DNA from: Sphingosinicella microcystinivorans | GTDB taxonomy: Bacteria; Pseudomonadota; Alphaproteobacteria; Sphingomonadales; Sphingomonadaceae | Reading direction: 5' to 3' | NCBI RefSeq assembly: GCF_027941835.1 | Contig: NZ_CP116005.1 | Location: 3,177,501 to 3,241,500 of the forward strand | Length of the DNA stretch: 64,000 nt | In this document: piece by piece, positions 1 through 64,000 of the stretch | How positions within the stretch are numbered: position 1 is the first letter of the stretch | Layout of the letters: each line of letters opens with the position of its first letter | The notes under the pieces: model-generated | Databases searched by the model: none | What the model saw: only the letters and a program-made list of their open reading frames with translations | What the model was told of the DNA's origin: nothing | Made by a program: the position numbers and the translations under genes

Positions 1-424
1 TCTTCACGTGCTCGACGTTCGGCGCCGAGGTGAGGTGGGCGGTGAGGAAGCGCTGGAATTCCTGGAGGTCGTGGGCGACGATCTTCAGGATGAAGTCGAT
101 CTCGCCGTTCAGCATGTGGCACTCGCGGATCGGCGGCAGGCCGGCGACGTGCTCCTCGAAGGCGCGCAGGTCGTTTTCGGCCTGACTCTTGAGGCTGACC
201 ATCGCGAAGACCATGATGCCGTAGCCGAGCGCCTCCGGGTTGAGGTCGGCGTGGTAGCCGCGGATGATGCCGGCGGTTTCGAGCGCGCGGACGCGGCGCA
301 GCGTCGGCGGCGCGGTCAGCCCGGCGCGCGCGGCGAGCTCGACGTTGGTGAGGCGGCCCTCGTCCTGAAGACTTTTCAGGACGATCCGGTCCGTTTCGTC
401 GATAATATGTCGATTCGACGGCAT
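1..424 (-). CDS. Lrp/AsnC family transcriptional regulator (partial, 3' end off the window)
   Basis: A reading frame starting at ATG 424 runs leftwards without a stop to the window edge, giving at least 141 residues. The N-terminus (MPSNRHIIDETDRIVLKSL) is the usual start of the AsnC winged helix-turn-helix; the helix region reads VELAARAGLTAPPTLRRV. The downstream part, with GYGIMVFAMV and ECHMLNGEIDFILKIV, matches the ligand-binding RAM domain. Such proteins are amino-acid-responsive octameric regulators. The gene is divergent from the histidine kinase at 567 across a 142-bp region that holds an AT-rich repeated motif. The effector and targets cannot be told from the sequence. Confidence 0.88.
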   Translation of the reverse strand, partial: MPSNRHIIDETDRIVLKSLQDEGRLTNVELAARAGLTAPPTLRRVRALETAGIIRGYHADLNPEALGYGIMVFAMVSLKSQAENDLRAFEEHVAGLPPIRECHMLNGEIDFILKIVAHDLQEFQRFLTAHLTSAPNVEHVK

Positions 425-448
425 TCGCCGCAACCTTTCAATGATTTC

Positions 449-476
449 TTGCGAACTGTTATAATATAGTTGCGAA
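449..476. promoter_or_regulatory. AT-rich operator/promoter with two TTGCGAA repeats, between the Lrp gene and the kinase gene
   Basis: TTGCGAA occurs at 449-455 and 470-476, exactly 21 bp apart (two helical turns), flanking the AT-rich core TTATAATATA. The core contains TATAAT at 460-465 on the + strand. In this GC-rich background the stretch stands out. Lrp-type proteins bind such phased sites, so autoregulation of the leftward gene is a reasonable inference. Confidence 0.45.
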
Positions 477-566
477 GAAGCGCAATTCGAACACGTCGTA
501 AAGGCGGATTTAACCCAAAGACTTCAAAATTCCGGGCGAACGGGACACATTACGTTCCCGAAAGGA

Positions 567-2336
567 TTGCGCGATTCCGCGATGCGCCACGACGACACCA
601 TAAGAACGGCCGTTGCGCTGGCGGAGCGGGATTCTCCCGACGCCCGCGCGGCCGCCTTTCGTCAGCTCATCGACCTGTCGCTGCAAGGCAAGGATTGCGC
701 GGATGCGCGTCTGCGGCGGCGGGCGCTGAGGGCGCTGTCGCGGCTGAGCCGGGACGTGCCCGAATCGCTCCGCAACGCGATGATCGACAAGGCCGCGCGC
801 GCCGGGGCGCGCAGCCTGCACCTGCGCCTGTTCCGGGGCAGCGTGTCGCACCACTACGACCGGATGTTGCAGGTCGCGCGCCTCGACGAGCCCGAATGGT
901 GGCGGTTGGCAAGGCGGGCGCCGAGGCATCTCTACGCCGGGATGCTCTCGCGCCGTGATCTGCCGGGTCCGGTGCGCGAACTGCTTTCGGGTGGCGGCGC
1001 AGGGCCTGCCGCGGGGGGAGGGGCCGACCGGCTGTTCGTGCCCGACGCCGCCCTTGCCGCGAAGCCCGCCGAAGTGGTGGACAAGGCGCGTTTCGCGCCC
1101 GCGATGCCGTCGGCGGCGCTGGACGCGCCGGCGGCGCCCGCGCTCGAATCAGGCCGCAGCCAGATTCGGGAACTGCTCGACCGGATCTCGGCGTTTCGTT
1201 CGCGCGGGCATGAACCCGAACATGGCGAGGCCGCGGGGGAAGCCGCGCCCGAACCGCGCGAAAGCCCGACTGTCGAGGAACTGGAACGCCGGTGGACGTG
1301 GCGCTGCGACGAACAGGGCGTGCTCATCGAAAGCCCGGCGACGCCGCCGCAGCTCGTCGGGCACTGGCTCGTCGAGTTCGACAGCCCGGACGGCAGCGGG
1401 CAGGTGCGCCGCGCGGCGGAGCGCCGCGTGCCGTTCCGCGACGTGATCGTCACCTGCCAGCCGGAGCTCGAGCTTCCCGGCCGCTGGCGCATGTCCGGCC
1501 TGCCGCAGTTCGACCGCAAGACGGGCCGGTTTACGGGCTATTGGGGGAGCGCGATCGCGCTCGATCCGCCGGAGCGCATCGCCGCGGCCGCATCGCAGGC
1601 GGCGGGGCTGTTCGGCACGGGCGCCTCCAGCGAGGCGTTCGCGACGATGGCGCACGAGGTGCGCACGCCGCTCAACGCCATCATCGGCTTCGCGCAGCTG
1701 ATCGAGGGCGAAATCCTCGGCGAGGCCGGAGCCGCGTACAAGGCGCAGGCGGGCGACATATTGAAGCAGGCCGAGAAGCTGCTGAGCGCGTTCGACGACC
1801 TGTCCGACGCCGCGCGCATCGAGCAGGGCCGTTACCGCCCCGGCCTCGGCACGTTCGACGCGGCGGCGAAGGCGCGCGAGGTGATCGCGCGCTACGAGGG
1901 CCTCGCCGGGGATCGCGGCGTGGCGCTGGTGCCGTTCGTCGCCGATGCCATTCCGCCCGTCGCCTCCGATTCCTCGGTCTTCGAGCGCGCGCTGGCGCGG
2001 CTGCTGACCGCCGCCGTGGCCTGCGCCGCCGCCGACGAGGCGGTGCTGGTGATCGTGCAGGGCGAAGGCGGCGCGCTGCGCGTCGCGGTGAGCCGCCCGC
2101 GCGCGACGCTCGGCAAGAGCGAGGACGAGCTGTTCGATCCCGCGGGCATTCCCGGCGGCGAGGACGCGGCGCCGATCCTCGGCGTCGGCTTCGGGCTGAA
2201 GCTCGTCGGCAGCCTCGCCGCGACGGTCGGCGGCACGTTCCGGCTCGCGCCCCACGTCTTCGAGCTCTCCATCCCCCTCGGGCACCCGCCCCAGCGGCAG
2301 GACGACCCGCAGGAAGACGCAAGCGAGGCCTCGTAA
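567..2336 (+). CDS. Sensor histidine kinase with HisKA domain and degenerate ATP-binding domain
   Basis: A 589-residue soluble protein with no obvious membrane segment. The HisKA dimerisation/phosphoacceptor box is clear, with the phospho-accepting His at residue 363 in MAHEVRTPLNAI. The C-terminal part keeps a G2-like stretch (GVGFGLKLVGSLA), but where the N box should be it reads RLLTAAVACA with no Asn, and no DxGxG motif is visible. The N-terminal ~350 residues are Ala/Arg-rich and show no recognisable sensor domain. ATG 582 (MRHDDT) is an alternative start. No response regulator is adjacent. It may be a weak kinase, a phosphatase or a phosphotransfer protein. trxB follows about 60 bp downstream. 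Confidence 0.8.
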   Translation: MRDSAMRHDDTIRTAVALAERDSPDARAAAFRQLIDLSLQGKDCADARLRRRALRALSRLSRDVPESLRNAMIDKAARAGARSLHLRLFRGSVSHHYDRMLQVARLDEPEWWRLARRAPRHLYAGMLSRRDLPGPVRELLSGGGAGPAAGGGADRLFVPDAALAAKPAEVVDKARFAPAMPSAALDAPAAPALESGRSQIRELLDRISAFRSRGHEPEHGEAAGEAAPEPRESPTVEELERRWTWRCDEQGVLIESPATPPQLVGHWLVEFDSPDGSGQVRRAAERRVPFRDVIVTCQPELELPGRWRMSGLPQFDRKTGRFTGYWGSAIALDPPERIAAAASQAAGLFGTGASSEAFATMAHEVRTPLNAIIGFAQLIEGEILGEAGAAYKAQAGDILKQAEKLLSAFDDLSDAARIEQGRYRPGLGTFDAAAKAREVIARYEGLAGDRGVALVPFVADAIPPVASDSSVFERALARLLTAAVACAAADEAVLVIVQGEGGALRVAVSRPRATLGKSEDELFDPAGIPGGEDAAPILGVGFGLKLVGSLAATVGGTFRLAPHVFELSIPLGHPPQRQDDPQEDASEAS

Positions 2337-2395
2337 TTCGCGTATCCAGCGACTACATCTCGTGTCCGAATTCTCGGCAGCAGGGATCAGGTGCG

Positions 2396-3361
2396 ATGGG
2401 TGAGACGAAGCATGTTCGCGTGGCGGTGATCGGTTCGGGACCCGCCGGATATACGGCAGGCGTCTATGCGGCCCGCGCGGCGCTCAGTCCGGTGATCATT
2501 CGCGGCCTGCAACCGGGCGGACAGCTCACCATCACCACGGACGTCGAGAACTGGCCCGGCGAATCGATGATCATGGGCCCCGACCTCATGGAGAAGATGG
2601 CCGCGCAGGCGAAGCACGTGGGCGCGGAGATCGTCGACGACCTCGTGACCGACGTCGATTTCGGGCAGCGCCCGTTCCGGCTCACGCTCGATTCGGGAAG
2701 CGTCTATCTCGCCGATACCGTGGTGATCGCGACCGGCGCGCAGGCGCGCTGGCTCGGCCTCGAGAGCGAGGGTCGCTTCCGCGGCTTCGGCGTTTCGGCG
2801 TGCGCGACCTGCGACGGCTTCTTCTATCGCGGCAAGACGGTCGCGGTGGTCGGCGGCGGCAATACGGCGGTGGAGGAGGCGCTGTTCCTCACCAACTTCG
2901 CGCAGAAGGTGTACCTGATCCATCGCCGCGACGAACTGCGCGCGGACAAGACGAACCAGGCGCGCCTGCTCGCCAATCCGAAGGTGGAGCCGGTGTGGAA
3001 CGCAGAGGTCGCCGAGGTGATCGGCAGCACGGAGCCGCCCGGCGTCACCGGCCTCAGGCTGCGCGGGACGAGCGGCGCGCCCGACCGCGCGCTCGACGTC
3101 GACGGGCTGTTCATCGCGATCGGCCATGATCCGGCGACCGCGCTGTTCAAGGGCAAGCTGAACATGGACGAGGAGGGCTATATCCTCACCGCGCCCGACA
3201 GCACGGCGACGTCCGTGCCCGGCGTGTTCGCGGCGGGCGACGTGAAGGACAAGGTGTTCCGGCAGGCGGTGACGGCGGCCGGCATGGGCTGCATGGCGGC
3301 GCTGGAGGCCGAGCGTTTCCTCGCGCACCGCGAAGCCGGGCTCGCGGAAGCGGCCGAGTAG
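2396..3361 (+). CDS. trxB: Thioredoxin-disulfide reductase
   Basis: A 321-residue protein, the normal size for low-molecular-weight bacterial TrxB. It uses NADPH and FAD to reduce thioredoxin in the cytoplasm. The FAD dinucleotide motif GSGPAGYTAG is near the N-terminus; the redox-active pair is C136/C139 in SACATCDG; the NADPH-binding motif GGGNTAVEEAL follows; and the second FAD contact is AAGDV near the C-terminus. ATG 2396 was chosen because the FAD motif begins about ten residues later; the open frame extends further upstream, but that part overlaps the kinase gene. The LysR gene starts 2 bp after the stop, so the two may be co-transcribed. Confidence 0.97.
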   Translation: MGETKHVRVAVIGSGPAGYTAGVYAARAALSPVIIRGLQPGGQLTITTDVENWPGESMIMGPDLMEKMAAQAKHVGAEIVDDLVTDVDFGQRPFRLTLDSGSVYLADTVVIATGAQARWLGLESEGRFRGFGVSACATCDGFFYRGKTVAVVGGGNTAVEEALFLTNFAQKVYLIHRRDELRADKTNQARLLANPKVEPVWNAEVAEVIGSTEPPGVTGLRLRGTSGAPDRALDVDGLFIAIGHDPATALFKGKLNMDEEGYILTAPDSTATSVPGVFAAGDVKDKVFRQAVTAAGMGCMAALEAERFLAHREAGLAEAAE

Positions 3362-3363
3362 CC

Positions 3364-4284
3364 GTGCTCGACTGGGAAAAGCTCAGGCTTTTTCACACGG
3401 TATCGGAAGCGGGCAGCTTCACCGAGGCGTCGCGCCGGCTGGGCATGAGCCAGCCCGCGCTGTCGCGCCAGATCGCCGCGCTCGAGGACACGCTCGGCGC
3501 CAAGCTGTTCCACCGCCACGCGCGCGGGCTCGCCATGACGCACGAGGGCGAGCAGCTTGCCGCGACGACGACCGAGATGTTCGAGAGCGTCGAGCGCACG
3601 CGGCAGGCGATCGACCTTTCGAAGGACCGGCCGAGCGGGGAAATCCGGCTGACGACCACCATGTCGTTCGGCTCGACATGGCTTCCGCACATGCTGCCGG
3701 AGTTCCTCGAGCGCTATCCCGACATCAACATCAACATGGTGCTGGCGGACGACGACCTCGACCTTCAGAAGCGCGAGGCGGACGTCGCCATCCGCTTCCA
3801 CCCGTCGACGCAGAACGATCTGGTGCAGCGGCAGCTCGCCGCGATCCGCTACCGCCTGTGCGGCTCGCCCGACTATTTCGCGCGCCACGGCGTGCCGAAG
3901 ACCGTCGCCGACCTCGATAACCACCGCATCATCGCCTTCGGCGAAACCGCGCCGACGACGATTCGCGGCGTCAACTGGATCCAGGACGTCGGCCATCAGG
4001 GGCCGCCCCGGCGCGCCGTGCTGGTCGTGAACAGCGTGTTCGGCATCCTGCAGGCGGTGGAGGCCGGTGTGGGCATTGCAGCATTGCCGAGCTATCTGAT
4101 CCGCGCATCCGGCCGGGTGAAGGTCATCCTGCCGGATGTGCAGGGGCCCGTGTTCCGCACCTATTTCGTTTACGTGCCGGAACTGAGGAATGCCATTCGA
4201 ATCAAGGTATTGCGGGATTTCCTCATCGAGAAGATGACGCCCGCCTCGCTCGACATCGACGAGAGTTATGCTTTGGGCGCATAG
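3364..4284 (+). CDS. LysR family transcriptional regulator
   Basis: 306 residues starting at a GTG codon 2 bp after the trxB stop. The N-terminal winged HTH (LDWEKLRLFHTVSEAGSF, then AASRRLGMSQPALSRQI-like spacing) is typical, and residues about 90-295 form the periplasmic-binding-protein-like effector domain. The close coupling to trxB suggests co-expression, but whether it regulates trxB or distant genes is unknown; LysR proteins more often control a divergent neighbour, which is absent here. The inducer is not predictable. Confidence 0.95.
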   Translation: MLDWEKLRLFHTVSEAGSFTEASRRLGMSQPALSRQIAALEDTLGAKLFHRHARGLAMTHEGEQLAATTTEMFESVERTRQAIDLSKDRPSGEIRLTTTMSFGSTWLPHMLPEFLERYPDININMVLADDDLDLQKREADVAIRFHPSTQNDLVQRQLAAIRYRLCGSPDYFARHGVPKTVADLDNHRIIAFGETAPTTIRGVNWIQDVGHQGPPRRAVLVVNSVFGILQAVEAGVGIAALPSYLIRASGRVKVILPDVQGPVFRTYFVYVPELRNAIRIKVLRDFLIEKMTPASLDIDESYALGA

Positions 4285-4344
4285 CTGCACTGTGTTTTGC
4301 GGCAGTGCACAATGAAGGCCGATTCACCTACATCACTCTCATCG

Positions 4345-4490
4345 CAGCAATACACCGCTGCAACGGAAATCGAAGGCCCGCTCCCCTCCCTCCCCGCGGG
4401 CCTCGGTAGACGGGTCCCCGGCTTCACCTCCCTCCCTCCCAAGAAGCCGGGGACCTAACCCGTTTTCGGGGCTTCCCTTTTCTTCAGCTT
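4345..4490 (+). ncRNA. Candidate small RNA: tandem hairpins with CCTCCC-rich loops (cuckoo-RNA-like)
   Basis: Two perfect stems lie side by side between the LysR gene and walW. Hairpin 1 pairs 4374-4381 with 4396-4403 (8 bp, AGGCCCGC), with a 14-nt all-pyrimidine loop. Hairpin 2 pairs 4413-4425 with 4443-4455 (13 bp, GGTCCCCGGCTTC), with a 17-nt loop carrying three CCTCCC-like units. A short CCCG/CGGG hairpin and a T/C-rich run (4459-4485) follow and may terminate the transcript. Alphaproteobacterial 'cuckoo' sRNAs have this architecture, presenting anti-Shine-Dalgarno loops. The 5' end is a guess and no clear promoter was identified. It could instead be a double terminator for the LysR gene. 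Confidence 0.5.
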
Positions 4491-4527
4491 TACTTGCCGG
4501 AAACGTCCGAACGCTTATTGTCGGGAC

Positions 4528-5562
4528 ATGCTGGCGCCTTCGGAAAAACAGTACATCTCATTCGGCCCCGAATTCGGCCAGCGCGTGCTCGTTTTCGTCG
4601 ATACCGAAGAGGAATTCGACTGGACGCAGCCCAAGAGCCGCGATTCGACCTCGGTGAAATCGGTGAAGTCGCTGCCGAAGGTGCACAGCCTGATGCGCGG
4701 CTTCGGCATCAAGCCCGCCTACATGGTCGATTACCCGGTGGCGACGACGGCGGAGAGCGTCGAGGTGCTGCGGGGACTGTCGGAGGGCGAGGGCGCCACG
4801 ATCGGTGCGCAGCTCCACCCGTGGGTGAACCCGCCGTTCATCGAGCGGGTCGGCAGCCTCAACAGCTTCCCCGGAAACCTGCCGCGCGAGGTCGAACGCG
4901 CCAAGATCAAGGCGCTGACCGACGCCATCGCCGAGAATTTCGGCGCGGCGCCGATCGTCTACAGGGCCGGGCGCTACGGCGTCGGGCCGAACACCGAGGC
5001 GCTGCTCGACGAGCTCGGCTACCGCATGGACGTGTCGGTGCGCCCCTATTTCGACTACCGCGACGAGGGCGGCCCCAGCTTCCGGGGCATCCGCCCGCAG
5101 CTCTACTGGACGGGGCCGGAACGCCGGCTCCTCGAACTGCCGCTGACCTCCACCTTCACCGGCGGACTGCGCGTGTTCGGCGAGCGCGCCTTCGCGTTGG
5201 CGACGCGCGTGCCGCGCCTCAACGGCCTGCTGTCGCGCACCTCGCTGCTCGGCCGGGTGGCGCTGACGCCCGAGGGCATCCCGCTCGACGAGGCGATCCA
5301 GGCGATCGAACTGCTCGTCGAGGCCGGGACGCAGATCTTCTCCATCTCCTTCCATTCGCCCTCGGTGGAGCCGGGCCATACGCCCTACGTGCGCGACGCG
5401 CGCGACCTCGCCGACTTCTACGCCTGGTGGGACGGCGTGCTGACGACGCTGACGCGCGCAGGCGTGAAGCCCGCCGGCGTCGAGGAGATCGTCGCCGCGG
5501 CCCACGCCCAGCGCGACGGGAACGCCCCCGCCGCTCTTGCGGAGCAGGCCGCGAGCGTCTAA
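4528..5562 (+). CDS. WalW-type polysaccharide deacetylase-like protein
   Basis: 344 residues. The NodB-like carbohydrate esterase pattern is visible: FVDTEEEFDW at residues 23-32 supplies the acidic cluster, GAQLHPW with His97 provides a metal-ligand-type His, and YRAGRYG follows at 145-151. This matches the WalW protein family found near surface polysaccharide genes of sphingomonads. It probably acts on an N- or O-acetylated glycan; the substrate is unknown. No signal peptide is visible, so it may be cytoplasmic. It stands alone, after the candidate sRNA and before a tRNA gene. Confidence 0.82.
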   Translation: MLAPSEKQYISFGPEFGQRVLVFVDTEEEFDWTQPKSRDSTSVKSVKSLPKVHSLMRGFGIKPAYMVDYPVATTAESVEVLRGLSEGEGATIGAQLHPWVNPPFIERVGSLNSFPGNLPREVERAKIKALTDAIAENFGAAPIVYRAGRYGVGPNTEALLDELGYRMDVSVRPYFDYRDEGGPSFRGIRPQLYWTGPERRLLELPLTSTFTGGLRVFGERAFALATRVPRLNGLLSRTSLLGRVALTPEGIPLDEAIQAIELLVEAGTQIFSISFHSPSVEPGHTPYVRDARDLADFYAWWDGVLTTLTRAGVKPAGVEEIVAAAHAQRDGNAPAALAEQAASV

Positions 5563-5601
5563 GCGCTGCGGTCGTCCGGCGCGGGGAAAAGGCGGGGCGA
5601 C

Positions 5602-5677
5602 GGGCCTGTAGCTCAATGGTCAGAGCTGGCCGCTCATAACGGCTAGGTTGGGGGTTCGAGTCCCTCCGGGCCCACCA
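5602..5677 (+). tRNA. tRNA with CAU anticodon (probably tRNA-Ile2, otherwise elongator tRNA-Met)
   Basis: A 76-nt cloverleaf with encoded CCA. The acceptor pairs GGGCCTG with CGGGCCC, the anticodon stem GGCCG/CGGCT encloses the loop CTCATAA, and the T arm contains the canonical TTCGAGT. The discriminator base is A. The short D loop (AATGGTCAGAGC) and the anticodon stem resemble enterobacterial ileX more than elongator metT, so the C34 may be modified to lysidine to read AUA. Initiator tRNA is excluded because the anticodon stem lacks three consecutive G-C pairs. Confidence 0.93.
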
Positions 5678-5761
5678 CGCATCCGCCCATCGGCCGCCCA
5701 CGACGATTGAACGGCGCACTGTTTTGCGTAAGTATGACAGTATCATGATGGCGACCCCGCA

Positions 5762-7891
5762 ATGATCTTCCGCCGCCCGCGCGTCGAGTCGCTCGATCCG
5801 GACGAATACCGCGCATGGTCCGCCGAATTCGGCGGGCAGGAGCCTCCGCCGCCGGGCGAGGCGCCGAAACCGCGCCGCCGCTGGCTGCGCTGGCTCCCGA
5901 AGATCGCGGCGGGCGTGCTTCTGGTCTTCTTCGGCATCGTCGCGTGGCTGGCCATCACCGCGCCGCTCGGCAAGGCGCTCGAACCGCTGGAGACGCCCGC
6001 GCTCGTGCTCACCGCCGCCGACGGCACGCCGATCGCACGGCGGGGCAGCTTCAAGGCGGAACCGGTGGACGTGACGAAGCTGCCCGATCATGTCGGCGAG
6101 GCGTTCGTCGCGATCGAGGACCGGCGTTTCTACGACCACATCGGTATCGACATCCGCGGCATCCTGCGCGCCGCGCAGGCGAACGCCGCCGCGGGGCGCG
6201 TCGTGCAGGGCGGCTCCACGATCACGCAGCAGCTCGCCAAGACGAGCTTCCTCAGCCTCGACCGCAGCCTGACGCGCAAGGCGCAGGAGGTGATCATCGC
6301 CTTCTGGCTGGAAGCGTGGCTGACCAAGGACGAGATCCTGTCGCGCTACCTCTCCAGCGTCTATTTCGGCGACGGGGCCTATGGCCTGCGCGCGGCGTCT
6401 GAGCAGTATTTCAGCAAGGAACCCGAGCAATTGACGCTGGGCGAGGCGGCGATGCTGGCGGGGCTCGTGAAGGCGCCGTCGCGGCTGGCGCCGACCAACG
6501 ACTACGACGCGGCGCGCGAGCGCGGCAGGCTCGTGATCGCCGCGATGAAGGAGCAGGGGCTCATCACCGACGCCGAATGGCGCGGCGCCCGGCGCGCCGT
6601 GCTGCGCCCGGGCCGGAAGGGCCTGCCGACGGGGAGCTACTTCGCGGACTGGGCATGGGCCGAGGCCGCGAACAGCACGCCCGACACGTTCGGCGAGGTG
6701 AAGATCGCGACGACGCTCGACAGCCGCCTCCAGAAGCTCGCCGAGCGCGTGGTGAAGCGCAACCTCGACCGCGCGGGCTGGCACGATGTCGGCGAGGCGG
6801 CGCTTGTCGCCATGCACCCGGACGGCCGCGTCGTCGCCATGGTCGGCGGCAGGGACTATGCGAAGAGCGAGTTCAACCGCGCGGTGCAGGCGAAGCGGCA
6901 GCCGGGCTCCGCGTTCAAGCTGTTCGTCTACCTCGCGGCGCTGCGCAGCGGCATGGACGTCGATACCGAGATCGAGGACGAGCCCGTCACCATCGGCGAC
7001 TGGAGCCCCAAGAACAACGACGGCAAGTACCGCGGCCCGATCACCTTGAAGCGCGCCTTCGCGCTTTCATCGAACGTTGCGGCGGCAAGGCTGGCGAACG
7101 CGGTCGGGGCAGGGGCGATCCGCAAGGCGGCGCGCGACCTCGGCATCCGGGACGGGATCGGCGACGACCTCACCATCGCGCTCGGCACCTCGACGATGTC
7201 GCTGCTCGACCTCACCGCCGCCTACGCTGCGGTCGCGGGCGGCACGCCGCCGGTCGTGCCCTACGCAGTCTCGGCACCGCCGCAGGGCGAAGGCATGATG
7301 TCGCGCCTGCGCGCGCTCGGCGGCGACAGTCTGCCCGAGCGGGCGGCGCTGCGCGAGATGATGCGCGCGACGATCGACTACGGCACGGGCACGCGCGCCA
7401 AGCTGCCGGTCCCCGCATTCGGCAAGACCGGGACGACGCAGGACTCGCGCGATGCGATCTTCGTGGGCTTCGCGGGCGACCTCGTCGTCGGCGTCTGGGT
7501 CGGCAACGACGACAATTCGCCGATGAAGGGCGTGCTCGGCTCGACGATGCCCGCCGTGATGTGGCGCGAGTTCATGATGGAGGCGCTGCCGGAAATCCGC
7601 CAGATCGCCGAGCGTCAGGCCGAGGAGCGCCGCGCGCGCGAGGAGGAGGCGGCCGCCGCGCAGGTGGACCTTTCCGTGCTGCTCGGGCCGGACGCGGAGG
7701 CGGTGCTGCGCGGCGAGCGGATCGACGTCGCGCGCGCCGCCGTTCTGCTCGGGCAGCTCGGCAACGTGATCGCCAACACGCCGGAGGATGCCGAAGGCAT
7801 CCGTGCCGCGGCCCGCGCGCTTTCGGATCGGATCAACAAGGTGATCGCGGAAGCCGCGCCGCAACCGGAGGAGCAGGCGGCGAGACCCTAG
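5762..7891 (+). CDS. Class A penicillin-binding protein (bifunctional transglycosylase/transpeptidase)
   Basis: 709 residues: a short cytoplasmic tail, one membrane anchor at about residues 45-67, a GT51 transglycosylase domain with catalytic Glu119 in EDRRFYDH and the GGSTITQQLAK motif, then a transpeptidase domain with the nucleophile Ser383 in RQPGSAFK, an SSN motif (ALSSNVAAARL) and KTGTT with Lys555. It polymerises lipid II and cross-links peptidoglycan in the periplasm. It is shorter than E. coli PBP1a (about 850 residues) and lacks the inserted OB-like domain. The C-terminal 90 residues are charged and Ala-rich. It is monocistronic and convergent with moaE. Confidence 0.95.
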   Translation: MIFRRPRVESLDPDEYRAWSAEFGGQEPPPPGEAPKPRRRWLRWLPKIAAGVLLVFFGIVAWLAITAPLGKALEPLETPALVLTAADGTPIARRGSFKAEPVDVTKLPDHVGEAFVAIEDRRFYDHIGIDIRGILRAAQANAAAGRVVQGGSTITQQLAKTSFLSLDRSLTRKAQEVIIAFWLEAWLTKDEILSRYLSSVYFGDGAYGLRAASEQYFSKEPEQLTLGEAAMLAGLVKAPSRLAPTNDYDAARERGRLVIAAMKEQGLITDAEWRGARRAVLRPGRKGLPTGSYFADWAWAEAANSTPDTFGEVKIATTLDSRLQKLAERVVKRNLDRAGWHDVGEAALVAMHPDGRVVAMVGGRDYAKSEFNRAVQAKRQPGSAFKLFVYLAALRSGMDVDTEIEDEPVTIGDWSPKNNDGKYRGPITLKRAFALSSNVAAARLANAVGAGAIRKAARDLGIRDGIGDDLTIALGTSTMSLLDLTAAYAAVAGGTPPVVPYAVSAPPQGEGMMSRLRALGGDSLPERAALREMMRATIDYGTGTRAKLPVPAFGKTGTTQDSRDAIFVGFAGDLVVGVWVGNDDNSPMKGVLGSTMPAVMWREFMMEALPEIRQIAERQAEERRAREEEAAAAQVDLSVLLGPDAEAVLRGERIDVARAAVLLGQLGNVIANTPEDAEGIRAAARALSDRINKVIAEAAPQPEEQAARP

Positions 7892-8331
7892 CGCCGCCAG
7901 CGGTCGCGCGCGGTTTCGTCTCCCTGTTTGGCCTCGACCCACCGGCTTTCGCCGCCGGTTTCTTCCTTTTTCCAGAACGGCGCGTTCGTCTTCAGATAGT
8001 CCATCACGAATTCGCAGGCGGCAAAGGCGTCGCCGCGGTGCGCGGCGGCGACGGCGACGAGCACGATCGCATCGCCCGGAAGCAGCCTGCCGTGGCGGTG
8101 GATGACCGTTCCGCCGAGCAGCGGCCAGCGGCTCGCGGCCTCGGCGGCGATCGCTTCGAGCGCTTTGGCGGTCATCGCCGGATAATGTTCCAGCGTCAGC
8201 GCCTCGACCTCGCCGCCGCGCACGAAGCCGACGAAACTGGCGACGGCGCCGATGTCGGTGCGGTCTTCCGAAAGCGCGCGGACTTCCGCCGCCAGGTCGA
8301 ACGCCTCGGTCTGGACGCGGACGGTGATCAT
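7888..8331 (-). CDS. moaE: Molybdopterin synthase catalytic subunit MoaE
   Basis: 147 residues. MoaE transfers sulfur from the MoaD thiocarboxylate to precursor Z to make molybdopterin. Diagnostic blocks are GAVASFVGFVR, LTLEHYPAMT, VIHRHGRLLPGD, VAVAAAHRGDAFAACEFVMD and the active-site lysine region YLKTNAPFWKKE. ATG 8331 overlaps the moaD stop by 4 bp (ATGA), showing translational coupling. A longer in-frame start further upstream lies inside moaD and is rejected. Last gene of pgsA-moaD-moaE. Confidence 0.97.
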   Translation of the reverse strand: MITVRVQTEAFDLAAEVRALSEDRTDIGAVASFVGFVRGGEVEALTLEHYPAMTAKALEAIAAEAASRWPLLGGTVIHRHGRLLPGDAIVLVAVAAAHRGDAFAACEFVMDYLKTNAPFWKKEETGGESRWVEAKQGDETARDRWRR

Positions 8332-8579
8332 CCGCCGGTCACGGGCGGGAAGATGGCGAGTTCGGCGCCTTCGCGCAGCGCCGCGTCCGTATCGACGAAA
8401 TCCTGATCGAGCGCGAAGCGCAGGCGGTGCGGCTCGGCGAACGCGAACGCGTAGCCATCGCCGAGCGCGGAAAGCGCGGCGAGCGCTTCGCCGACCGTGG
8501 CCGCGGCGAGGTCGCGCGTCTCGCCGTCGAGGCCGATGCGTTCGCGCACCCACGCGAAATAGAGGAGGTTGAGCTTCAC
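8328..8579 (-). CDS. moaD: Molybdopterin synthase sulfur carrier subunit MoaD
   Basis: 83 residues with the ubiquitin-like MoaD fold: starts KLNLLYFAWVRERIG and ends FPPVTGG. The C-terminal Gly-Gly is adenylated and thiocarboxylated, then donates sulfur in molybdopterin synthesis. It begins 4 bp after the pgsA stop and overlaps moaE by 4 bp. Confidence 0.96.
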   Translation of the reverse strand: MKLNLLYFAWVRERIGLDGETRDLAAATVGEALAALSALGDGYAFAFAEPHRLRFALDQDFVDTDAALREGAELAIFPPVTGG

Positions 8580-8583
8580 GGTT

Positions 8584-9144
8584 TCAGGCCATGTGCTTGA
8601 GGCCGACCCTGAGATAGTCGTAGCCGGTGACGAGCGTGAGGATCGCGGCGGCCCAGAGCGAGACGACGCCGACCTCGTAAGCCGGGAGCCATGTCATCTT
8701 GATGTTGGCCGCGCCCGCGAGGATGAGCGCGCCGAGCGCGATCATCTGGAACGCCGTCTTCCACTTGGCGAGCTGGCTGACCGGCACGGAGACCTGGATT
8801 CCGGCGAGATATTCGCGCAGCCCCGAAACCGTGATCTCGCGGATGAGGATGATGATCGCGGCAATCACGGTCCAGCCGCTGACAATATCGTTCTCGACGA
8901 GCATGATGATCACGCCCGCGATCATGATCTTGTCCGCGATCGGATCGAGGAAAACGCCGAGCTTCGAGACGGTGCCCTGCGCGCGGGCGAGATACCCGTC
9001 GAGATAATCGGTGGCACCGGCGATACAGAAGAGAATGAATGCAATAAGATAGCCGATCCAGTTCGCGTTCCACATCAGGATGACCAGAAGCGGCACCGCG
9101 AGGATGCGCGAAAGTGTGAGCAGATTGGGAAGGCTGGACAGCAT
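8584..9144 (-). CDS. pgsA: CDP-diacylglycerol--glycerol-3-phosphate 3-phosphatidyltransferase
   Basis: 186 residues, a polytopic inner-membrane CDP-alcohol phosphatidyltransferase. The catalytic motif is present as DYLDGYLAR followed by GVFLDPIADK (D-x2-D-G-x2-A-R ... G-x3-D-x3-D). It makes phosphatidylglycerol phosphate, the first committed step to PG and cardiolipin. First gene of the pgsA-moaD-moaE unit. Its start is only 21 bp from the most upstream possible start of the divergent nitroreductase gene, so its promoter must lie within or beyond that gene's 5' end. Confidence 0.97.
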   Translation of the reverse strand: MLSSLPNLLTLSRILAVPLLVILMWNANWIGYLIAFILFCIAGATDYLDGYLARAQGTVSKLGVFLDPIADKIMIAGVIIMLVENDIVSGWTVIAAIIILIREITVSGLREYLAGIQVSVPVSQLAKWKTAFQMIALGALILAGAANIKMTWLPAYEVGVVSLWAAAILTLVTGYDYLRVGLKHMA

Positions 9145-9165
9145 GGGCGGACGTTAGGCTATCGT

Positions 9166-9870
9166 ATGCGCGTGCTCAACATGGCTTTGGGGGATGAAGT
9201 GGACGTCAGTGAAGCGATTGCAACCCGCCGCTCGGTGCGCGGCTTCCTCGACCGTCCCGTCGATCCGGCGCTGCTGCGCGAGATCATCGGGAAGGCGGCG
9301 CGCGCGCCTTCGGGGGGGAATTTGCAGCCGTGGCACATCTATGTCGTCGGCGGCGACGAACTGACGCGGCTGAAGGAGATCATGGCGAAGCGGATCGTCG
9401 AGGCGCCGCGCGGCGAGGAGATGGAGTACGACATCTACCCGAAGGCCCTCGGCGAACCCTATGCCTCAAGGCGCTTTCAGGTCGGCGAGGAGATGTACGG
9501 CCATATCGGCATTCCGCGCGAGGACAGGGACGCGCGCCGGCGCTGGTTCGCCCGCAATTTCATGTTCTTCGGCGCGCCGGTTGCCTTGTTCTGCTACGTC
9601 AGCCGCACGATGGGGCCGCCGCAGTGGTCCGACCTCGGCATGTATCTCGAGAACGTGATGCTGCTGCTGCGCGAGGCGGGGCTCGATTCCTGCCCGCAGG
9701 AGTGCTGGGCGATGTATCCCAAGACGATCGGGGCGTTCCTCGACGCGCCGGAGGCGTGGATGCTGTTCACCGGCATGGCGATCGGCTGGAAGGACCCCGA
9801 CGATCCCGCCAACAAGCTCCATGCGAAGCGCGTGCCGCTTGCCGAGTTCGCGGAGTTCCGCGGCCTATGA
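9166..9870 (+). CDS. Nitroreductase family protein
   Basis: 234 residues from the first ATG. The FMN-binding nitroreductase signature is present: AIATRRSVRGFLDRPVD at the N-terminus, APSGGNLQPWHIYVV for FMN phosphate contacts, and MLLLREAGLDSCPQECW near the subunit interface. These enzymes use NAD(P)H to reduce nitroaromatics, quinones or enones. The start is uncertain: ATG 9166, ATG 9181 and GTG 9199 are in frame, and GTG 9199 has the best upstream GGGGGA. It is coupled to the next gene by an ATGA overlap and lies in a cluster with a KstD-like flavoprotein, MAPEG and GST genes. Confidence 0.93.
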   Translation: MRVLNMALGDEVDVSEAIATRRSVRGFLDRPVDPALLREIIGKAARAPSGGNLQPWHIYVVGGDELTRLKEIMAKRIVEAPRGEEMEYDIYPKALGEPYASRRFQVGEEMYGHIGIPREDRDARRRWFARNFMFFGAPVALFCYVSRTMGPPQWSDLGMYLENVMLLLREAGLDSCPQECWAMYPKTIGAFLDAPEAWMLFTGMAIGWKDPDDPANKLHAKRVPLAEFAEFRGL

Positions 9871-10346
9871 AACGCGTGGCCGCGCTTGCGATGCTGCTGC
9901 TCGTCGCGGCCTGCGCGACGCGGCCGCCGACCTACAATCGCGGCTGGGCGATCTTCGACGCCGAACCGTCCGAAGGCAATGCCGTGAAGCTCGTGTACGG
10001 CGTGCCGAACAGCGACGACATCGACCTGTTCGCGGTGTGCGACCGGGATGCGAAGGTGTTCGAACTCGCCTTCTTCACCGCGGATTCGAGCCTGTCGGTC
10101 GCCGAGGGCACGCGCACCCAGCTTCTCGTCGGGCCGCCGAACCGGATCATGTCGCTGATGGCGTGGGTCCAGCATCACCCGTCGGGCGAAATGATCGTCG
10201 TCGCCCGTGTCGGCCTGCCCCCGGCGTTCGTGCGCGACTGGGCGGGCAAGGCCGTGACGCTGGCCGGGCAGGGCACGGCGATGACGCTCCACGCCCGCCC
10301 CGGCAAGGCGATGATCGAGGATTTCCTGAAGCGCTGCGGCGGCTGA
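9867..10346 (+). CDS. Hypothetical lipoprotein
   Basis: 159 residues starting MKRVAALAMLLLVAACATR. The signal peptide ends in a lipobox (VAAC), so Cys16 should be lipidated. No family is recognised in the mature part, which has short beta-like segments and a C-terminal MIEDFLKRCGG with a second Cys. It overlaps the nitroreductase stop by 4 bp, so the two are co-translated. Function unknown. Confidence 0.8.
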   Translation: MKRVAALAMLLLVAACATRPPTYNRGWAIFDAEPSEGNAVKLVYGVPNSDDIDLFAVCDRDAKVFELAFFTADSSLSVAEGTRTQLLVGPPNRIMSLMAWVQHHPSGEMIVVARVGLPPAFVRDWAGKAVTLAGQGTAMTLHARPGKAMIEDFLKRCGG

Positions 10347-10348
10347 GC

Positions 10349-11995
10349 CTATCTCACCGCGTTGTGGCGCCCGGCGTGCCGCCCGGCGCGATAGCCGAAC
10401 ACCATCGCCGGCCCAAGCGTGCCGCCCGCGCCGCCATAGGTCATGCCCATCGGCGATGCCATGACGTTGCCCGCCGCGTAGAGGCCCTCGATGACGTTGC
10501 CGTCGAGGTCGACGACGCGTGCGTCGGCGTCGGTTTGCGGGCCGCCCTTGGTGCCGAGGGCGCCGCACTTGAGCTCGACCGCATAGTAGGGCCCGTCCTT
10601 GATCGGCCCCAGCGTGCCGCGCTTCTGCCCCTTGAACGCGGGGTCGCCCCACCAGCGGTCGTGCGCGCTCTCGCCGCGGCGGAAATCCGCGTCGTAGCCC
10701 GCGCGGACCATCGTGTTGAACCGCTCGACGGTTGCCGCGAGCGCGTCTCCGGGGATGCCGAGGCGTTCGGCGAGCGCGTGCAGCGTCTCGCCGTAGGCGA
10801 TCCAGTCGGGCGCGCGCTCTCCGGCGGCATATTCGGTGCGCAGCCCGCCGCCGAAGCCGTACTTGTCGTAGAAGCGCTGGTTGAAAATGACCCACGCGGG
10901 CAGGTTCCTGTAGGAGGACGTCGCCGTGTCCTGCTCGTGGAACGCGGCGCCCGCGGCGTTGTAGTTCGCGGCCTCGTTGAGGAAGCGCTTGCCGTCTGCG
11001 TTCACGATGATCGTGCCGGGCAGCGTGCGGCCCGCGCTGATCAACTGCCGCTTCATCGACACCAATGTTTCGGGAACCTCGATCACCGGCGCCCACCACG
11101 CCTCGCGCATGTTGCCGAGCATCGCGCCCGCGCGCATCGCCATCTTGAGGCCGTCGCCGGTGTTGGTGGGGACGGACACGGGATGCGTCATCGGCCCGCG
11201 CAGGAACGCACGCACGAGGTCCGCATCCCATTCGAAACCGCCGGTGGCGAGGATGACGTTGGGCGCGCGGACCTCCGTTCGGCCGGATGCGGTTTCCAGA
11301 ACGACGCCGGCGACACGGCCGCCTTCCATGACGAGCTCGACGGCGCGGTGCCCGGTCGCGGGCGCGATGCCGCGATCGAGGCAGCCGCGCAGCAGCCGCC
11401 CGATCACCGAATGGCCGAGGCCGCGTTCGTCGTTGTCGATGCGGCGCTGCCTTTCTTCAGGAGGCATCGGCACCGGGACAGGCTGACCCAATGTCGTTTC
11501 GCCCACAGCGATGTGATAGTCTGGGAAATAGGGCGATACCTCGACGCGGTCCTTCCATGCGCCGAGGTCGCCGAACGGGTAGGGCGGGCATTCGAGCGTG
11601 CGGCCGCCCTCCGGTTTTCCGCCCGGCAGCTCCGGGTGGTAATCGGGGAATTCGCTGACGCTGTAGAAGCGAACGGGCGTGCGCTCTTCCAGAAAGCGCA
11701 CCATCTCGGCGCCCGAATCGACGAACGCGGCGGCGATGTCGTCCGGGATCAGGCCGTGCGACAGCGCGCCGAGATAGGTCAGCGCCTCCTCGCGGCTGTC
11801 GGTCTTGCCCGCCGCGATCTGGTGCGGGTTGTTGGGGATCCAGATCTGGCCGCCCGACCATGCCGTGGTGCCGCCGACGCGCTCCGACTTCTCGAATATG
11901 CCGACGCGCGCGCCTTGCTCGTGCGCCGTGATCGCGGCGGTCAGCCCGGCCGCGCCCGTACCCAGCACGACGACATCGAATTCCTGCATCCGCAC
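10349..11995 (-). CDS. FAD-binding dehydrogenase of the fumarate reductase/3-ketosteroid-delta1-dehydrogenase family
   Basis: 548 residues. An N-terminal dinucleotide motif DVVVLGTGAAGLTAA is followed by GGTTAWSGGQIWIPNN, the FAD-contact loop typical of KstD-like enzymes, and near the C-terminus YAAGNVMASPMGMTYGGAGGT completes the FAD site. Family members insert a double bond into steroid ring A or reduce enones. Substrate cannot be assigned; neighbours for xenobiotic handling fit a catabolic or detoxification role. It is convergent with the lipoprotein gene, with 2 bp between the stops. Confidence 0.9.
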   Translation of the reverse strand: MRMQEFDVVVLGTGAAGLTAAITAHEQGARVGIFEKSERVGGTTAWSGGQIWIPNNPHQIAAGKTDSREEALTYLGALSHGLIPDDIAAAFVDSGAEMVRFLEERTPVRFYSVSEFPDYHPELPGGKPEGGRTLECPPYPFGDLGAWKDRVEVSPYFPDYHIAVGETTLGQPVPVPMPPEERQRRIDNDERGLGHSVIGRLLRGCLDRGIAPATGHRAVELVMEGGRVAGVVLETASGRTEVRAPNVILATGGFEWDADLVRAFLRGPMTHPVSVPTNTGDGLKMAMRAGAMLGNMREAWWAPVIEVPETLVSMKRQLISAGRTLPGTIIVNADGKRFLNEAANYNAAGAAFHEQDTATSSYRNLPAWVIFNQRFYDKYGFGGGLRTEYAAGERAPDWIAYGETLHALAERLGIPGDALAATVERFNTMVRAGYDADFRRGESAHDRWWGDPAFKGQKRGTLGPIKDGPYYAVELKCGALGTKGGPQTDADARVVDLDGNVIEGLYAAGNVMASPMGMTYGGAGGTLGPAMVFGYRAGRHAGRHNAVR

Positions 11996-12092
11996 CTCCC
12001 CGATCGCGCCGCAACCGTCATCGGCGGCAAGCGTGTTTGAGGGATTATTATACCGTAGTGCAGGTTTTGGAACCGGAAAATCGTAACCGTGC

Positions 12093-12488
12093 CTAGCGTA
12101 TGAGGTCGATCACCACCGCCACGACGGCGCCGACGAGCGCCGCGAGGCTGGCAAGGCTGGAAATGAGGAAGCCCACGTTCCGCTTTTCGGCGTCCTTGAT
12201 GTAGCCGATCACATAGGCGATGCGGCCCACCACCCACGCCAGCGCATAGAGGCCGCCCCAGAGGTCGCCGAACAGCGTCGCCACGATCCAGACCAGCGGC
12301 AGGAACAGCACGAGCTGCTCCATCGTGTTCTGGTGGGCGCGGAAGGCGCGCTCGAACTCCGGGTGGCCGGTGGTGGCGGGCGCCTTGACGCCGAACTTGC
12401 CGCGCGCCTGCCCGACCGGGATCGACGCCCACACGTAGACGGCAAGCGCCGCCAGCGTGCCGATCAGCGTCAGCGGGTACATCTGCAT
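12093..12488 (-). CDS. MAPEG family membrane protein
   Basis: 131 residues with four predicted transmembrane helices. The MAPEG signature FERAFRAHQNTME is at residues about 46-58. The family covers membrane-bound glutathione-dependent enzymes and eicosanoid-related homologues. It is encoded directly downstream of the soluble GST with a short gap (about 25 bp), suggesting that both handle electrophiles. Bacterial substrates are mostly unknown. Confidence 0.92.
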   Translation of the reverse strand: MQMYPLTLIGTLAALAVYVWASIPVGQARGKFGVKAPATTGHPEFERAFRAHQNTMEQLVLFLPLVWIVATLFGDLWGGLYALAWVVGRIAYVIGYIKDAEKRNVGFLISSLASLAALVGAVVAVVIDLIR

Positions 12489-12513
12489 GAGTTTCCTCCC
12501 CCTTTGAAGGCGA

Positions 12514-13206
12514 TCAGGCGGGCTTGCCCGTCACCACGATCTTGCGTGCCTGCTCGGCGAAGGCCTTCGCCGAATCCTCGTCGTCGTCGCGAATCCGCGC
12601 GCGCATGTCCTCGGGCACGGTGATGCCCTTCTGCACGCCGGGGCGGGCCATGATGGCCTCCAGCCAGCGCTGGAGGTTCGGCAGGCCGTCGATGGAGATG
12701 CCGGACCACTTGTGCGTGCGCACCCAGCACCAGTTCGCCATGTCGGCGATCGAATAGTCGCCCGCGAGATATTCGGTGCGCGAAAGCTGGCGTTCCAGCA
12801 CCTCGAACAGGCGGCGGCCCTCGTTCTGGTAGCGGTCGATGGCGGGCTGAATCTTTTCCGGGAAGTAGCGGTAGAAGACGTTCGCCTGCCCCATCATCGG
12901 GCCGATGCCGCTCATCTGGAACATCAGCCACTGCTCGACGCGGCTCTGCGACTTCGCGTCGGTGCCGTAGAACTTGCCGGAGAGCCGGGCGAGGTAGAGC
13001 ATGATCGCGCCCGATTCGAAGATCGGGAAACCGTCGTGGACGAGCGCGGGGATGCGGCCGTTCGGGTTGATCTCCAGGAACCAGTCCTGCTTCTGCACCC
13101 CGGTGGTGAGGTCGATCTTCTCGAATTCGTAGTCGAAGCCCATTTCCTCGAGCGCGACCGAGGCCTTGTAGCCGTTCGGCGTCGCGGCGGTGTAGAGCTT
13201 CATCAT
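12514..13206 (-). CDS. Glutathione S-transferase family protein (Ure2p/YfcG-like)
   Basis: 230 residues. Thioredoxin-like N-terminal domain with [20 protein letters not shown] (the TPNGYK loop is typical of the Nu/Ure2p-like class), [10 protein letters not shown] with cis-Pro and the glutathione-binding [11 protein letters not shown]. The all-helical C-terminal domain starts near residue 90. It probably conjugates or reduces disulfides/peroxides with glutathione in the cytoplasm. First gene of a GST-MAPEG pair transcribed leftwards. Confidence 0.95.
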
Positions 13207-13258
13207 GCGGCGGTCCCTCCCCGAAAGGCCCGATTCGAGTCGCGCTCGACGTTAGTCC

Positions 13259-15178
13259 TTATCCGCGCGGATGGAAGTGGTCGTAGATCGTCTCGGCCAT
13301 CGTCTTCGAGATGCCCGGCGCCGCCATCAGCGATTCGAGCGCGGCGGAGCGGACGGCCTTCGCCGTGCCGAAGTGCATGAGGAGCGCGCGCTTGCGGGCC
13401 GGGCCGATGCCGGGCACGTCATCGAGCGGATTGGCGGTGATCGCCTTGCTGCGCTTGGCGCGGTGCGCGCCGATGGCGAAGCGGTGCGCCTCGTCGCGCA
13501 GGCGCTGGAGGTAGAACAGCACCGGGCTGTTCGTGGGCAGGGTGAGCTCGCGGCCGTCCATCAGGTGAAAGACCTCGCGGCCGGCGTTGCGGTCCGGCCC
13601 CTTGGCGACGCCGACGAGCGTCACGTCGTCGATGCCCTGCTCGGCGAGGATGTCCATCGCGGCGGAAAGCTGGCCCTTGCCGCCGTCGATGAGCACGAGG
13701 TCGGGCCAGTCGGAGCCCTTGCGGTCGGGGTCTTCCTTGCCGAGCCGCGCGAAACGGCGGCCGAGCACGTGGCGCATCATGCCGAAGTCGTCGCCGGGCG
13801 TGATCGCGTCATCCCTGATGTTGAACTTGCGGTAGCTGTTCTTGAGGAAACCCTCCGGCCCCGCCACGATCATGGCGCCGCCGGCGTTGGAACCCTGAAT
13901 GTGGCTGTTGTCGTAGACCTCGATGCGGCGCGGCGGTTCCGGCAGCTCGAAGAGATCGGCGAGCTCGCCGAGCAGCTTCGTCTGCGTGGCGCCCTCGGCG
14001 AGGTTGCGGTCGAGCGCCTCGACGGCGTTGCGCGCCGCCTGATCGACGAGGCGCTTGAGCGCGCCGCGCTGCGGCCGTCGGATCGCCACCTTGCGCGGAC
14101 CGCGGCTGGAGAGCGCCTCGGCGATCAGCTCGCATTCGGCGGGCAGGCGGTCGACGAGGATTTCCGGCGGCAGCGGCATGTCCTCGTAGAACTGGACGAT
14201 GAAGCTTCCCAGCACCTCCTCGGGTGTGCTTCCCGCCGTGTTCTTCGGGAAGAAGGCGCGGTGCCCCCAGTTCTGGCCGCCGCGGATGAAGAACGCCTGT
14301 ATCGAGAACTGCCCGGCCTTCTCGGCGAGCGCGATGACGTCGACGTCCTTCACGCCCTCGGCGGTGCCGGTCTGGCCCTGAATGAAGGTGAGCGCGCGCA
14401 AGCGGTCGCGATAGACGGCGGCAAGCTCGTAGTCCTGCTTTTCGGCCGCCGCCTGCATGGCCTCGCCGAGCTTGCGCTGCACCGACTGGCTCTTGCCGTC
14501 GAGGAAGTCCTTCGCATCGGCGACGAGCTCGGCGTAGCCCGCCGCGTCGATGCGGTCGACGCACGGCGCCGAGCAGCGGCGGATCTGGAACAGGAGGCAG
14601 GGGCGGGCCCGATTCGCCATGAAGCTGTCCGAGCAGCTTCTGAGCAGGAACACCTTCTGGAGCGCGTTCAGCGTGCGGTTGACCGCGCCGGCACTCGCGA
14701 ACGGGCCGAAGTAGACGCCTTTGCCCTTGCGCGCGCCGCGATGCTTGGAGATGCGCGGAAAGGCATGATCCTCGTTGAGGAAGATGAAGGGGAAGCTCTT
14801 GTCGTCGCGCAGCAGGACGTTGAACGCGGGCCGGAAACGCTTGATGAGCTGTGCCTCGAGCAGCAGCGCCTCGGCCTCGCTCGCCGTGGTGACGATGGTC
14901 ATGGCGCGCGTCAGCGACACCATGCGCTGCAACCGCTTCGGCAGGCGCGCGACCTGCGTGTAGTTGGTGACGCGGTTCTTCAGGCTGCGCGCCTTGCCGA
15001 CGTAGAGCACGTCGCCGCCCGCATCGAGCATCCGGTAGACGCCCGGACGCGCCGGAAGCGTCTTCAGCACGTTGCGGATCGCCGCCACGCCCGCATCGAG
15101 ATCGGGCGTGTCGCGCCCGCGCACGGCATAGGTCGCCTGCTCCTCGGAAAAGCGGTCAATCTGCGGGGGTTCAGCCAT
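13259..15178 (-). CDS. uvrC: Excinuclease ABC subunit UvrC
   Basis: 639 residues, full length. The N-terminal GIY-YIG nuclease is seen as PGVYRMLDAGGDVLYVGKA; a UVR motif (residues about 215-250) contacts UvrB; the central RNase H-like nuclease contains VYDNSHIQG and LVLIDGGKGQ with the expected acidic residues; the C-terminal helix-hairpin-helix reads DVPGIGPARKRALL. UvrC makes both incisions in nucleotide excision repair. In many alphaproteobacteria uvrC sits next to pgsA-moaD-moaE; here about 4 kb of other genes separates them. Confidence 0.97.
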   Translation of the reverse strand: MAEPPQIDRFSEEQATYAVRGRDTPDLDAGVAAIRNVLKTLPARPGVYRMLDAGGDVLYVGKARSLKNRVTNYTQVARLPKRLQRMVSLTRAMTIVTTASEAEALLLEAQLIKRFRPAFNVLLRDDKSFPFIFLNEDHAFPRISKHRGARKGKGVYFGPFASAGAVNRTLNALQKVFLLRSCSDSFMANRARPCLLFQIRRCSAPCVDRIDAAGYAELVADAKDFLDGKSQSVQRKLGEAMQAAAEKQDYELAAVYRDRLRALTFIQGQTGTAEGVKDVDVIALAEKAGQFSIQAFFIRGGQNWGHRAFFPKNTAGSTPEEVLGSFIVQFYEDMPLPPEILVDRLPAECELIAEALSSRGPRKVAIRRPQRGALKRLVDQAARNAVEALDRNLAEGATQTKLLGELADLFELPEPPRRIEVYDNSHIQGSNAGGAMIVAGPEGFLKNSYRKFNIRDDAITPGDDFGMMRHVLGRRFARLGKEDPDRKGSDWPDLVLIDGGKGQLSAAMDILAEQGIDDVTLVGVAKGPDRNAGREVFHLMDGRELTLPTNSPVLFYLQRLRDEAHRFAIGAHRAKRSKAITANPLDDVPGIGPARKRALLMHFGTAKAVRSAALESLMAAPGISKTMAETIYDHFHPRG

Positions 15179-15245
15179 CGCCTTCAGATGTAGGCGAGGG
15201 AGGCGGACCTCTCAACTGTCACGGAAATGACTTGTCCCCGGCGTC

Positions 15246-15254
15246 TGTGGATAA
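15246..15254. promoter_or_regulatory. Perfect DnaA box (TGTGGATAA / TTATCCACA)
   Basis: An exact 9-mer R-type DnaA box lies in the 180-bp region between the divergent uvrC and FolM-like genes. It is single, so an origin is unlikely; DnaA-linked control of uvrC is possible but chance cannot be excluded. Confidence 0.3.
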
Positions 15255-15361
15255 GTCTCTGGACATATGGCGCGGTGCCGCGCTGGCACTGACGCGCCCC
15301 GGCTGCCGAAAAAACGGGCAGCGGCTTGCCCGTTGAAACGCCGGCGGGTAAGCGCTCGCCG

Positions 15362-16141
15362 ATGACACCCGAGTTCGGCAGTCCCGCAAGCGCGCTGGTC
15401 ACCGGCGGCGCGAAGCGCATCGGCGCCGCGCTGACGCGCGCGCTCGCGGCGGACGGCTGGCACGTCCACATCCACTGCAACGAATCGGTGGCCGAGGCGG
15501 AGGCGCTCGCCGCCGAAATCGGGGCGGGCGGCGGCAGCGCCTCGATCGTGCGCGCGGACCTTGCCGACGCGGACTCGTGCCGCACGCTGTTCGACCGGCT
15601 GGAGCCCGGAAATCCGCCGGTTTCCCTGCTCATCAACAACGCGTCCGTGTTCCGCTACGACACGCAGGCGGACTTCGCGGCAACGCAGTGGGACGTGCAG
15701 ATCGACGTCAACCTGCGCGCGCCGGCGCTGCTGACGCAGCAGTTCGCGGCGCGCTGCGCGGGGCGGGGCGGCCTCGTGCTCAACCTGCTCGACGCCAAGG
15801 TCGCCGCACCGAATCCCGATTTCTACAGCTACACGGTGAGCAAGCTCGGCCTCGCCGGGCTCACCGAACTTCAGGCGCGGGCGCTGGCCCCCAACATCCG
15901 CGTGAACGGCATCGCGCCCTCGGTGACGCTGGTCAGCGGCCCGCAGACGCGGGAGAACTTCGAGCGCGCGCATGTGTATAACCTGCTGCGGCGCGGCGTG
16001 CTGGTGGAGCATGTTGTCATGACGATGCAATATTTGATCGCGCTTCCGACGATCACCGGCCAGGTGATCGTGCTCGATGCGGGGCAGCACATGCTCGGTA
16101 TGCCGCGCGACGTCGCCTTCATGGTGGGAGAGGGCTCATGA
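15362..16141 (+). CDS. SDR family oxidoreductase, FolM-like (dihydromonapterin/dihydrofolate reductase type)
   Basis: 259 residues. Rossmann motif SALVTGGAKRIGAAL gives the TGxxxRIG variant with Arg characteristic of FolM/pteridine reductases. LLINNAS follows, and the catalytic pair appears as YSYTVSK (Tyr and Lys). It overlaps folB by 4 bp, so a role in pterin metabolism is well supported by both sequence and context. ATG 15362 is preferred to an upstream TTG (15326). Its promoter region is shared with uvrC, transcribed the other way. Confidence 0.88.
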   Translation: MTPEFGSPASALVTGGAKRIGAALTRALAADGWHVHIHCNESVAEAEALAAEIGAGGGSASIVRADLADADSCRTLFDRLEPGNPPVSLLINNASVFRYDTQADFAATQWDVQIDVNLRAPALLTQQFAARCAGRGGLVLNLLDAKVAAPNPDFYSYTVSKLGLAGLTELQARALAPNIRVNGIAPSVTLVSGPQTRENFERAHVYNLLRRGVLVEHVVMTMQYLIALPTITGQVIVLDAGQHMLGMPRDVAFMVGEGS

Positions 16142-16551
16142 GCCCCGCGCCGCGCGGCCTCGTCCCCGAGGCGCTGGCGCCGAAGGCGCGGCGGATTCGG
16201 CTTCACGGTTACGAACTGCTCGTCGACATCGGCTTCCACAGCTTCGAGGTCGGCGCGCCGCAGCGGCTGCGCGTCGATGTCGACATCTGGGTGGACGAAG
16301 CGTCTTTCCCCACCGACGATCAGGTGAAGAGCGCGTGGAACTACGATTTCCTGCGCGAGACCGTGAAGACGCTGGCGGCGGCGCGGCGCTTCAACCTGCA
16401 GGAAACCTTCTGCCGCGCGGTCTACGACATCATCGCGGCGCGCAAGGGCGTGCTGGCGCTGCGCGTCGCGACCGCAAAGCCCGACATCTATCCCGACTGC
16501 GATTTCGTGGGCGTCGAGCTGTCGTCGCTGCCGCCCGGCTACTCCGAATAG
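16138..16551 (+). CDS. folB: Dihydroneopterin aldolase family protein
   Basis: 137 residues. The FolB/DHNA fold is recognisable from RIRLHGYELLVDIGFHSFE, the beta-strand RLRVDVDIWVDE, the helix YDFLRETVKTLAA, QETFCRAVYDII and the closing VRVATAKPDIY-like strand. FolB cleaves dihydroneopterin to 6-hydroxymethyl-dihydropterin in folate synthesis. The N-terminus has a 17-residue extension. It overlaps the upstream reductase (ATGA) and its 3' end overlaps the convergent hypothetical gene by 13 bp. folK lies elsewhere in the window at 47536. Confidence 0.9.
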   Translation: MSPAPRGLVPEALAPKARRIRLHGYELLVDIGFHSFEVGAPQRLRVDVDIWVDEASFPTDDQVKSAWNYDFLRETVKTLAAARRFNLQETFCRAVYDIIAARKGVLALRVATAKPDIYPDCDFVGVELSSLPPGYSE

Positions 16552-17357
16552 GCGCGGTCGCAGGGGCCGAGCAGATCGAGCACGAAACGATAGTCCGCCT
16601 TCGCGGCGGCGGCGTCCGCCAGATCGAGCGTCGAGGTGCTGGAGGCGGGAAGGCTGCGGGGCAGACCGCAGGCGAGCCGATACCAGAGCAGGCTGCCGTC
16701 CTTCACGCCGGCCGCGGCGTCGTCGATGATGTCGCCGGTGGCCACGCTGAACGCCCTGGGCTGGCCGGGGCGCGACAGCACCACGAGCGACACCGGGTTC
16801 CCGGCCTTCGTCTGGATGAATATCTGGCTTTCGGATTCGCCCGGCAGGCTGCCGGGGACATGGAACGCCTGCCCGAGCCCGGAAATCCGCATGTCGCGCA
16901 CATCCGGGGCGGTGACGGCTTCGGCCGCGACGGCGCGCACGTAGGCGTCGCGCTCGGCCGTCCAGTCCACCTGCGCCCACGGGCGGACGAGCTGGAACTG
17001 CGCTTCGCGGCTCCCCGGCGCAAGGAACAGCAGCACGGGGAGCCCCTTCAATTTGGGCGTGCGTCCGCGCGGATCGGCCCCGATGTCGACCAGATACTCG
17101 ATTTCCTTCGGAACAGATCCGGGCGCGATCAGCACGTTGCTGATTTCGGCGGTGATCAGGAAGCGGCGGAAGCCGGGGGCGAGGCCGGGAGACAGTTTTT
17201 CGCTGAGCCGCGCGGCTTTCGTGATCTCCGCGCGGACGATGATCCGCGCCTCGGTGGTCAGCGCCACGAGGTCGGCGCGCCCCGGGCTTGCCGACACGCC
17301 GCCAAGCGGAAGCAGCGTTCCCGAGAGAAGAATCGCAAAAAAAGCCCAGAGGCGCAT
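16539..17357 (-). CDS. Conserved hypothetical secreted protein
   Basis: 272 residues from ATG 17357, with a signal peptide (MRLWAFFAILLSGTLLPLGGV ending near ASP) and no membrane segment afterwards. An upstream AAAAGGGA supports this start over more upstream ATGs. The mature protein has Cys pairs near the C-terminus (ACGLP and LLGPCDR) that could form a disulfide. No family recognised. It is convergent with folB. Confidence 0.7.
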   Translation of the reverse strand: MRLWAFFAILLSGTLLPLGGVSASPGRADLVALTTEARIIVRAEITKAARLSEKLSPGLAPGFRRFLITAEISNVLIAPGSVPKEIEYLVDIGADPRGRTPKLKGLPVLLFLAPGSREAQFQLVRPWAQVDWTAERDAYVRAVAAEAVTAPDVRDMRISGLGQAFHVPGSLPGESESQIFIQTKAGNPVSLVVLSRPGQPRAFSVATGDIIDDAAAGVKDGSLLWYRLACGLPRSLPASSTSTLDLADAAAAKADYRFVLDLLGPCDRAYSE

Positions 17358-17672
17358 CAGGCTGTCCCTTTTGTTATAAAGTCGCACAAAATCCATATCT
17401 GTTCGCAGTTTAACGCATTTGGGCCATGTTTGACATGACCGTGGCATGAATTGGGCGAACGGGCGCACGCGCCACAACCCTGCCACAAAGCAGTTGCGGG
17501 TGTAGAGCGCCCAAGCTAGTAGGTCGCGTCAGGGACGGTTTGAGGCGGTTTTCAACCGCTTCATGAACGTTGAAAAAAAGGATAAGATTGCGGTCAAAGC
17601 CGCAACCGGTTTCTGATCGGCTCCAATGGGGTCGATGGTTAAGGGTCAGCTAAGAGGGAGTAACCCGCGTCC
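17358..17672. other. Intergenic region before tonB with two small hairpins
   Basis: 315 bp without a gene. The tonB leader holds two inverted repeats: GCGGTT/AACCGC at 17545-17559 and TTGCGG/CCGCAA at 17588-17605, and an A-rich stretch between them. No Fur-like motif was found here, unlike the iron block at 26-36 kb. Promoters for both flanking genes should lie here but no convincing -35/-10 pair was identified. Confidence 0.4.
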
Positions 17673-18323
17673 ATGGCATATGCAGATCAAGGCGTAAGCT
17701 CGAAGCGCATGGTCTCCTTGGCGCTCGTTGCGCTTCTCCACGCCGTTCTCGGCTACGCCTTCGTGAGCGGCCTCGCGCTGCGCGTGGTCAAGGTCGTGAC
17801 GGGTCCGCTGGAGACGTTCGAGGTCCAAGACACCAAGGTTGAAGAAGAGCCGCCGCCGCCTCCTCCGGAACTCGAGGAGATTCCACCTTACGTGCCGCCG
17901 CCCGAAGTGGTCGTCGAGACGATCGCGCCGCCGCAGCCCACGATCACCATCCAGACCGAAACGCCGCGCCCCGAGCCCGTGCGCGTCACACCGCCGCAAC
18001 CCGAGCCGCCGGCTCCCGCCGGGCCGACGAAGCGCGCGGAACCGAAGCGGAAATTCAGCAACCAGATCGGGGAAAGGGACTACCCCTCCGACGCCCTTCG
18101 TGCAGGACAGGAAGGCGTGACCGTCGCTCGCTTCACAATCGGCGTCGACGGCAAGGTTGCGCCGGGCAGTTGCAGCATCCAGACTTCGAGTGGCTCCAAG
18201 TCCCTGGATGAGAGGACCTGCTCTCTGATCGAGCGGCGCTTTGAATACAAGCCGGCGCTCGCCAACGGTCAGCCGGTTCAGGAAACGCGTAGTCAGGCGT
18301 TTCGCTGGGAGATTCCGAAATAG
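17673..18323 (+). CDS. tonB: Energy transducer TonB
   Basis: 216 residues: N-terminal membrane anchor (residues about 12-35, VSLALVALLHAVLGYAFV), a periplasmic spacer rich in Pro and Glu (EEEPPPPPPELEEIPPY), then a TonB C-terminal domain from about residue 130 with YPSDALRAGQEG and FTIGVDGKV. It couples the proton motive force to outer-membrane receptors. It is first in tonB-exbB-exbD-exbD, the usual sphingomonad order. The start is set by the anchor helix; GAGGGAGTAA upstream acts as ribosome binding site. Confidence 0.95.
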   Translation: MAYADQGVSSKRMVSLALVALLHAVLGYAFVSGLALRVVKVVTGPLETFEVQDTKVEEEPPPPPPELEEIPPYVPPPEVVVETIAPPQPTITIQTETPRPEPVRVTPPQPEPPAPAGPTKRAEPKRKFSNQIGERDYPSDALRAGQEGVTVARFTIGVDGKVAPGSCSIQTSSGSKSLDERTCSLIERRFEYKPALANGQPVQETRSQAFRWEIPK

Positions 18324-18413
18324 CGGATCATCCGCGGGCGACCGTTGCCGGTCGTGCGTGGAGATTTCGTATCTACACGTCTACACATCCATATTCAGTC
18401 TAGGGGACTACAT

Positions 18414-19211
18414 ATGAAGAATCTGGTTTCGCGCGCCGCGCTGACGGCGAGTGTCGCGCTCGGCACGCTGATGGTCTCGGTTCCGGCGTTCGCCGCTGAA
18501 GAGGTCTCCACGGAGAACCCTTACGGCCTCCGCGCCGCGCTCGAGCAGGGCGGCCCGATCGCGCAGGGCACGTTCGCCATCCTCGTCCTGATGTCGCTCT
18601 TTTCGTGGTACATCATCTTCACGAAGTGGTGGGACCAGCGGAAGCTGCTCATCGAAGCCAAGGACCTCGACAAGAAGTTCTGGTCGGCTCCGAGCCTCAA
18701 GGACGGCGCCGCCAAGCTCGACAAGAACTCGGCGTTCCGCCAGATCGTCGATGACGGCCTGCGCGCTGCCGACCACCACGAGGGCCGCCTGACCGACACC
18801 ATCGACAAGAACGAGTGGGTCACGATGTCGCTGGCGCGCTCGACGCACGCGATCAACGCCAAGCTGCAGGGCGGCCTCGCGTTCCTTGCCTCGGTCGGCT
18901 CGACCTCGCCGTTCGTCGGCCTGTTCGGCACCGTCGTCGGCATCTACCGCGCGCTCATCAACATCGGCGTCGCCGGTCAGGCCTCGATCGACAAGGTCGC
19001 GGGTCCGGTCGGTGAGGCGCTGATCATGACCGCGCTCGGCCTCGCCGTGGCCGTTCCGGCCGTGCTCGGCTACAACTGGCTGATCCGCCGCAACAAGGAC
19101 GTTCAGGACCGCCTGAACAACTTCTCGGCCGACGTGCACGGCTACCTGATCTCGGGTTCCCGCGTCGGGCGCACGACTGTGGCGGCCCCCGCTGCGGCTC
19201 CGAAGGCCTGA
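18414..19211 (+). CDS. exbB: MotA/TolQ/ExbB proton channel family protein
   Basis: 265 residues. An N-terminal cleavable signal (ALGTLMVSVPAFAAEE) precedes the first membrane helix (FAILVLMSLFSWYIIFTKWW), as in the long ExbB variants. The conserved ExbB core is seen in GLAFLASVGSTSPFVGLFGTVVG and VGEALIMTALGLAVAVPAV. It forms the pentameric inner-membrane channel powering TonB. ATG 18414 follows TAGGGGAC and gives a proper signal peptide; the open frame extends further upstream but that part is unlikely to be translated. Confidence 0.95.
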   Translation: MKNLVSRAALTASVALGTLMVSVPAFAAEEVSTENPYGLRAALEQGGPIAQGTFAILVLMSLFSWYIIFTKWWDQRKLLIEAKDLDKKFWSAPSLKDGAAKLDKNSAFRQIVDDGLRAADHHEGRLTDTIDKNEWVTMSLARSTHAINAKLQGGLAFLASVGSTSPFVGLFGTVVGIYRALINIGVAGQASIDKVAGPVGEALIMTALGLAVAVPAVLGYNWLIRRNKDVQDRLNNFSADVHGYLISGSRVGRTTVAAPAAAPKA

Positions 19212-19286
19212 TCGCACGAAGGGGGCGTCGGCGGCCTTGCCGCCGCCCCCTCCCGATTTGTTTGATATCAGGAAGGATCGCTAGAC

Positions 19287-19754
19287 ATGGCGATGCAAGT
19301 AGGACCCTCGGACGACGATGACGCGCCGATGGCGGACATCAACACGACGCCCCTCGTGGACGTCATGCTCGTGATGCTGATCATCTTCCTCATCACCGTT
19401 CCCGTGGTCATTCAGACCGTGCCGCTCGAACTTCCCAAAGTGAGCAGCATGCCGACAACGACGAAGCCGGAAAACGTGCTGATCGCGGTCAACAACTCCG
19501 GCGACCTCTTCTGGGGCGTCCAGCGCCTCGACAGCAAGCGGGAGCTTTTCGACAAGGCGGTCGCGCACCTGAGGAAGGAGATCGAACGCCAGGAGAAAGC
19601 CGGCACGCCGATCGAGCTTCCGGAAGTCCACATCCGCGGCGACGCGGGCACGGAGTTCAGCAACATCGGCGGCGTGATCTACACGATGCAGCGTGCCGGG
19701 TTCGTGAAGGTCGGCTTCATTTCAGAGCCGCCCGTCGGCTCCGTCAGCCGCTAG
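19287..19754 (+). CDS. exbD: ExbD/TolR family biopolymer transporter (first copy)
   Basis: 155 residues with a single N-terminal membrane helix (VMLVMLIIFLITVPVVI). The proton-carrying Asp is in the conserved INTTPLVDVMLV motif, and the periplasmic part starts near residue 45. Preceded by AAGGAT. It sits 75 bp after exbB and 19 bp before a second exbD. Confidence 0.95.
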   Translation: MAMQVGPSDDDDAPMADINTTPLVDVMLVMLIIFLITVPVVIQTVPLELPKVSSMPTTTKPENVLIAVNNSGDLFWGVQRLDSKRELFDKAVAHLRKEIERQEKAGTPIELPEVHIRGDAGTEFSNIGGVIYTMQRAGFVKVGFISEPPVGSVSR

Positions 19755-19773
19755 CCGCAAGGAGACCATAACA

Positions 19774-20199
19774 ATGGCAATGAACGTAGGCGGCGGCTCC
19801 GAAGGCGGCGAAATGGTGGACATCAACACCACGCCGCTGATCGACGTGATGCTGGTGCTCCTGATCATGTTCATCATCACCATTCCGATCCAGACGCACG
19901 CGGTGAAGCTCGACCTCCCGTCGAACCAGACCCAGCCGCAGAACTCCCAGGTCGATCCGGTGATCAACCGCGTGAGCATCGACTTCCTGAACACGATCTA
20001 TTGGAACGATCAGGAAGTGGACATGTCGACGCTGCGCTCGTACTTCAACGACGCGGCCCGCATGGAGCCTCAGCCCGAAATCCATCTGAAGCCCGACGCG
20101 CTGACGCGCTACGACGTCGTGAACAACGTCATGGCGCAGGCGCAGATGGCCGGTGTCACGAAGATCGGTTTCGTCGGCAACGAGGCCTACGCCAACTAG
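19774..20199 (+). CDS. ExbD/TolR family biopolymer transporter (second copy)
   Basis: 141 residues, again with INTTPLIDVMLVLLIMFIITIPI as helix and functional Asp. The periplasmic domain differs clearly from the first copy (shorter, NQTQPQNSQVDP linker), so the two are not a recent duplication. Two ExbD-like genes after exbB is normal for sphingomonads and xanthomonads. AAGGAGA precedes the ATG. Followed by an intrinsic terminator. Confidence 0.95.
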   Translation: MAMNVGGGSEGGEMVDINTTPLIDVMLVLLIMFIITIPIQTHAVKLDLPSNQTQPQNSQVDPVINRVSIDFLNTIYWNDQEVDMSTLRSYFNDAARMEPQPEIHLKPDALTRYDVVNNVMAQAQMAGVTKIGFVGNEAYAN

Positions 20200-20220
20200 G
20201 GCAGGGCCTCCGATCAAAAG

Positions 20221-20254
20221 GAAAGGGGCGGACCTTCCGGTTCGCCCCTTTTTT
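20221..20254 (+). terminator. Rho-independent terminator of tonB-exbB-exbD-exbD
   Basis: AAAGGGGCG (20222-20230) pairs with CGCCCCTTT (20243-20251), immediately followed by a T run. It lies 20 bp after the second exbD stop. The A-rich left flank could also serve the convergent phaZ. Confidence 0.9.
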
Positions 20255-20286
20255 GTCCGTTCGCGGAAGATGCCGGATCAGCCGGA

Positions 20287-21504
20287 TCAATCGTGCTTCG
20301 CGATGAAGTCCTCGACGACGGGCGCGATCTTCTCGCGCCAGCGGCGGCCGTTGAAGATGCCGTAGTGGCCGACCTCCTTCGCGAGCAGGTATTTCTTCTT
20401 CGCGGCCGGGAGCCCGGCGGCGAGCGTGAGCGCCGCCTTGGTCTGGCCGATGCCGGAGATGTCGTCGCGCTCGCCTTCCACCGCCAGCAGTGCCACGTCG
20501 GCGATGGCGCCGGGGTCGATCCGCGTGCCGCGGTGCATGAACTCGCCCTTCGGCAGCAGGTGGCGCTGAAACACCGCGTCCACGGTCTGCAGGTAGAACT
20601 CGGCGGTCATGTCGCAGACGGCGCGGTACTCGTCGTAGAACGCCTTGGTCGAATCGGCGCTTTCGCCGTCGCCGACGACGAGATGCTTGAACATCTCCCA
20701 GTGGCTCATCATGTGGTTGCCGAGGTTCATCGACATGAAGCCGGCGAGCTGCAGGAACCCCGGATAGACGCGGCGGCCGGCCCCTGCGTAGATCGGCGGC
20801 ACGGTGGTGATGGCGTTGTGCTCGAACCAGCTGTGCCGACGCCCGGTGGCGAGCGTGTTGACCTCGGTCGGCGCCTCGCGCGTGTCGATCGGCCCGCCCA
20901 TCATGGTGAGCGAGCGCGGCCGCGCCTTGTGCTTCTTCGCGGACATCAGCGCCGCCGCGGCATAGGCCGGCACCGAGGGCTGGCAGACGGCGATCACGTG
21001 CGTGCCCGGCCCGATGTGCTCGAGGAAGGCGACGATGTAGTCGATGTAGTCGTCGAGATCGAAACGGCCCTCGTCGAGGGGGACGAGCTTCGCGTCGCGC
21101 CAGTCGGTGATGTAAACATCGTGGCCGGGGATCAGCCGCTCCACCGTGCCGCGCAGCAGCGTCGCAAAGTGGCCGGACATCGGCGCGACGACGAGCACCT
21201 TTGGACCCGCCTTGCCGCTTTCCTTCACGAACCGCTTGATCTGGCCGAACGGCAGGCGGAACGCGATCTTTTCGTGCACGGCGACATCGGTATCGCCGAC
21301 CCTGACGCTGCCGATGCCGAACTCCGGCTTGCCGCGCGGCGCGGAGGCGTGCGCGAACACGTCGAGCGCCGACGCGATGACCGGGCTCATGCCGATATAG
21401 GCCAGCGGATTCGACGGATGCGCGAGCCAGTTGGCGCCGAGACTGGCGAAGGCGCTGGCCCCGGCCATCATGGAACGATGCAGCTCGTAGCTGTGATAAA
21501 TCAT
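20287..21504 (-). CDS. phaZ: Intracellular polyhydroxyalkanoate depolymerase
   Basis: 405 residues. The N-terminus MIYHSYELHRSMMAG and an internal VLVVAPMSGHFATLLRGTV, DVYITDWRDAKLVP and HVIAVCQPSVPAYAA define the PhaZ1-type cytoplasmic depolymerase, in which the nucleophile is a Cys in the lipase-box position (VCQPS). It releases 3-hydroxybutyrate from PHB granules. It is divergent from bdhA (gap 165 bp), which oxidises the product, so the pair forms a PHB-mobilisation locus. Confidence 0.95.
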   Translation of the reverse strand: MIYHSYELHRSMMAGASAFASLGANWLAHPSNPLAYIGMSPVIASALDVFAHASAPRGKPEFGIGSVRVGDTDVAVHEKIAFRLPFGQIKRFVKESGKAGPKVLVVAPMSGHFATLLRGTVERLIPGHDVYITDWRDAKLVPLDEGRFDLDDYIDYIVAFLEHIGPGTHVIAVCQPSVPAYAAAALMSAKKHKARPRSLTMMGGPIDTREAPTEVNTLATGRRHSWFEHNAITTVPPIYAGAGRRVYPGFLQLAGFMSMNLGNHMMSHWEMFKHLVVGDGESADSTKAFYDEYRAVCDMTAEFYLQTVDAVFQRHLLPKGEFMHRGTRIDPGAIADVALLAVEGERDDISGIGQTKAALTLAAGLPAAKKKYLLAKEVGHYGIFNGRRWREKIAPVVEDFIAKHD

Positions 21505-21669
21505 TGCAGTACCCCGCTCGGAACGCCGGCGTTTTCATCGAACGCCGGTCGTTTCCCGCGCAGCTTACCCCGTGCAAACCGCGAGTCCATCGTTTATTGC
21601 ATTGCACAATGAGCGGGCCGTTAACGACGGCGCCGCGGGCCATTCGCAAATGCTGCAAAGGAGAACGCC

Positions 21670-22464
21670 ATGACCGCGAAAACGCTTGAGGGCCGCGTCG
21701 CCCTCGTCACCGGATCGACGAGCGGGATCGGGCTTTCGGTCGCGCGGGGCATGGCCGCCGCAGGCGCTGACGTCGGCATCAACGGCTTCGGCGACGCCGG
21801 GGCGATCGAACGCGAACGCGCCGCGATCGAGGCGGACTTCGGCGTGCGCTGCGCGTTCCTGCCCGCCGACCTCTCGAAGGGCGCGGAAGCGACGAAGCTC
21901 GTCGCCGACTGCGCGGCGGCGCTCGGCGAGGTGGACATCCTCGTCAACAACGCCGGCATCCAGTACGTCGCGCCGGTCGACGAGTTCCCGGCGGCGAAAT
22001 GGGAGGCGATCATCGCGATCAACCTTTCCGCCGCCTTCTACACGACGCAGGCGGCGATCCCGGCGATGAAGGCGAAGAACCGGGGCCGCATCATCAACAT
22101 CGCCTCGGCGCACGGCCTCGTCGCCTCGCCGTTCAAGGCGGCCTACGTGTCGGCCAAGCACGGCATCGTCGGCCTCACCAAGACGGCGGCGCTGGAACTC
22201 GCCGAGACCGGCATCACCGTGAACGCGATCTGCCCCGGCTACGTGCGGACGCCGCTCGTCGCCGGGCAGGTGGCCGACCAGGCGAAGGTGCACAACATGT
22301 CGGAGGAGGAGGTCGTGCGGAACGTCATCCTCGCCGCGCAGCCCAACAAGCGTTTCATCGAGCCCGAGGAGGTCGCCGATTTCGCCGTGTTCCTCGCGGG
22401 CGAGACCGGGCGCTCGTTCACCGGCGACATCCTCTCGATTGACGGCGGCTGGACGGCGCGGTGA
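21670..22464 (+). CDS. bdhA: 3-hydroxybutyrate dehydrogenase
   Basis: 264 residues, an NAD-dependent SDR. VALVTGSTSGIGLSVARG binds NAD, LVNNAGIQYVAPVDEFP is the BdhA-type NNAG stretch, and the catalytic residues are in SAHGLVASPFKAAYVSAKHG (Ser, Tyr, Lys). The C-terminal ICPGYVRTPLV and QPNKRFIEPEEVADFAVFL are diagnostic for BdhA. It converts 3-hydroxybutyrate to acetoacetate. AAGGAGA precedes ATG 21670. The next SDR starts inside its stop codon. Confidence 0.95.
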   Translation: MTAKTLEGRVALVTGSTSGIGLSVARGMAAAGADVGINGFGDAGAIERERAAIEADFGVRCAFLPADLSKGAEATKLVADCAAALGEVDILVNNAGIQYVAPVDEFPAAKWEAIIAINLSAAFYTTQAAIPAMKAKNRGRIINIASAHGLVASPFKAAYVSAKHGIVGLTKTAALELAETGITVNAICPGYVRTPLVAGQVADQAKVHNMSEEEVVRNVILAAQPNKRFIEPEEVADFAVFLAGETGRSFTGDILSIDGGWTAR

Positions 22465-23228
22465 GTTTCCCGAAAGACGCCGCCGCCCTCATCACCGGCG
22501 CCGCGTCGGGCATCGGCAAGGCGACGGCCGAACGGCTCCATGCCGAGGGCGTCCGGCGCTTCGCGCTGGTGGACATCGACGGCGCGGCGCTGGATGCGCT
22601 GACGCTCGGTGATGCGGACGTGCTGAAGCTGACGGGCAGCGTCGCCGACCCCGCGCTGTGGGACGATGCCGAGCGAGCAATTTCGGCTCGTTTCGGTGGC
22701 CTCGGCCTCGCCGTCGTCAACGCCGGGGTGTCCGGCGCGGGCGAGATCGCGGGGCTGGCGTTCGACGAATGGCGGCGCGTGCTTTCGGTGAACCTCGACG
22801 GCGCGTTCCTGACGCTGCGCGCGGCGATGCGGCTGATCACGGGGGCGGGGGCGATCGTGGTCGTGTCCTCGGTCGCCGGGATCAAGGCCGAGCCGGGCGT
22901 GGCGGCTTACGGCGCATCCAAGGCGGCCGCCGCGCATCTGGCAAAGGTCGCGGCAAAGGAAGGCGCGCCGCGCGGGCTGCGCGTGAACGCCATCCTGCCC
23001 GGCGGGGTCGACACGCCGATCTGGAACGGCATGGACTTCTTCGAGGACATGGTCCGCGACCTCGGCAGCCGCGAGGCGGCGCTGAAGGCTATGGCCTCCG
23101 CCGCGACGCCGCTCGGCCGCTTCGCGAGCGCGGAGGAAATCGCGCAGCAGATCGCGTTCCTGCTTTCGGACGGTGCGGCGACGATCACGGGCGCGCTGCT
23201 GACGAGCGACGGCGGGTATTCGCTGTAG
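22461..23228 (+). CDS. SDR family oxidoreductase
   Basis: 255 residues from a GTG start that overlaps the bdhA stop (GTGA), so it is translationally coupled. Rossmann motif ALITGAASGIGKATAER, AVVNAGVSGAGEIAG, and the active site in VVSSVAGIKAEPGVAAYGASKAAAA (Ser, Tyr, Lys). The C-terminus has LPGGVDTPIW. Substrate not predictable; the position suggests hydroxyacyl or ketone metabolism linked to PHB use. Confidence 0.92.
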   Translation: MSFPKDAAALITGAASGIGKATAERLHAEGVRRFALVDIDGAALDALTLGDADVLKLTGSVADPALWDDAERAISARFGGLGLAVVNAGVSGAGEIAGLAFDEWRRVLSVNLDGAFLTLRAAMRLITGAGAIVVVSSVAGIKAEPGVAAYGASKAAAAHLAKVAAKEGAPRGLRVNAILPGGVDTPIWNGMDFFEDMVRDLGSREAALKAMASAATPLGRFASAEEIAQQIAFLLSDGAATITGALLTSDGGYSL

Positions 23229-23342
23229 GGTAGTGGCGGGCGCGTTCGACGGTCTATTGGTGCACAACGCATCGCTAGAAAGGCGACCGACCAGCCAACA
23301 GGTCATTCACCGGCTTCCGGCAGACGACAGTCCCACCGCGCT

Positions 23343-23909
23343 TCATTGCGACGGCATTGTGCCGGGGCGCAAGTAGGCGAACATGTGGGCGACGTAGTCT
23401 GCCTTGCCCAAGTCCACGCCTTCGCTCCGCAAGATCGCGTAAGCGGCCATCACGTGAAAATAAAACTGGGGGATCGCCCAATCGCGAGCATATTGCTCCG
23501 CCGTAAGATCAAAAATCATGCCCATGGGAAGCGCATGTGCGATCGGCCTTTCCGGGGACTCATCGAACTCTTCGGAAGCGAGGGATTCCACCAGTGCGAT
23601 GGTTTCGTTGATCCTTGCCTGAGCGTCAGCGAGTGATCCCGGGCGCTCGGCGGCATTTCGCCCCTCATCTAGGAGAACGTCTATTGACGCAGGGAACGCC
23701 TCTCCCTTGAGCCGAAACATGCCTTCCTGCGCCTGCACGCACGCAAACCGTACCTGGGTGGATAACGGGAACATGTCGGGCGCGAGACGCGCGGAGAGCA
23801 GCGCTTGCGCCTGATCGTCCGGCATTTGCGCCTGAGCCTTGTTCAGCCAGCCTGACAGAGCTTTCAGCATCTGCACATAGGTCGGGACGAGCAAGTTCGT
23901 AAGTGCCAC
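23343..23909 (-). CDS. DUF1993 domain-containing protein
   Basis: 188 residues. The all-helical DUF1993 (DinB-like) family is recognised from NLLVPTYVQMLKALSGWLNKA at the start, DMFPLSTQVRFACVQAQ, and HVMAAYAILRSEGVDLGKADYV at the end. GTG 23909 is preferred: GGGGA lies 5 nt upstream and family members start here; ATG 23939 is the alternative. Function unknown; a metal-binding DinB-like bundle is possible. Confidence 0.85.
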   Translation of the reverse strand: MALTNLLVPTYVQMLKALSGWLNKAQAQMPDDQAQALLSARLAPDMFPLSTQVRFACVQAQEGMFRLKGEAFPASIDVLLDEGRNAAERPGSLADAQARINETIALVESLASEEFDESPERPIAHALPMGMIFDLTAEQYARDWAIPQFYFHVMAAYAILRSEGVDLGKADYVAHMFAYLRPGTMPSQ

Positions 23910-24175
23910 GACGGTCCCCTTTTTCTGGTCGGGAAGCATGGAGGATCTTCCTGCTCGCATGGCTCTATAGGTTTTGCCGGATTTCGACGCCAGAGAGACG
24001 CCAGAGATACGAAAGCGGTCCGGCCGATTTTGCGCTGATCTCACGGCCAGCCGCTCGCCGGGAATCCTTCCTTCCGTTCCGCCGCTGTCACGAAAAATTC
24101 ACGGGCGGTTTTCCGAAACCGGAAACCATTCGGCGGCAATGCGGGCGTGTGATCCATCTCGCGGGAGCGGTGTGC

Positions 24176-24508
24176 GTGCGTGTGTTCATGGTGTTTCTGG
24201 TTCTGGCGGGCGCCGCGCCGGCGGCGGCTGCGGCGACGTGGCTCGAGGCGGCGTCCGGTGTGCTTCGCGCGGCGCAGTCGATGCCGCGCTCGGCGGTGGT
24301 GCGGCGGGCGACCTGCGTGGCGCGGGTGCGCGTGGCGGTGGACGGGAACGGCCTTATCACCCGTTACGACATCGTGAAACCGTGCGCGGAGCCGATCCTG
24401 ACGCGCTCCACCGACGACCTTTTCTTCAAGGTCGGCCAGTTGCCGCCGCCGCCCGCGCGGCGCCCGGCGAGCCTCGAGATCGAGGTGCGCTGGCCGCCGA
24501 AGGGCTGA
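24176..24508 (+). CDS. Small secreted protein resembling a TonB C-terminal domain
   Basis: About 110 residues from GTG 24176 (GGGAG upstream; ATG 24188 possible). A hydrophobic signal (MVFLVLAGAAPAAAAA) precedes a region with RATCVARVRVAVDGNGLITRY and VGQLPPPPARRPASLEIEVRW. The order of strand, DGxG turn, strand and PPPP/FPPP-like element resembles TonB-C domains, but there is no proline spacer and the N-terminal segment looks cleavable. Two Cys may form a disulfide. Family assignment is tentative. The ABC exporter starts 41 bp downstream. Confidence 0.6.
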   Translation: MRVFMVFLVLAGAAPAAAAATWLEAASGVLRAAQSMPRSAVVRRATCVARVRVAVDGNGLITRYDIVKPCAEPILTRSTDDLFFKVGQLPPPPARRPASLEIEVRWPPKG

Positions 24509-24549
24509 GCGGCATTGAGCGCGGGCGCGGGCGCTGCTAATCCGCCGCA

Positions 24550-26331
24550 ATGAGCACCAGCGAGTCCGGCAAGCCGCCGCAGGAAAAGCGTTCTCTCGGC
24601 AACCTGCGGTTGCTCTGGACATTTTCGCGCCGCTATCCCTTTCAGGTGGCGGCATTCCTCGTGTCGCTGTTCATCGCGGCGCTGGCGACGCTCGCCATTC
24701 CGCGCAGTTTCCAGCGCATCGTCGACAACGGCTTCGGCGCGGAATCGAGCGCGACGATCGCGCCCTATTTCATCGGGATGCTCGGCGTCGTCGCCGTGCT
24801 CGGCATCGCGACGGCGGTGCGATTCTATTACGTGTCGTGGCTCGGGGAGCGCGTGATCGCCGACCTCCGGCAGAGCGTGCACGCGAACCTGCTGACGCTC
24901 GACCCCTCGTTCTTCGAGGAAAACCGCCCCTCCGAGATCGCCTCGCGGCTGACCGCCGACACCGCGATCATCGAGCAGGTCGTCGGCAGCAGCCTGTCGA
25001 TGGCGCTCAGGAACTGCATCCTCGGCATCGGCGGCGTCGTCTACCTGTTCACGATCAGCCCGAAGCTGACCGGTATGCTGCTGCTCGGCATCCCGCTCGC
25101 GGTGCTGCCGATGGCGATCATGGGACGGCGCGTGCAGGCGCTCTCGCGCAGCTCGCAGGACAGCGTGGCGAGCGTCGGCACGATCGTCAGCGAGGCGCTC
25201 GGCGCGATCCGCATCGTGCAGGCGTTCACGCAGGAGCGGAACGAGGCGGCGCGCTTCACCCGCGCGGTGGAATCGACCTTCGTGGCGGCGCGGCGGCGCA
25301 TCCGTATGCGCGCGGCGCTCACCGCCATCGTCATCACCATCATCTTCGGCGGCATCACGCTGGTGCTGTGGGAGGGCGCGACGGACGTGATCGACAAGGT
25401 GATGACGGGCGGCGAGATCACCGCGTTCGTGCTCACCGCCGCGATCGTGGCGGGCGCGTTCGGCGCGCTGACCGAGGTCTACGGCGACGTGATGCGTGCG
25501 ACGGGCGCGGCGGGCCGCATGAAGGAGCTGCTGAACGCGCTGCCGCAGATCACCGCGCCCGCGAACCCCGTGCCGCTGCCGCAGCCGCCGGTGGGGCGCG
25601 TGACCTTCGACGACGTCACTTTCTGCTATCCGACGCGCAAGGAGACGCAGGCGCTCAGCGACTTCTCGCTCGACATCGCGCCGGGCGAGACCGTCGCCGT
25701 CGTCGGGCCTTCGGGGGCGGGCAAATCGACGCTGTTCCAGCTCATCCAGCGATTCTACGATCCCGAGGGCGGCACCGTGCGCGTGGACGGCGTGGCGCTG
25801 CGCGACGCCGACCCCGCCGAGGTGCGCGCGCGGATCGCGATGGTGCCGCAGGAAAGCGTGGTCTTCGCCGAGAGCGCCTACAACAACATCCTCTACGGCC
25901 GCCCGGACGCGACCGAGGCCGAGGTGTGGGCGGCGGCGGACGCGGCGAACGCCTCCGAGTTCCTGCGCGCGCTGCCGGAGGGCATCCACACCTTCCTCGG
26001 CGAGGCGGGGACGCGGCTTTCGGGCGGGCAGCGCCAGCGGCTCTCGATCGCGCGCGCCGTGCTGCGCAACGCGCCGATCCTGCTGCTCGACGAGGCGACC
26101 TCGGCGCTCGACGCCGAAAGCGAGCGGCTGGTGCAGGAAGCGCTCGACCGGCTGATGCAGGGGCGCACGACGCTGGTGATCGCGCATCGCCTCGCCACCG
26201 TGCGCGGGGCGGACCGGATCGTCGTGATGGACGAGGGGCGGATCGTGGGGCAGGGCCGCCACGATGAGCTGATGGCCGGGGGCGGCCTCTACGCAAGGCT
26301 CGCGCGCCTGCAGTTCGAGGACGCGGCCTGA
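24550..26331 (+). CDS. ABC transporter, fused permease/ATPase (MsbA/exporter type)
   Basis: 593 residues. Residues about 1-330 form the six-helix ABC exporter membrane domain. The nucleotide-binding domain has Walker A GPSGAGKST, signature LSGGQRQRLS, Walker B ILLLDEATSALD and the switch VIAHRLAT. The half-transporter acts as a homodimer. MsbA-like lipid or drug export is likely, but the substrate is not determined by sequence; the gene is not beside lpxK or kdtA. Confidence 0.93.
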   Translation: MSTSESGKPPQEKRSLGNLRLLWTFSRRYPFQVAAFLVSLFIAALATLAIPRSFQRIVDNGFGAESSATIAPYFIGMLGVVAVLGIATAVRFYYVSWLGERVIADLRQSVHANLLTLDPSFFEENRPSEIASRLTADTAIIEQVVGSSLSMALRNCILGIGGVVYLFTISPKLTGMLLLGIPLAVLPMAIMGRRVQALSRSSQDSVASVGTIVSEALGAIRIVQAFTQERNEAARFTRAVESTFVAARRRIRMRAALTAIVITIIFGGITLVLWEGATDVIDKVMTGGEITAFVLTAAIVAGAFGALTEVYGDVMRATGAAGRMKELLNALPQITAPANPVPLPQPPVGRVTFDDVTFCYPTRKETQALSDFSLDIAPGETVAVVGPSGAGKSTLFQLIQRFYDPEGGTVRVDGVALRDADPAEVRARIAMVPQESVVFAESAYNNILYGRPDATEAEVWAAADAANASEFLRALPEGIHTFLGEAGTRLSGGQRQRLSIARAVLRNAPILLLDEATSALDAESERLVQEALDRLMQGRTTLVIAHRLATVRGADRIVVMDEGRIVGQGRHDELMAGGGLYARLARLQFEDAA

Positions 26332-26423
26332 GACGTCCCGACAGGTGATTCCGGCGCGGAAACGCGTATCATCCGGGCGCCTGCCGGGCCGCATTGTCGC
26401 GGCGATGCAGGAATTTATATTGT

Positions 26424-26444
26424 AACTGAGAATCGTTCGCGTTA
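26424..26444. promoter_or_regulatory. Candidate Fur box upstream of the PepSY/DUF2271 operon
   Basis: TGAGAATCGTTCGCG at 26427-26441 matches the palindrome TGAGAATAATTCTCA seen at 33720 in 10 of 15 positions, including the complete left half-site. It lies 43 bp before the first gene of the operon, a typical operator position. Confidence 0.55.
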
Positions 26445-26483
26445 ACACCGCTGCCGATCAGGAACGGGATTGATTCAGCGCCG

Positions 26484-27128
26484 ATGCACAGTGTGACGCC
26501 CAACCGGGCTGGGGCCAGGAAAAGCCGCAAGGCCTTCTGGCTGAAACAGCTTCATACGTGGCACTGGATGAGCTCCGCCGTCAGCCTCGTCGGGCTCTTG
26601 CTGTTCACGATCACCGGCATCACACTCAACCACGCCGCCGAGATCGAGGCGAAGCCCGTGATCGAGGAGCGCACGGCGCAGCTTCCGGCGGCCTTGCTCG
26701 GGCGTATCGCGCCGAAGGACGGCGAGGCGGAGCGCGCGCCGCTGCCCGCGCCGGTGGCGGCGTGGGTCGCCGAGACGTTCTCCGTGAAGGCGGGCGGGGA
26801 GGCGGAATGGTCGCCCGACGAGGTCTACCTCGCCTTGCCGCGCCCCGGCGGCGACGGCTGGGTGGCGATCGACCGCGCCACCGGCGAGGCCACCGCCGAA
26901 AGCACGGACCGCGGCTGGATCTCCTACCTCAACGACCTCCACAAGGGCCGCAACGCGGGCACGGCGTGGAAGTGGTTCATCGACATCTTCGCGGGCGCGT
27001 GCCTCGTGTTCGCGATCACCGGGCTGTTCCTGCTCCAGCTTCACGCCGCGAAGCGCCCGAGCACGTGGCCCATCGTGGGGGCGGGGCTGCTCATTCCCGT
27101 GCTCGTCGCCTTGATTTTCATCCACTGA
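26484..27128 (+). CDS. PepSY-associated transmembrane protein
   Basis: 214 residues: short cytoplasmic N-terminus, a first membrane helix with conserved His (KQLHTWHWMSSAVSLVGLLLFTITGI), a periplasmic PepSY-like segment of about 100 residues (VYLALPRPGGDGWVAIDRATGE), and one or two C-terminal helices starting FIDIFAGACLVFAITGLFLL. The histidines could bind haem as in PepSY_TM reductases. Start of an operon with a predicted flavinylated DUF2271 protein, so it probably passes electrons across the inner membrane. Preceded by a Fur-like site. Confidence 0.88.
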   Translation: MHSVTPNRAGARKSRKAFWLKQLHTWHWMSSAVSLVGLLLFTITGITLNHAAEIEAKPVIEERTAQLPAALLGRIAPKDGEAERAPLPAPVAAWVAETFSVKAGGEAEWSPDEVYLALPRPGGDGWVAIDRATGEATAESTDRGWISYLNDLHKGRNAGTAWKWFIDIFAGACLVFAITGLFLLQLHAAKRPSTWPIVGAGLLIPVLVALIFIH

Positions 27129-27140
27129 AGGGTTTCGTAA

Positions 27141-27656
27141 ATGCAGCTTTCCACGCGTATCGTGATGACCGGGGCCGCCTTCGCGGGGCTGGCGACGCCT
27201 GCCGCCGCGCAGAGCATCGACCTCACCGTCACCATCCCGCGCCTCAGCGTCGCGGAGTATCACCGGCCCTACGTGGCGATCTGGCTCGAGAAGACCGGCG
27301 CGCCCGCGAAGACGCTCGCCGTCTGGTACGACCACGACATGAAGGACAACGAGGGCACCAAGTGGCTGCGCGACGTGCGCCAGTGGTGGCGCGCCTCGGG
27401 TCGCGGGCTGACGTTCCCGGCGGACGGCATCACCGGCGCGACCAAGGCGCCGGGCACCCACAAGGTCAGCTTCGGCGCGGATGCGCTCGGCACGCTCGAA
27501 CCCGGCGACTATTCGCTGCTCGTGGAGGCCGCACGCGAGGTGGGCGGCCGCGAGCTGGTGAAGCTGCCGTTCACGTGGCCACCGAAGCCGGGGCAGACCG
27601 CAAGCGCGACCGGCAGTACCGAACTCGGCGCGGTCAGCGCCGCCTTCAAACGCTGA
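27141..27656 (+). CDS. DUF2271 domain-containing periplasmic protein with predicted FMN attachment site
   Basis: 171 residues with a signal peptide (cleavage near AAAQS, residue 24). The DUF2271 core has YVAIWLEKTGAPAKTLAVWY and KWLRDVRQWWRASG. The motif DGITGATKAPG (residues 95-105) contains TGAT, the pattern ApbE enzymes modify in NqrC/RnfG-type proteins, making Thr101 the predicted FMN site. ApbE is encoded two genes downstream. Proposed role: soluble periplasmic flavin carrier receiving electrons from the PepSY protein. Confidence 0.88.
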   Translation: MQLSTRIVMTGAAFAGLATPAAAQSIDLTVTIPRLSVAEYHRPYVAIWLEKTGAPAKTLAVWYDHDMKDNEGTKWLRDVRQWWRASGRGLTFPADGITGATKAPGTHKVSFGADALGTLEPGDYSLLVEAAREVGGRELVKLPFTWPPKPGQTASATGSTELGAVSAAFKR

Positions 27657-27675
27657 ACCCGAAAGGACAACACCC

Positions 27676-28503
27676 ATGAAAACCGCAGCCGCCCGCACGC
27701 TCGCCGCGCTCGCCGTCTCCACCGCGCTGTTCGGCGCGACCGCCGCCGAGGCGCACCGGCAATGGATGCTGCCGTCCTCCACCGTGCTGTCGGGCCAGTC
27801 GAGCTGGGTGACGGTCGACGCCGCCGTCTCCAACGACCTGTTCTACTTCGAGCACCAGCCGGTCAGGCTCGGCAACGTGAAGGCGTGGGCGCCGGACGGC
27901 AGCGAAGTGGCGCTGCAGAACGCGTCGACCGGCCGCTACCGCAGCACCTTCGACGTCGAACTGACCAAGCAGGGCACGTACAAGATCACCAACGCCGGCG
28001 GCGGCATCTTCGGCAGCTACAAGGAGAACGGCGAGGAGAAGCGCCTGCCACGCGGTGCCTCGGCCGCCGACATCGACAAGCTGATCCCCGCCGGGGCGAC
28101 CGACGTGAAGCTCTCCGAGAGCTGGAGCCGCAACGAGGTGTTCGTGACGCTCGGCGCGCCGACGGAGACGGTGCTGAAGCCGAGCGGCAAGGGACTCGAG
28201 CTGGTGCCGGTGACGCACCCGAACGACCTCGTTTCGGGCGAGGCGGCGACCTTCCAGTTCGTGATCGACGGCAAGCCCGCGGCGGAGATCGAGGTCGAGG
28301 TCGTGCCGGGCGGCATCCGTTACCGCGACCAGCTCGGCCAGATGGACCTCAAGACCGACGCCGAGGGCAAGGTGACGATCACGTGGCCGAACCCGGGCCT
28401 CTACTGGGTGAGCGCCGAGGCCAGCGACAGGAACGTCAGCGTGAAGGGCGCCGATCAGCGCCGCCTCGGCTACGTCTCGACGCTCGAGGTGCTGGCGCCC
28501 TGA
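27676..28503 (+). CDS. DUF4198 domain-containing periplasmic protein
   Basis: 275 residues with a signal peptide (AVSTALFGATAAEAH). The mature protein starts with HRQWMLPSSTVLSGQSSWV, typical of DUF4198 (NikM/CbiK-like, possibly metal-binding through the N-terminal His). The end has YRDQLGQMDLKTDAEGKVTITWPNPGLYW, the Ig-like C-terminal strand set. Often found beside DUF2271 and PepSY genes; exact role not established. AAAGGACAAC precedes its ATG, 19 bp after DUF2271. Confidence 0.85.
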   Translation: MKTAAARTLAALAVSTALFGATAAEAHRQWMLPSSTVLSGQSSWVTVDAAVSNDLFYFEHQPVRLGNVKAWAPDGSEVALQNASTGRYRSTFDVELTKQGTYKITNAGGGIFGSYKENGEEKRLPRGASAADIDKLIPAGATDVKLSESWSRNEVFVTLGAPTETVLKPSGKGLELVPVTHPNDLVSGEAATFQFVIDGKPAAEIEVEVVPGGIRYRDQLGQMDLKTDAEGKVTITWPNPGLYWVSAEASDRNVSVKGADQRRLGYVSTLEVLAP

Positions 28504-29513
28504 CCGGCGGCGGCGCGCGCATCCTCGTCCCGAAGGCGCTCTCCGCCGCGGCTTTCGCGCTGAGGGAGCCCTCGGGACACGTCGCGGCGCTTTCCGGCGA
28601 GACGATGGGCACGCGCTGGTCGGCGCGTGTCGTCGTTCCCGCGCCGGGACGATACGCGGACATCGGCGCGGGCGTGCAGGGCGCGTTCGACGGCGTCGTC
28701 GCGGAAATGAGCACGTGGGAGGCGGTGTCCGACATCAGCCGCTTCAACCGCGCGACGATCGGCACGTGGCAATCGCTGCCGCCGGATTTCCTGATCGTGC
28801 TCTCCGCCGCGCTGCGGATCGCGGAGGAGAGCGGCGGGGCCTATGATCCCACGATCGGCGGTCTCGTCGACGCGTGGGGGTTCGGGCCGCCGGGGCCGTG
28901 CGCGGCGCCGCCCGACGTCGAAACCGTGGCCGCGCTGCTGCGCGCGGCCGGGTGGCGGCATGTCGAATGCGACACGCTTCTGCAGCGCGCGCGCCGGATC
29001 ACGCCGCTCGCGCTCGACTTCTCCGGGATCGCCAAGGGCTTCGGCGCCGACCGCGCGGCGGCGTGGCTGCGAACGCGGGGCTTCAGGCACTTCCTCGTCG
29101 AGGTGGGCGGCGAACTCGTCGGGGCGGGCGTGAAGCCGGACGGGCAGCCGTGGTGGGTGGACGTCGAGATGCCGCCCGGCGCGGCGCTCCCGCCGCTGCG
29201 CCTCGCGCTGCACGGCCTGTCGGCGGCGACCTCGGGCGACTATCGCCGCTGGTTCGAGGCGGAGGGCGGGCGCTTCGCCCACACGATCGACCCGCGCAGC
29301 GGCCGGCCGGCCGCGAACGGCGTCGCCTCGGTCACGGTCCTCCACGCCGACTGTATGCACGCCGACGCCTATGCGACGGCGATCACGGTGCTGGGCGCGG
29401 AGGAAGGGCTGCGCTTCGCCGACAGCCTCGGCCTCGCCGCGCATATCGTCTCGCGCAGCGGAGACGGCTGGAGCGAGGCGATGAGCCTCGCCTTCACCGC
29501 GATGCTCGACTAG
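28500..29513 (+). CDS. apbE: FAD:protein FMN transferase
   Basis: About 337 residues if translated from a CTG at 28500 that overlaps the DUF4198 stop (CTGA). The next ATG (28605) would cut into the SGETMGTRWSARV strand of the fold, so an upstream non-ATG start seems needed. ApbE motifs: ALDFSGIAKGFGADRAA, FLVEVGGELVGAG, and HTIDPRSGRPAANGVASVTV with metal-binding residues in the DADAYATAI-like helix. It covalently attaches FMN to Thr in periplasmic targets; the DUF2271 protein upstream is the obvious substrate. No signal peptide is evident, which is odd for an enzyme of periplasmic proteins. Confidence 0.9.
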   Translation: MTGGGARILVPKALSAAAFALREPSGHVAALSGETMGTRWSARVVVPAPGRYADIGAGVQGAFDGVVAEMSTWEAVSDISRFNRATIGTWQSLPPDFLIVLSAALRIAEESGGAYDPTIGGLVDAWGFGPPGPCAAPPDVETVAALLRAAGWRHVECDTLLQRARRITPLALDFSGIAKGFGADRAAAWLRTRGFRHFLVEVGGELVGAGVKPDGQPWWVDVEMPPGAALPPLRLALHGLSAATSGDYRRWFEAEGGRFAHTIDPRSGRPAANGVASVTVLHADCMHADAYATAITVLGAEEGLRFADSLGLAAHIVSRSGDGWSEAMSLAFTAMLD

Positions 29514-29657
29514 GGTGTGTGGGGATTCAGCCCATGCCGGGCTGCAAACGGCGGCTTTCTGTGCTTCCGGTGCTCACGTACCTTGAGTACGCTCCGCTCC
29601 GGTTCTCGAAATCCACCATTTTCGCCTCGGCCTGAACTGAATCCCCACACATCCTAG
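29510..29657. repeat. 148-bp intergenic element bounded by 21-bp inverted repeats
   Basis: CTAGGGTGTGTGGGGATTCAG at the left end pairs with its complement (one mismatch) at 29637-29657. The interior holds GTACCTTGAGTAC and CTCCGCTCCGG segments. It fills the space between convergent apbE and tonB2, including the apbE stop codon. It could be a bidirectional terminator or a non-autonomous dispersed repeat; there is no open reading frame in it. Confidence 0.7.
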
Positions 29658-29664
29658 AGACCGG

Positions 29665-30417
29665 TCAACTCCGCAGGACGAAGGGAATCTCGACGGTTCC
29701 CCGCACGGCGACGGCGACACCGTCGCGGATCGTCGGCGACCAGCGCCAGTTGCGGACGGCGCCGAGCGCGGCGCGGTCGAGCCGCTCGTGGCCGCTGCTC
29801 TTCGCCACCCGTATGTCGGCGACGCGGCCGTCCGTGCCGAGCGTCAGCATCAGCACGACGGTGCCCTGCTCGTGCTTGCGGCGCGATTCCAGCGGATAGG
29901 CGGGCGGCTTCGCGGAAATCATGGTGGCGCCGAGATCGTCGGCGGCCAGTGTCGTCGGCGCCGCAGGGCGCGGCGCGGCCGGGGCCTTGATGGCAACGGG
30001 CGCCGGGGGCGCGGGCTGCGGCTGCTCGGCGGTGGCGACGATGGGCGGCGGCGCCGGACGCGCGATCTCGACGGCGGGCGGCGGCACATAGATCTCGGGC
30101 TCGGCAAGGTCGGGCGGCGGCGGCGCTTCGGGCGCGGGCGGCGGCGCCGACAGGTCGAGCAGGTCCATCGCCGATTGCACGGTATGCGGCGGGATCACCT
30201 GCGTCCGGATGAGGACCACGCCGAGCGCAACATGAAGCGCTGCAACGGCCAACAGGGCGCGCCAGTCGAGGCGGCCCGGCCGGTATTCCGCGGAGGGCGG
30301 GGCTGCCGACAGGCGCCCGCCACGCTCGAACGCGAGCGGCGCGGCCGTGGACGCGCGCTCGGAAAGAAGTGTCTCGTCGAGCGTGTCGTCTGTGCTGCGG
30401 GCATGAAGTGTGTGCAT
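29665..30417 (-). CDS. TonB family energy transducer (second copy)
   Basis: 250 residues: a 50-residue cytoplasmic tail, membrane anchor (WRALLAVAALHVALGVVLI), Pro/Ala-rich spacer (APPPAPEAPPPPDLAEPE), and a TonB-C domain with KPPAYPLESRRKHEQGTVVL and RVAKSSGHERLDRAALGAVRNWRW. The long cytoplasmic N-terminus sets it apart from the TonB at 17673. It stands in the iron cluster, and a Fur-like motif lies 57 bp upstream of its start, so it likely serves the siderophore receptors encoded next to it. Confidence 0.92.
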   Translation of the reverse strand: MHTLHARSTDDTLDETLLSERASTAAPLAFERGGRLSAAPPSAEYRPGRLDWRALLAVAALHVALGVVLIRTQVIPPHTVQSAMDLLDLSAPPPAPEAPPPPDLAEPEIYVPPPAVEIARPAPPPIVATAEQPQPAPPAPVAIKAPAAPRPAAPTTLAADDLGATMISAKPPAYPLESRRKHEQGTVVLMLTLGTDGRVADIRVAKSSGHERLDRAALGAVRNWRWSPTIRDGVAVAVRGTVEIPFVLRS

Positions 30418-30473
30418 GGGAACGCCCTGTTCCGTGGCCCTGAGCCACCTTCGGTTTATAAAAGTTCAACTAA

Positions 30474-30488
30474 TGCAAATCAATCGCA
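30474..30488. promoter_or_regulatory. Candidate Fur box upstream of the second tonB
   Basis: On the minus strand the site reads TGCGATTGATTTGCA, sharing 12 of 15 bases with the site at 36073 (TGAGAGTGATTTGCA). It sits between the second tonB and the piuC 3' end. Confidence 0.45.
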
Positions 30489-30509
30489 TATCTGGCGCGG
30501 AAGGATGCG

Positions 30510-31193
30510 TCAGGTCGTCGCCCAGCGCCGCAGGAGATTGTGATAGACGCCGGTGAGCTGGATGATCGCGGCGTCGTCGTGGCCTCGGTCCTGCGCGATG
30601 GTCTGGATCGCCGTGTCGAGCTCGAACAGCGCGCGCCGCGCCTCGCCGTCGCGCACCATCGACTGGATCCAGAAGAAGCTTGCCGTGCGCTTCCCGCGCG
30701 TGACCGGCTCGACGCGGTGCAGGCTCGACGCCGGATAGAGCACCATGTGCCCGGCGGGCAGCTTCACCTGCTGGACGCCGAACTGGTCCTCGACGGTGAG
30801 CTCGCCGCCGTCGTAGGCGTCGGGGTCCTCTAGGAACAGCGTCGCCGACAGGTCGCTACGGATGCGGAAATCGCTGCCGCGCTGGATGCGGACGGCGTTG
30901 TCGATGTGGATGCCGAAGGTCTGCCCGCCCTCGTAGCTGTTGAACAGCGGCGGATAGACCTTGAGCGGCAGCGCGGCGGCGATGAAGAGCGGCGTCTTGC
31001 CGAGCGCGTCGAGGATGATCCCGCCCGCCTCGCGCGCGGCGGCGCTCTCCTCGGGAAGCTGCATGTTGTGCTTGGCGAGCGCCGACTGGTAGCCGGAGGT
31101 GACGTTGCCGTCGACCCATTCGGCGGCATCGACGATCGCCCGCACGCGCGCCAGCGCCTCCGCATCGAGCAGTTCGGGAATGGCGATCATCAT
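30510..31193 (-). CDS. piuC: Fe2+-dependent dioxygenase, PKHD-type hydroxylase (PiuC/YbiX)
   Basis: 227 residues. The double-stranded beta-helix iron/2-oxoglutarate site is intact: His96 and Asp98 in GIHIDNAV, distal His159 in [14 protein letters not shown], and 2-oxoglutarate-binding Arg169. PiuC/YbiX genes are regularly found beside catecholate siderophore receptors (PiuA/Fiu), as here. Its substrate is unknown. It is separated from the upstream receptor gene by about 107 bp that includes a strong hairpin, so it may be expressed by read-through. Confidence 0.94.
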
Positions 31194-31254
31194 GCGCTGG
31201 AGCCGATCTTCAAAACCGTTTGACCCGCCGGAATATCAGCACCGGGGATGCTGG

Positions 31255-31290
31255 TGGGCAAGAGCGATCCCCCTGAACCACTCTTGCCCA
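31255..31290 (-). terminator. Hairpin between the siderophore receptor gene and piuC
   Basis: TGGGCAAGAG (31255-31264) pairs perfectly with CTCTTGCCCA (31281-31290), 10 bp after the receptor stop. There is no T run, so it may be a Rho-linked or partial terminator limiting piuC expression. Confidence 0.55.
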
Positions 31291-31300
31291 TAGCGCAGGC

Positions 31301-33679
31301 TCAGAAGCTGTAGAACAGGCTGAGCACCGCCGACCGGTCCTCACCCGGAAGCGCCCATCCGTTGTTGCGGATGCTGGTGAAATAGCGCTCGTTGGTGAAG
31401 TTCTGCACGTTGAGCTGGGCCGTGAGGCCGTTGCCGAACGCGTAGGAGGCGAAGGCGCGGTGGATGAGATAATCGTCCGCCTTATAGAACACGGCGTTGC
31501 CGGCCGCGTTCTGCGCGTTGTTCAGCCAGACGCTGCCCTGATAGGTGAGGCCGTAGCCGATCTGCAGTCCGAACGGCAGCGTGTAGGTGGTGAACAGGCT
31601 GCCCGAATGCTTCGGCGTGTTCGTGAGCGGGTTTCCGGCCTGCGCGTCGAACGTCGGGCAGGTGGCGGTGGCGCCGCCGGGGAGCGACGTCACCTCGCCC
31701 GGATTCTCCCGGCAGAAGTCGGAAATGCTCTGCTTCACCTTGCTGTCGAGGTAGGTGTAGTTGGCGAAGATCGCCCATTCCGGCGTGATGTTGCCCGTGG
31801 CACCCAGCGCGATGCCGTCCACGCGGCTGCGGCCGTCCGGAACCTGCGCCGTTCCGACGAGCGGATCGTTCGCGGTGACGCGGAAGTTGGTCCGCTCGTT
31901 GCGGAACAGCGCGGCGGTGAGCTGAAGCCGCGCGTCGAACAGATCGGCCTTGACGCCCACCTCGTAGTTGACGGTCTTCTCCGGCTTGCCGCTGCACGGA
32001 TCGACGCCGAACGTGGCGTCGCCGGTGACGCCGCAGCCCGCGCGGGTCGACGTGGAGGTCGGATTGCGCGCGTTTCCGTAGGCCGCGTAGAGGCTGACCG
32101 TCGGGACCGGCTTGTAGACGAGGCCGGCGCGATACGAGAACAGATCGTCGTCCGAAGACTGGGGCAGGCCCGCGGTGTAGGCGCCTCCGGTGGCCGGAGT
32201 CGCGATGCTGTCCTGACGGAACGTCTGGCGCGCGTTCTCGTAGCGGACGCCGGCGTTCAGCTCGAGCTGTTCGAACAGCTTGAAGGCGCCGAAGGCATAA
32301 ACCGCCTTGTTGGTCGCGTCGCCGTCGTCGTGACGATTGCGGACGAAGTTGACGGGACCGGTGTAGACCGGATCGGGATCGTAGAGGTCGATCTCGTCCA
32401 GCGCCGGATTGGGCGTCGCTCCGCCCGGGTTCCGCAGCACGTTGCCGCCGTCGAGCGTGTAGTCCTCCTTCAGGTAGGAGGCCCCGACGTTCAGCACGTG
32501 CTCGCTTTCGGGCCCGAACCTGAACGTCACGTCGAGCTGGTTGAACAGGCTCTGGTTTTCCGTGAAGCGCGCGTTGCCGCGGGGGCCGCCCGGGCGGTAG
32601 GTGCCCGGCGCCTGGCCGGCGGCGCAGGCCGTGCCCGTGGGCGTCGTTCCGTCCGCAAGGCAGATGTTCGGGCCCTGCGGCGGGTCGACGACAAGGTTCT
32701 GTTCGACGCGCTGCCAGCGGGCGAGGTTTCGGAGCGAAACGCGCTCGTTGAACGCGTGGGCGAGGATGACGGTCGCCTGATCGACCGTCTGCTTCTGGTA
32801 GTCGACGTTCTTGAAGCCGTAGTAGCCGGAGTCGGATATGCCCGGTAGCGGGCCGTCGTAGAAGGCGTTGTCGTAGTAGAAGACGCCGTACTGCGGCGTG
32901 TTGTCGTCCTTCTGGTGCGTGTAGAGCAGCGTCAGCGACGTCGGGCCGTCGATGCCGATGGTGATCGCGGGCGCGACGCCCCAGCGCTCGTTGCTGTCGA
33001 AGTCGCGGCCGGGGATGTCGTTCTCGTGGTACACGGCGTTGAGGCGCACCGCGATGAGGTCGGAGAGCCTGAGGTTGCTGTCGATCGTGGCGCGGTAGTA
33101 GTTGTCCGTGCCGATGCCGGCCTGCGCGACCGTGAGGTTGTCGCCCTTCGGTCGCTTGGTGACGAGGTTGATCGTGCCGCTCGTCGAGCCCGAGCCGCCG
33201 TAGACCGAGTTGGCGCCGTTCACGACCTCGATCTGCTCGATGTTGAACGTGTCGGTGCGGCTGTATTGCGCCGCGTCGCGGACGCCGTCGATCTGGATGT
33301 CGCCGGTGCTGGTCAGGCTCTGGCCGCGCAGGTTGATGCTGTCGCCGTAGCCGCCGCCGCCTTCGCCGGCGCCGAAGGTGATGCCCGGAATGGTGCTGAG
33401 CGCGTCGCGCAGGCTGAGCAGGTTCTGCTGCTTCAGCGTGGTGTTGCTGATGACCGTGATGGTCTGCGGCGTGTCGAGGAGCGGGCGGACGTACTTGGGA
33501 GACTCGGCCTTCTCGACCTTGATCTCGTCGTCGACGGCCGTGTCGGTGACGGTGACGCCGCCGAGCGTCTTCGGCTCTTCCTGTGCATGCGCGGGAAGCG
33601 CGCTGGCGACGAAACCCACGCAAGACAGGGCCAGGAAGGCCGAGTGCGTGCGAAGGGGAGCGGACATACGATCTGACAT
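31301..33679 (-). CDS. TonB-dependent siderophore receptor (Fiu/PiuA-like)
   Basis: 792 residues. Signal peptide (ALPAHAQEE), then a plug domain with LLDTPQTITVISNTTLKQQNL and INLRGQSLTSTGDIQIDGVRD, followed by a 22-strand barrel ending in aromatic VLSLFYSF. The plug sequence belongs to the TonB-siderophore receptor family (catecholate type). Import needs TonB-ExbBD energy. Directly upstream is a perfect Fur palindrome; piuC lies downstream, the same pairing as fiu-ybiX in E. coli. Ligand inferred, not proven. Confidence 0.95.
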   Translation of the reverse strand: MSDRMSAPLRTHSAFLALSCVGFVASALPAHAQEEPKTLGGVTVTDTAVDDEIKVEKAESPKYVRPLLDTPQTITVISNTTLKQQNLLSLRDALSTIPGITFGAGEGGGGYGDSINLRGQSLTSTGDIQIDGVRDAAQYSRTDTFNIEQIEVVNGANSVYGGSGSTSGTINLVTKRPKGDNLTVAQAGIGTDNYYRATIDSNLRLSDLIAVRLNAVYHENDIPGRDFDSNERWGVAPAITIGIDGPTSLTLLYTHQKDDNTPQYGVFYYDNAFYDGPLPGISDSGYYGFKNVDYQKQTVDQATVILAHAFNERVSLRNLARWQRVEQNLVVDPPQGPNICLADGTTPTGTACAAGQAPGTYRPGGPRGNARFTENQSLFNQLDVTFRFGPESEHVLNVGASYLKEDYTLDGGNVLRNPGGATPNPALDEIDLYDPDPVYTGPVNFVRNRHDDGDATNKAVYAFGAFKLFEQLELNAGVRYENARQTFRQDSIATPATGGAYTAGLPQSSDDDLFSYRAGLVYKPVPTVSLYAAYGNARNPTSTSTRAGCGVTGDATFGVDPCSGKPEKTVNYEVGVKADLFDARLQLTAALFRNERTNFRVTANDPLVGTAQVPDGRSRVDGIALGATGNITPEWAIFANYTYLDSKVKQSISDFCRENPGEVTSLPGGATATCPTFDAQAGNPLTNTPKHSGSLFTTYTLPFGLQIGYGLTYQGSVWLNNAQNAAGNAVFYKADDYLIHRAFASYAFGNGLTAQLNVQNFTNERYFTSIRNNGWALPGEDRSAVLSLFYSF

Positions 33680-33715
33680 TTGGAAAACCCCCGCAGTTTG
33701 TGTGTGCGGGGTCAG

Positions 33716-33738
33716 TTATTGAGAATAATTCTCAGAGT
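33716..33738. promoter_or_regulatory. Fur box upstream of the siderophore receptor gene
   Basis: TGAGAATAATTCTCA at 33720-33734 is a perfect 7-1-7 palindrome of the Fur type, 41 bp upstream of the receptor start. It is the strongest of four related sites in 26-36 kb. Confidence 0.75.
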
Positions 33739-33796
33739 CAATATCAATGAAACAAGGCAGCAATGATCCGGAAATGATCGGCCCCGGCACGGTCGC

Positions 33797-33834
33797 GGCA
33801 AAAAAACAGCGCGGAGGGACTCTCCGCGCTGTTT
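33797..33834 (-). terminator. Rho-independent terminator of the second receptor gene
   Basis: On the minus strand AACAGCGCGGAG and CTCCGCGCTGTT form a 12-bp stem (33805-33816 with 33822-33833) and a run of seven T follows. It lies about 30 bp after the receptor stop. Confidence 0.92.
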
Positions 33835-33864
33835 CCTGACCGACAGGTGTCTTGCGGGCGTGCG

Positions 33865-36033
33865 CTAGAAATCGACCTTGGCGGAAAGCCAGAGGCGGCG
33901 CGGCTCCTGGTTGTTGATGTAGCGGTTGACGAAGGTGGGCGCGCCGGTGCTGCTCGTCGCCGGCTGGTAGTCCACGAAATCGGTGTTGAGCAGGTTGTAG
34001 ACCGTGGCGCTGAGCGTGAACGCGTCGATCCGGAACGAGCCGCCGAGGTGGAAGACGGCATAGGACCTGTAGTCACCGTAGAGCGCCTTGGCATTGCCCG
34101 TTCCGGTGTCGGGCGAGCGGTAGCGGCGGCTGCGGTATTCGCCGCGCAGCCACAGGTTCAGGATGTCGGTCGCCTGCCAGCGGACCTGCCCGTTCAGCAT
34201 GTGCCTGGGCGTGTTCGTCAGCGGCTCGCCCTTCGAGGGGCCGCTGCGCTGCTCGCTGTCCGTGTACGTGTAGTTGCCCGACAGCGTCAGCGACGGCACG
34301 GGCTCCCAGCGCACCGTGGCCTCGAAGCCCTCGGTGCGCGCCTTGTCGATGTTCACGGACTGGCCGAAGGTCGCGGTGGTCGGATAGAAGCCGACATCGA
34401 CGCAGTCGGTCTTGCTGTAGTTGCCGGCTTCATAGTCCGCCGCGCTGACGCCGAAGGTGCAGTTGTCGACCGGATCGTCGCTGGACGAGATCTTGTCGTC
34501 GTAGTCGTTGCGGAAGACGGTGAGGCTGGCGCGGAAGTTCTCGCGGTTGTCGTAGAAGACGGCGAGTTCGGTGGCGATGCTGGTTTCGGGCTTGAGGCCC
34601 GGCGTGCCGATCAGCGGCAGGCGCCCCTGGCTGCCGAAGCCGTTGATGCCGGGCGCGAGCTGCTCGAGGCGTGGGGCCTTGTAGCCGGCGCTGACGCCGC
34701 CCTTCACGGTCCAGTTGTCGGTGGCGTTCCACACCGCGTAGCCGCGCGGGCTGAAATGGCTGCCGAAGGTGGAATGGTCGTCGTAGCGGCCGCCGACGGT
34801 GAGGGCGAAGTTCTCGACGATGCGCCATTCGTCCTCGGCGAATAGCGACCACTGCTCGAAGGTGAACGGCGCGGACGCCACGCCGTCGATCATCTCGGCG
34901 TCCCAGTACTGGCCGCCGAGCGTGAAGGTGTGGTTGGCGACCTGCGAGGAGAACTTGGTGTCGAAGATGGTGCTGGTGCTTTCCAGCGTGCGCGGCCCGC
35001 CGCCCTTCACCGGCACCAGCGCCGGAATGAGACGGCCGAACGTCTCCGTGACGTTGTGCGACAGCGTGCTTTCCAGCGTGCCGAACGGCAGCCGCCAGTT
35101 GTGGGCGAGGACGTACTGCTGGCGCTTGAACTCCAGCGCGTCCTCGTAGCCGCCGGCGACGGTGTTCGTGCCCATCTGGGCCTTGGAGTTGTCGTACCAC
35201 TGGTCGGCGAAATCGACGTCCACCCAGAGGTCGTGATCGGCGTGCGGCGTCAGGCTGATGCGTCCGCCCGCCGACCAGATGCGGTTCCGCGTCGGGTTCG
35301 GCCCGAAGCCGGTGACGGGAGTCGGCACGCCGGCGAGGTTGAGGTATGCGATCTCCGACCGCGCGCGCTCGGAATAGCTGCCGCGCAGGGCCACGCCGAT
35401 CAGCGAGGGCACCAGCGGGCCGTTCAGGTAGACGTTGCCGCCCCTGATGTCGCCGAAGTCGCGGTCGCCCTGAATGGTGGTGTGCCCGGTGATAGAGCCG
35501 CCCCAGCGGTCGCCGACCTTGCGGGTGATGATGTTGACGACGCCGCCCATCGCGTCGGAGCCGTAGAGCGTCGACATCGGGCCGCGCACCACCTCGACGC
35601 GCTCGATCGCGGAGACCGGCGGCAGGAAGCTCGTGGAGGTCTCGTTGAAGCCGTTCGGCGTGACGCTGCCCGCCGTGTTCTGGCGGCGGCCGTCGATCAG
35701 GATCAGCGTGTTGTCCGCGCCCATGCCGCGGATGCTGATCTGCGCGCCGCCGCTCTTGCCCACGGAGTCGCCGACGTCGACGCCCTCGATGTTCTGGAGG
35801 ATTTCCGTGATCGAGACGGCGCGGATGGTCTCGATCTCCTCGCGGTCGATCACGCTGATGGAGGCGGGGGCCTGCTCGATCTTCTGCTCGAAGCCCGACG
35901 CCGTGACGACGATGGTGTCCGCGGCAATGCTGTCGGCGCTGTCGGCGGCTTCATCGGCGAGGGCCGGGCAGGCGAGGGCGGCGAGCGCGAGAAGCGAGAC
36001 ATTCGATACGAGGCGGGAACGCGAGAACGACAT
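33865..36033 (-). CDS. TonB-dependent receptor (FepA/CirA-like)
   Basis: 722 residues with a signal peptide (LLALAALACPALADEA), a plug with SISVIDREEIETIRAVSI, GGAQISIRGMGADNTLILIDGRR and VEVVRGPMSTLYGSDAMGGVVNI, and a barrel ending KVDF. The plug resembles enterobactin/colicin I receptors more than the neighbour at 31301. It has its own terminator and a Fur-like site at 36073, so it is iron-regulated as a single gene. Ligand unknown. Confidence 0.94.
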   Translation of the reverse strand: MSFSRSRLVSNVSLLALAALACPALADEAADSADSIAADTIVVTASGFEQKIEQAPASISVIDREEIETIRAVSITEILQNIEGVDVGDSVGKSGGAQISIRGMGADNTLILIDGRRQNTAGSVTPNGFNETSTSFLPPVSAIERVEVVRGPMSTLYGSDAMGGVVNIITRKVGDRWGGSITGHTTIQGDRDFGDIRGGNVYLNGPLVPSLIGVALRGSYSERARSEIAYLNLAGVPTPVTGFGPNPTRNRIWSAGGRISLTPHADHDLWVDVDFADQWYDNSKAQMGTNTVAGGYEDALEFKRQQYVLAHNWRLPFGTLESTLSHNVTETFGRLIPALVPVKGGGPRTLESTSTIFDTKFSSQVANHTFTLGGQYWDAEMIDGVASAPFTFEQWSLFAEDEWRIVENFALTVGGRYDDHSTFGSHFSPRGYAVWNATDNWTVKGGVSAGYKAPRLEQLAPGINGFGSQGRLPLIGTPGLKPETSIATELAVFYDNRENFRASLTVFRNDYDDKISSSDDPVDNCTFGVSAADYEAGNYSKTDCVDVGFYPTTATFGQSVNIDKARTEGFEATVRWEPVPSLTLSGNYTYTDSEQRSGPSKGEPLTNTPRHMLNGQVRWQATDILNLWLRGEYRSRRYRSPDTGTGNAKALYGDYRSYAVFHLGGSFRIDAFTLSATVYNLLNTDFVDYQPATSSTGAPTFVNRYINNQEPRRLWLSAKVDF

Positions 36034-36072
36034 GAGAATTACCCCCGGTTGATAAGTCCGGGCGGCTGTTAT

Positions 36073-36087
36073 TGAGAGTGATTTGCA
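36073..36087. promoter_or_regulatory. Candidate Fur box upstream of the second receptor gene
   Basis: TGAGAGTGATTTGCA, 40 bp before the receptor start, matches the palindrome at 33720 in 11 of 15 positions and sits at the same distance from its gene. Confidence 0.6.
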
Positions 36088-36190
36088 ATGTCAATGTTCT
36101 TGCGAAACAATATTAACAAAGAGTCGTAAACCGGTGTGATTTTTACATATACTTACATTTCAGAAACACTTCGGAAACATTTCCGGGGCC

Positions 36191-37963
<1,773 letters not shown>

Positions 37964-38080
37964 GCGCTAGACTTCCGGACGAGAGGATCGAACGGGGGAG
38001 TTAGGGTGATTGCGGCGTGTGCGCAATATTCATGGGCTATTCACCGCACGGGGGGTAAGCGTGGCGGGCGTTTCTACAGA

Positions 38081-38401
38081 ATGAGTCCGCGTGTGAAGTT
38101 CCGTCTCGCCTTTGTCTGGCTCGCCCTTTGCGTCTCCGCAGCCACTGCGGCGCCCGCGCAGGCGCTCGATCCCAAGGTGAAGGACCACGACGCGGCGCGG
38201 GCGGCGACGAAGAGCGGCGAGATCTGCTCGCTCGGCGAGATCAAGAGCCGGGTGGGCAGCCGCGTGAAGGGCGAGCTCGTCGGCAGCAAGCTCGACATGG
38301 ACCAGAAGCGCTACCGGCTGCGTTACCTGCGCGAGGGCTCCATCGTCGAGGTGGACGTCGATGCCAAGACCGGCCATATCATCGACATAGACGGCAACTG
38401 A
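38081..38401 (+). CDS. PepSY domain-containing small periplasmic protein
   Basis: 106 residues with a signal peptide (ALCVSAATAAPAQALD). The rest is one PepSY unit ending KRYRLRYLREGSIVEVDVDAKTGHIIDID. It is first in an operon with a response regulator (12 bp downstream) and a sensor kinase; small PepSY proteins in this position are thought to modulate the kinase from the periplasm. Confidence 0.9.
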   Translation: MSPRVKFRLAFVWLALCVSAATAAPAQALDPKVKDHDAARAATKSGEICSLGEIKSRVGSRVKGELVGSKLDMDQKRYRLRYLREGSIVEVDVDAKTGHIIDIDGN

Positions 38402-38412
38402 AGGGTTCCCCC

Positions 38413-39081
38413 ATGCGCCTGCTGATCGTCGAGGACGAACCCACGCTTGCACGCCAGCTCCGCGAGACGCTGGAAGGCGCGGGCTATGCGGTGGACGTCG
38501 CGAACGACGGCGAGGAGGGGCACTTCCTCGGCTCCTCCGAAAGCTATGACGCCATCGTGCTCGATCTCGGCCTTCCCGAGATGGACGGGCTCACCGTGCT
38601 CGACAAGTGGCGCAAGGCCGACATCGCCATCCCCGTGCTGGTGCTGACGGCGCGCGACAGCTGGTCCGACAAGGTGGCGGGGCTCGACGCGGGCGCCGAC
38701 GACTATCTCGCCAAGCCCTTCCAGATGGAGGAGCTGATCGCGCGGCTGCGCGCGCTCATCCGCCGCTCGACGGGCAACGCCTCATCGGAGCTGGAAGCGG
38801 GCGACGTGCGGCTCGACACGCGCTCCGGGCGCGTCACGCTGAACGGCACGCCGGTGAGGCTCACCGCGCAGGAATACAAGCTGCTCGCGTACCTGATGCA
38901 CCACAAAGGCAAGGTCGTCTCGCGCACCGAGCTCATCGAGCACATCTACGATCAGGACTTCGACCGCGATTCGAACACCATCGAGGTGTTCATCACGCGC
39001 ATCCGCAAGAAACTGGGCGCCGACCTCATCCAGACCATCCGCGGTCTCGGCTACAGCCTGGACGATCCGCAAGCTGCCTGA
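38413..39081 (+). CDS. OmpR/PhoP-type response regulator
   Basis: 222 residues. Receiver domain with acidic pocket ED at 7-8, phosphorylation site Asp51 (VLDLGLPEMDG), Thr79 and Lys101 (DYLAKPF). The C-terminal winged helix has RLTAQEYKLLAYLMHHKGKV and TRIRKKLGADLIQTIRGLGY. It resembles PhoP/QseB regulators that respond to Mg2+ or antimicrobial peptides. Cognate kinase begins 15 bp downstream. Confidence 0.95.
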   Translation: MRLLIVEDEPTLARQLRETLEGAGYAVDVANDGEEGHFLGSSESYDAIVLDLGLPEMDGLTVLDKWRKADIAIPVLVLTARDSWSDKVAGLDAGADDYLAKPFQMEELIARLRALIRRSTGNASSELEAGDVRLDTRSGRVTLNGTPVRLTAQEYKLLAYLMHHKGKVVSRTELIEHIYDQDFDRDSNTIEVFITRIRKKLGADLIQTIRGLGYSLDDPQAA

Positions 39082-39095
39082 CGTGGCCGCCTGAG

Positions 39096-40481
39096 ATGGC
39101 CGGCGCCGTACCTCGCGAATCCCGTTTCGGGCAGTTGTTCCGGCGCGGCTCGCTCAGCCGCCGGATGCTGGCGGTGTCGGCGCTGTGGATCATCACGCTG
39201 CTGCTCATCGGCGGATACGCGCTGGAGCGCACGGTCGGGCGCATCATCGTCGACGGCTTCGACGAGCGCCTGCGCAGCGTGCTCACCGCGCTCATCGCGA
39301 CCGTGGAACTCGGCCCCGAGGGCGAGATCCGCCTCAACCGCTCGCTCGGCGACCAGCGCTTCCAGGAGCCCTATTCGGGCCTCTACTGGCAGATCAGCAT
39401 GGCGGGGCAGGAGCCGCTGCGCTCGCGCTCGCTCTGGGACCGGGCGCTGACGCCGAGCACCTTCGACGCCAGCAAGGAGCCCGTCGCCTACGACAGCGAC
39501 GCCTTCGAAGGGGAGCGGCTGCGCATCGTGGAGCGCGACATCGTGCTGCCGGACAGCCCGCTCGTGCTCCACGTTCAGGCCGCGCAGAACCGGGCGGAGC
39601 TCGACCGCCAGCTCGCCCGCGTGCGCGCGACCGTGCTGTGGTCGCTCGGCGTGCTCGGCATCGGGCTCATCGGCATGGCGGGGCTCCAGACCGGCTACGG
39701 CCTCTGGCCGCTGCGCCGCATCAGCGACCAGATCGCGGCGGTGCGCAGCGGCGCGGTGCAGCGCGTGTCCTCGGATTTCCCGTCCGAGGTGTCGCCGATG
39801 GTCGCGGAGCTCAACGAGCTTCTCGACCATACCGAGGCGCAGGCGGAGGCGGCGCGGATGCACGCGGGCAATCTCGCCCACGCGCTGAAGACTCCGCTCG
39901 CCATCGTCATGAACGAGGCGGAAGGGCAGGCGACGCCGCTGGCGGACACGGTGCGCGGCCAGCTCGCCATCATGCGGCGCCACATCGACCATCACCTCGC
40001 CCGCGCCCGCGCGCTCGGCCGCCGCTCGGCGGTGAACGCGCGCGCCGAGGTGTGGCCCGCGCTCGAAGGCCTGCGCCGCGCGATCAGCCGCATCTACCCC
40101 GACGTCACGATCGACCTCGACGGCGACCGCGCCGCGGTGTTCCACGGCGAGCGGCAGGACCTCGAGGAGATGGCGGGCAACCTCATCGAGAACGCCGCCA
40201 AGTACGGCGCGGGGCGCGTGTTCGTCTCGGTGTCGCGGACGGACGGGGCGGAGCGTTTCATCGAGATCGTCGTCGAGGACGACGGCCCCGGCATCGCGGA
40301 AGCCGAGCGCGGCCGCATCTTCGGGCGCGGCGCGCGGCTCGACACCGAAAAGCCCGGCACCGGTCTCGGCCTCGCCATCGTGAAGGACGTCGCAGAGATC
40401 TACGGCGGCAGCATCACGCTCGGCGGCAGCGAGGATCTGGGCGGGCTGGAAGCGACGCTGCGGCTGCCCGCAGCGGTGTGA
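39096..40481 (+). CDS. Sensor histidine kinase (PhoQ/QseC-like)
   Basis: 461 residues with two membrane helices (about 24-48 and 175-200) flanking a periplasmic sensor of ~125 residues, a HAMP-like linker (LWPLRRISDQIAAVRSG), HisKA with His262 in NLAHALKTPL and a complete HATPase: N box NLIENAAKY, G1 DDGPG, F box FGRG and G2 GTGLGLAIV. It phosphorylates the adjacent response regulator. In contrast to the kinase at 567, all catalytic motifs are intact. Confidence 0.95.
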   Translation: MAGAVPRESRFGQLFRRGSLSRRMLAVSALWIITLLLIGGYALERTVGRIIVDGFDERLRSVLTALIATVELGPEGEIRLNRSLGDQRFQEPYSGLYWQISMAGQEPLRSRSLWDRALTPSTFDASKEPVAYDSDAFEGERLRIVERDIVLPDSPLVLHVQAAQNRAELDRQLARVRATVLWSLGVLGIGLIGMAGLQTGYGLWPLRRISDQIAAVRSGAVQRVSSDFPSEVSPMVAELNELLDHTEAQAEAARMHAGNLAHALKTPLAIVMNEAEGQATPLADTVRGQLAIMRRHIDHHLARARALGRRSAVNARAEVWPALEGLRRAISRIYPDVTIDLDGDRAAVFHGERQDLEEMAGNLIENAAKYGAGRVFVSVSRTDGAERFIEIVVEDDGPGIAEAERGRIFGRGARLDTEKPGTGLGLAIVKDVAEIYGGSITLGGSEDLGGLEATLRLPAAV

Positions 40482-40484
40482 CGC

Positions 40485-41159
40485 TTACTTCTTGATGCCT
40501 TTCAGGAGCTTCTTTCCCGCACCGAGCGGATCGGCGCGCAGTTTCGCCTCCTCCGCGCCGATGTACTTGAAGATGCCCTTCAGCGCCTGATCCGTGACGC
40601 TGTCCGTCAGCCCGTCGCGGCTGAGGCCCGCGCCGGACAGGAGCGCGGATTTGCCGCCGAGCTTGTCGAGCTGATCGAAGGCGCCGACATTGCCGAGCGC
40701 GTCGGCGACGAGGGGGCGCACCTTGGCGTGCAGGTCGTCGCCGGCGCTTTCCTGAAGGTAGCGGGTCGCGCCGTCGGTCTTCGAGACCACGCCGATGCCG
40801 TCCTGCAGCGTCATGTCGTTGATCGCCGTCCGAAAGATCGGCTTGGCCTCCTTCGCGGCAAGCCCGGCGGCATCGTTCAGGCTCTTCGTGAGATTGCCGG
40901 TGAGGCCCGCCTGATCCGTGTATTTCATCAGGCCGGACGCCTTCTTGAGCGGCCCCGGAAGCAGGATGCGGATCGCCTTGTCGGCATAGAAGGCGCCGGG
41001 CTCGGCGAGCTTGTCGAGCGCGCTGTCCGAGGCGTCGCCGAGGATGTTCTTCACGGGGGCGCCCAGACCTTGCGCCGCTGCCGGTGGGGCCGCCGTCGCG
41101 ACCGTTCCGACAAGAAGCGTTGCGGCCAGAAAACCACGAACAAGGACGTTGCCGGTCAT
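40485..41159 (-). CDS. DUF4197 domain-containing protein
   Basis: 224 residues from ATG 41159 (GGAG 8 nt upstream) with a signal peptide (GFLAATLLVGTVATAAPPAAA). DUF4197 is recognised from the helical AGAFYADKAIRILLPGPLKKA, PIFRTAINDMTLQDGIGVV and TDQALKGIFKYIGAEEAKLR blocks. Function unknown; secreted and all-alpha. It converges with the kinase gene with only 3 bp between stops. Confidence 0.9.
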   Translation of the reverse strand: MTGNVLVRGFLAATLLVGTVATAAPPAAAQGLGAPVKNILGDASDSALDKLAEPGAFYADKAIRILLPGPLKKASGLMKYTDQAGLTGNLTKSLNDAAGLAAKEAKPIFRTAINDMTLQDGIGVVSKTDGATRYLQESAGDDLHAKVRPLVADALGNVGAFDQLDKLGGKSALLSGAGLSRDGLTDSVTDQALKGIFKYIGAEEAKLRADPLGAGKKLLKGIKK

Positions 41160-41326
41160 AAGCCTCATCTCCACCAGGTGCGGGCGAGCCTATCACACCG
41201 TCGCCGTGCTGTAAGGCCAGCTTTACACATTATGCCAACTTTGAGGGTAAGTGATTGTTTTATCTGTATGGCATGGTTTTTGCGTAATGAAAATCAGGGG
41301 AATGGAAAGACATACAGGAGAACGAG

Positions 41327-42133
41327 GTGGGCGTATCAAATTCATGGAGGCTGGTAGCCACAGCCCTGTTTCTCGGTGCTGCATCGCAAGCCCATGCAGC
41401 CCCGGTATTCGATGTGACCGTATCGGCGCCGACGGTGAAAACGTCCAACGCCGACTTCGACTATTTCCACGTGGAGACGTTCGATAACAAGGCGCCTGTC
41501 ACCAACAGCATATATGTCTCGTCGGGCACTTACGACAACGGCACGTCCGGCGATACGAGCGACGATGTCAGCTTCTCGCTGACCTACACCGGGGTCAACA
41601 TCATCCCCACCGACGTGTACGGCGGCGCGGACCTGACCGATTACGCGGTGGCCGGCATCAATCTGGGCGACAGCTACGAGGTCAAGATCTCGACGAGCGC
41701 CGGGGCGGGCGTCAATTATTTCGGCTACTGGCTGTCCGCGCTCGATGCGGGGAATACCGTGACCTTCTATCTGGACGACGATTTCCTGCAGTCGTTCTCG
41801 GCCGGAGACGTCGCGAGCATCATCGGCAGCAATCCGGCTTACGCCGGTCACCCGGACTATCCGGCCGGCGCGAACAATAGCCGGGAGCCCTACGCCTTCC
41901 TGAATTTCTATGCGAAGGACGGGCAGACCTTCAACCGGATCGTCTTTTCTCAGGCTCCGGCGACCGGCGGCGGTCAGGCCGGGTACGAGTCCGATAACCA
42001 CACGATCGGCTTCTACACGCGGAAAGGCGACGACGAGACACCCGTGACGACGGTCCCCGAGCCCGCAGCCCTCGCGCTGTTCGGCCTCGGCCTGGTCGGC
42101 CTCGGCCTGAGCCGCCGCCGCAAGCGCGCGTAA
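41327..42133 (+). CDS. PEP-CTERM sorting domain-containing protein
   Basis: 268 residues from GTG 41327 with AGGAG upstream. Signal peptide (LVATALFLGAASQAHAA), a secreted beta-rich, Asn/Thr/Ser-rich central part, and a C-terminal PEP-CTERM tripartite tail: VPEPAALALFG, hydrophobic GLGLVGLGL, then SRRRKRA. Such proteins are cleaved and attached by exosortase, normally with exopolysaccharide synthesis. No exosortase is in the window, though polysaccharide genes appear after 58 kb. Confidence 0.9.
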   Translation: MGVSNSWRLVATALFLGAASQAHAAPVFDVTVSAPTVKTSNADFDYFHVETFDNKAPVTNSIYVSSGTYDNGTSGDTSDDVSFSLTYTGVNIIPTDVYGGADLTDYAVAGINLGDSYEVKISTSAGAGVNYFGYWLSALDAGNTVTFYLDDDFLQSFSAGDVASIIGSNPAYAGHPDYPAGANNSREPYAFLNFYAKDGQTFNRIVFSQAPATGGGQAGYESDNHTIGFYTRKGDDETPVTTVPEPAALALFGLGLVGLGLSRRRKRA

Positions 42134-42172
42134 CGCAAACGGACAACAGGGGGCGGTTCGACAGGACCGTCC

Positions 42173-42206
42173 GGCCCGGTTCGGCCTCCCCCCGCCGAGC
42201 CGGGCC
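42173..42206 (+). terminator. GC-rich hairpin after the PEP-CTERM gene
   Basis: GGCCCGGTTCGGC (42173-42185) pairs with GCCGAGCCGGGCC (42194-42206), one G-T-type mismatch, with a C-rich loop (CTCCCCCC). No strong T run follows. The loop again resembles an anti-Shine-Dalgarno sequence, as at 4374-4455. Confidence 0.5.
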
Positions 42207-42295
42207 TATTCCTGTCCGCAGAACACGCGGCGACGGAGCGCGCGGTACGCTACATCCGGTAATTTTTCCGAGGATTCCGTATGTTGCCGGAATTT

Positions 42296-42369
42296 TGGAT
42301 GCCCCGCGTGGATTCGAACCACGATTGACGGAGTCAGAGTCCGTAGTCTTACCATTAGACGACAGGGCA
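42296..42369 (-). tRNA. tRNA-Gln (anticodon CTG)
   Basis: A 74-nt cloverleaf with encoded CCA on the minus strand. Acceptor TGCCCTG pairs with CGGGGCA; the weak first pair T1-A72 is a known Gln identity feature. Anticodon stem ACGGA/TCCGT encloses CTCTGAC, giving anticodon CTG for CAG codons. The discriminator is T rather than the more common G. Confidence 0.94.
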
Positions 42370-42564
42370 CCAACGGGCGGCGGGCGCTGCCCGATTGCGC
42401 TGGGCGTAATATGGGGGCGGCCGCGCAATGTCAAACGGTCAGATGTGCGGGCCGTGGGCACGAGCGGAGGTTGCGAATTTTTACAAAAGGATGCTAGCCT
42501 CGCTTTCAAGTGAACGGCGGGTGCCCTCCGGGGCCTCCGGCGTCTTGTTTACAGGGCGACCATC

Positions 42565-43620
42565 ATGCCTTTCGATGTGACCACCGCGCCCGACACGGGC
42601 GTCCCGGATTCCCCGCCGCCGCCGTCGCGGGTCGAGACGGGTCAGGTACAGCGGCGCGCCTATGCCGCGCTCGACCTCGGCACCAACAATTGCCGCCTGC
42701 TGATCGCCCGGCCCGCGCGGGGCGGCTTCTACGTGGTGGACGCCTTCTCGCGGATCGTGCGGCTGGGCGAAGGGTTGCTCGAAACCGGGCAGCTCTCGGA
42801 CGCCGCGCAGGACCGCGCCGTCGCCGCGCTCAAGGCCTGCGCCGACAAGGTGCGCCGCCGGGGCGTCTGGGTGAGCCGCAACGTCGCCACCGAGGCCTGC
42901 CGCCGGGCCAGCAACCGCGACGCCTTCGTGGACCGCGTGTTCGCCGAGACCGGCATCGCGCTCGACGTCATCTCGCCGGAAGAAGAGGCGCGGCTCGCCG
43001 TGCTCGGCTGCCAGACGCTGCTCGACCGGCGCGGCGGTCATGCGCTCGTCTTCGATATCGGCGGCGGCAGCACCGAGATCATCCTCGTCGAGATCGGGCC
43101 GGGCGGGCGCGAACGGATCGTGAGCTGGGCGAGCGTGCCGTGGGGCGTCGTCTCGCTGACCGAGACGGAGCCGACGCACTTCGACAGCATCGACGAACGC
43201 GACGCCGCCTACGGCCGGATGCGCGCGCGCGTTGCCGAACACCTCGTCGGCGCGCGGGACCACCTGCATCCGCCGGGGCGCCCGGAAGCGCTGCAACTGC
43301 TCGGCACCTCGGGCACGATCACCACGCTCGCCAGCCTGCACCTCGGCCTCGCGCACTACGACAGGCGCAAGGTGGACGGCTGCAACGTGCCGTCCGCGGC
43401 GCTTCGCGACGTGGGCACCGCGCTGGCGCGCATGGCGCACGGCGAACGCGCCGTGCTTCCCTGCATCGGCAACGAGCGGGCCGACCTGATCGTCGCGGGC
43501 TGCGCCATTCTGGACGCCATCCTCGAGATGTTCCCCTCCGGCGAGGTCTGCGTCGCCGACCGCGGCATCCGCGAGGGTATTCTCCGCACGCTGATGCGGC
43601 GCGACGGCTACAGGCTCTAG
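42565..43620 (+). CDS. Ppx/GppA family phosphatase (exopolyphosphatase)
   Basis: 351 residues. ASKHA-fold motifs: [15 protein letters not shown] (phosphate 1), [22 protein letters not shown], and [12 protein letters not shown] (phosphate 2). It hydrolyses polyphosphate or pppGpp; at 351 residues it lacks the C-terminal HD-like domain of E. coli Ppx. Immediately followed by rlmE (1 bp gap), a conserved pair in sphingomonads by inference. Confidence 0.93.
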
Positions 43621-43621
43621 C

Positions 43622-44361
43622 ATGGCGAAGGGTGTGGGCGGCCGCTCCGTGGGCGGCAAGGTGCGGGTGAAGACGGCGCGGCGTCGTTCGGCCGCCTCGA
43701 CGCGCTGGATCGAGCGGCAGCTGAACGACCCCTATGTGAAGGCGGCGAAGTCGCACGGCTATCGCTCGCGCGCCGCCTTCAAGCTGCTCGAACTCGACGA
43801 GAAGTACCATTTCCTGCGCGGCGTGCGCCGGGTGGTCGACCTCGGCGCGGCGCCCGGCGGCTGGTGCCAGGTGCTGCGCGAGAAGCACCCGAAGGCGGTG
43901 ATCGTAGGCATCGACCTCCTCGAGATGGAGCCGCTGGAGGGCGTGAGCTTCCTCCAGATGGACTTCCTTGCCGAAGAGGCGCCGGACGCGCTGAAGGAAG
44001 CGCTCGGCGGGGCGGCCGACCTCGTGCTGTCGGACATGGCGGCGAACACCATCGGCCACAAGCAGACCGACCACCTGCGCACGATGGCGCTGGTGGAGGC
44101 GGGGCTCCATTTCGCGTGCGAGGTGCTGGCGCCCGGCGGTACGTTCGTCGCCAAGGTGCTGGCGGGCGGTGCGGACCACGCGCTTGTCGCGGAGCTGAAA
44201 CGCAATTTCCGCACGGTGAAGCACTCGAAGCCGCCCGCGAGCCGCAAGGATTCGTCCGAGTGGTACGTGGTGGCGCAAGGGTTCAAGGGAACAGCGTTGC
44301 CCGGGGACGGTTCCAATGGCAGAGCCGCCGATGAAACCGGTTCCGGGCGAGAGGAGAATAC

Positions 44362-44365
<4 letters not shown>
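43622..44365 (+). CDS. rlmE: 23S rRNA (uridine(2552)-2'-O)-methyltransferase RlmE/FtsJ
   Basis: 247 residues. A Gly/Arg-rich start is followed by [23 protein letters not shown] with catalytic Lys, the SAM motif [28 protein letters not shown] with catalytic Asp, [12 protein letters not shown] with Lys, and [11 protein letters not shown] with Glu. It methylates U2552 in the A loop for 50S maturation. The C-terminus extends about 25 residues beyond the core and overlaps aguA by 4 bp. Confidence 0.96.
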
Positions 44366-45332
<967 letters not shown>

Positions 45333-45336
<4 letters not shown>

Positions 45337-46181
45337 GCACCATGAACGTCGCCGCGCTCCAGCTTCCGCTCGGGGGCGACATCAACAGCAACATCGCGCG
45401 GGTCAGCGATCTCGTGCGCGAGGCGGCGGGGAAGGGCGCGAAGGTCATCCTGCCGCCCGAGCTGTTCGAAGGGCCGTATTTCTGCCAGGTGCAGCACGAG
45501 CGTTTCTTTGCCGCGGCAAGGCCCGTGAGCGAGCACAAGGCGGTGCAGGCGATGCAGGCGCTCGCCGCCGAGCTGAGGGTCTACATCCCGACCAGCTTCT
45601 TCGAGGCGGACGGGCCGCATTACTACAACACGCTCGCGATGATCGACGACAGCGGCAAGGTGATGGGCACCTACCGCAAGAGCCATATCCCGGACGGCCC
45701 CGGCTATACGGAGAAGTTCTATTTCCGGCCCGGCAACACCGGCTTCAAGGTGTGGCCGACGAAGTACGGCACGGTCGGCGTCGGCATCTGCTGGGACCAG
45801 TGGTACCCGGAAACCGCGCGCGCCATGATGCTGATGGGCGCGGACGTGCTGTTCTTCCCCACCGCGATCGGCGACGAGCCGGCATCGGAGGAACTCGACA
45901 CCTCGCGCCTGTGGCGGCGCGCTATGATCGGCCACGCGGTTTCGAACGTGGTGCCGGTGGTGGCTGCGAACCGCATCGGCAGCGAGGACGCGATGAGCTT
46001 CTACGGCCACAGCTTCATCACCGACGAGCGCGGCGACTTCCTTGCCGAATTCGGCGCGGCGGAAACGGGTGTGCTGACGGCGGAGATCGACCTCGACCGC
46101 GTGCGGAAGCACCGTGCCGCGTTCGGCTTCTTCCGCGACAGGAGGCCGGAGCTTTACGGGCGGCTGACGCAGGACATCTGA
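45333..46181 (+). CDS. aguB: N-carbamoylputrescine amidase
   Basis: 282 residues of the nitrilase superfamily. The catalytic triad is complete: Glu in LPPELFEGPYF, Lys in YRKSHIPDGPGY, and Cys153 in GVGICWDQWYPE. It hydrolyses N-carbamoylputrescine to putrescine, CO2 and ammonia, the step after AguA. Starts within the aguA stop (ATGA). The pair provides arginine-derived putrescine or nitrogen from agmatine. Confidence 0.96.
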
Positions 46182-46192
46182 GAGGTTCGGTA

Positions 46193-46265
46193 CGTCCCTC
46201 GACTTCGCTCGGGATGATGATCGTGGCGCAAAAACCTCTTTCATCCCGAGCGAAGTCGGGGGACG
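46193..46265. repeat. Intergenic inverted repeat, 25-bp arms
   Basis: CGTCCCTCGACTTCGCTCGG continuing to GATGA (46193-46217) is complementary, with one mismatch, to 46241-46265; the spacer is 23 bp. It lies between the convergent aguB and YqaJ genes. The 'GACTTCGCTCGGGATGA' core is a REP-like motif common in sphingomonad intergenic spaces and may terminate both genes. Confidence 0.75.
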
Positions 46266-46275
46266 CACGGCCCGT

Positions 46276-46854
46276 CTACCCCGCCAGCACCTCGTCCCAG
46301 AACGCGGCTTCGGTATCGAGCATCCGGTCGATATAGGCCGCGTCGCGCGCGACCTCGATATGCTGCGCCTCGCGCCCCGGCACCCAGCACCAGAAGTCGA
46401 TGCGCGCGTAGCCGGTGACGGCGAGGATGTGCTGGAGCTGGCCGTAGTAATAGCGCGGCACCGCGCGTTTCTCGGCGCTGTGCGCGTAGGCCTTGTCGCC
46501 GCACTTGATCTCGACGACCGCGCCCGAGGCGAAGCAGATGCCGTCGACGCTGGCGCGCAGCCACTCGAAGCGGTTGCTTTGCAGGCACGCGGGCGCGACG
46601 TCGTGCCCGGTCTGGCCCGCGTAGAGCCGCCGGGCTTCCGGCTCCAGCGCATTGCCGCGCGACATGGCGGCGTTGCCGCGCCAGTGCGAGACGACGCCCG
46701 CCAGCGCATCGACCTTTTCCCTGAGCAGCCGCTTGCGGCTCTTCCACGGGTTCTCGCCCATCACGGCGGGCGCATCCGACGCGCCGAGGCCGCCGCTTCG
46801 CCACTGGAGCCAGCGGGCATTGCCCTGATCGAGATCGACGACAGAGAAGGGCAT
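46276..46854 (-). CDS. YqaJ-like viral recombinase/nuclease domain protein
   Basis: 192 residues from ATG 46854. PD-(D/E)XK exonuclease pattern of the YqaJ/lambda exonuclease family: RSGGLGASDAPAVMGENPWKS, GNALEPEARRLYAGQTG, then catalytic ASVDGICFASGAVVEIKCG with Asp and E-x-K, and YYYGQLQHILAVTGY with Gln. These proteins usually process DNA ends in phage recombination, with a RecT-like annealer, which is absent. It lies 1.2 kb outside the integrated element and next to a DNA glycosylase gene. Confidence 0.85.
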   Translation of the reverse strand: MPFSVVDLDQGNARWLQWRSGGLGASDAPAVMGENPWKSRKRLLREKVDALAGVVSHWRGNAAMSRGNALEPEARRLYAGQTGHDVAPACLQSNRFEWLRASVDGICFASGAVVEIKCGDKAYAHSAEKRAVPRYYYGQLQHILAVTGYARIDFWCWVPGREAQHIEVARDAAYIDRMLDTEAAFWDEVLAG

Positions 46855-46858
46855 GGCG

Positions 46859-47512
46859 CTACGCCGCCTCGTCCATCGCCATGCGGAACACGTCCTCGAA
46901 CATCGGCGCGGTGAGCCGCCCGGTGTTCGTGTTGTAGCGCGAGCAGTGGTAGCTGTTGAACAGGATGCGTCCGCCGGGAAGCGCATGGCGTGCGCCGTGC
47001 CCGAAGGCGTGGCGCGAGGGTTTCAGCCCGAAGCTGCGCAGCGTCGACTGGTGCGCGATGAAGCCGAGCGCGATGAACGCGCGCACGCGGGGCAGGGCGG
47101 CGATCTGGGTTTCAAGAAAAGGCCGGCAGGTGTTCATTTCCTGCGGCGTCGGCTTGTTCTCGGGCGGCAGGCAGCGGACGGCGTTGAGGATGATGGCGCC
47201 TTCGAGGCGAAGGCCGTCATCGGGATCGGCGGCATAGGTGCCGCGCGAAAGCCCGAACTTGTCCAGCGTCGCATAGAGGAGATCGCCCGCGTAATCGCCC
47301 GTGAACGGCCGCCCCGTGCGGTTCGCGCCGTGCTTGCCGGGGGCGAGGCCGATGATGCCGAGCCACGCCTCCGGATCGCCGAAGGCGGGGACGGGCGCGT
47401 TCCACCAGTCCGGGAACTCGGCGCGGCATTCGTGGCGGAACTCGACGAGGCGGGGACAGCGCGGGCAGTCGCGCGGCGGTTCGGTTGCGGCAAGCGGGCT
47501 TTCCATCGGCAT
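46859..47512 (-). CDS. Uracil-DNA glycosylase family protein (family 5-like)
   Basis: 217 residues from ATG 47512. It has the Fe-S-type N-terminal Cys pair (CPRCPRL), motif A GLAPGKHGANRTGRPFTGD, ILNAVRCLPPENKPTP with two Cys around the cluster, and motif B FNSYHCSRYNTNTGRLT. The Asn/Asp of classical UDG motif A is replaced (GLAPGKHG), typical of type 5 UdgB enzymes that remove uracil and other deaminated bases. Start choice between 47512 and 47506 is uncertain. Confidence 0.9.
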   Translation of the reverse strand: MPMESPLAATEPPRDCPRCPRLVEFRHECRAEFPDWWNAPVPAFGDPEAWLGIIGLAPGKHGANRTGRPFTGDYAGDLLYATLDKFGLSRGTYAADPDDGLRLEGAIILNAVRCLPPENKPTPQEMNTCRPFLETQIAALPRVRAFIALGFIAHQSTLRSFGLKPSRHAFGHGARHALPGGRILFNSYHCSRYNTNTGRLTAPMFEDVFRMAMDEAA

Positions 47513-47535
47513 GGCTTTCCGCTTAAGCGGCGGGC

Positions 47536-48048
47536 ATGGCCTTAGCAACCGCCGCAACGTCTATCGTGATCGCGATAGGCTCGAACCGTCCGCACGGGCG
47601 CCACGGACGCCCGGCGGGAGTCGTGCGCGCCGCGGTGGAGGCGCTCGGCGCGGCGGGGTTTCCGGCGGGCGCGGTGTCGCCGATCCTGTTCACGCGCGCG
47701 GTGGGGCCGGGCGGACGCGACTATGCGAATGCCGTCATGACGTCATCGACGAGCCTCACGCCGCCGCAGATCGTCGCGGCGCTGAAGGCGGTGGAACGCG
47801 GCTTCGGCCGCCGCCGGGGACGGCGCTGGGGCGCGCGCGTGCTCGATCTCGACCTCATCGCGTGGGGTACGGGCGTGTGGCCGGGGCGGCTGCTCTGGCG
47901 GCAGTCGCGCGGCGTCGCCGCGCCGCACCGATCCATGCACCTCCGGGACTTCGTGCTGACCCCGATGCTCGCTGTCGCGCCGGACTGGCGGCACCCGGTC
48001 ACCGGCCTCACCGTCCGCCAGATGCACGCCCGCCTCGGAAACGGTTGA
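47536..48048 (+). CDS. folK: 2-amino-4-hydroxy-6-hydroxymethyldihydropteridine diphosphokinase
   Basis: 170 residues. FolK features: IAIGSNRPHGRHGRP at the start, RRRGRRWGARVLDLDLIAWG with Mg-binding Asp pair, and APHRSMHLRDFVLTPM. It pyrophosphorylates 6-hydroxymethyl-dihydropterin in folate synthesis. Divergent from the glycosylase gene with about 23 bp between starts. Confidence 0.95.
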   Translation: MALATAATSIVIAIGSNRPHGRHGRPAGVVRAAVEALGAAGFPAGAVSPILFTRAVGPGGRDYANAVMTSSTSLTPPQIVAALKAVERGFGRRRGRRWGARVLDLDLIAWGTGVWPGRLLWRQSRGVAAPHRSMHLRDFVLTPMLAVAPDWRHPVTGLTVRQMHARLGNG

Positions 48049-48099
48049 CCGAAGCCCCCGCGCTCCATAGATCAGCCCCGCAAACGCCGCGCGGCGCAA

Positions 48100-48175
48100 G
48101 GGCCCTTAGCTCAGTCGGTAGAGCAACTGACTTTTAATCAGTAGGTCGCTGGTTCGAATCCAGCAGGGCTCACCA
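48100..48175 (+). tRNA. tRNA-Lys (anticodon TTT), target of the integrated element
   Basis: A 76-nt cloverleaf with encoded CCA. Acceptor GGGCCCT pairs with AGGGCTC; anticodon stem ACTGA/TCAGT encloses CTTTTAA (anticodon TTT). The last 47 nt plus two downstream bases recur at 57986-58034, so the 3' half is contributed by the integrated element and the gene stays functional. Confidence 0.96.
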
Positions 48176-48177
48176 TC
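48129..48177. repeat. Left attachment site (attL), 49-bp direct repeat within tRNA-Lys
   Basis: GACTTTTAATCAGTAGGTCG and the next 29 bases through CACCATC are identical to 57986-58034. The upstream base differs (T at 48128, A at 57985) and so does the downstream base, defining the repeat ends. Covers the tRNA anticodon loop to the CCA end. Confidence 0.93.
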
Positions 48178-48202
48178 TTTTCAAGGACTTAGGCGGGGTG
48201 TC

Positions 48203-48241
48203 GTTAGACGGCGAGGCGACTAGTCTAACATCCCGTCTAAC
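48203..48241. repeat. GTCTAAC repeats near attL (candidate integrase arm sites)
   Basis: GTCTAAC at 48223-48229 and 48235-48241, plus inverted GTTAGAC at 48203-48209. The same 7-mer recurs by the opposite att site, at 57849-57890. Confidence 0.6.
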
Positions 48242-48244
48242 AAA

Positions 48245-48274
48245 AACGCCCGGCGGTGAGGCCGGGCGCTTTGT
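48245..48274 (-). terminator. Terminator downstream of the leftmost element gene
   Basis: CGCCCGGC (48247-48254) and GCCGGGCG (48261-48268) form an 8-bp stem; read on the minus strand it is followed by TTTTTG. It lies 20 bp beyond the stop of the gene at 48290. Confidence 0.75.
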
Positions 48275-48289
48275 CGCGGGTGGTGAGGA

Positions 48290-48703
48290 TCAGGCGGGTT
48301 TGGGGCGATACCACTTCGCGACTTCGATGTCGCTCATGTCCGCCACGATCGCAGCATCGACGTTTTCCGCCGCGATAAGGACGTCCTTGTATGTTGGGAG
48401 GTCAGTCGCTGGCACCCCGAGTTCGACCATGCGCTCGCGAAATATATCCTGGAGTCGAATAAGCAGAAGGCGCTCCAGCACGGACCTTGCGTGCCAGTTC
48501 TTCATGCAAAGCTGCGCGCTGACATTGTCATAGCGGGTACGCCGGTGCTTGATGCGCTGCTTGAGAACAGCCTTGGCGCTTTGCTGCCTGCCCTCACGCT
48601 TCGCGGCGCGCGCCTCCTTCTCCGAGAGCGCTTGCGCGGAGGCCAGACTCTTGATCACATTCTTGGAGTGGGGCGTCGCGGCCCCTATGCTGGAATCAGC
48701 CAT
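48290..48703 (-). CDS. Hypothetical protein (element)
   Basis: 137 residues, highly charged and predicted helical, with a basic middle (AKREGRQQSAKAVLKQRIKH). No family recognised. It is separated from the main leftward operon by the rightward RHH gene and its region, so it probably has its own promoter in 48704-48791. Confidence 0.65.
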   Translation of the reverse strand: MADSSIGAATPHSKNVIKSLASAQALSEKEARAAKREGRQQSAKAVLKQRIKHRRTRYDNVSAQLCMKNWHARSVLERLLLIRLQDIFRERMVELGVPATDLPTYKDVLIAAENVDAAIVADMSDIEVAKWYRPKPA

Positions 48704-48775
48704 TATCGCATCCCTTCATGCGGTTTCGGTTAGAGCCGGGGCGAGGGGCCTAATCCTTGTCTCGGCTCGTCTTTA

Positions 48776-48818
48776 TTGGTATGCCTAAAATATGAAGGCG
48801 TCAATATCGGCACACCAA
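48776..48818. promoter_or_regulatory. Candidate operator of the ribbon-helix-helix gene
   Basis: TTGGTATGCC (48776-48785) and GGCACACCAA (48809-48818) are inverted with one mismatch and straddle the RHH start codon. RHH repressors often bind such sites in their own promoters. Confidence 0.35.
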
Positions 48819-48965
48819 AAATCTAGAGGGCGTCCCGCCACAGGCCGCGACCCTTCAATCAGCGTTCGGCTGCCAGCGGAATTGCTGGCGAAGCTGGACG
48901 TTCAGCGGGGAGACGCGACCCGCTCGGAAGCGATCAGGCGGCTGGTGGAGAAGGGGCTGGCCTAA
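48792..48965 (+). CDS. Ribbon-helix-helix (CopG-like) DNA-binding protein
   Basis: A 57-residue protein starting MKASISAHQKSRGRPATG. Residues about 24-56 are a clear RHH fold: SISVRLPAELLAKLD, then RGDATRSEAIRRLVEKGLA, with the beta strand and the two helices in order. It is the only rightward gene of the element and ends 4 bp into the tail of the convergent gene at 48962. Probably the regulator of the element or a partitioning/antitoxin-type factor; no toxin gene is adjacent. Confidence 0.85.
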   Translation: MKASISAHQKSRGRPATGRDPSISVRLPAELLAKLDVQRGDATRSEAIRRLVEKGLA

Positions 48966-49633
48966 GCCGCCACTCGCTCCCCCTCAACGTCGGCATAGGT
49001 ATGCAGCGCCGCGTACTCGATCCCGGCCGCTGAAACCGTCGTCAGCGTGATCTCGCCCGCCACGGCGCTCACACCGTCTGGCATGAAGCCCCAGCCTTCA
49101 CGTACCGCCCGCTGCGCCTCCACGAGCGGCAGAGCATCGCGCCACGGCACGAACGACGGGTCGCGCAGCCGCACATCGCGCCCATAGACCGCCTGCAGAT
49201 CGACGCCCGGAGTGAGCGCCTGCAGGCAGGGCTTCAGCGCCCACGGCTCCACGTCCTGCAGCAACGTCGGAAATCCCGTGATGAACGACAGGCCCATAGG
49301 GCGCCCCATCCGCCGCGAATACAGGGCGATAAACACCTCACTCGGCAGTTGGTCGGGGTCGAGGCCCTCGCCAGCGTAGAAGCTCCGCACGACGCCCGGC
49401 AGGGCGCGCACGAATACCTCCTGATCGCACGTCTCCCAATCGGGGATTGAATGCAGTAGCGGCGCGAGTACGCCGACGTGGAGGCTGCCGGTCGTCGCGA
49501 TGGCGAGTGACTGCGACCGAACTGCCAGCACCTTTGGTGCGAGCGCCAAAAGCATTCCACTCGGCGTGAACAGGCCCGAATCCGTCATCAGGTACGCGGC
49601 GTCCTTCTGGACGATGAGACTCGCCATCGACAT
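48962..49633 (-). CDS. Unrecognised element protein with Ntn-hydrolase-like N-terminus
   Basis: 223 residues. If the initiator Met is removed, Ser becomes residue 1, and TDS places Asp at 17 and APKV places Lys at 33, the same spacing as the T1-D17-K33 catalytic set in HslV and proteasome beta subunits. The pattern LIVQKDAAYLMTDS...LAIATTGS also follows the beta-strand order of that fold. The family assignment is a structural inference. It is last in the element's operon, 2 bp after the gene at 49636. Confidence 0.7.
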   Translation of the reverse strand: MSMASLIVQKDAAYLMTDSGLFTPSGMLLALAPKVLAVRSQSLAIATTGSLHVGVLAPLLHSIPDWETCDQEVFVRALPGVVRSFYAGEGLDPDQLPSEVFIALYSRRMGRPMGLSFITGFPTLLQDVEPWALKPCLQALTPGVDLQAVYGRDVRLRDPSFVPWRDALPLVEAQRAVREGWGFMPDGVSAVAGEITLTTVSAAGIEYAALHTYADVEGERVAA

Positions 49634-49635
49634 CG

Positions 49636-50733
49636 CTAGCGCCCCCGGCTGGCCATGTGCATGGCCCCCATGGCCCCGGCATTCACCAACGTCGCAATCG
49701 CCGTTTCAGCAGCACGCGCCGGGCGCTCCCTCAGATACTCCCCGACCGACTTCGCGGGGTTGATCGCGTGCCAAGTGTTCATGTCTTGCAGTACCGTCGC
49801 GACCTGCTCGCCAGCCATTTCCTTTGCGACGAACTCGCCAAGGAACTTTGTCATCTTCACCTTGCCGAGCGACTTGGTGAGGAACTCAAGCGGTAGCTTT
49901 TCGGTCGCGCCTTCGATCGTACCTTGCGAGACACCGTAGGCCAGTGCGCGGGACATAGGCAGGCCAGCGTCACGCGCCTCGCCATAGGACGAGCTGCCCG
50001 TCGACGTGCTCATGATCGCAAGGCCAGTTGCCGGACTTCCCGTGGCAACACTCGCGCCGATCGCGCTGACAGTCGCCGGAAGGCTCCGCACGCCCGACAA
50101 GACCGCCCCCTCAATGAAGCTGTCGGATTGCGGCATGGCGGCATCAGCCTGTCGCCGGAAGCCCTCGCGTTCGGCAGCTGCGGCCTTCTTGCTCTCCCGG
50201 TCGTATCGGTAGAGCTTTTGGGCAAGGGCAGGGGACGCCGCTTCGACATAGGCGTCTATGAGCGCCGTGACGGGCGAGAACGCCACTTCGGAAACGTCGC
50301 CGATGACCCGGCGCATTTCGGCGCCCGTGTTCGCGGCATCGTAGTATCCCGCCTTGAGAGCGCCCTTCAGCTTGTTCAGGCCCCGCTCGATCGCGCTCAG
50401 GTTCTCGACGTCATCGTGCGCGATCCTGGCCTTGTCCACGTCACCCAGCAAGGAGGTGACCGCGGGCGATTCCTCCGCCATCCGGTCGAAGTCATAAGCC
50501 TCCGCACGCGCCCGCGCCGTCACGACGTCCGGATAAGACCGTGCCGACGGTATCGGGACGCCGGTCGCACGCGCTGCACGCTGCAGGTCTGCCTCATAGT
50601 CCGGCTTGCTGGAAACGGCGAAGTGCATCGACTCCCGCGCACGTTGAGCCGGAGTAGGGGCTGGCATGAGGTCGCCACGCATGACTGCATCGAGCGCCCC
50701 GTCCAGATCAGCGTCGAGGCTGTCGGCCCTCAT
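49636..50733 (-). CDS. Phage-like hypothetical protein (possible DNA-ejection/virion component)
   Basis: 365 residues. A charged helical N-terminal half is followed by a Gly/Ala/Ser-rich amphipathic region (SGVRSLPATVSAIGASVATG, then GSSSYGEARDAGLPMSRALA) and a helical C-terminus. Similar compositions occur in segments of large podovirus internal virion proteins; that resemblance is from memory of composition, not a proven match. Its ATG overlaps the previous stop (ATGA). Confidence 0.7.
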   Translation of the reverse strand: MRADSLDADLDGALDAVMRGDLMPAPTPAQRARESMHFAVSSKPDYEADLQRAARATGVPIPSARSYPDVVTARARAEAYDFDRMAEESPAVTSLLGDVDKARIAHDDVENLSAIERGLNKLKGALKAGYYDAANTGAEMRRVIGDVSEVAFSPVTALIDAYVEAASPALAQKLYRYDRESKKAAAAEREGFRRQADAAMPQSDSFIEGAVLSGVRSLPATVSAIGASVATGSPATGLAIMSTSTGSSSYGEARDAGLPMSRALAYGVSQGTIEGATEKLPLEFLTKSLGKVKMTKFLGEFVAKEMAGEQVATVLQDMNTWHAINPAKSVGEYLRERPARAAETAIATLVNAGAMGAMHMASRGR

Positions 50734-51338
50734 GCCGCCAGTTTCCGATAGATCGCAATCGCAGCGGGCGCGGAAAGGTTCTCCAGCCAGCCGAGAAAGC
50801 GGCCGTCGTGCGATTCATCGAACCTATCCATGATGCGGTAAAGACGGGCGCGGACGACGCCCATGTTATGCCGGAAGTCCTGCCCCCACTCGCGGGCGAG
50901 GATCGCGCCCTCGGGCGTCCGGGCGAAGCTCCGCGCCGATGCCTCGGGGACGTGCTCGGCCAGCGGCTTCGTGGTCAGCAGCTCAGCAAGCGCCGCGTTC
51001 GTGATCTCGTCGGGCAGGGCCTCGAAGCTGGATTCGAACGCTGCATAGTCCGCCGCTGGCATCGCGACCGCGACGTCCGCCGCCTCGCGCGTCAGCTTCG
51101 TGTAGACCCCATAGCCATCGGGCGTGCCATGCTCCGCGAGATAGTCCGTCATCGAGTGGATATTGATGCGCGGCCCTGCTTCCTCGCCCCCAGCGACAGG
51201 CCCGGCGGCGGCCTCCCGCTGCGTCACAAGCTCGCGGTATCGCGCTTGCTTGCCCTCATCCCGCCAGTAGTCGCGGGTGGTCATCTCGCCCTCAATCGCG
51301 CTGATCTCGGACAGGATGGTCGGAAGGTTGCTCATCAT
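50730..51338 (-). CDS. Hypothetical protein (element operon)
   Basis: 202 residues from ATG 51338 (AAAGG upstream; the next codon is also ATG). Begins MMSNLPTILSEISAIEGEM and is largely helical, with a YDLxxF-like pattern absent. No family recognised. Start overlaps the upstream gene's stop and its stop overlaps the downstream start by 4 bp, so expression is tightly coupled. Confidence 0.72.
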   Translation of the reverse strand: MMSNLPTILSEISAIEGEMTTRDYWRDEGKQARYRELVTQREAAAGPVAGGEEAGPRINIHSMTDYLAEHGTPDGYGVYTKLTREAADVAVAMPAADYAAFESSFEALPDEITNAALAELLTTKPLAEHVPEASARSFARTPEGAILAREWGQDFRHNMGVVRARLYRIMDRFDESHDGRFLGWLENLSAPAAIAIYRKLAA

Positions 51339-51823
51339 GCGACCTTTCGCGGCTGGGTTTTCTGCCATTCCAGAACGGCAGCGGCTTCCGACTGCAGGCC
51401 CTTGATGACCGGATAGCCGTCGGAGGTGCGCACGACGCACCAACCCATGCCAGCGCGCCACTCGCTGCGGTGATTGTCGCCAAGCGGGGTCGAGGCACTG
51501 GAAATCGGCTTGCGGCTGTAGCTCTTGCGGACGCTGATCTCGCAGCCGGCGGTGCGCACGGCCTCGATGCAGACTTCAAGCTCCCAGCTTTCGTCATCCG
51601 CAAGCACATGCACGATGTCATGCCGCTGGAGGTATTTCTGAACGCCGGTCCAGAACTCCATATAGCTCACGTCCTCGCGGGTCGCTTCCGGGGGTGCTTT
51701 CATCCAGAACGTGCGGCGGTAGTGCTGCGCTTCGATCGGCGCGTGCGGCGCGATACGGGGGCGCTTCACGCCAGCTGCGGGGGCGGGGGCCTCGTCGGCC
51801 TTCATTTCAGCAACTGCACCCAT
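51335..51823 (-). CDS. Hypothetical protein (element operon)
   Basis: 162 residues. An Ala/Pro-rich N-terminus leads into a possible alpha/beta domain (DIVHVLADDESWELEVCIEAV, GMGWCVVRTSDGYPVIKG). No family recognised. Stop and start codons overlap both neighbours. Confidence 0.72.
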   Translation of the reverse strand: MGAVAEMKADEAPAPAAGVKRPRIAPHAPIEAQHYRRTFWMKAPPEATREDVSYMEFWTGVQKYLQRHDIVHVLADDESWELEVCIEAVRTAGCEISVRKSYSRKPISSASTPLGDNHRSEWRAGMGWCVVRTSDGYPVIKGLQSEAAAVLEWQKTQPRKVA

Positions 51824-52383
51824 CAGTTCGGTTCCTTTTCAAGAATGGCCGCAAAGGCCGGCTTCACGTACTTTTCAAATGATGTGCCCCACGGACGGGC
51901 CTCGCGCGGCGCGCTGATCCAGTCGAGAATCCCGTACCGGCTGAACTCGATTGCGTTCAGTTCCGACGCCAGCAGCCGCGAATAGGTGTCGCGAATGTCG
52001 CTTACGTCGAGGGCGTGCGGGCGCGTGTTGAATACCAGTGCCTGGCTTCGAAGCGCGTCCGCCGCCGTCTCGATATCTGCCAGCGCTTTGACGAGTGCCC
52101 GGGCGGACTTCTCCGCGCGTTTCACCGCGTCGGCGTATTGCGGCAGGGTCTCCCGGATTTCGGCCCGCGTGGCGTCCTGATGGGCTGCAAGCGCCTCGGC
52201 CTGCGCAATCCGCTCCCGGCGTGCCGTCTCGGCCTCCGCGGCATCTATGGCGGCGATCTCGGCACGCTTGGCGGCGATCTCGGCGGCATCGAAGGGCTGG
52301 CCGTCGAGCAACGCGGCCCCCTGCGCGGCTTCAAGGTCGGCAAGGGCAAGGCTGGCCTGCATACGGCGTTCGGAAAGGTTCAT
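51823..52383 (-). CDS. Hypothetical coiled-coil protein (element operon)
   Basis: 186 residues. Residues about 5-115 are a long Ala/Glu/Arg-rich coiled coil (AEIAAKRAEIAAIDAAEAE), followed by a compact end (YGILDWISAPREARPWG). Coiled-coil proteins next to packaging-type genes can be scaffolds or size-determination factors, as in satellites, but this is only an inference. Overlaps the previous gene by 4 bp. Confidence 0.7.
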   Translation of the reverse strand: MNLSERRMQASLALADLEAAQGAALLDGQPFDAAEIAAKRAEIAAIDAAEAETARRERIAQAEALAAHQDATRAEIRETLPQYADAVKRAEKSARALVKALADIETAADALRSQALVFNTRPHALDVSDIRDTYSRLLASELNAIEFSRYGILDWISAPREARPWGTSFEKYVKPAFAAILEKEPN

Positions 52384-53039
52384 CGGGGCCTCTGGGTAAT
52401 GACTTTGGGGTGAGAGGTGGCGCCGCCGATCGCGCGGTTGCTGGCGCGGTTGATATGCGCGTCGAACTCGCGGCGGGCGACTTCCTCGGCCGTCGGCTCG
52501 TAGACGTAGCTTTGCGGCTCGGGCGGTATGACCTGCGCGGGCTTGGGGTCCGGCGGGGTGGTGGCGTTGTACCAAGTCGTCGGCTGGGGCTCGGGGTTAT
52601 CCATCGCCTGTTGGGCGAGTGCCGTGAGGCCGAAAGACATGCGGCGGCGGGCGTCGATATCGTCCGGGTCGGTCACTATCGGCGGTGGACCTGCCGACGC
52701 CTCTTTGGCTTCCTCGATCATGTTCAGGATGCGGCGGGCCACCTCGATCTTGGAAATGTCCTTCGTCTCGATCGGAGCGCCGTCCTTGCCGCTGATCTCC
52801 GTCGGAGAAATGGGCTTGCCATATGCGCGGTTCAGGTACTCCGTGACGGCGGCAAGCTGCGTGCGCTCGTCCTTGGCCTTCTCCGCCAGCGATTCCAGCA
52901 GGCGCAGCATCTTCGGTCCCTTGCGCAGGGCAATCTCCTTCACCTCGCGCGAAACGCGGTTCCGGGAACCCTTGGGCCGACCGGCTTTTCCCGCTTTGGG
53001 TGGCGAGTTGTTAGATTGATGTTGGATTGTTTGATCCAT
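52380..53039 (-). CDS. Phage-type DNA-binding protein with GRPKGS motif (possible small terminase-like)
   Basis: 219 residues from ATG 53039. A basic N-terminus carries AGRPKGSRNRVSREV (AT-hook-like) followed by a helical region KMLRLLESLAEKAKDERTQL and AVTEYLNRAYGKPISPTE, an arrangement often seen in small proteins ahead of phage terminase genes. The C-terminal half is Pro-rich. No large terminase follows. First gene of the leftward operon; its promoter should be in the repeat region 53040-53387. Confidence 0.72.
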   Translation of the reverse strand: MDQTIQHQSNNSPPKAGKAGRPKGSRNRVSREVKEIALRKGPKMLRLLESLAEKAKDERTQLAAVTEYLNRAYGKPISPTEISGKDGAPIETKDISKIEVARRILNMIEEAKEASAGPPPIVTDPDDIDARRRMSFGLTALAQQAMDNPEPQPTTWYNATTPPDPKPAQVIPPEPQSYVYEPTAEEVARREFDAHINRASNRAIGGATSHPKVITQRPR

Positions 53040-53387
53040 GCTCGCTGAATACCACGGAAATACGTGCATTTGCAATGTAGAAGCGCTGATTACAAATCAG
53101 TAGGCAACACCGGGAAGCGTCGAGAACGGCCGCGAAACGCAGGCCAATATCCGAATATATTTTATCGGGCCCGACCGGAGACGGGTGCGATTTTCCGGCG
53201 AAAGATTCTGCTTGGCGTAAGGTCGGGCGACACATCTCGGGAGAGCGATTTGCTCCACCTTGAAGACCCCAAGTGGAGCGCTGCTCCACCACCACCGCAC
53301 CACTACCCCATGGGGGTGTAGTGGAGCAGTGTTTTGCGCGTGGTTTGCGACACCTTGCTCCGCTCCACCTTTGAAAGTGGAGCAGGA
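53040..53387. other. 348-bp non-coding, lower-GC region of the element (candidate replication origin/promoter)
   Basis: Lies between the primase-helicase stop and the start of the leftward operon. The half proximal to the operon has AT-rich tracts (ATATCCGAATATATTTTATC near 53150), and the other half contains three inverted repeats with GCTCCAC/GTGGAGC arms. No supported open reading frame. Position just 3' of the replication gene resembles origin placement in SaPI-type islands. Confidence 0.55.
53252..53383. repeat. Three GCTCCAC/GTGGAGC inverted repeats
   Basis: Pairs: 53252-53258 with 53273-53279; 53283-53289 with 53321-53327; 53362-53368 with 53377-53383. The 9-mer TGCTCCACC recurs at 53251 and 53282. 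The middle pair encloses another palindrome (CACTACCCC with GGGGTGTAGTG). Iteron-like. Confidence 0.8.
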
Positions 53388-55325
53388 TCATTCTGACCTC
53401 TGCGACGTGCTATCGATCAGCGTACCAACGCGAACGAATTTCCGAACCCTGCGGTTGTCGTCCTTGTCCTCGACCTCCCGCAGCACGTCCGACTTGATCC
53501 AGCCTTTGACGAGTTCCTTCACCCGCTGCTTGTCGGCAGGGCTTTCGAGGTCGGCACCGATCGCATCTGCCACGGCAATGCCGACCCATTCCGCTGATTG
53601 GACATTGGCCCGCCATTGCCCGTCCGCGACCCGTGACTGCACGGTGCGCAGCGTGTAGTGATCGATGCCCTCGAAGGCATCGGGCGGCGTCCACGGCACG
53701 GCTACGGCCACGCTGTCACCGCCTTCAAGGCCACCATTGCCAAGATGCACGCCGACGGCGCGAATCCAGTCCGCCTTGGCGGGCGGGGCGCGGTTCAGCT
53801 TGTCGTTCAGCACGTTGACGTAAAGGCGGCGGTCGGCGTCGTCGGTGATCCCGAAACGCTCGCCTTCCTCTTTCGACATTCGGTTGAATACCAGCACCGT
53901 GCGCGCGGTATTGATGAGGGCTACGGCGCCGCGTCCGGCTTCGGCGGTCACAGCTTGGCCTGCGAGTTTCCGCGTGTGGTGGACAAGAACGATCGCGCAG
54001 CCGCATTCGGTCGCCAGCTTGGCCCAGCGCTTCGAAACCGCATCAATCTTGTTGTTGTCGTTTTCGCTGACCTGATGCGATGAGACGAACGGATCGACGA
54101 TCAGGACGTCTATGTCCCGCCGCTCCAGTTCGGCCGCGAGTGCCTCGTAAACCGGCTCTATGATGCGGAAGCCCGTTGCATCCTCGGTCGCCGTGCACAG
54201 CCCTGCGCCGGTCAGTCCGCTATCGACGAAAAGGCGGTCGCCGCAGTTGTCGCGGCCGATGCCGTAATGGATCGCGCCGGCCATGAACATGCGGTCCAGT
54301 TCGTCTTGCGGATCTTCAAGATTCCAGAACCAAACCCGTTGCGGCCCGTCCCAGACGGTCTTGCCGAGCAGGGCGCGGCCGGTGACAAGCGATAGCGCGG
54401 TCGTCACCATGTACGTGCTCTTGAGGCTGCCACCGCCCGCGATGACGCCCGTAATCGTCCCGCGCAGCAGATCGCGGCCCATAATCCACGGACGCAGGGG
54501 AATGCCCGCCGGTTCAGGCCAGCCGAAGGGTGTGGCGGTGATTTCAATCGCAGCACTTTGCGTTGATTGAGGGCTCGCCGCCTCAGTCAGCCCCCGCAGC
54601 TCCTCGGCAGTGCCCCCAGCCGCCTTCCAGTCCACCACGTCGCCCTTGGGGGGCAGGTCCGGAAGCTCGACAAAGAACGCCTTGCCGCCGTGGCTTTCAA
54701 TCGAGGCCCGGACCTTCTCCGCGAAGCCTCGGCCGGGATCGTCATTGTCGGGGAGGATCGCGACCGTGCGACCGTTGAAATAGGCGCCGAATGCATCCTT
54801 CCACCCGCCGTTAGCGCCGAACGCCACCGCGGTTGCCGTGAAGCCCCACGCGGCCAGCGTGTCGGCCTTGCGCTCACCTTCCACGATGTAGACGACGCTA
54901 TCGAGCGGCGCGGCGAGTAGTTCGGGGAGCCGGTACGGGATGCGCCGGACGTCCTTGATGCCGGCAGTCCATCCGCCTTTGCCGTCGGGGCGTTGGGCGA
55001 TGAATTCCTTGCCGCCGGGCTTCTCAATGCGGACAGTGCGATACAGCACGACGCCGTTTTCGTCGACGTACTCATAGCGCCCGGATTCCCGGCTACGGGG
55101 CGCATCCCAAGACAGCGGCGGCAATATGCCACGATCGCGCAGCTCGTCCTTCACGGCCTGCCAATCGGCCCCGTTGAAGCTGTTTATGAGGATGTCCGCG
55201 CCGTCGTCCGTATCCCGGATCGAAAGACCGCGGTCGTCCTTGCCATGGCCGGGAGACGGCGCTGTGCCGTAGTCCCCATGCCAGTCGCCCCCGAGTGCGA
55301 GCGTTGCTTTGTGCGCGAGGCTCAT
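53388..55325 (-). CDS. TOPRIM/RecA-like primase-helicase (RepA-type replication protein)
   Basis: 645 residues. N-terminal zinc-ribbon-like segment in which the expected Cys positions are changed (SPGHG at 24-28, NSFNGAD at 48-54), a TOPRIM domain with Glu149 in YIVEGERKAD and Asp193/195 in LPDNDDPG, and a RecA-like ATPase: P-loop GGGSLKST with Lys302, Walker B DVLIVDPF ending at Asp411, and an LVHHTRK motif. It should prime and unwind DNA for replication of the element. Followed by the candidate origin. Confidence 0.88.
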   Translation of the reverse strand: MSLAHKATLALGGDWHGDYGTAPSPGHGKDDRGLSIRDTDDGADILINSFNGADWQAVKDELRDRGILPPLSWDAPRSRESGRYEYVDENGVVLYRTVRIEKPGGKEFIAQRPDGKGGWTAGIKDVRRIPYRLPELLAAPLDSVVYIVEGERKADTLAAWGFTATAVAFGANGGWKDAFGAYFNGRTVAILPDNDDPGRGFAEKVRASIESHGGKAFFVELPDLPPKGDVVDWKAAGGTAEELRGLTEAASPQSTQSAAIEITATPFGWPEPAGIPLRPWIMGRDLLRGTITGVIAGGGSLKSTYMVTTALSLVTGRALLGKTVWDGPQRVWFWNLEDPQDELDRMFMAGAIHYGIGRDNCGDRLFVDSGLTGAGLCTATEDATGFRIIEPVYEALAAELERRDIDVLIVDPFVSSHQVSENDNNKIDAVSKRWAKLATECGCAIVLVHHTRKLAGQAVTAEAGRGAVALINTARTVLVFNRMSKEEGERFGITDDADRRLYVNVLNDKLNRAPPAKADWIRAVGVHLGNGGLEGGDSVAVAVPWTPPDAFEGIDHYTLRTVQSRVADGQWRANVQSAEWVGIAVADAIGADLESPADKQRVKELVKGWIKSDVLREVEDKDDNRRVRKFVRVGTLIDSTSQRSE

Positions 55326-55558
55326 CAGTACCCCAAATATTCTGGGCTGGATTGATATAGGCGGCGCCGCTCATCGGTTTCCCGCCATATGATTCCGCGC
55401 ACTTCATCAAGAAGCAGCAGCGTTGCCGCACGATCGAAGTTGGTGGCGATAAGCAGGTAGTGCACGGCCATATCGAGACCGTATCGGCGGGCTTCGCGCT
55501 CTTGATCAGCGCGGACTGCAGCCCGGCGCTGCCTTGCCAGTGCATCGTCATATGTCAC
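55325..55558 (-). CDS. Hypothetical small protein (element)
   Basis: 77 residues, helical and charged, starts MTYDDALARQRRAAVRADQE. No family recognised. Its stop overlaps the primase-helicase start and its start overlaps the preceding stop, so it is translated together with them. Confidence 0.65.
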   Translation of the reverse strand: MTYDDALARQRRAAVRADQEREARRYGLDMAVHYLLIATNFDRAATLLLLDEVRGIIWRETDERRRLYQSSPEYLGY

Positions 55559-55836
55559 GTGCGCACCTCGATCCCGCGCTCGCTCGCTTCGGTCGCGGCG
55601 CGCTCTTGGGCTTCACCCTCGCTCAACCCGCGCGCCAGCGTCACAAGGCGGCCGCCGACGACACCGTGAAGCGAAACGGCGTGACCATCGGATTCACGGG
55701 AAATCTTAAGGTGGAGGCGAGGCCGATTTATAGACAGCGGCGCGGTACTATGGTACGCAAGTTTAGCCCTGCAGCCTCCAATTGTGGGATCGACGGCGCC
55801 CCCTCCCACGGGGCGCCGTTTTCGTTTCTGGGTCAT
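55555..55836 (-). CDS. Hypothetical small protein (element)
   Basis: 93 residues from ATG 55836 (MTQKRKRRPVGGG). The C-terminal half has a possible beta-strand/helix unit (VVGGRLVTLARGLSEGEAQE). No family recognised. Overlaps both the AlpA gene and the 77-residue gene by 4 bp. Confidence 0.6.
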   Translation of the reverse strand: MTQKRKRRPVGGGAVDPTIGGCRAKLAYHSTAPLSINRPRLHLKISRESDGHAVSLHGVVGGRLVTLARGLSEGEAQERAATEASERGIEVRT

Positions 55837-56030
55837 GCCGCCTCCCGCGCTGCCATGCGGTCGGCGAGCCACTGGTCGACCTCGGATTCGATCCAGCCGA
55901 CTGCGCGGCCCTTGCCGTTGGGGTTGATGGTGACGCGGCGGGGGAACAGATTATCGCGTTCAAGTTCTCGGAAGCGTCGTTCACAAAGACCGACCTTCGC
56001 TTCGACTTCAGGCTTTCGAAGTAGTCTCAT
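55833..56030 (-). CDS. AlpA family excisionase/regulator
   Basis: 65 residues with the winged MerR-like helix-turn-helix of AlpA: LLRKPEVEAKVGLCERRFRE, then FPRRVTINPNGKGRAVGWIE and SEVDQWLADR. AlpA proteins activate excision or integrase genes in P4-like satellites and prophages. First gene of the alpA-...-primase operon. Confidence 0.92.
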   Translation of the reverse strand: MRLLRKPEVEAKVGLCERRFRELERDNLFPRRVTINPNGKGRAVGWIESEVDQWLADRMAAREAA

Positions 56031-56103
56031 GGTGTCGTCCTCTCGTTAGGGCGACACTCATCTAGTCCCATTATTTCCTTAGAGGAATCAAAGCCGCTGC
56101 CAC

Positions 56104-56595
56104 TTATTTCGGGAAATTTTCATCCAGTATGGTGGAGCCGGACGGGCGGCGACGCTGTAGGCGATTGAGCCGCGCTCGCTCGATAGCGTCAGCACCACGC
56201 CGGCGCGCGAGCTTACGGAAATAGGTTCGTGGTGAATCGTCCGCGCTGTAATCGTGACATGTCGCCTTAGGCCGGCCGCGCCGGCCCCGAAGCGCTCTAA
56301 AAGCTGAAAGCCATACTCGTGCCGCACAGCCCTCAATTGTAGTGTTAATCAGGCCGTCCGACGTTCTTGGCAAATGGTGAACAAACCAGCGAGCCTCTGC
56401 GCGCGATAGCGTGACCGATACGCGCGCAGGGCGCCCCGTCCGATACGCGCTTTTGAACATGCGTTGGCCTAGTTTTCCGGAAATCTCCCATTCTGGTGAG
56501 CCCTCAGCAAAGCCGCTGAACCCCATGAGCCAAGCCGCAGTCATGCGCGCATCCCATCGGGCAACGTCCAGAATTACGGCGTCCTTTGGCGTCAC
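56104..56595 (-). CDS. Hypothetical protein (element)
   Basis: 163 residues. N-terminus MTPKDAVILDVARWDARMTA, then a Trp/Arg-rich middle (RAEARWFVHHLPRTSDGLIN). A strongly basic C-terminus (RRRGADAIERARLNRLQRRR) suggests nucleic-acid binding. No family recognised. Its start overlaps the integrase stop by 4 bp. Confidence 0.6.
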   Translation of the reverse strand: MTPKDAVILDVARWDARMTAAWLMGFSGFAEGSPEWEISGKLGQRMFKSAYRTGRPARVSVTLSRAEARWFVHHLPRTSDGLINTTIEGCAARVWLSAFRALRGRRGRPKATCHDYSADDSPRTYFRKLARRRGADAIERARLNRLQRRRPSGSTILDENFPK

Positions 56596-57835
56596 GCCGC
56601 ACCCCTCTCCATCGTGACGACGTTGCCCTTCGGCGGGGTGAGGATCAGCGACACCAGCCCGGCGAGCTTCTGCAGGGCCTCGGCTTTCTCGGCCTCGTAC
56701 GGGTGGCGGTCGTAAACGCCCTCAACGCCGGGGATGACGTGGCCAAGCACGCGCTCGGAGATGTCGGGGCGGACGCCTGCGCGGCTCATCAGGGACTTGG
56801 CGGTCCTGCGCAGATCGTGGATGACCCACGGCTCCAGCGCCTTGCCGCCGTTGGCCTTCGCTATCGCCGCATCGAGCGCCACCTTTTCCTTGGAGAAGCC
56901 GTTGAACGCCTTGTCCTTGGAGACGGCGAACACGTAGGGGTTGCCCTTCACTTCCTTGCAAGACTTGAGCACGGCCACGGCGAGCGGGGGCAGGGTGATC
57001 TCGCCTGCGTTCGCCTTCTCGCGGGCTTCGGACGGGATGGTCCACCGGCCTGTCTCCGTATCGACGTCTTCCCAGCGCATCGTGCGGACCTTTTCGCGAC
57101 GCTGTGCTGAAAGCAGGCATGTCTTGATGATCGCGCCGAACACTCCGGCGTCGTCCGCCGCGCTCCACACAAGGCGAAGCTCGTCATCAGACAATATCCG
57201 CTTGCCAGCGCGTTCCGATGGCTTCGTGCGGCGCATTCCGCGAACAATGGGGGAGTTGTAGTTGCTCACCCTAAGCGCATACCACGCCATCATTTTTGAG
57301 AGCGTCGCCAGCAGATGGTCGGCCATCGACGCGCCGCTGTCCCGCTCCACCTCGTCGAGCATATCAGCGATATCTTCGCGCCCAATGCTGACAAACACCC
57401 GCCTTTCCCATCGCGGCCATAGGTGCGTCTTAAACTGCCGCTCAATCTCGTAAGCTGAACGCAGCGGGCGCTCCTTGTTTTTCACGTGCAGGGCAAGGAA
57501 ATCATCGGATACTTGGCGGAACGTTTTGGGCGGTACGATGGGCGTTTCTTCGGGCAAGGGGTGACTTCCCCCGCCTTGATGCGCGGCACTGCTATGCGGG
57601 CACGCTCGCGGGCCTGATCGATCGATATCTCGCCGGGCTTGCCGATCTCCTTCCACACCTGCTTGCCGGACGGCGCCCGCGCGACAACGGTGTAGGTCTT
57701 GGCGCCCCGCGGCGTGACGAGAACGGCAAGCCCAGTCGTCGCCGGATCGAACACGACAAGGCGCTTTTTCGGGTTCGGAATATCCGTTGTCGCGGTTTTC
57801 TCGAACGGCTTGAGCAGGCTTCTCGGTGCGGGCAT
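56592..57835 (-). pseudogene. Tyrosine recombinase/integrase, broken by a single-base frameshift
   Basis: The N-terminal arm-binding domain (MPAPRSLLKPFEKTATTDIP, through KAGEVTP) is in one frame from ATG 57835; the core and catalytic domain (TPIVPPKTFRQVSDDFL onward) continue in another. The shift is at the G-run 57558-57561 (C-run on the coding strand): one missing base would restore a continuous protein. The catalytic Arg (SAQRREKV), HDLRR, LGH and Tyr (GVYDRH) are all present. Either a real inactivating deletion or a homopolymer sequencing error. It is next to attR as expected. Confidence 0.85.
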
Positions 57836-57848
57836 GGGCTAGCCTTCC

Positions 57849-57891
57849 GTCTAACATTCGTCTAAACAGCGGGCTTCCCGTAGTGTTAGAT
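57849..57891. repeat. GTCTAAC repeats near attR (candidate integrase arm sites)
   Basis: GTCTAAC at 57849-57855, GTCTAAA at 57860-57866 and inverted GTTAGAT at 57885-57891. Mirrors the three copies by attL. Confidence 0.55.
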
Positions 57892-57985
57892 TGCTTCCCG
57901 TTGTTTCCACACAAATGCGCGTAAAACAGCCATTCGTCAACCCGATATTTCCTGATATATTCCGCTATATCCCGCTATCGGTTGA

Positions 57986-58034
57986 GACTTTTAATCAGTA
58001 GGTCGCTGGTTCGAATCCAGCAGGGCTCACCATC
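57986..58034. repeat. Right attachment site (attR), copy of the tRNA-Lys 3' end
   Basis: 49 bp identical to 48129-48177. It lacks the tRNA 5' half and so is only a fragment. The 60 bp before it hold repeated ATAT/CCGCTAT motifs. Confidence 0.93.
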
Positions 58035-58204
58035 GCAGAAACCGGCCATTTTCAGCACTTTTCATGCTTTCGGTTCCGGCAAATAGGCTCGGTGCCTCGA
58101 CGGTGCGAAAGCCGACCCTAGAGATAAAATTAACCAGACTGCTTCACTTAGCGATCATCCGGGTTGCATCGGACCGGGCATGGCAGGGGGTGGAGACGGG
58201 TATC

Positions 58205-59230
58205 ATGAAGCTGGAAACGATCGAGCCATGCTACAGCCTCGTCATTCCCATCTACAATGAAGCCGATGTCTTGCCGCTGCTGTTCGAACGGCTGGCCTCG
58301 CTTCTGGAGAAACTGGACCAGAGCGCGGAGATCGTTCTGGTCAACGACGGCAGCCGCGATTCCTCGCTTGCCCTGATGCGGCTGAAGGCGCGGCAGGACC
58401 CGCGCTACCGGATTGTCAATCTTTCACGCAATTTCGGCCATCAGATCGCGATAACGGCCGGCATGGACAATGCCGGCGGGTGCGCCGTGATCATAATGGA
58501 TGCGGATCTTCAGGACCCGCCCGAGCTCGTTCTCGAGATGATCGGCAAATGGAAAGAGGGTTTTTCGGTCGTATCGGCACGGCGCATCGCACGCGAAGGC
58601 GAGGGACGCTTCAAACGCTGGTCGGCCCATATATTCTACAGGGTTCTTCGCACGATGACCTCGGTCGACATCGACGCGGACGTCGGGGATTTCCGGTTGC
58701 TCGACAGAAAGGTCGTGAACGCGTTGATGGGGATGCGCGAGCAGGACCGCTTTGTTCGCGGCATGATCAGCTGGCTCGGTTTCAACCAGACCTGCGTCGA
58801 TTTCGTGCGCGCGGAACGTGCCGCCGGCAGCACCAAGTATCCGTTTCTGAAAATGCTGAAGCTGGCCGTCAACGGTATCCTCGGTTTTTCGGATATTCCG
58901 CTGCGCATGGCCCTTTGGGGCGGCGCGCTGGTATCCCTGCTCGCCATTTCCTATGGCCTGTTCGTGGTGGGCGGCTGGTTCTTCAACGATACGCTGGTTG
59001 CGGGATGGACATCGACGATCGTCGTGCTGTCTTTCCTCGGCGGCATCAATCTGGTGATGACGGGCGTGGTCGGCCTTTATGTCGGCCGCATTCACAACGA
59101 GGTGAAGAGGCGGCCGCTCTATCTCGTCGATGCGGCACGCGAAGATGGCACCCGTGTGGGCGGCGTGCTTCGGAAGCCTGTCGAACGTCGGCGGAGAGTC
59201 CTCGGCGCGGAATCAGAAGTCATTGAATAA
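58205..59230 (+). CDS. Glycosyltransferase family 2 (GtrB/undecaprenyl-phosphate glycosyltransferase type)
   Basis: 341 residues from ATG 58205 (GGAG upstream). GT-A fold with YSLVIPIYNEADVLP, VLVNDGSRDSS, and IIMDADLQDPPE carrying the DxD-type motif. Two C-terminal membrane helices (MALWGGALVSLLAISYGLFV and VVLSFLGGINLVMTGVVGLYV) are as in GtrB and ArnC proteins, which load a sugar onto undecaprenyl phosphate. The convergent GT39 gene overlaps its end and could use its product. Confidence 0.93.
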   Translation: MKLETIEPCYSLVIPIYNEADVLPLLFERLASLLEKLDQSAEIVLVNDGSRDSSLALMRLKARQDPRYRIVNLSRNFGHQIAITAGMDNAGGCAVIIMDADLQDPPELVLEMIGKWKEGFSVVSARRIAREGEGRFKRWSAHIFYRVLRTMTSVDIDADVGDFRLLDRKVVNALMGMREQDRFVRGMISWLGFNQTCVDFVRAERAAGSTKYPFLKMLKLAVNGILGFSDIPLRMALWGGALVSLLAISYGLFVVGGWFFNDTLVAGWTSTIVVLSFLGGINLVMTGVVGLYVGRIHNEVKRRPLYLVDAAREDGTRVGGVLRKPVERRRRVLGAESEVIE

Positions 59231-60898
59231 GGGCGATTCCGGAGCCCGTGCAGACGGCCGGTAGAGCTTCTCTCCCCACCTCAGCGTAAACAGGCCGGTT
59301 GCGCCGGCCTGCTGAAGCCGATGCCATCCCTGGCCAAGCTCCACGATGCTGCCGGGGCGCACGGTCCGGCCGTCGATCAGGACCGGTCCGGGGCCTTCCA
59401 CCGTATAGGTGCCGGCGATCAGGATCTCGAAGGACTGGTCGGGCTGGGAAGCGGAGAGGCCGAGCCGTTTGCCCGCCACGTAGATCGCGCCCCAGTGCCG
59501 AATGTAGTTCGATTTCAGGACGTCGACGTCCTCCTTGAAGAGACCGAAATGGGAAGGGCCCTCCTCGCCCGGTTTCAGGCGATCGAGGTCGAGCATCTCC
59601 CGGTTGGCGACAAGAAAGCGCGGCTGATCGTTTTCCAGTATGGGACGCATGACGGCCTTTCCGGCACGATAATAGTCACGCATCCCCCACATGCTCATGA
59701 ACAGTCCGCGTTTGGGATAGGAGGACACCATCGAACAGCGGTCGATATAGGGCACGGGATGCGGAAACATCCTGTGGATGGCCGCGAGCGTCTGCCTCTG
59801 GCCCGCGTTGCTCTTTCCGGCCGCGCGGAAACTGTGTCCGGCGGCACCGATCGCGAGCGCCGCACACACCGCTATCGGGACAAGCCAGCCCGTCCGCTGT
59901 ACGAGAAGCGGGAAGGCGAAGCCGCACAGAACCGCCACCGGGGCGAGCATGAAGACATAGTAGTAGGCATGGCTTTCCGTATAGGTGAACAGGGTTCCGA
60001 GGATGATGGCGAAGGATGCCAGCATGACTCGGCGGCCCCTGTCTTCGCCGGTCCGCCACGGGCCGCTCAGAGAGGCTATCAAACCCAGACCGGCCATGAG
60101 CCAGAAGACCGGGTTTTCAACCAACGCCTTTACGAATGTGCCCTTTGCCGGGCCGAAATCACGTTCCACCAGCGTTTTCCCGGTGGTGCGATCGAGAAAG
60201 GCAAGACTCGATGCAGGGTCCTGAAGCGTCGACTGGTGCAGGAGATAGAGAAGCCCGAACCCGCACAACGATGCGGCGACGAACATCACGGCGTAGCCCC
60301 AGCCCCGCCGCCGGTTCTCCGCCGACCATATCCTGACGAGGAGGATGATCGCCAGCGTCGGAACATAGAAAATGGACTTGATCGTGATCATTCCCGCCGC
60401 CCCGACGAGCAGGCCACCGGAAAGGGCGCGAAGCGGGGTGGGCGGGCGGCAGGTGGCGATCCACAGCGCCGCCATCATCAGGAATGTCGCGATCGTATCG
60501 GTGCGCAGGCTGTTGCCCTGACGGATGACGAACGAAAAGGACGCATAGCAGAAGACAGCGAACAATGCCGCGTGCGCAGGCATGAAATGCCGGCTGATCA
60601 GATAGATGAACGCGGCCGTGCCGAGCCCGAGGATGTAGATCATCACCCTTGCGGCGACGACCTGATCCACCTCGTTGGCTGAAACTGCGCTGACCCAGCC
60701 GAAACCATGCACGAACATGGTTTGCAGGGCTTCGGTCATGTCTCCCCGCTTGTAGTCATAGACCATGGAGAGATTGAGGAATTCATCCCAGTTCACTTCA
60801 TAGGTGAAAACGAGCCAGAGCCTCACGGCAAGGCAGACGGCAATGAACGCCAGCAGCGCCCTGTTCCACATCCCGGCCCGATCCATTCCTGTCAGCAT
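59213..60898 (-). CDS. ArnT/GT39-like membrane glycosyltransferase
   Basis: About 561 residues from ATG 60898; the frame opens further upstream with a TTG. The first periplasmic loop has EVNWDEFLNL with the DE motif typical of lipid-linked-sugar transferases (ArnT/PMT), followed by at least ten membrane helices and a soluble C-terminal region. It likely transfers a sugar from an undecaprenyl carrier to a surface glycan. Ends inside the GT2 gene by 18 bp on the opposite strand. Confidence 0.85.
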   Translation of the reverse strand: MLTGMDRAGMWNRALLAFIAVCLAVRLWLVFTYEVNWDEFLNLSMVYDYKRGDMTEALQTMFVHGFGWVSAVSANEVDQVVAARVMIYILGLGTAAFIYLISRHFMPAHAALFAVFCYASFSFVIRQGNSLRTDTIATFLMMAALWIATCRPPTPLRALSGGLLVGAAGMITIKSIFYVPTLAIILLVRIWSAENRRRGWGYAVMFVAASLCGFGLLYLLHQSTLQDPASSLAFLDRTTGKTLVERDFGPAKGTFVKALVENPVFWLMAGLGLIASLSGPWRTGEDRGRRVMLASFAIILGTLFTYTESHAYYYVFMLAPVAVLCGFAFPLLVQRTGWLVPIAVCAALAIGAAGHSFRAAGKSNAGQRQTLAAIHRMFPHPVPYIDRCSMVSSYPKRGLFMSMWGMRDYYRAGKAVMRPILENDQPRFLVANREMLDLDRLKPGEEGPSHFGLFKEDVDVLKSNYIRHWGAIYVAGKRLGLSASQPDQSFEILIAGTYTVEGPGPVLIDGRTVRPGSIVELGQGWHRLQQAGATGLFTLRWGEKLYRPSARAPESPLFNDF

Positions 60899-60941
60899 GA
60901 CGGCCGGTTTAAACGCGAGGCATTGAAAGCCAATGAAGAAT

Positions 60942-60989
60942 TTTGTCTCATAGCGAGACAAATGAAGTCTCTATTAACCATTCGAGACT
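60942..60989. promoter_or_regulatory. Inverted GTCTC/GAGAC repeats in the divergent promoter region of the CDP-sugar operon
   Basis: TTTGTCTC (60942-60949) and GAGACAAA (60955-60962) with a 5-nt spacer; AGTCTC (60966-60971) and GAGACT (60984-60989) with a 12-nt spacer. Located between the GT39 and rfbF starts. Confidence 0.5.
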
Positions 60990-61032
60990 ATCCCCGTCGT
61001 GTCGGGAACAGGGCTAGGCACCGGGGGTTCGA

Positions 61033-61809
61033 ATGCAGGTTGTACTGTTGTGCGGCGGGATGGGAACCCGGCTTCGCGAGGAGACCGAGTATCGCCCCAA
61101 GCCCATGGTGCAGATCGGCGCTCGACCGATCCTCTGGCATATCATGCGCCACTACAGCACCTACGGATGCAACCGCTTCCTTCTTTGCACGGGTTACAAG
61201 GGAGGCATGATAAAGGACTATTTCCTCAACTATCGCCAGAACGCGTGCGACGTGGAAATCGACCTCGGGAGCGGGGATGCAAAGCTGCTTGATGCCAAGG
61301 ATGAAGAACTGCCGTGGACCGTGCGCATTCAGGATACCGGCATCGAGACGCTGACGGGAACACGTCTGAAACGGGCGCTGCGCTATATCGACGATGATGT
61401 TTTCCTCGCCACTTACGGCGATGGTGTCGCGAATGTCGAGATCGACGCGCTTGTCGAGCACCATAAACGATCGGGGAAGCTGGCGACGGTTACCGCGGTC
61501 CGGCCGTCCTCGCGCTTCGGCGAGCTCGATATTGTCGGCGACACGGTGAGTTCGTTCATCGAAAAGCCGCAAACCACGGAGGGCTGGATCAACGGCGGCT
61601 TTTTCGTGCTGAACAAAAAAGTCTTCGATGACGTCGGCGACGAGGAAAACATCACGCTGGAACAAGGCGTTCTCGAAAGCCTCGCGGCCCGCCGGGAACT
61701 CAACGTCTACCGGCATACCGGCTTCTGGCAGTGCATGGATACGTACCGCGAACTGTGCCTGCTCGAGGAATACTGGCAAAAGGGCAACGCTCCTTGGAAG
61801 ACGTGGTGA
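61033..61809 (+). CDS. rfbF: Glucose-1-phosphate cytidylyltransferase
   Basis: 258 residues. Nucleotidyltransferase signature VVLLCGGMGTRLREETEYRPKPM, then GYKGGMIKDYFLNY, LATYGDGVANV, and GWINGGFFVLNK. Makes CDP-glucose from CTP and glucose-1-phosphate, the entry to CDP-deoxysugars. Its stop overlaps or abuts the rfbG start. Confidence 0.96.
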   Translation: MQVVLLCGGMGTRLREETEYRPKPMVQIGARPILWHIMRHYSTYGCNRFLLCTGYKGGMIKDYFLNYRQNACDVEIDLGSGDAKLLDAKDEELPWTVRIQDTGIETLTGTRLKRALRYIDDDVFLATYGDGVANVEIDALVEHHKRSGKLATVTAVRPSSRFGELDIVGDTVSSFIEKPQTTEGWINGGFFVLNKKVFDDVGDEENITLEQGVLESLAARRELNVYRHTGFWQCMDTYRELCLLEEYWQKGNAPWKTW

Positions 61810-62891
61810 ACCGGATGGTCAACGCCGCGTTCTGGCAGGGCCGCCAGGCATTCATCACGGGCCATACGGGCTTCATGGGGGGATGGCTTGCGAGCCTGCT
61901 GCTCGGTCTCGGCGCGAAAGTCAGCGGCTATGCGCTCGCCCCTCAGGACGGACCCGGCTTTTTCGAGGCGACCGACCTCGGATCACGGTTGCAGGAATCG
62001 GTGATCGGGGATGTACGCGACGCGAGCGTGCTCGAAGCCGCGCTCATCGCGGCATCGCCAAGCGTCGTCTTCCATCTCGCCGCTCAGCCGCTGGTACGGC
62101 GCGCCTATTCCGAGCCCGAGTTCACCTTCGCCACGAATGTCATGGGAACGGTGAACCTGCTTGAAGCCGTGCGGCGCTGCCCTTCCGTGAAGGCTGTTCT
62201 CGTCGTGACCACCGACAAGGTCTACACGAACATGAACACGACGCGCCCTTACTGCGAAACCGACCGTCTCGGGGGAAGGGAACCCTATAGCGCCAGCAAG
62301 GCTGCGGCCGAGATGGTCGTCGACGCGTATCGCCACAGCTACCTTGTTCCGCCCGGAGTCGGTGAAGGGCGCGTGGGCCTTGCGGCGATCCGCGCGGGGA
62401 ATATCTTCGGCGGCGGCGACTGGGCGGCGGACAGGATCGTGCCCGACGCGGTGCGCAGCTTTCAGGCGGGCCGGCCTCTGGTGCTCAGGAACCCGGCTTC
62501 AACGCGGCCGTGGCAGCACGTTCTCGATCCCCTGCCGGGCTATCTGCACCTTGCGGAGAATCTCTGTGCGGACCCCGGGGCTTTCTCGGAAGGATGGAAT
62601 TTCGGGCCTGTCGTGCACGACTGCCGACCGGTCGGCACGCTCGCCCAGTTGCTTGGCGACGCGTGGGGAGAGGGCGCTGAGGTGCGGGTGGAGCCCAACA
62701 ACCGGATCTTCGAGGAACGGCTGCTCGCACTGGACAGCGCCAAGGCGGGACGCAGGCTCGGCTGGATTCCGCGCTGGAATCTGGAAGCCGCCGTTGCGCG
62801 CACGGTCGAATGGTACAAGACATATTACAGCCGCGGCGACGTCTGGGCGCTGACCCAATCCCAGTGTGCAACGCTCATGAAAGCTGCCTAG
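61806..62891 (+). CDS. rfbG: CDP-glucose 4,6-dehydratase
   Basis: About 361 residues from GTG 61806 (overlaps the rfbF stop, GGAAG upstream); ATG 61815 is possible. Extended SDR: AFITGHTGFMGGWLASLLL binds NAD, FHLAAQPLVRRAY, VVTTDKVYTN, and YSASKAAAEMVV with catalytic Tyr and Lys. Converts CDP-glucose to CDP-4-keto-6-deoxyglucose. Confidence 0.95.
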   Translation: MNRMVNAAFWQGRQAFITGHTGFMGGWLASLLLGLGAKVSGYALAPQDGPGFFEATDLGSRLQESVIGDVRDASVLEAALIAASPSVVFHLAAQPLVRRAYSEPEFTFATNVMGTVNLLEAVRRCPSVKAVLVVTTDKVYTNMNTTRPYCETDRLGGREPYSASKAAAEMVVDAYRHSYLVPPGVGEGRVGLAAIRAGNIFGGGDWAADRIVPDAVRSFQAGRPLVLRNPASTRPWQHVLDPLPGYLHLAENLCADPGAFSEGWNFGPVVHDCRPVGTLAQLLGDAWGEGAEVRVEPNNRIFEERLLALDSAKAGRRLGWIPRWNLEAAVARTVEWYKTYYSRGDVWALTQSQCATLMKAA

Positions 62892-64000
62892 ATGCTTTCC
62901 GCCTGTCGCTTTTGCGGATCACCGCTCACTCATACGGTCGTTGATCTCGGCCTTTCTCCGATCTCCAACGCCTTTCGGCCGTTCGACACCGTCGACCGCG
63001 AGCCCCAGACCTTTTATCCGTTGAAGGTGATGGTTTGCGACACGTGCTGGCTCGCCCAGATCGTCGATGTCGAAACGCCTGCGCACTTCAACCCGAACTA
63101 CGTGTATTTCTCATCCTATTCGCAATCATGGCTGGAGCACGCCGAGGCCTATGCCGGAGAGATGACCCGCGATCTTGTGCTGGGTGCGCACTCAAAGGTT
63201 GTCGAGGTCGCCAGCAACGACGGTTATCTGCTGCAGTATTTCAAGGCGCGCGGTATCCCGGTGCTGGGGATCGAGCCTTCGGGCAATGTCGCCGAACACG
63301 CGCGGACGGTGCACGGCATCGAGACGATCGACGCGTTCTTCGGGAAAGACTGTGCGGTTGCGCTTGTCGAAAAGGGCGTACAGGCCGATCTCATCGCTGC
63401 GAACAATGTTCTGGCGCACGTTCCCGACATCAACGACTTCGTCAGTGGGTTCACGCTGCTGCTGAAGCCCGGCGGAATCCTGACCATCGAGTTTCCGCAT
63501 CTGCTGAACATGCTGCGCGAGTGCCAGTTCGATACGATCTATCACGAGCACTATTCCTACCTTTCGCTTGGGGCCGTCGAACGGATACTGACGGCGCATG
63601 GCCTTGTCGTTCATGGCGCACGCCGATTGCCAACTCATGGAGGATCCCTGCGGCTCTATGCCGGACATGCAGGTCAGGGCCGCACCGATCCGGCGCTTGC
63701 AAAGACGCTGGAGGAGATTCGGCAGGACGAGCTGGATGACGGGCTGGAAACGCTGGCGCCCTACACGGCGTTTTCCGCTGCCGTGGAGCGCCGCAAGATC
63801 GACTTCGTTTCGTTCCTGATCGCCGCAAAGACGGAAGGAAAGACAGTCGTAGGTTATGGAGCGCCGGCCAAGGGCAACACGATGCTGAACTACTGCGGCG
63901 TCGGGCCCGAGCTTCTCGCGTATACGGTTGACCGGAGTCCGCACAAGCAGAGGCATTTCCTGCCGGGATTGAATATTCCCGTGCACGCGCCCGAGCGGAT
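62892..64000 (+). CDS. Sugar C-methyltransferase, class I SAM-dependent (partial, 3' end off the window)
   Basis: At least 369 residues from ATG 62892, immediately after the rfbG stop. Zinc-binding N-terminus (CRFCGSPLT ... VCDTC), SAM motif VVEVASNDGYLLQYF, HEHYSYLS with His pair, and a C-terminal VVGYGAPAKGNTMLNYCG domain. This is the Methyltransf_13/23/14 arrangement of NDP-hexose C-methyltransferases (NovU/TylCIII type). It predicts a branched-chain CDP-sugar from the rfbG product. Confidence 0.92.
   Translation, partial: MLSACRFCGSPLTHTVVDLGLSPISNAFRPFDTVDREPQTFYPLKVMVCDTCWLAQIVDVETPAHFNPNYVYFSSYSQSWLEHAEAYAGEMTRDLVLGAHSKVVEVASNDGYLLQYFKARGIPVLGIEPSGNVAEHARTVHGIETIDAFFGKDCAVALVEKGVQADLIAANNVLAHVPDINDFVSGFTLLLKPGGILTIEFPHLLNMLRECQFDTIYHEHYSYLSLGAVERILTAHGLVVHGARRLPTHGGSLRLYAGHAGQGRTDPALAKTLEEIRQDELDDGLETLAPYTAFSAAVERRKIDFVSFLIAAKTEGKTVVGYGAPAKGNTMLNYCGVGPELLAYTVDRSPHKQRHFLPGLNIPVHAPER

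Follow-up and report, generated by a model that had tools for sequence, protein, structure and literature searches.

The locus described here resembles PICIs and type-1 SaPIs (CpmA/CpmB) in size, in having an integrase and its own replication, and in encoding a TerS-like protein, and it shares AlpA-type control with Gram-negative PICIs; SaPIs themselves encode TerS. According to the available part of the source, the SaPI protein CpmB is a small protein that carries the end of the helper scaffold (RIIK motif), and p204, one of the proteins of the present locus, is alike in both respects (PMC6893505). PLE/TcaP and P4/Sid are presented, in the accessible portion of a further report, as cases in which a satellite-encoded scaffold alters the head size of the helper, which is close to the role predicted for p204 (PMC10945586); TcaP and Sid are, however, external scaffolds, whereas p204 shares the end of an internal scaffold-position protein. 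The E. coli PICI EcCIMP1, mobilised by vB_EcoP_Kapi1, is described in the excerpt at hand as having integrase, AlpA and primase/helicase, as does our element (PMC11773190). For PICMIs, which have been described from Vibrionaceae, the consulted section gives int, alpA and prim as the mandatory set (PMC10803314), and all three are present here; PICMIs are characterised there as being without capsid-remodelling genes, whereas this element has TerS-like and scaffold-end proteins. From SaPIs the element family would differ in its presumed helpers, which are podophages, in the location of the scaffold end, which sits at the N-terminus of p204 unlike in CpmB, and in a slot that encodes relatives of virion-core or tailspike proteins. 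To our knowledge, p187 and p162 have no SaPI counterpart.

The window, i.e., the whole 64,000-nucleotide stretch of Sphingosinicella microcystinivorans DNA that was analysed, contains a 9.9-kb tRNA-Lys island that is a genuine element. The 49-bp repeat of the tRNA-Lys 3' end, proposed in the initial annotation as its boundary, is an exact direct repeat (48129-48177 and 57986-58034) enclosing 9,906 bp, the left copy being supplied by the 3' part of the tRNA gene. The features are as follows:

48100-48175, + strand: tRNA-Lys(TTT), the integration site (ARAGORN; Rfam)
48129-48177, + strand: att repeat, left copy, 49 bp (direct-repeat match)
48290-48703, - strand: 137-aa cargo protein (best family matches E 0.06 or worse; no PADLOC match)
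48792-48965, + strand: RHH (CopG-type) regulator (RHH_1 E 2e-5 in Pfam; phrog_4738 E 4e-10), 86% identical in the sister element of genome G021
48962-49633, - strand: 223-aa protein, Ntn-hydrolase-like by eye only (comparison with Sphingosinicella soli)
49636-50733, - strand: variable slot, here a 365-aa LPD22 protein (LPD22 E 3e-20; phrog_9880 E 1e-28)
50730-51344, - strand: p204, the phrog_3742 end motif at the N-terminus and another body (hhalign; HMM)
51335-51823, - strand: p162, phrog_26742 family (PHROG match E 2e-9)
51823-52386, - strand: p187, coiled by eye, in all five elements (in G529 by profile)
52380-53048, - strand: TerS-like protein (N-terminal domain phrog_15261 / phrog_2538)
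53049-53387, no strand: iteron region with 6 x GTGGAGC, candidate origin (word count)
53388-55325, - strand: Toprim and AAA_25 (RepA-like) primase-helicase, 645 aa (Toprim_3 E 0.001; AAA_25 E 7e-32)
55325-55558, - strand: 77-aa ORF (ORF list; no Pfam/PHROG family)
55555-55872, - strand: 105-aa ORF, 69% identical in S. soli over a 48-column alignment (ORF list; S. soli comparison)
55833-56030, - strand: AlpA regulator/excisionase (Phage_AlpA E 1e-12 in Pfam; phrog_66 E 7e-8)
56104-56595, - strand: 163-aa ORF, no assigned family (ORF list; Pfam/PHROG scan)
56592-57545, - strand: integrase, catalytic part, 88% identical in S. soli (Pfam/PHROG tyrosine integrase)
57482-57835, - strand: integrase, N-terminal part in another frame, the gene being disrupted in this assembly (ORF list; intact copies of relatives)
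57986-58034, + strand: att repeat, right copy, 49 bp, identical to the left (direct-repeat match)

The families originally named for the integrase, AlpA, the TOPRIM/RecA-like primase-helicase and the RHH regulator were all confirmed by Pfam/PHROG profile matches, and the repeat-rich region put forward as candidate origin holds 6 GTGGAGC/GCTCCAC words where the window's density gives an expectation of 0.13; the S. soli counterpart likewise has 6. The six-gene overlapping operon also stands, with the order TerS-p187-p162-p204-LPD22-223 aa (ends overlapping or abutting) and TerS-p187-p162-p204 as its conserved core. Two features had been missed: the TerS-like gene, and a frameshift by which the integrase of the window copy is broken in two, the gene being a single ORF in S. 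soli and G021. The reported absence of capsid, portal, TerL and tail genes agrees with the scan of 14 element ORFs against Pfam/PHROG, where none of these families reached E 0.01, and the major capsid and tail tube genes of a complete or decayed podoprophage are missing from the scanned ORFs together with TerL and portal. Like PICIs, the element thus combines a tyrosine integrase (frameshifted in this copy) and an att direct repeat with an AlpA-type regulator, its own primase/replication gene and a putative packaging-redirecting gene (TerS-like, of moderate homology) without TerL; PICIs have no virion structural genes, whereas the slot encodes internal-virion-protein relatives. The capsid, portal and TerL set of cfPICIs is not among the scanned ORFs, and the general Pfam/PHROG scan of the 14 ORFs named neither Sid, Psu or Delta nor the alpha-type primase of P4-like satellites. 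Of 10 proteins compared with PADLOC, encoded by four elements either as cargo or in the slot, none was assigned to a defence family, and the 223-aa protein had no match in Pfam, PHROG, PDB or, by tblastn, in deposited phages.

The TerS-like protein matches phrog_15261 (E 3e-8) and phrog_2538 (E 6e-4), and phrog_15261 genes lie immediately upstream of TerL and portal in two prophage or viral contigs (L007 and L010); comparison with phages gave three weak matches with coverage of at most 43%, to hypothetical or unannotated proteins. For p187, weak matches only were obtained in the PHROG scan, one of them to a tail pilot-protein family (E 0.29). Phage members of the p162 family are positioned between major capsid and tail genes, and p162 itself has no tblastn match in deposited phages. 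No PDB relatives were found for p162, p204, the LPD22 protein or the 223-aa protein (best E 0.2). Viral-contig searches with TerS, LPD22 and 3-row alignments of p162 and of p204 returned no match; four other such searches led to L007, L037 and a circular 12.3-kb contig, and the one search of genome contigs to S. soli alone.

The N-terminus of p204 (residues ~8-43) was aligned by hhalign with the C-terminal end of scaffold-position podophage proteins (phrog_3742) at a probability of 97.1 and E 5.8e-11, the motif thus standing at opposite ends of proteins whose bodies gave no alignment. HMM matches were obtained in three phage proteins, and in a search of 6687 ORFs values of E 5e-10 and 1e-7 were among the matches listed, with shuffled ORFs as control giving none at E 10 or better. 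Family phrog_3742 bears the PHROG label 'unknown function' and is taken here as the scaffold because it lies between portal and capsid and because of one annotated phage relative (E 3e-4). In the light of these matches p204 appears to be a capsid-scaffold mimic.

The slot after p204 encodes, lineage by lineage, a Bbp10 N-terminus, a Bbp11-type transglycosylase, a Bbp12/gp14-type protein or a tailspike-like protein. Proteins related to those of the slot (Bbp10, Bbp11, gp14/phrog_418 types) occur in Bordetella phage BPP-1 (Rauchvirus) and in the G021 prophages P1 and P2; unlike the element, these are phages equipped with genes for TerL, portal/adaptor, capsid and tail. The window's LPD22 protein (36% identity over 90%) matches only the first ~366 of the 2052 residues of Bbp10, a protein of the BPP-1 structural cassette. 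The slot protein of G021, a Bbp11 relative, matches phrog_10475 nearly over its full length (E 1e-77) and is a full-length member of its own family, not a fragment; other slot matches are to the phrog_418 internal virion protein (E 3e-24) and to tailspike-like families (to E 1e-16). In the G021 slot protein, residues 1-30 agree without exception with the N-terminus of a core-type protein of the resident podoprophage P2, and from there on the two diverge. Over the first 90 nt of the genes 80 positions are identical, the 10 differences being 9 synonymous ones and one in the start codon (none nonsynonymous in codons 2-30), and identity is 19/60 upstream and 48/90 downstream of this segment, which in this one genome is a probable helper fingerprint. 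P2 is a podo-type prophage with the gene order TerS, TerL, head-tail adaptor, phrog_3742, capsid, phrog_26742, tail, phrog_418. Its counterpart of the slot protein is no transglycosylase, having the phrog_10475 N-terminal part and then phrog_992 'head protein'.

The presence of sister elements at tRNA genes in related genomes had been set beforehand as a test, and four with a common gene order were found, in S. soli, in G021 (another genus of the same family), in G529 (another alphaproteobacterial family) and as the metagenomic IMG/VR contig 3300005577_000023. The S. soli element lies at the same tRNA, with 9 of 15 query pieces 73-95% identical on one contig and another at 69%; a second contig carries the counterpart of the 223-aa protein (82%). 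In G021 the site is tRNA-Lys(CTT), the 49-bp repeat is 98% identical, and TerS, p187, p162, p204, AlpA, integrase and RHH are kept, with an O-like initiator in place of the primase-helicase. The distant G529 element has a 47-bp repeat at tRNA-Lys(TTT), and no AlpA-type regulator was found in it. The 12.3-kb IMG/VR contig ends in an exact 120-bp terminal repeat and is read as a circular molecule, which may stem from excision and not from packaging; together with the occupied sites and a near-empty integration site in G004, it suggests that the element moves. For nine gene pieces compared with S. soli, those of TerS and integrase included, dN/dS is 0.10-0.26, and by this measure the operon genes are under purifying selection. 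As to rarity, TerS was detected in 5/148 relatives (three of these are the elements) and LPD22 in 3/148, the p204 profile in 3/397 family genomes and 1/269 phylum genomes (the window's own), p162 in 1/396 order genomes (again the window's own) and phrog_26742 in 3/385 class genomes (one being prophage L031), the genome samples behind these counts overlapping.

The island had been proposed to be a phage satellite whose operon might disturb the packaging of a helper or redirect it, and both proposals gain from these results, the former from the gene set shared by the sister elements and the latter, at the level of genes, from the TerS-like protein, the scaffold-end protein and the virion-protein slot. 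Judged from its genes, the island is likely a PICI-like satellite living off podophages, redirecting packaging and capsid assembly and customising the virion interior, and the best reading is that of a PICI-like satellite family of Alphaproteobacteria, new so far as the literature was searched. A podophage-dependent satellite could also use its operon mainly against phages, p204 and a short core protein poisoning helper heads and ejection, so that the host population is saved while the element itself is seldom transferred. For this speak the known satellites that inhibit their helpers (PMC6893505, PMC10945586), the presence in p204 of just the end of a scaffold-position protein and the match of the LPD22 protein to the beginning of Bbp10 only, but the purifying selection on TerS and integrase pieces, the signs of movement and the full-length slot protein of G021 make it an unlikely account.

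A deletion remnant of a podoprophage, in which integration, replication, TerS and part of an internal-virion gene were left after loss of head and tail genes, would explain the phage relatives of TerS, p162, the p204 end motif and LPD22 as well as the broken integrase. This origin is very improbable, and as the history of the operon it was rejected, because independent decay would not repeat the TerS-p187-p162-p204 order, which recurs in five elements without TerL, portal or capsid despite differing att sites, replication genes and slot genes; the low dN/dS and the circular contig are likewise against it, as is p204, a scaffold end joined to another body and not a truncated scaffold. It is also very improbable that the island is an integrative element which spreads by generalised transduction or conjugation and picked up its phage genes by chance, for although LPD domains occur in conjugative and plasmid proteins too and the window's genome has no detected helper, the order of phage-morphogenesis relatives is kept across the family, and a conjugative element was rejected since no relaxase or conjugation family was found among the scanned ORFs (Pfam/PHROG) and p162 has 0 matches in 72,556 plasmid records.

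As a PICI-like satellite, the element would be excised and replicated upon helper induction, and its TerS would bring satellite DNA to the TerL and portal of the helper. p204 would rival the helper scaffold for coat protein, by which helper head assembly would be altered or blocked, as with CpmB in SaPIs, and the slot protein would join the virion core, in G021 via its N-terminal 30 residues, there aiding satellite delivery or substituting for the helper's version. It can be put forward tentatively, at somewhat short of an even chance, that the family remodels the interior of the helper virion as well as head assembly and the choice of DNA. A single core/ejection (or tailspike) protein would come from the slot reserved for it and be directed to the helper particle by a shared N-terminal segment, and DNA would thus be delivered with a satellite-made entry protein. 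Among the open-licence papers listed, judged by title and beginning of the abstract, none describes a satellite that encodes ejection or internal virion proteins, or a satellite in sphingomonads or other Alphaproteobacteria. If the reading is true, podophages of Alphaproteobacteria join the helpers exploited by capsid-redirecting satellites ('EcoP' in the helper name vB_EcoP_Kapi1 presumably also denotes a podophage), and p204 would be a second instance of a satellite turning the end of the scaffold to its own use. We know of no earlier satellites with interchangeable virion-core proteins, and the 30-residue segment would hint at how podophage core proteins get sorted into the virion.

With respect to helpers, no helper phage was found in the window's genome, the phrog_3437 capsid gene is absent from G000, G001 and G004, and the phrog_3742 gene from G000. 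A P2-type capsid gene is present in 2/4 element-bearing genomes, a sample too small to be set against the 52/240 background of phrog_3742. In G529 the resident podo-type prophages have no DNA match to the element, and no fingerprint of the G021 kind is seen there; they do give a weak scaffold-end match (E 0.0036).

Judged by gene content, the element of the window (9,906 bp, 48129-58034) and its four relatives appear to form a new PICI-like satellite family that exploits podophages, with functions predicted from sequence throughout; strong sequence evidence points to their being genuine elements. The exact 49-bp repeat, the tRNA-Lys and the gene set that the initial annotation had claimed for a 9.9-kb element were all borne out on recheck. 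In the window genome, a single 4.53-Mb contig, all listed genes of the element are oriented leftward, the RHH regulator excepted, and the integrase is broken into two frames in the present assembly; it is intact as a single ORF in the relatives from S. soli (414 aa) and from genome G021 (405 aa).

In S. soli the same element occupies the corresponding tRNA; it is spread across two contigs, with the LPD22 gene at the break between them. The element of G021, a genome from a different genus of the same family, measures 10.7 kb and lies at tRNA-Lys(CTT) between 49-bp repeats that are 98% identical, and in genome G529, from a different family of the same class, a 47-bp repeat at tRNA-Lys(TTT) encloses a 19-kb element, which is broken up by a stretch of about 9 kb that includes a transposase-like ORF (judged by eye) and in which AlpA was looked for and not found. 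The contig IMG/VR 3300005577_000023 (12,429 bases) has an exact terminal repeat of 120 bp and is thus a 12,309-bp circle; a single tRNA-like 3′ end, read as tRNA-Phe-like, adjoins its int. Genomes G002 and G004 contain the left flank and the tRNA and lack the element proteins, and in G004 DNA that lies to the right of the S. soli element comes next, within about 150 bases. The right flank of the window (58035-64000) is unlike that of G004 and S. soli, and its compared part (to 60500 or 60961) had no counterpart in the examined stretches of G002, G004 and S. soli; it may be a further island, or the tRNA site may have been rearranged. The S. soli element bears additional cargo of several small ORFs between the tRNA and a 223-aa gene (L017:6905-9996), two of which gave no match in PADLOC, and the cargo region of the G021 element encodes a PEP-CTERM protein (L009:4302-4946).

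The gene order TerS-p187-p162-p204 was found in all five elements, with protein identity to the window of 79-84% (S. soli), 34-59% (G021) and 29-42% (circle); the G529 genes were recognised by profile (E 1e-12 to 1e-6). At its N-terminus the TerS-like protein has a domain that matches phrog_15261 (E 3e-8 in the window, 1e-17 in G021) and the terminase small subunit phrog_2538 (E 6e-4 and 6e-6), and in the prophage/viral contigs L007 and L010 a phrog_15261 gene stands directly ahead of TerL (E 2e-57, 6e-98) and portal. TerS of P2, a G021 prophage, and of prophage L031 belongs to another family, phrog_51, which the element profile did not reach in P2 (E 0.09). Genes of phrog_26742, the p162 family, lie between capsid and tail genes in the phage-gene-bearing genome G514 (E 3e-22) and in P2 (E 7e-38), and no p187 relatives outside the elements were found in the sets searched. 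The RHH gene with its upstream DNA (window 48691-48949, L009:3361-3618) matches at 76.5% over 260 columns and its protein at 86%, unusually high against the 34-59% identity of the core proteins of the window and G021 elements, and an operator or control circuit common to both is likely there.

Good evidence indicates that p204 would be a scaffold-end protein. Searches with p204 repeatedly matched C-terminal ends of phage proteins, from a phage of IMG/VR (53% across residues 7-44), a G021 prophage and G514, all three of which belong to phrog_3742 (E 7e-20, 1e-42 and 1e-26, respectively). This family is labelled unknown function; it is termed scaffold here because its gene is flanked by head-tail adaptor and major capsid genes in G514 and P2, and its sole relative among deposited phages is annotated as capsid assembly protein. 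In hhalign comparisons p204 aligned with three near scaffolds (probability 97.1, E 5.8e-11, 36 columns) and with nine scaffolds (87.9, E 3e-6, 35 columns), the N-terminus of p204 being paired with the scaffold C-terminus and the protein bodies giving no alignment; p204 residues 68-166 match phrog_3742 weakly (E 0.006). SaPI CpmB, as described in passages of PMC6893505, has the C-terminal motif of the scaffold and is thought to compete for coat protein. By analogy p204, which carries the scaffold end at its N-terminus, may compete likewise. The p204-like protein of G529 (L032:10196-11113) seemingly carries the motif twice in tandem (weak matches, i-E 0.5 and 6), with the YWRGP form in the first copy, as in the protein of phage contig L037.

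Moderate evidence suggests that the family might customise the virion core. The gene type in the slot after p204 differs between lineages. The slot is occupied by a protein related to the N-terminal ~366 residues of Bbp10 (window and S. soli), by a Bbp11-type SLT transglycosylase matching phrog_10475 nearly full length and preceded by a small ORF (G021), by a phrog_418 internal virion protein preceded by an ORF without known family (circle) and by a tailspike/pectate-lyase-like protein (G529). Bbp10, Bbp11 and Bbp12, the last annotated as internal virion protein, adjoin each other in Bordetella phage BPP-1. In the circle, a gene for a ClpP-like SDH-type serine protease (L030:1428-2369, Pfam E 3e-23) adjoins the one for the internal virion protein; its product might be a protease of the head-maturation type, or else cargo.

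Two podo-type prophages reside in G021: P1, which has genes of the Bbp10 and Bbp11 types, and P2. The first 30 residues of the G021 slot protein exactly match a P2 protein whose gene adjoins the P2 phrog_418 gene and which goes on as a 'head protein' of phrog_992 and lacks the transglycosylase part; the P1 and BPP-1 counterparts start differently. This 90-base segment is the only DNA match at E < 0.01 between the G021 element and P1 or P2, and identity drops to background on both sides of it, a pattern read as a putative helper-derived sorting segment. Ten of the 90 bases differ, nine synonymously and one in the start codon; shared ancestry combined with constraint is the alternative.

As to helpers, the G529 element has no DNA match to the podo-type prophages of its genome, and the scaffold-end match to them is weak (E 0.0036), so a helper pairing is unsupported there. 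The window genome is without phrog_3742, phrog_3437 capsid or further LPD22 genes, and an incoming phage might induce the element; alternatively it could be stranded, perhaps because its integrase is broken. The sole TerL_ATPase (PF03354) match in that genome lies at G000:C1:2233125-2233649.

Comparison with S. soli by a simple counting method gave dN/dS of 0.10-0.26 for nine gene pieces. Iterons are common to the window and S. soli and were absent from the corresponding gaps of the G021 element and the circle. The S. soli match to the window primase covers residues 253-645 only, leaving the Toprim part unmatched, and the G021 element has an O-like initiator in place of the primase.
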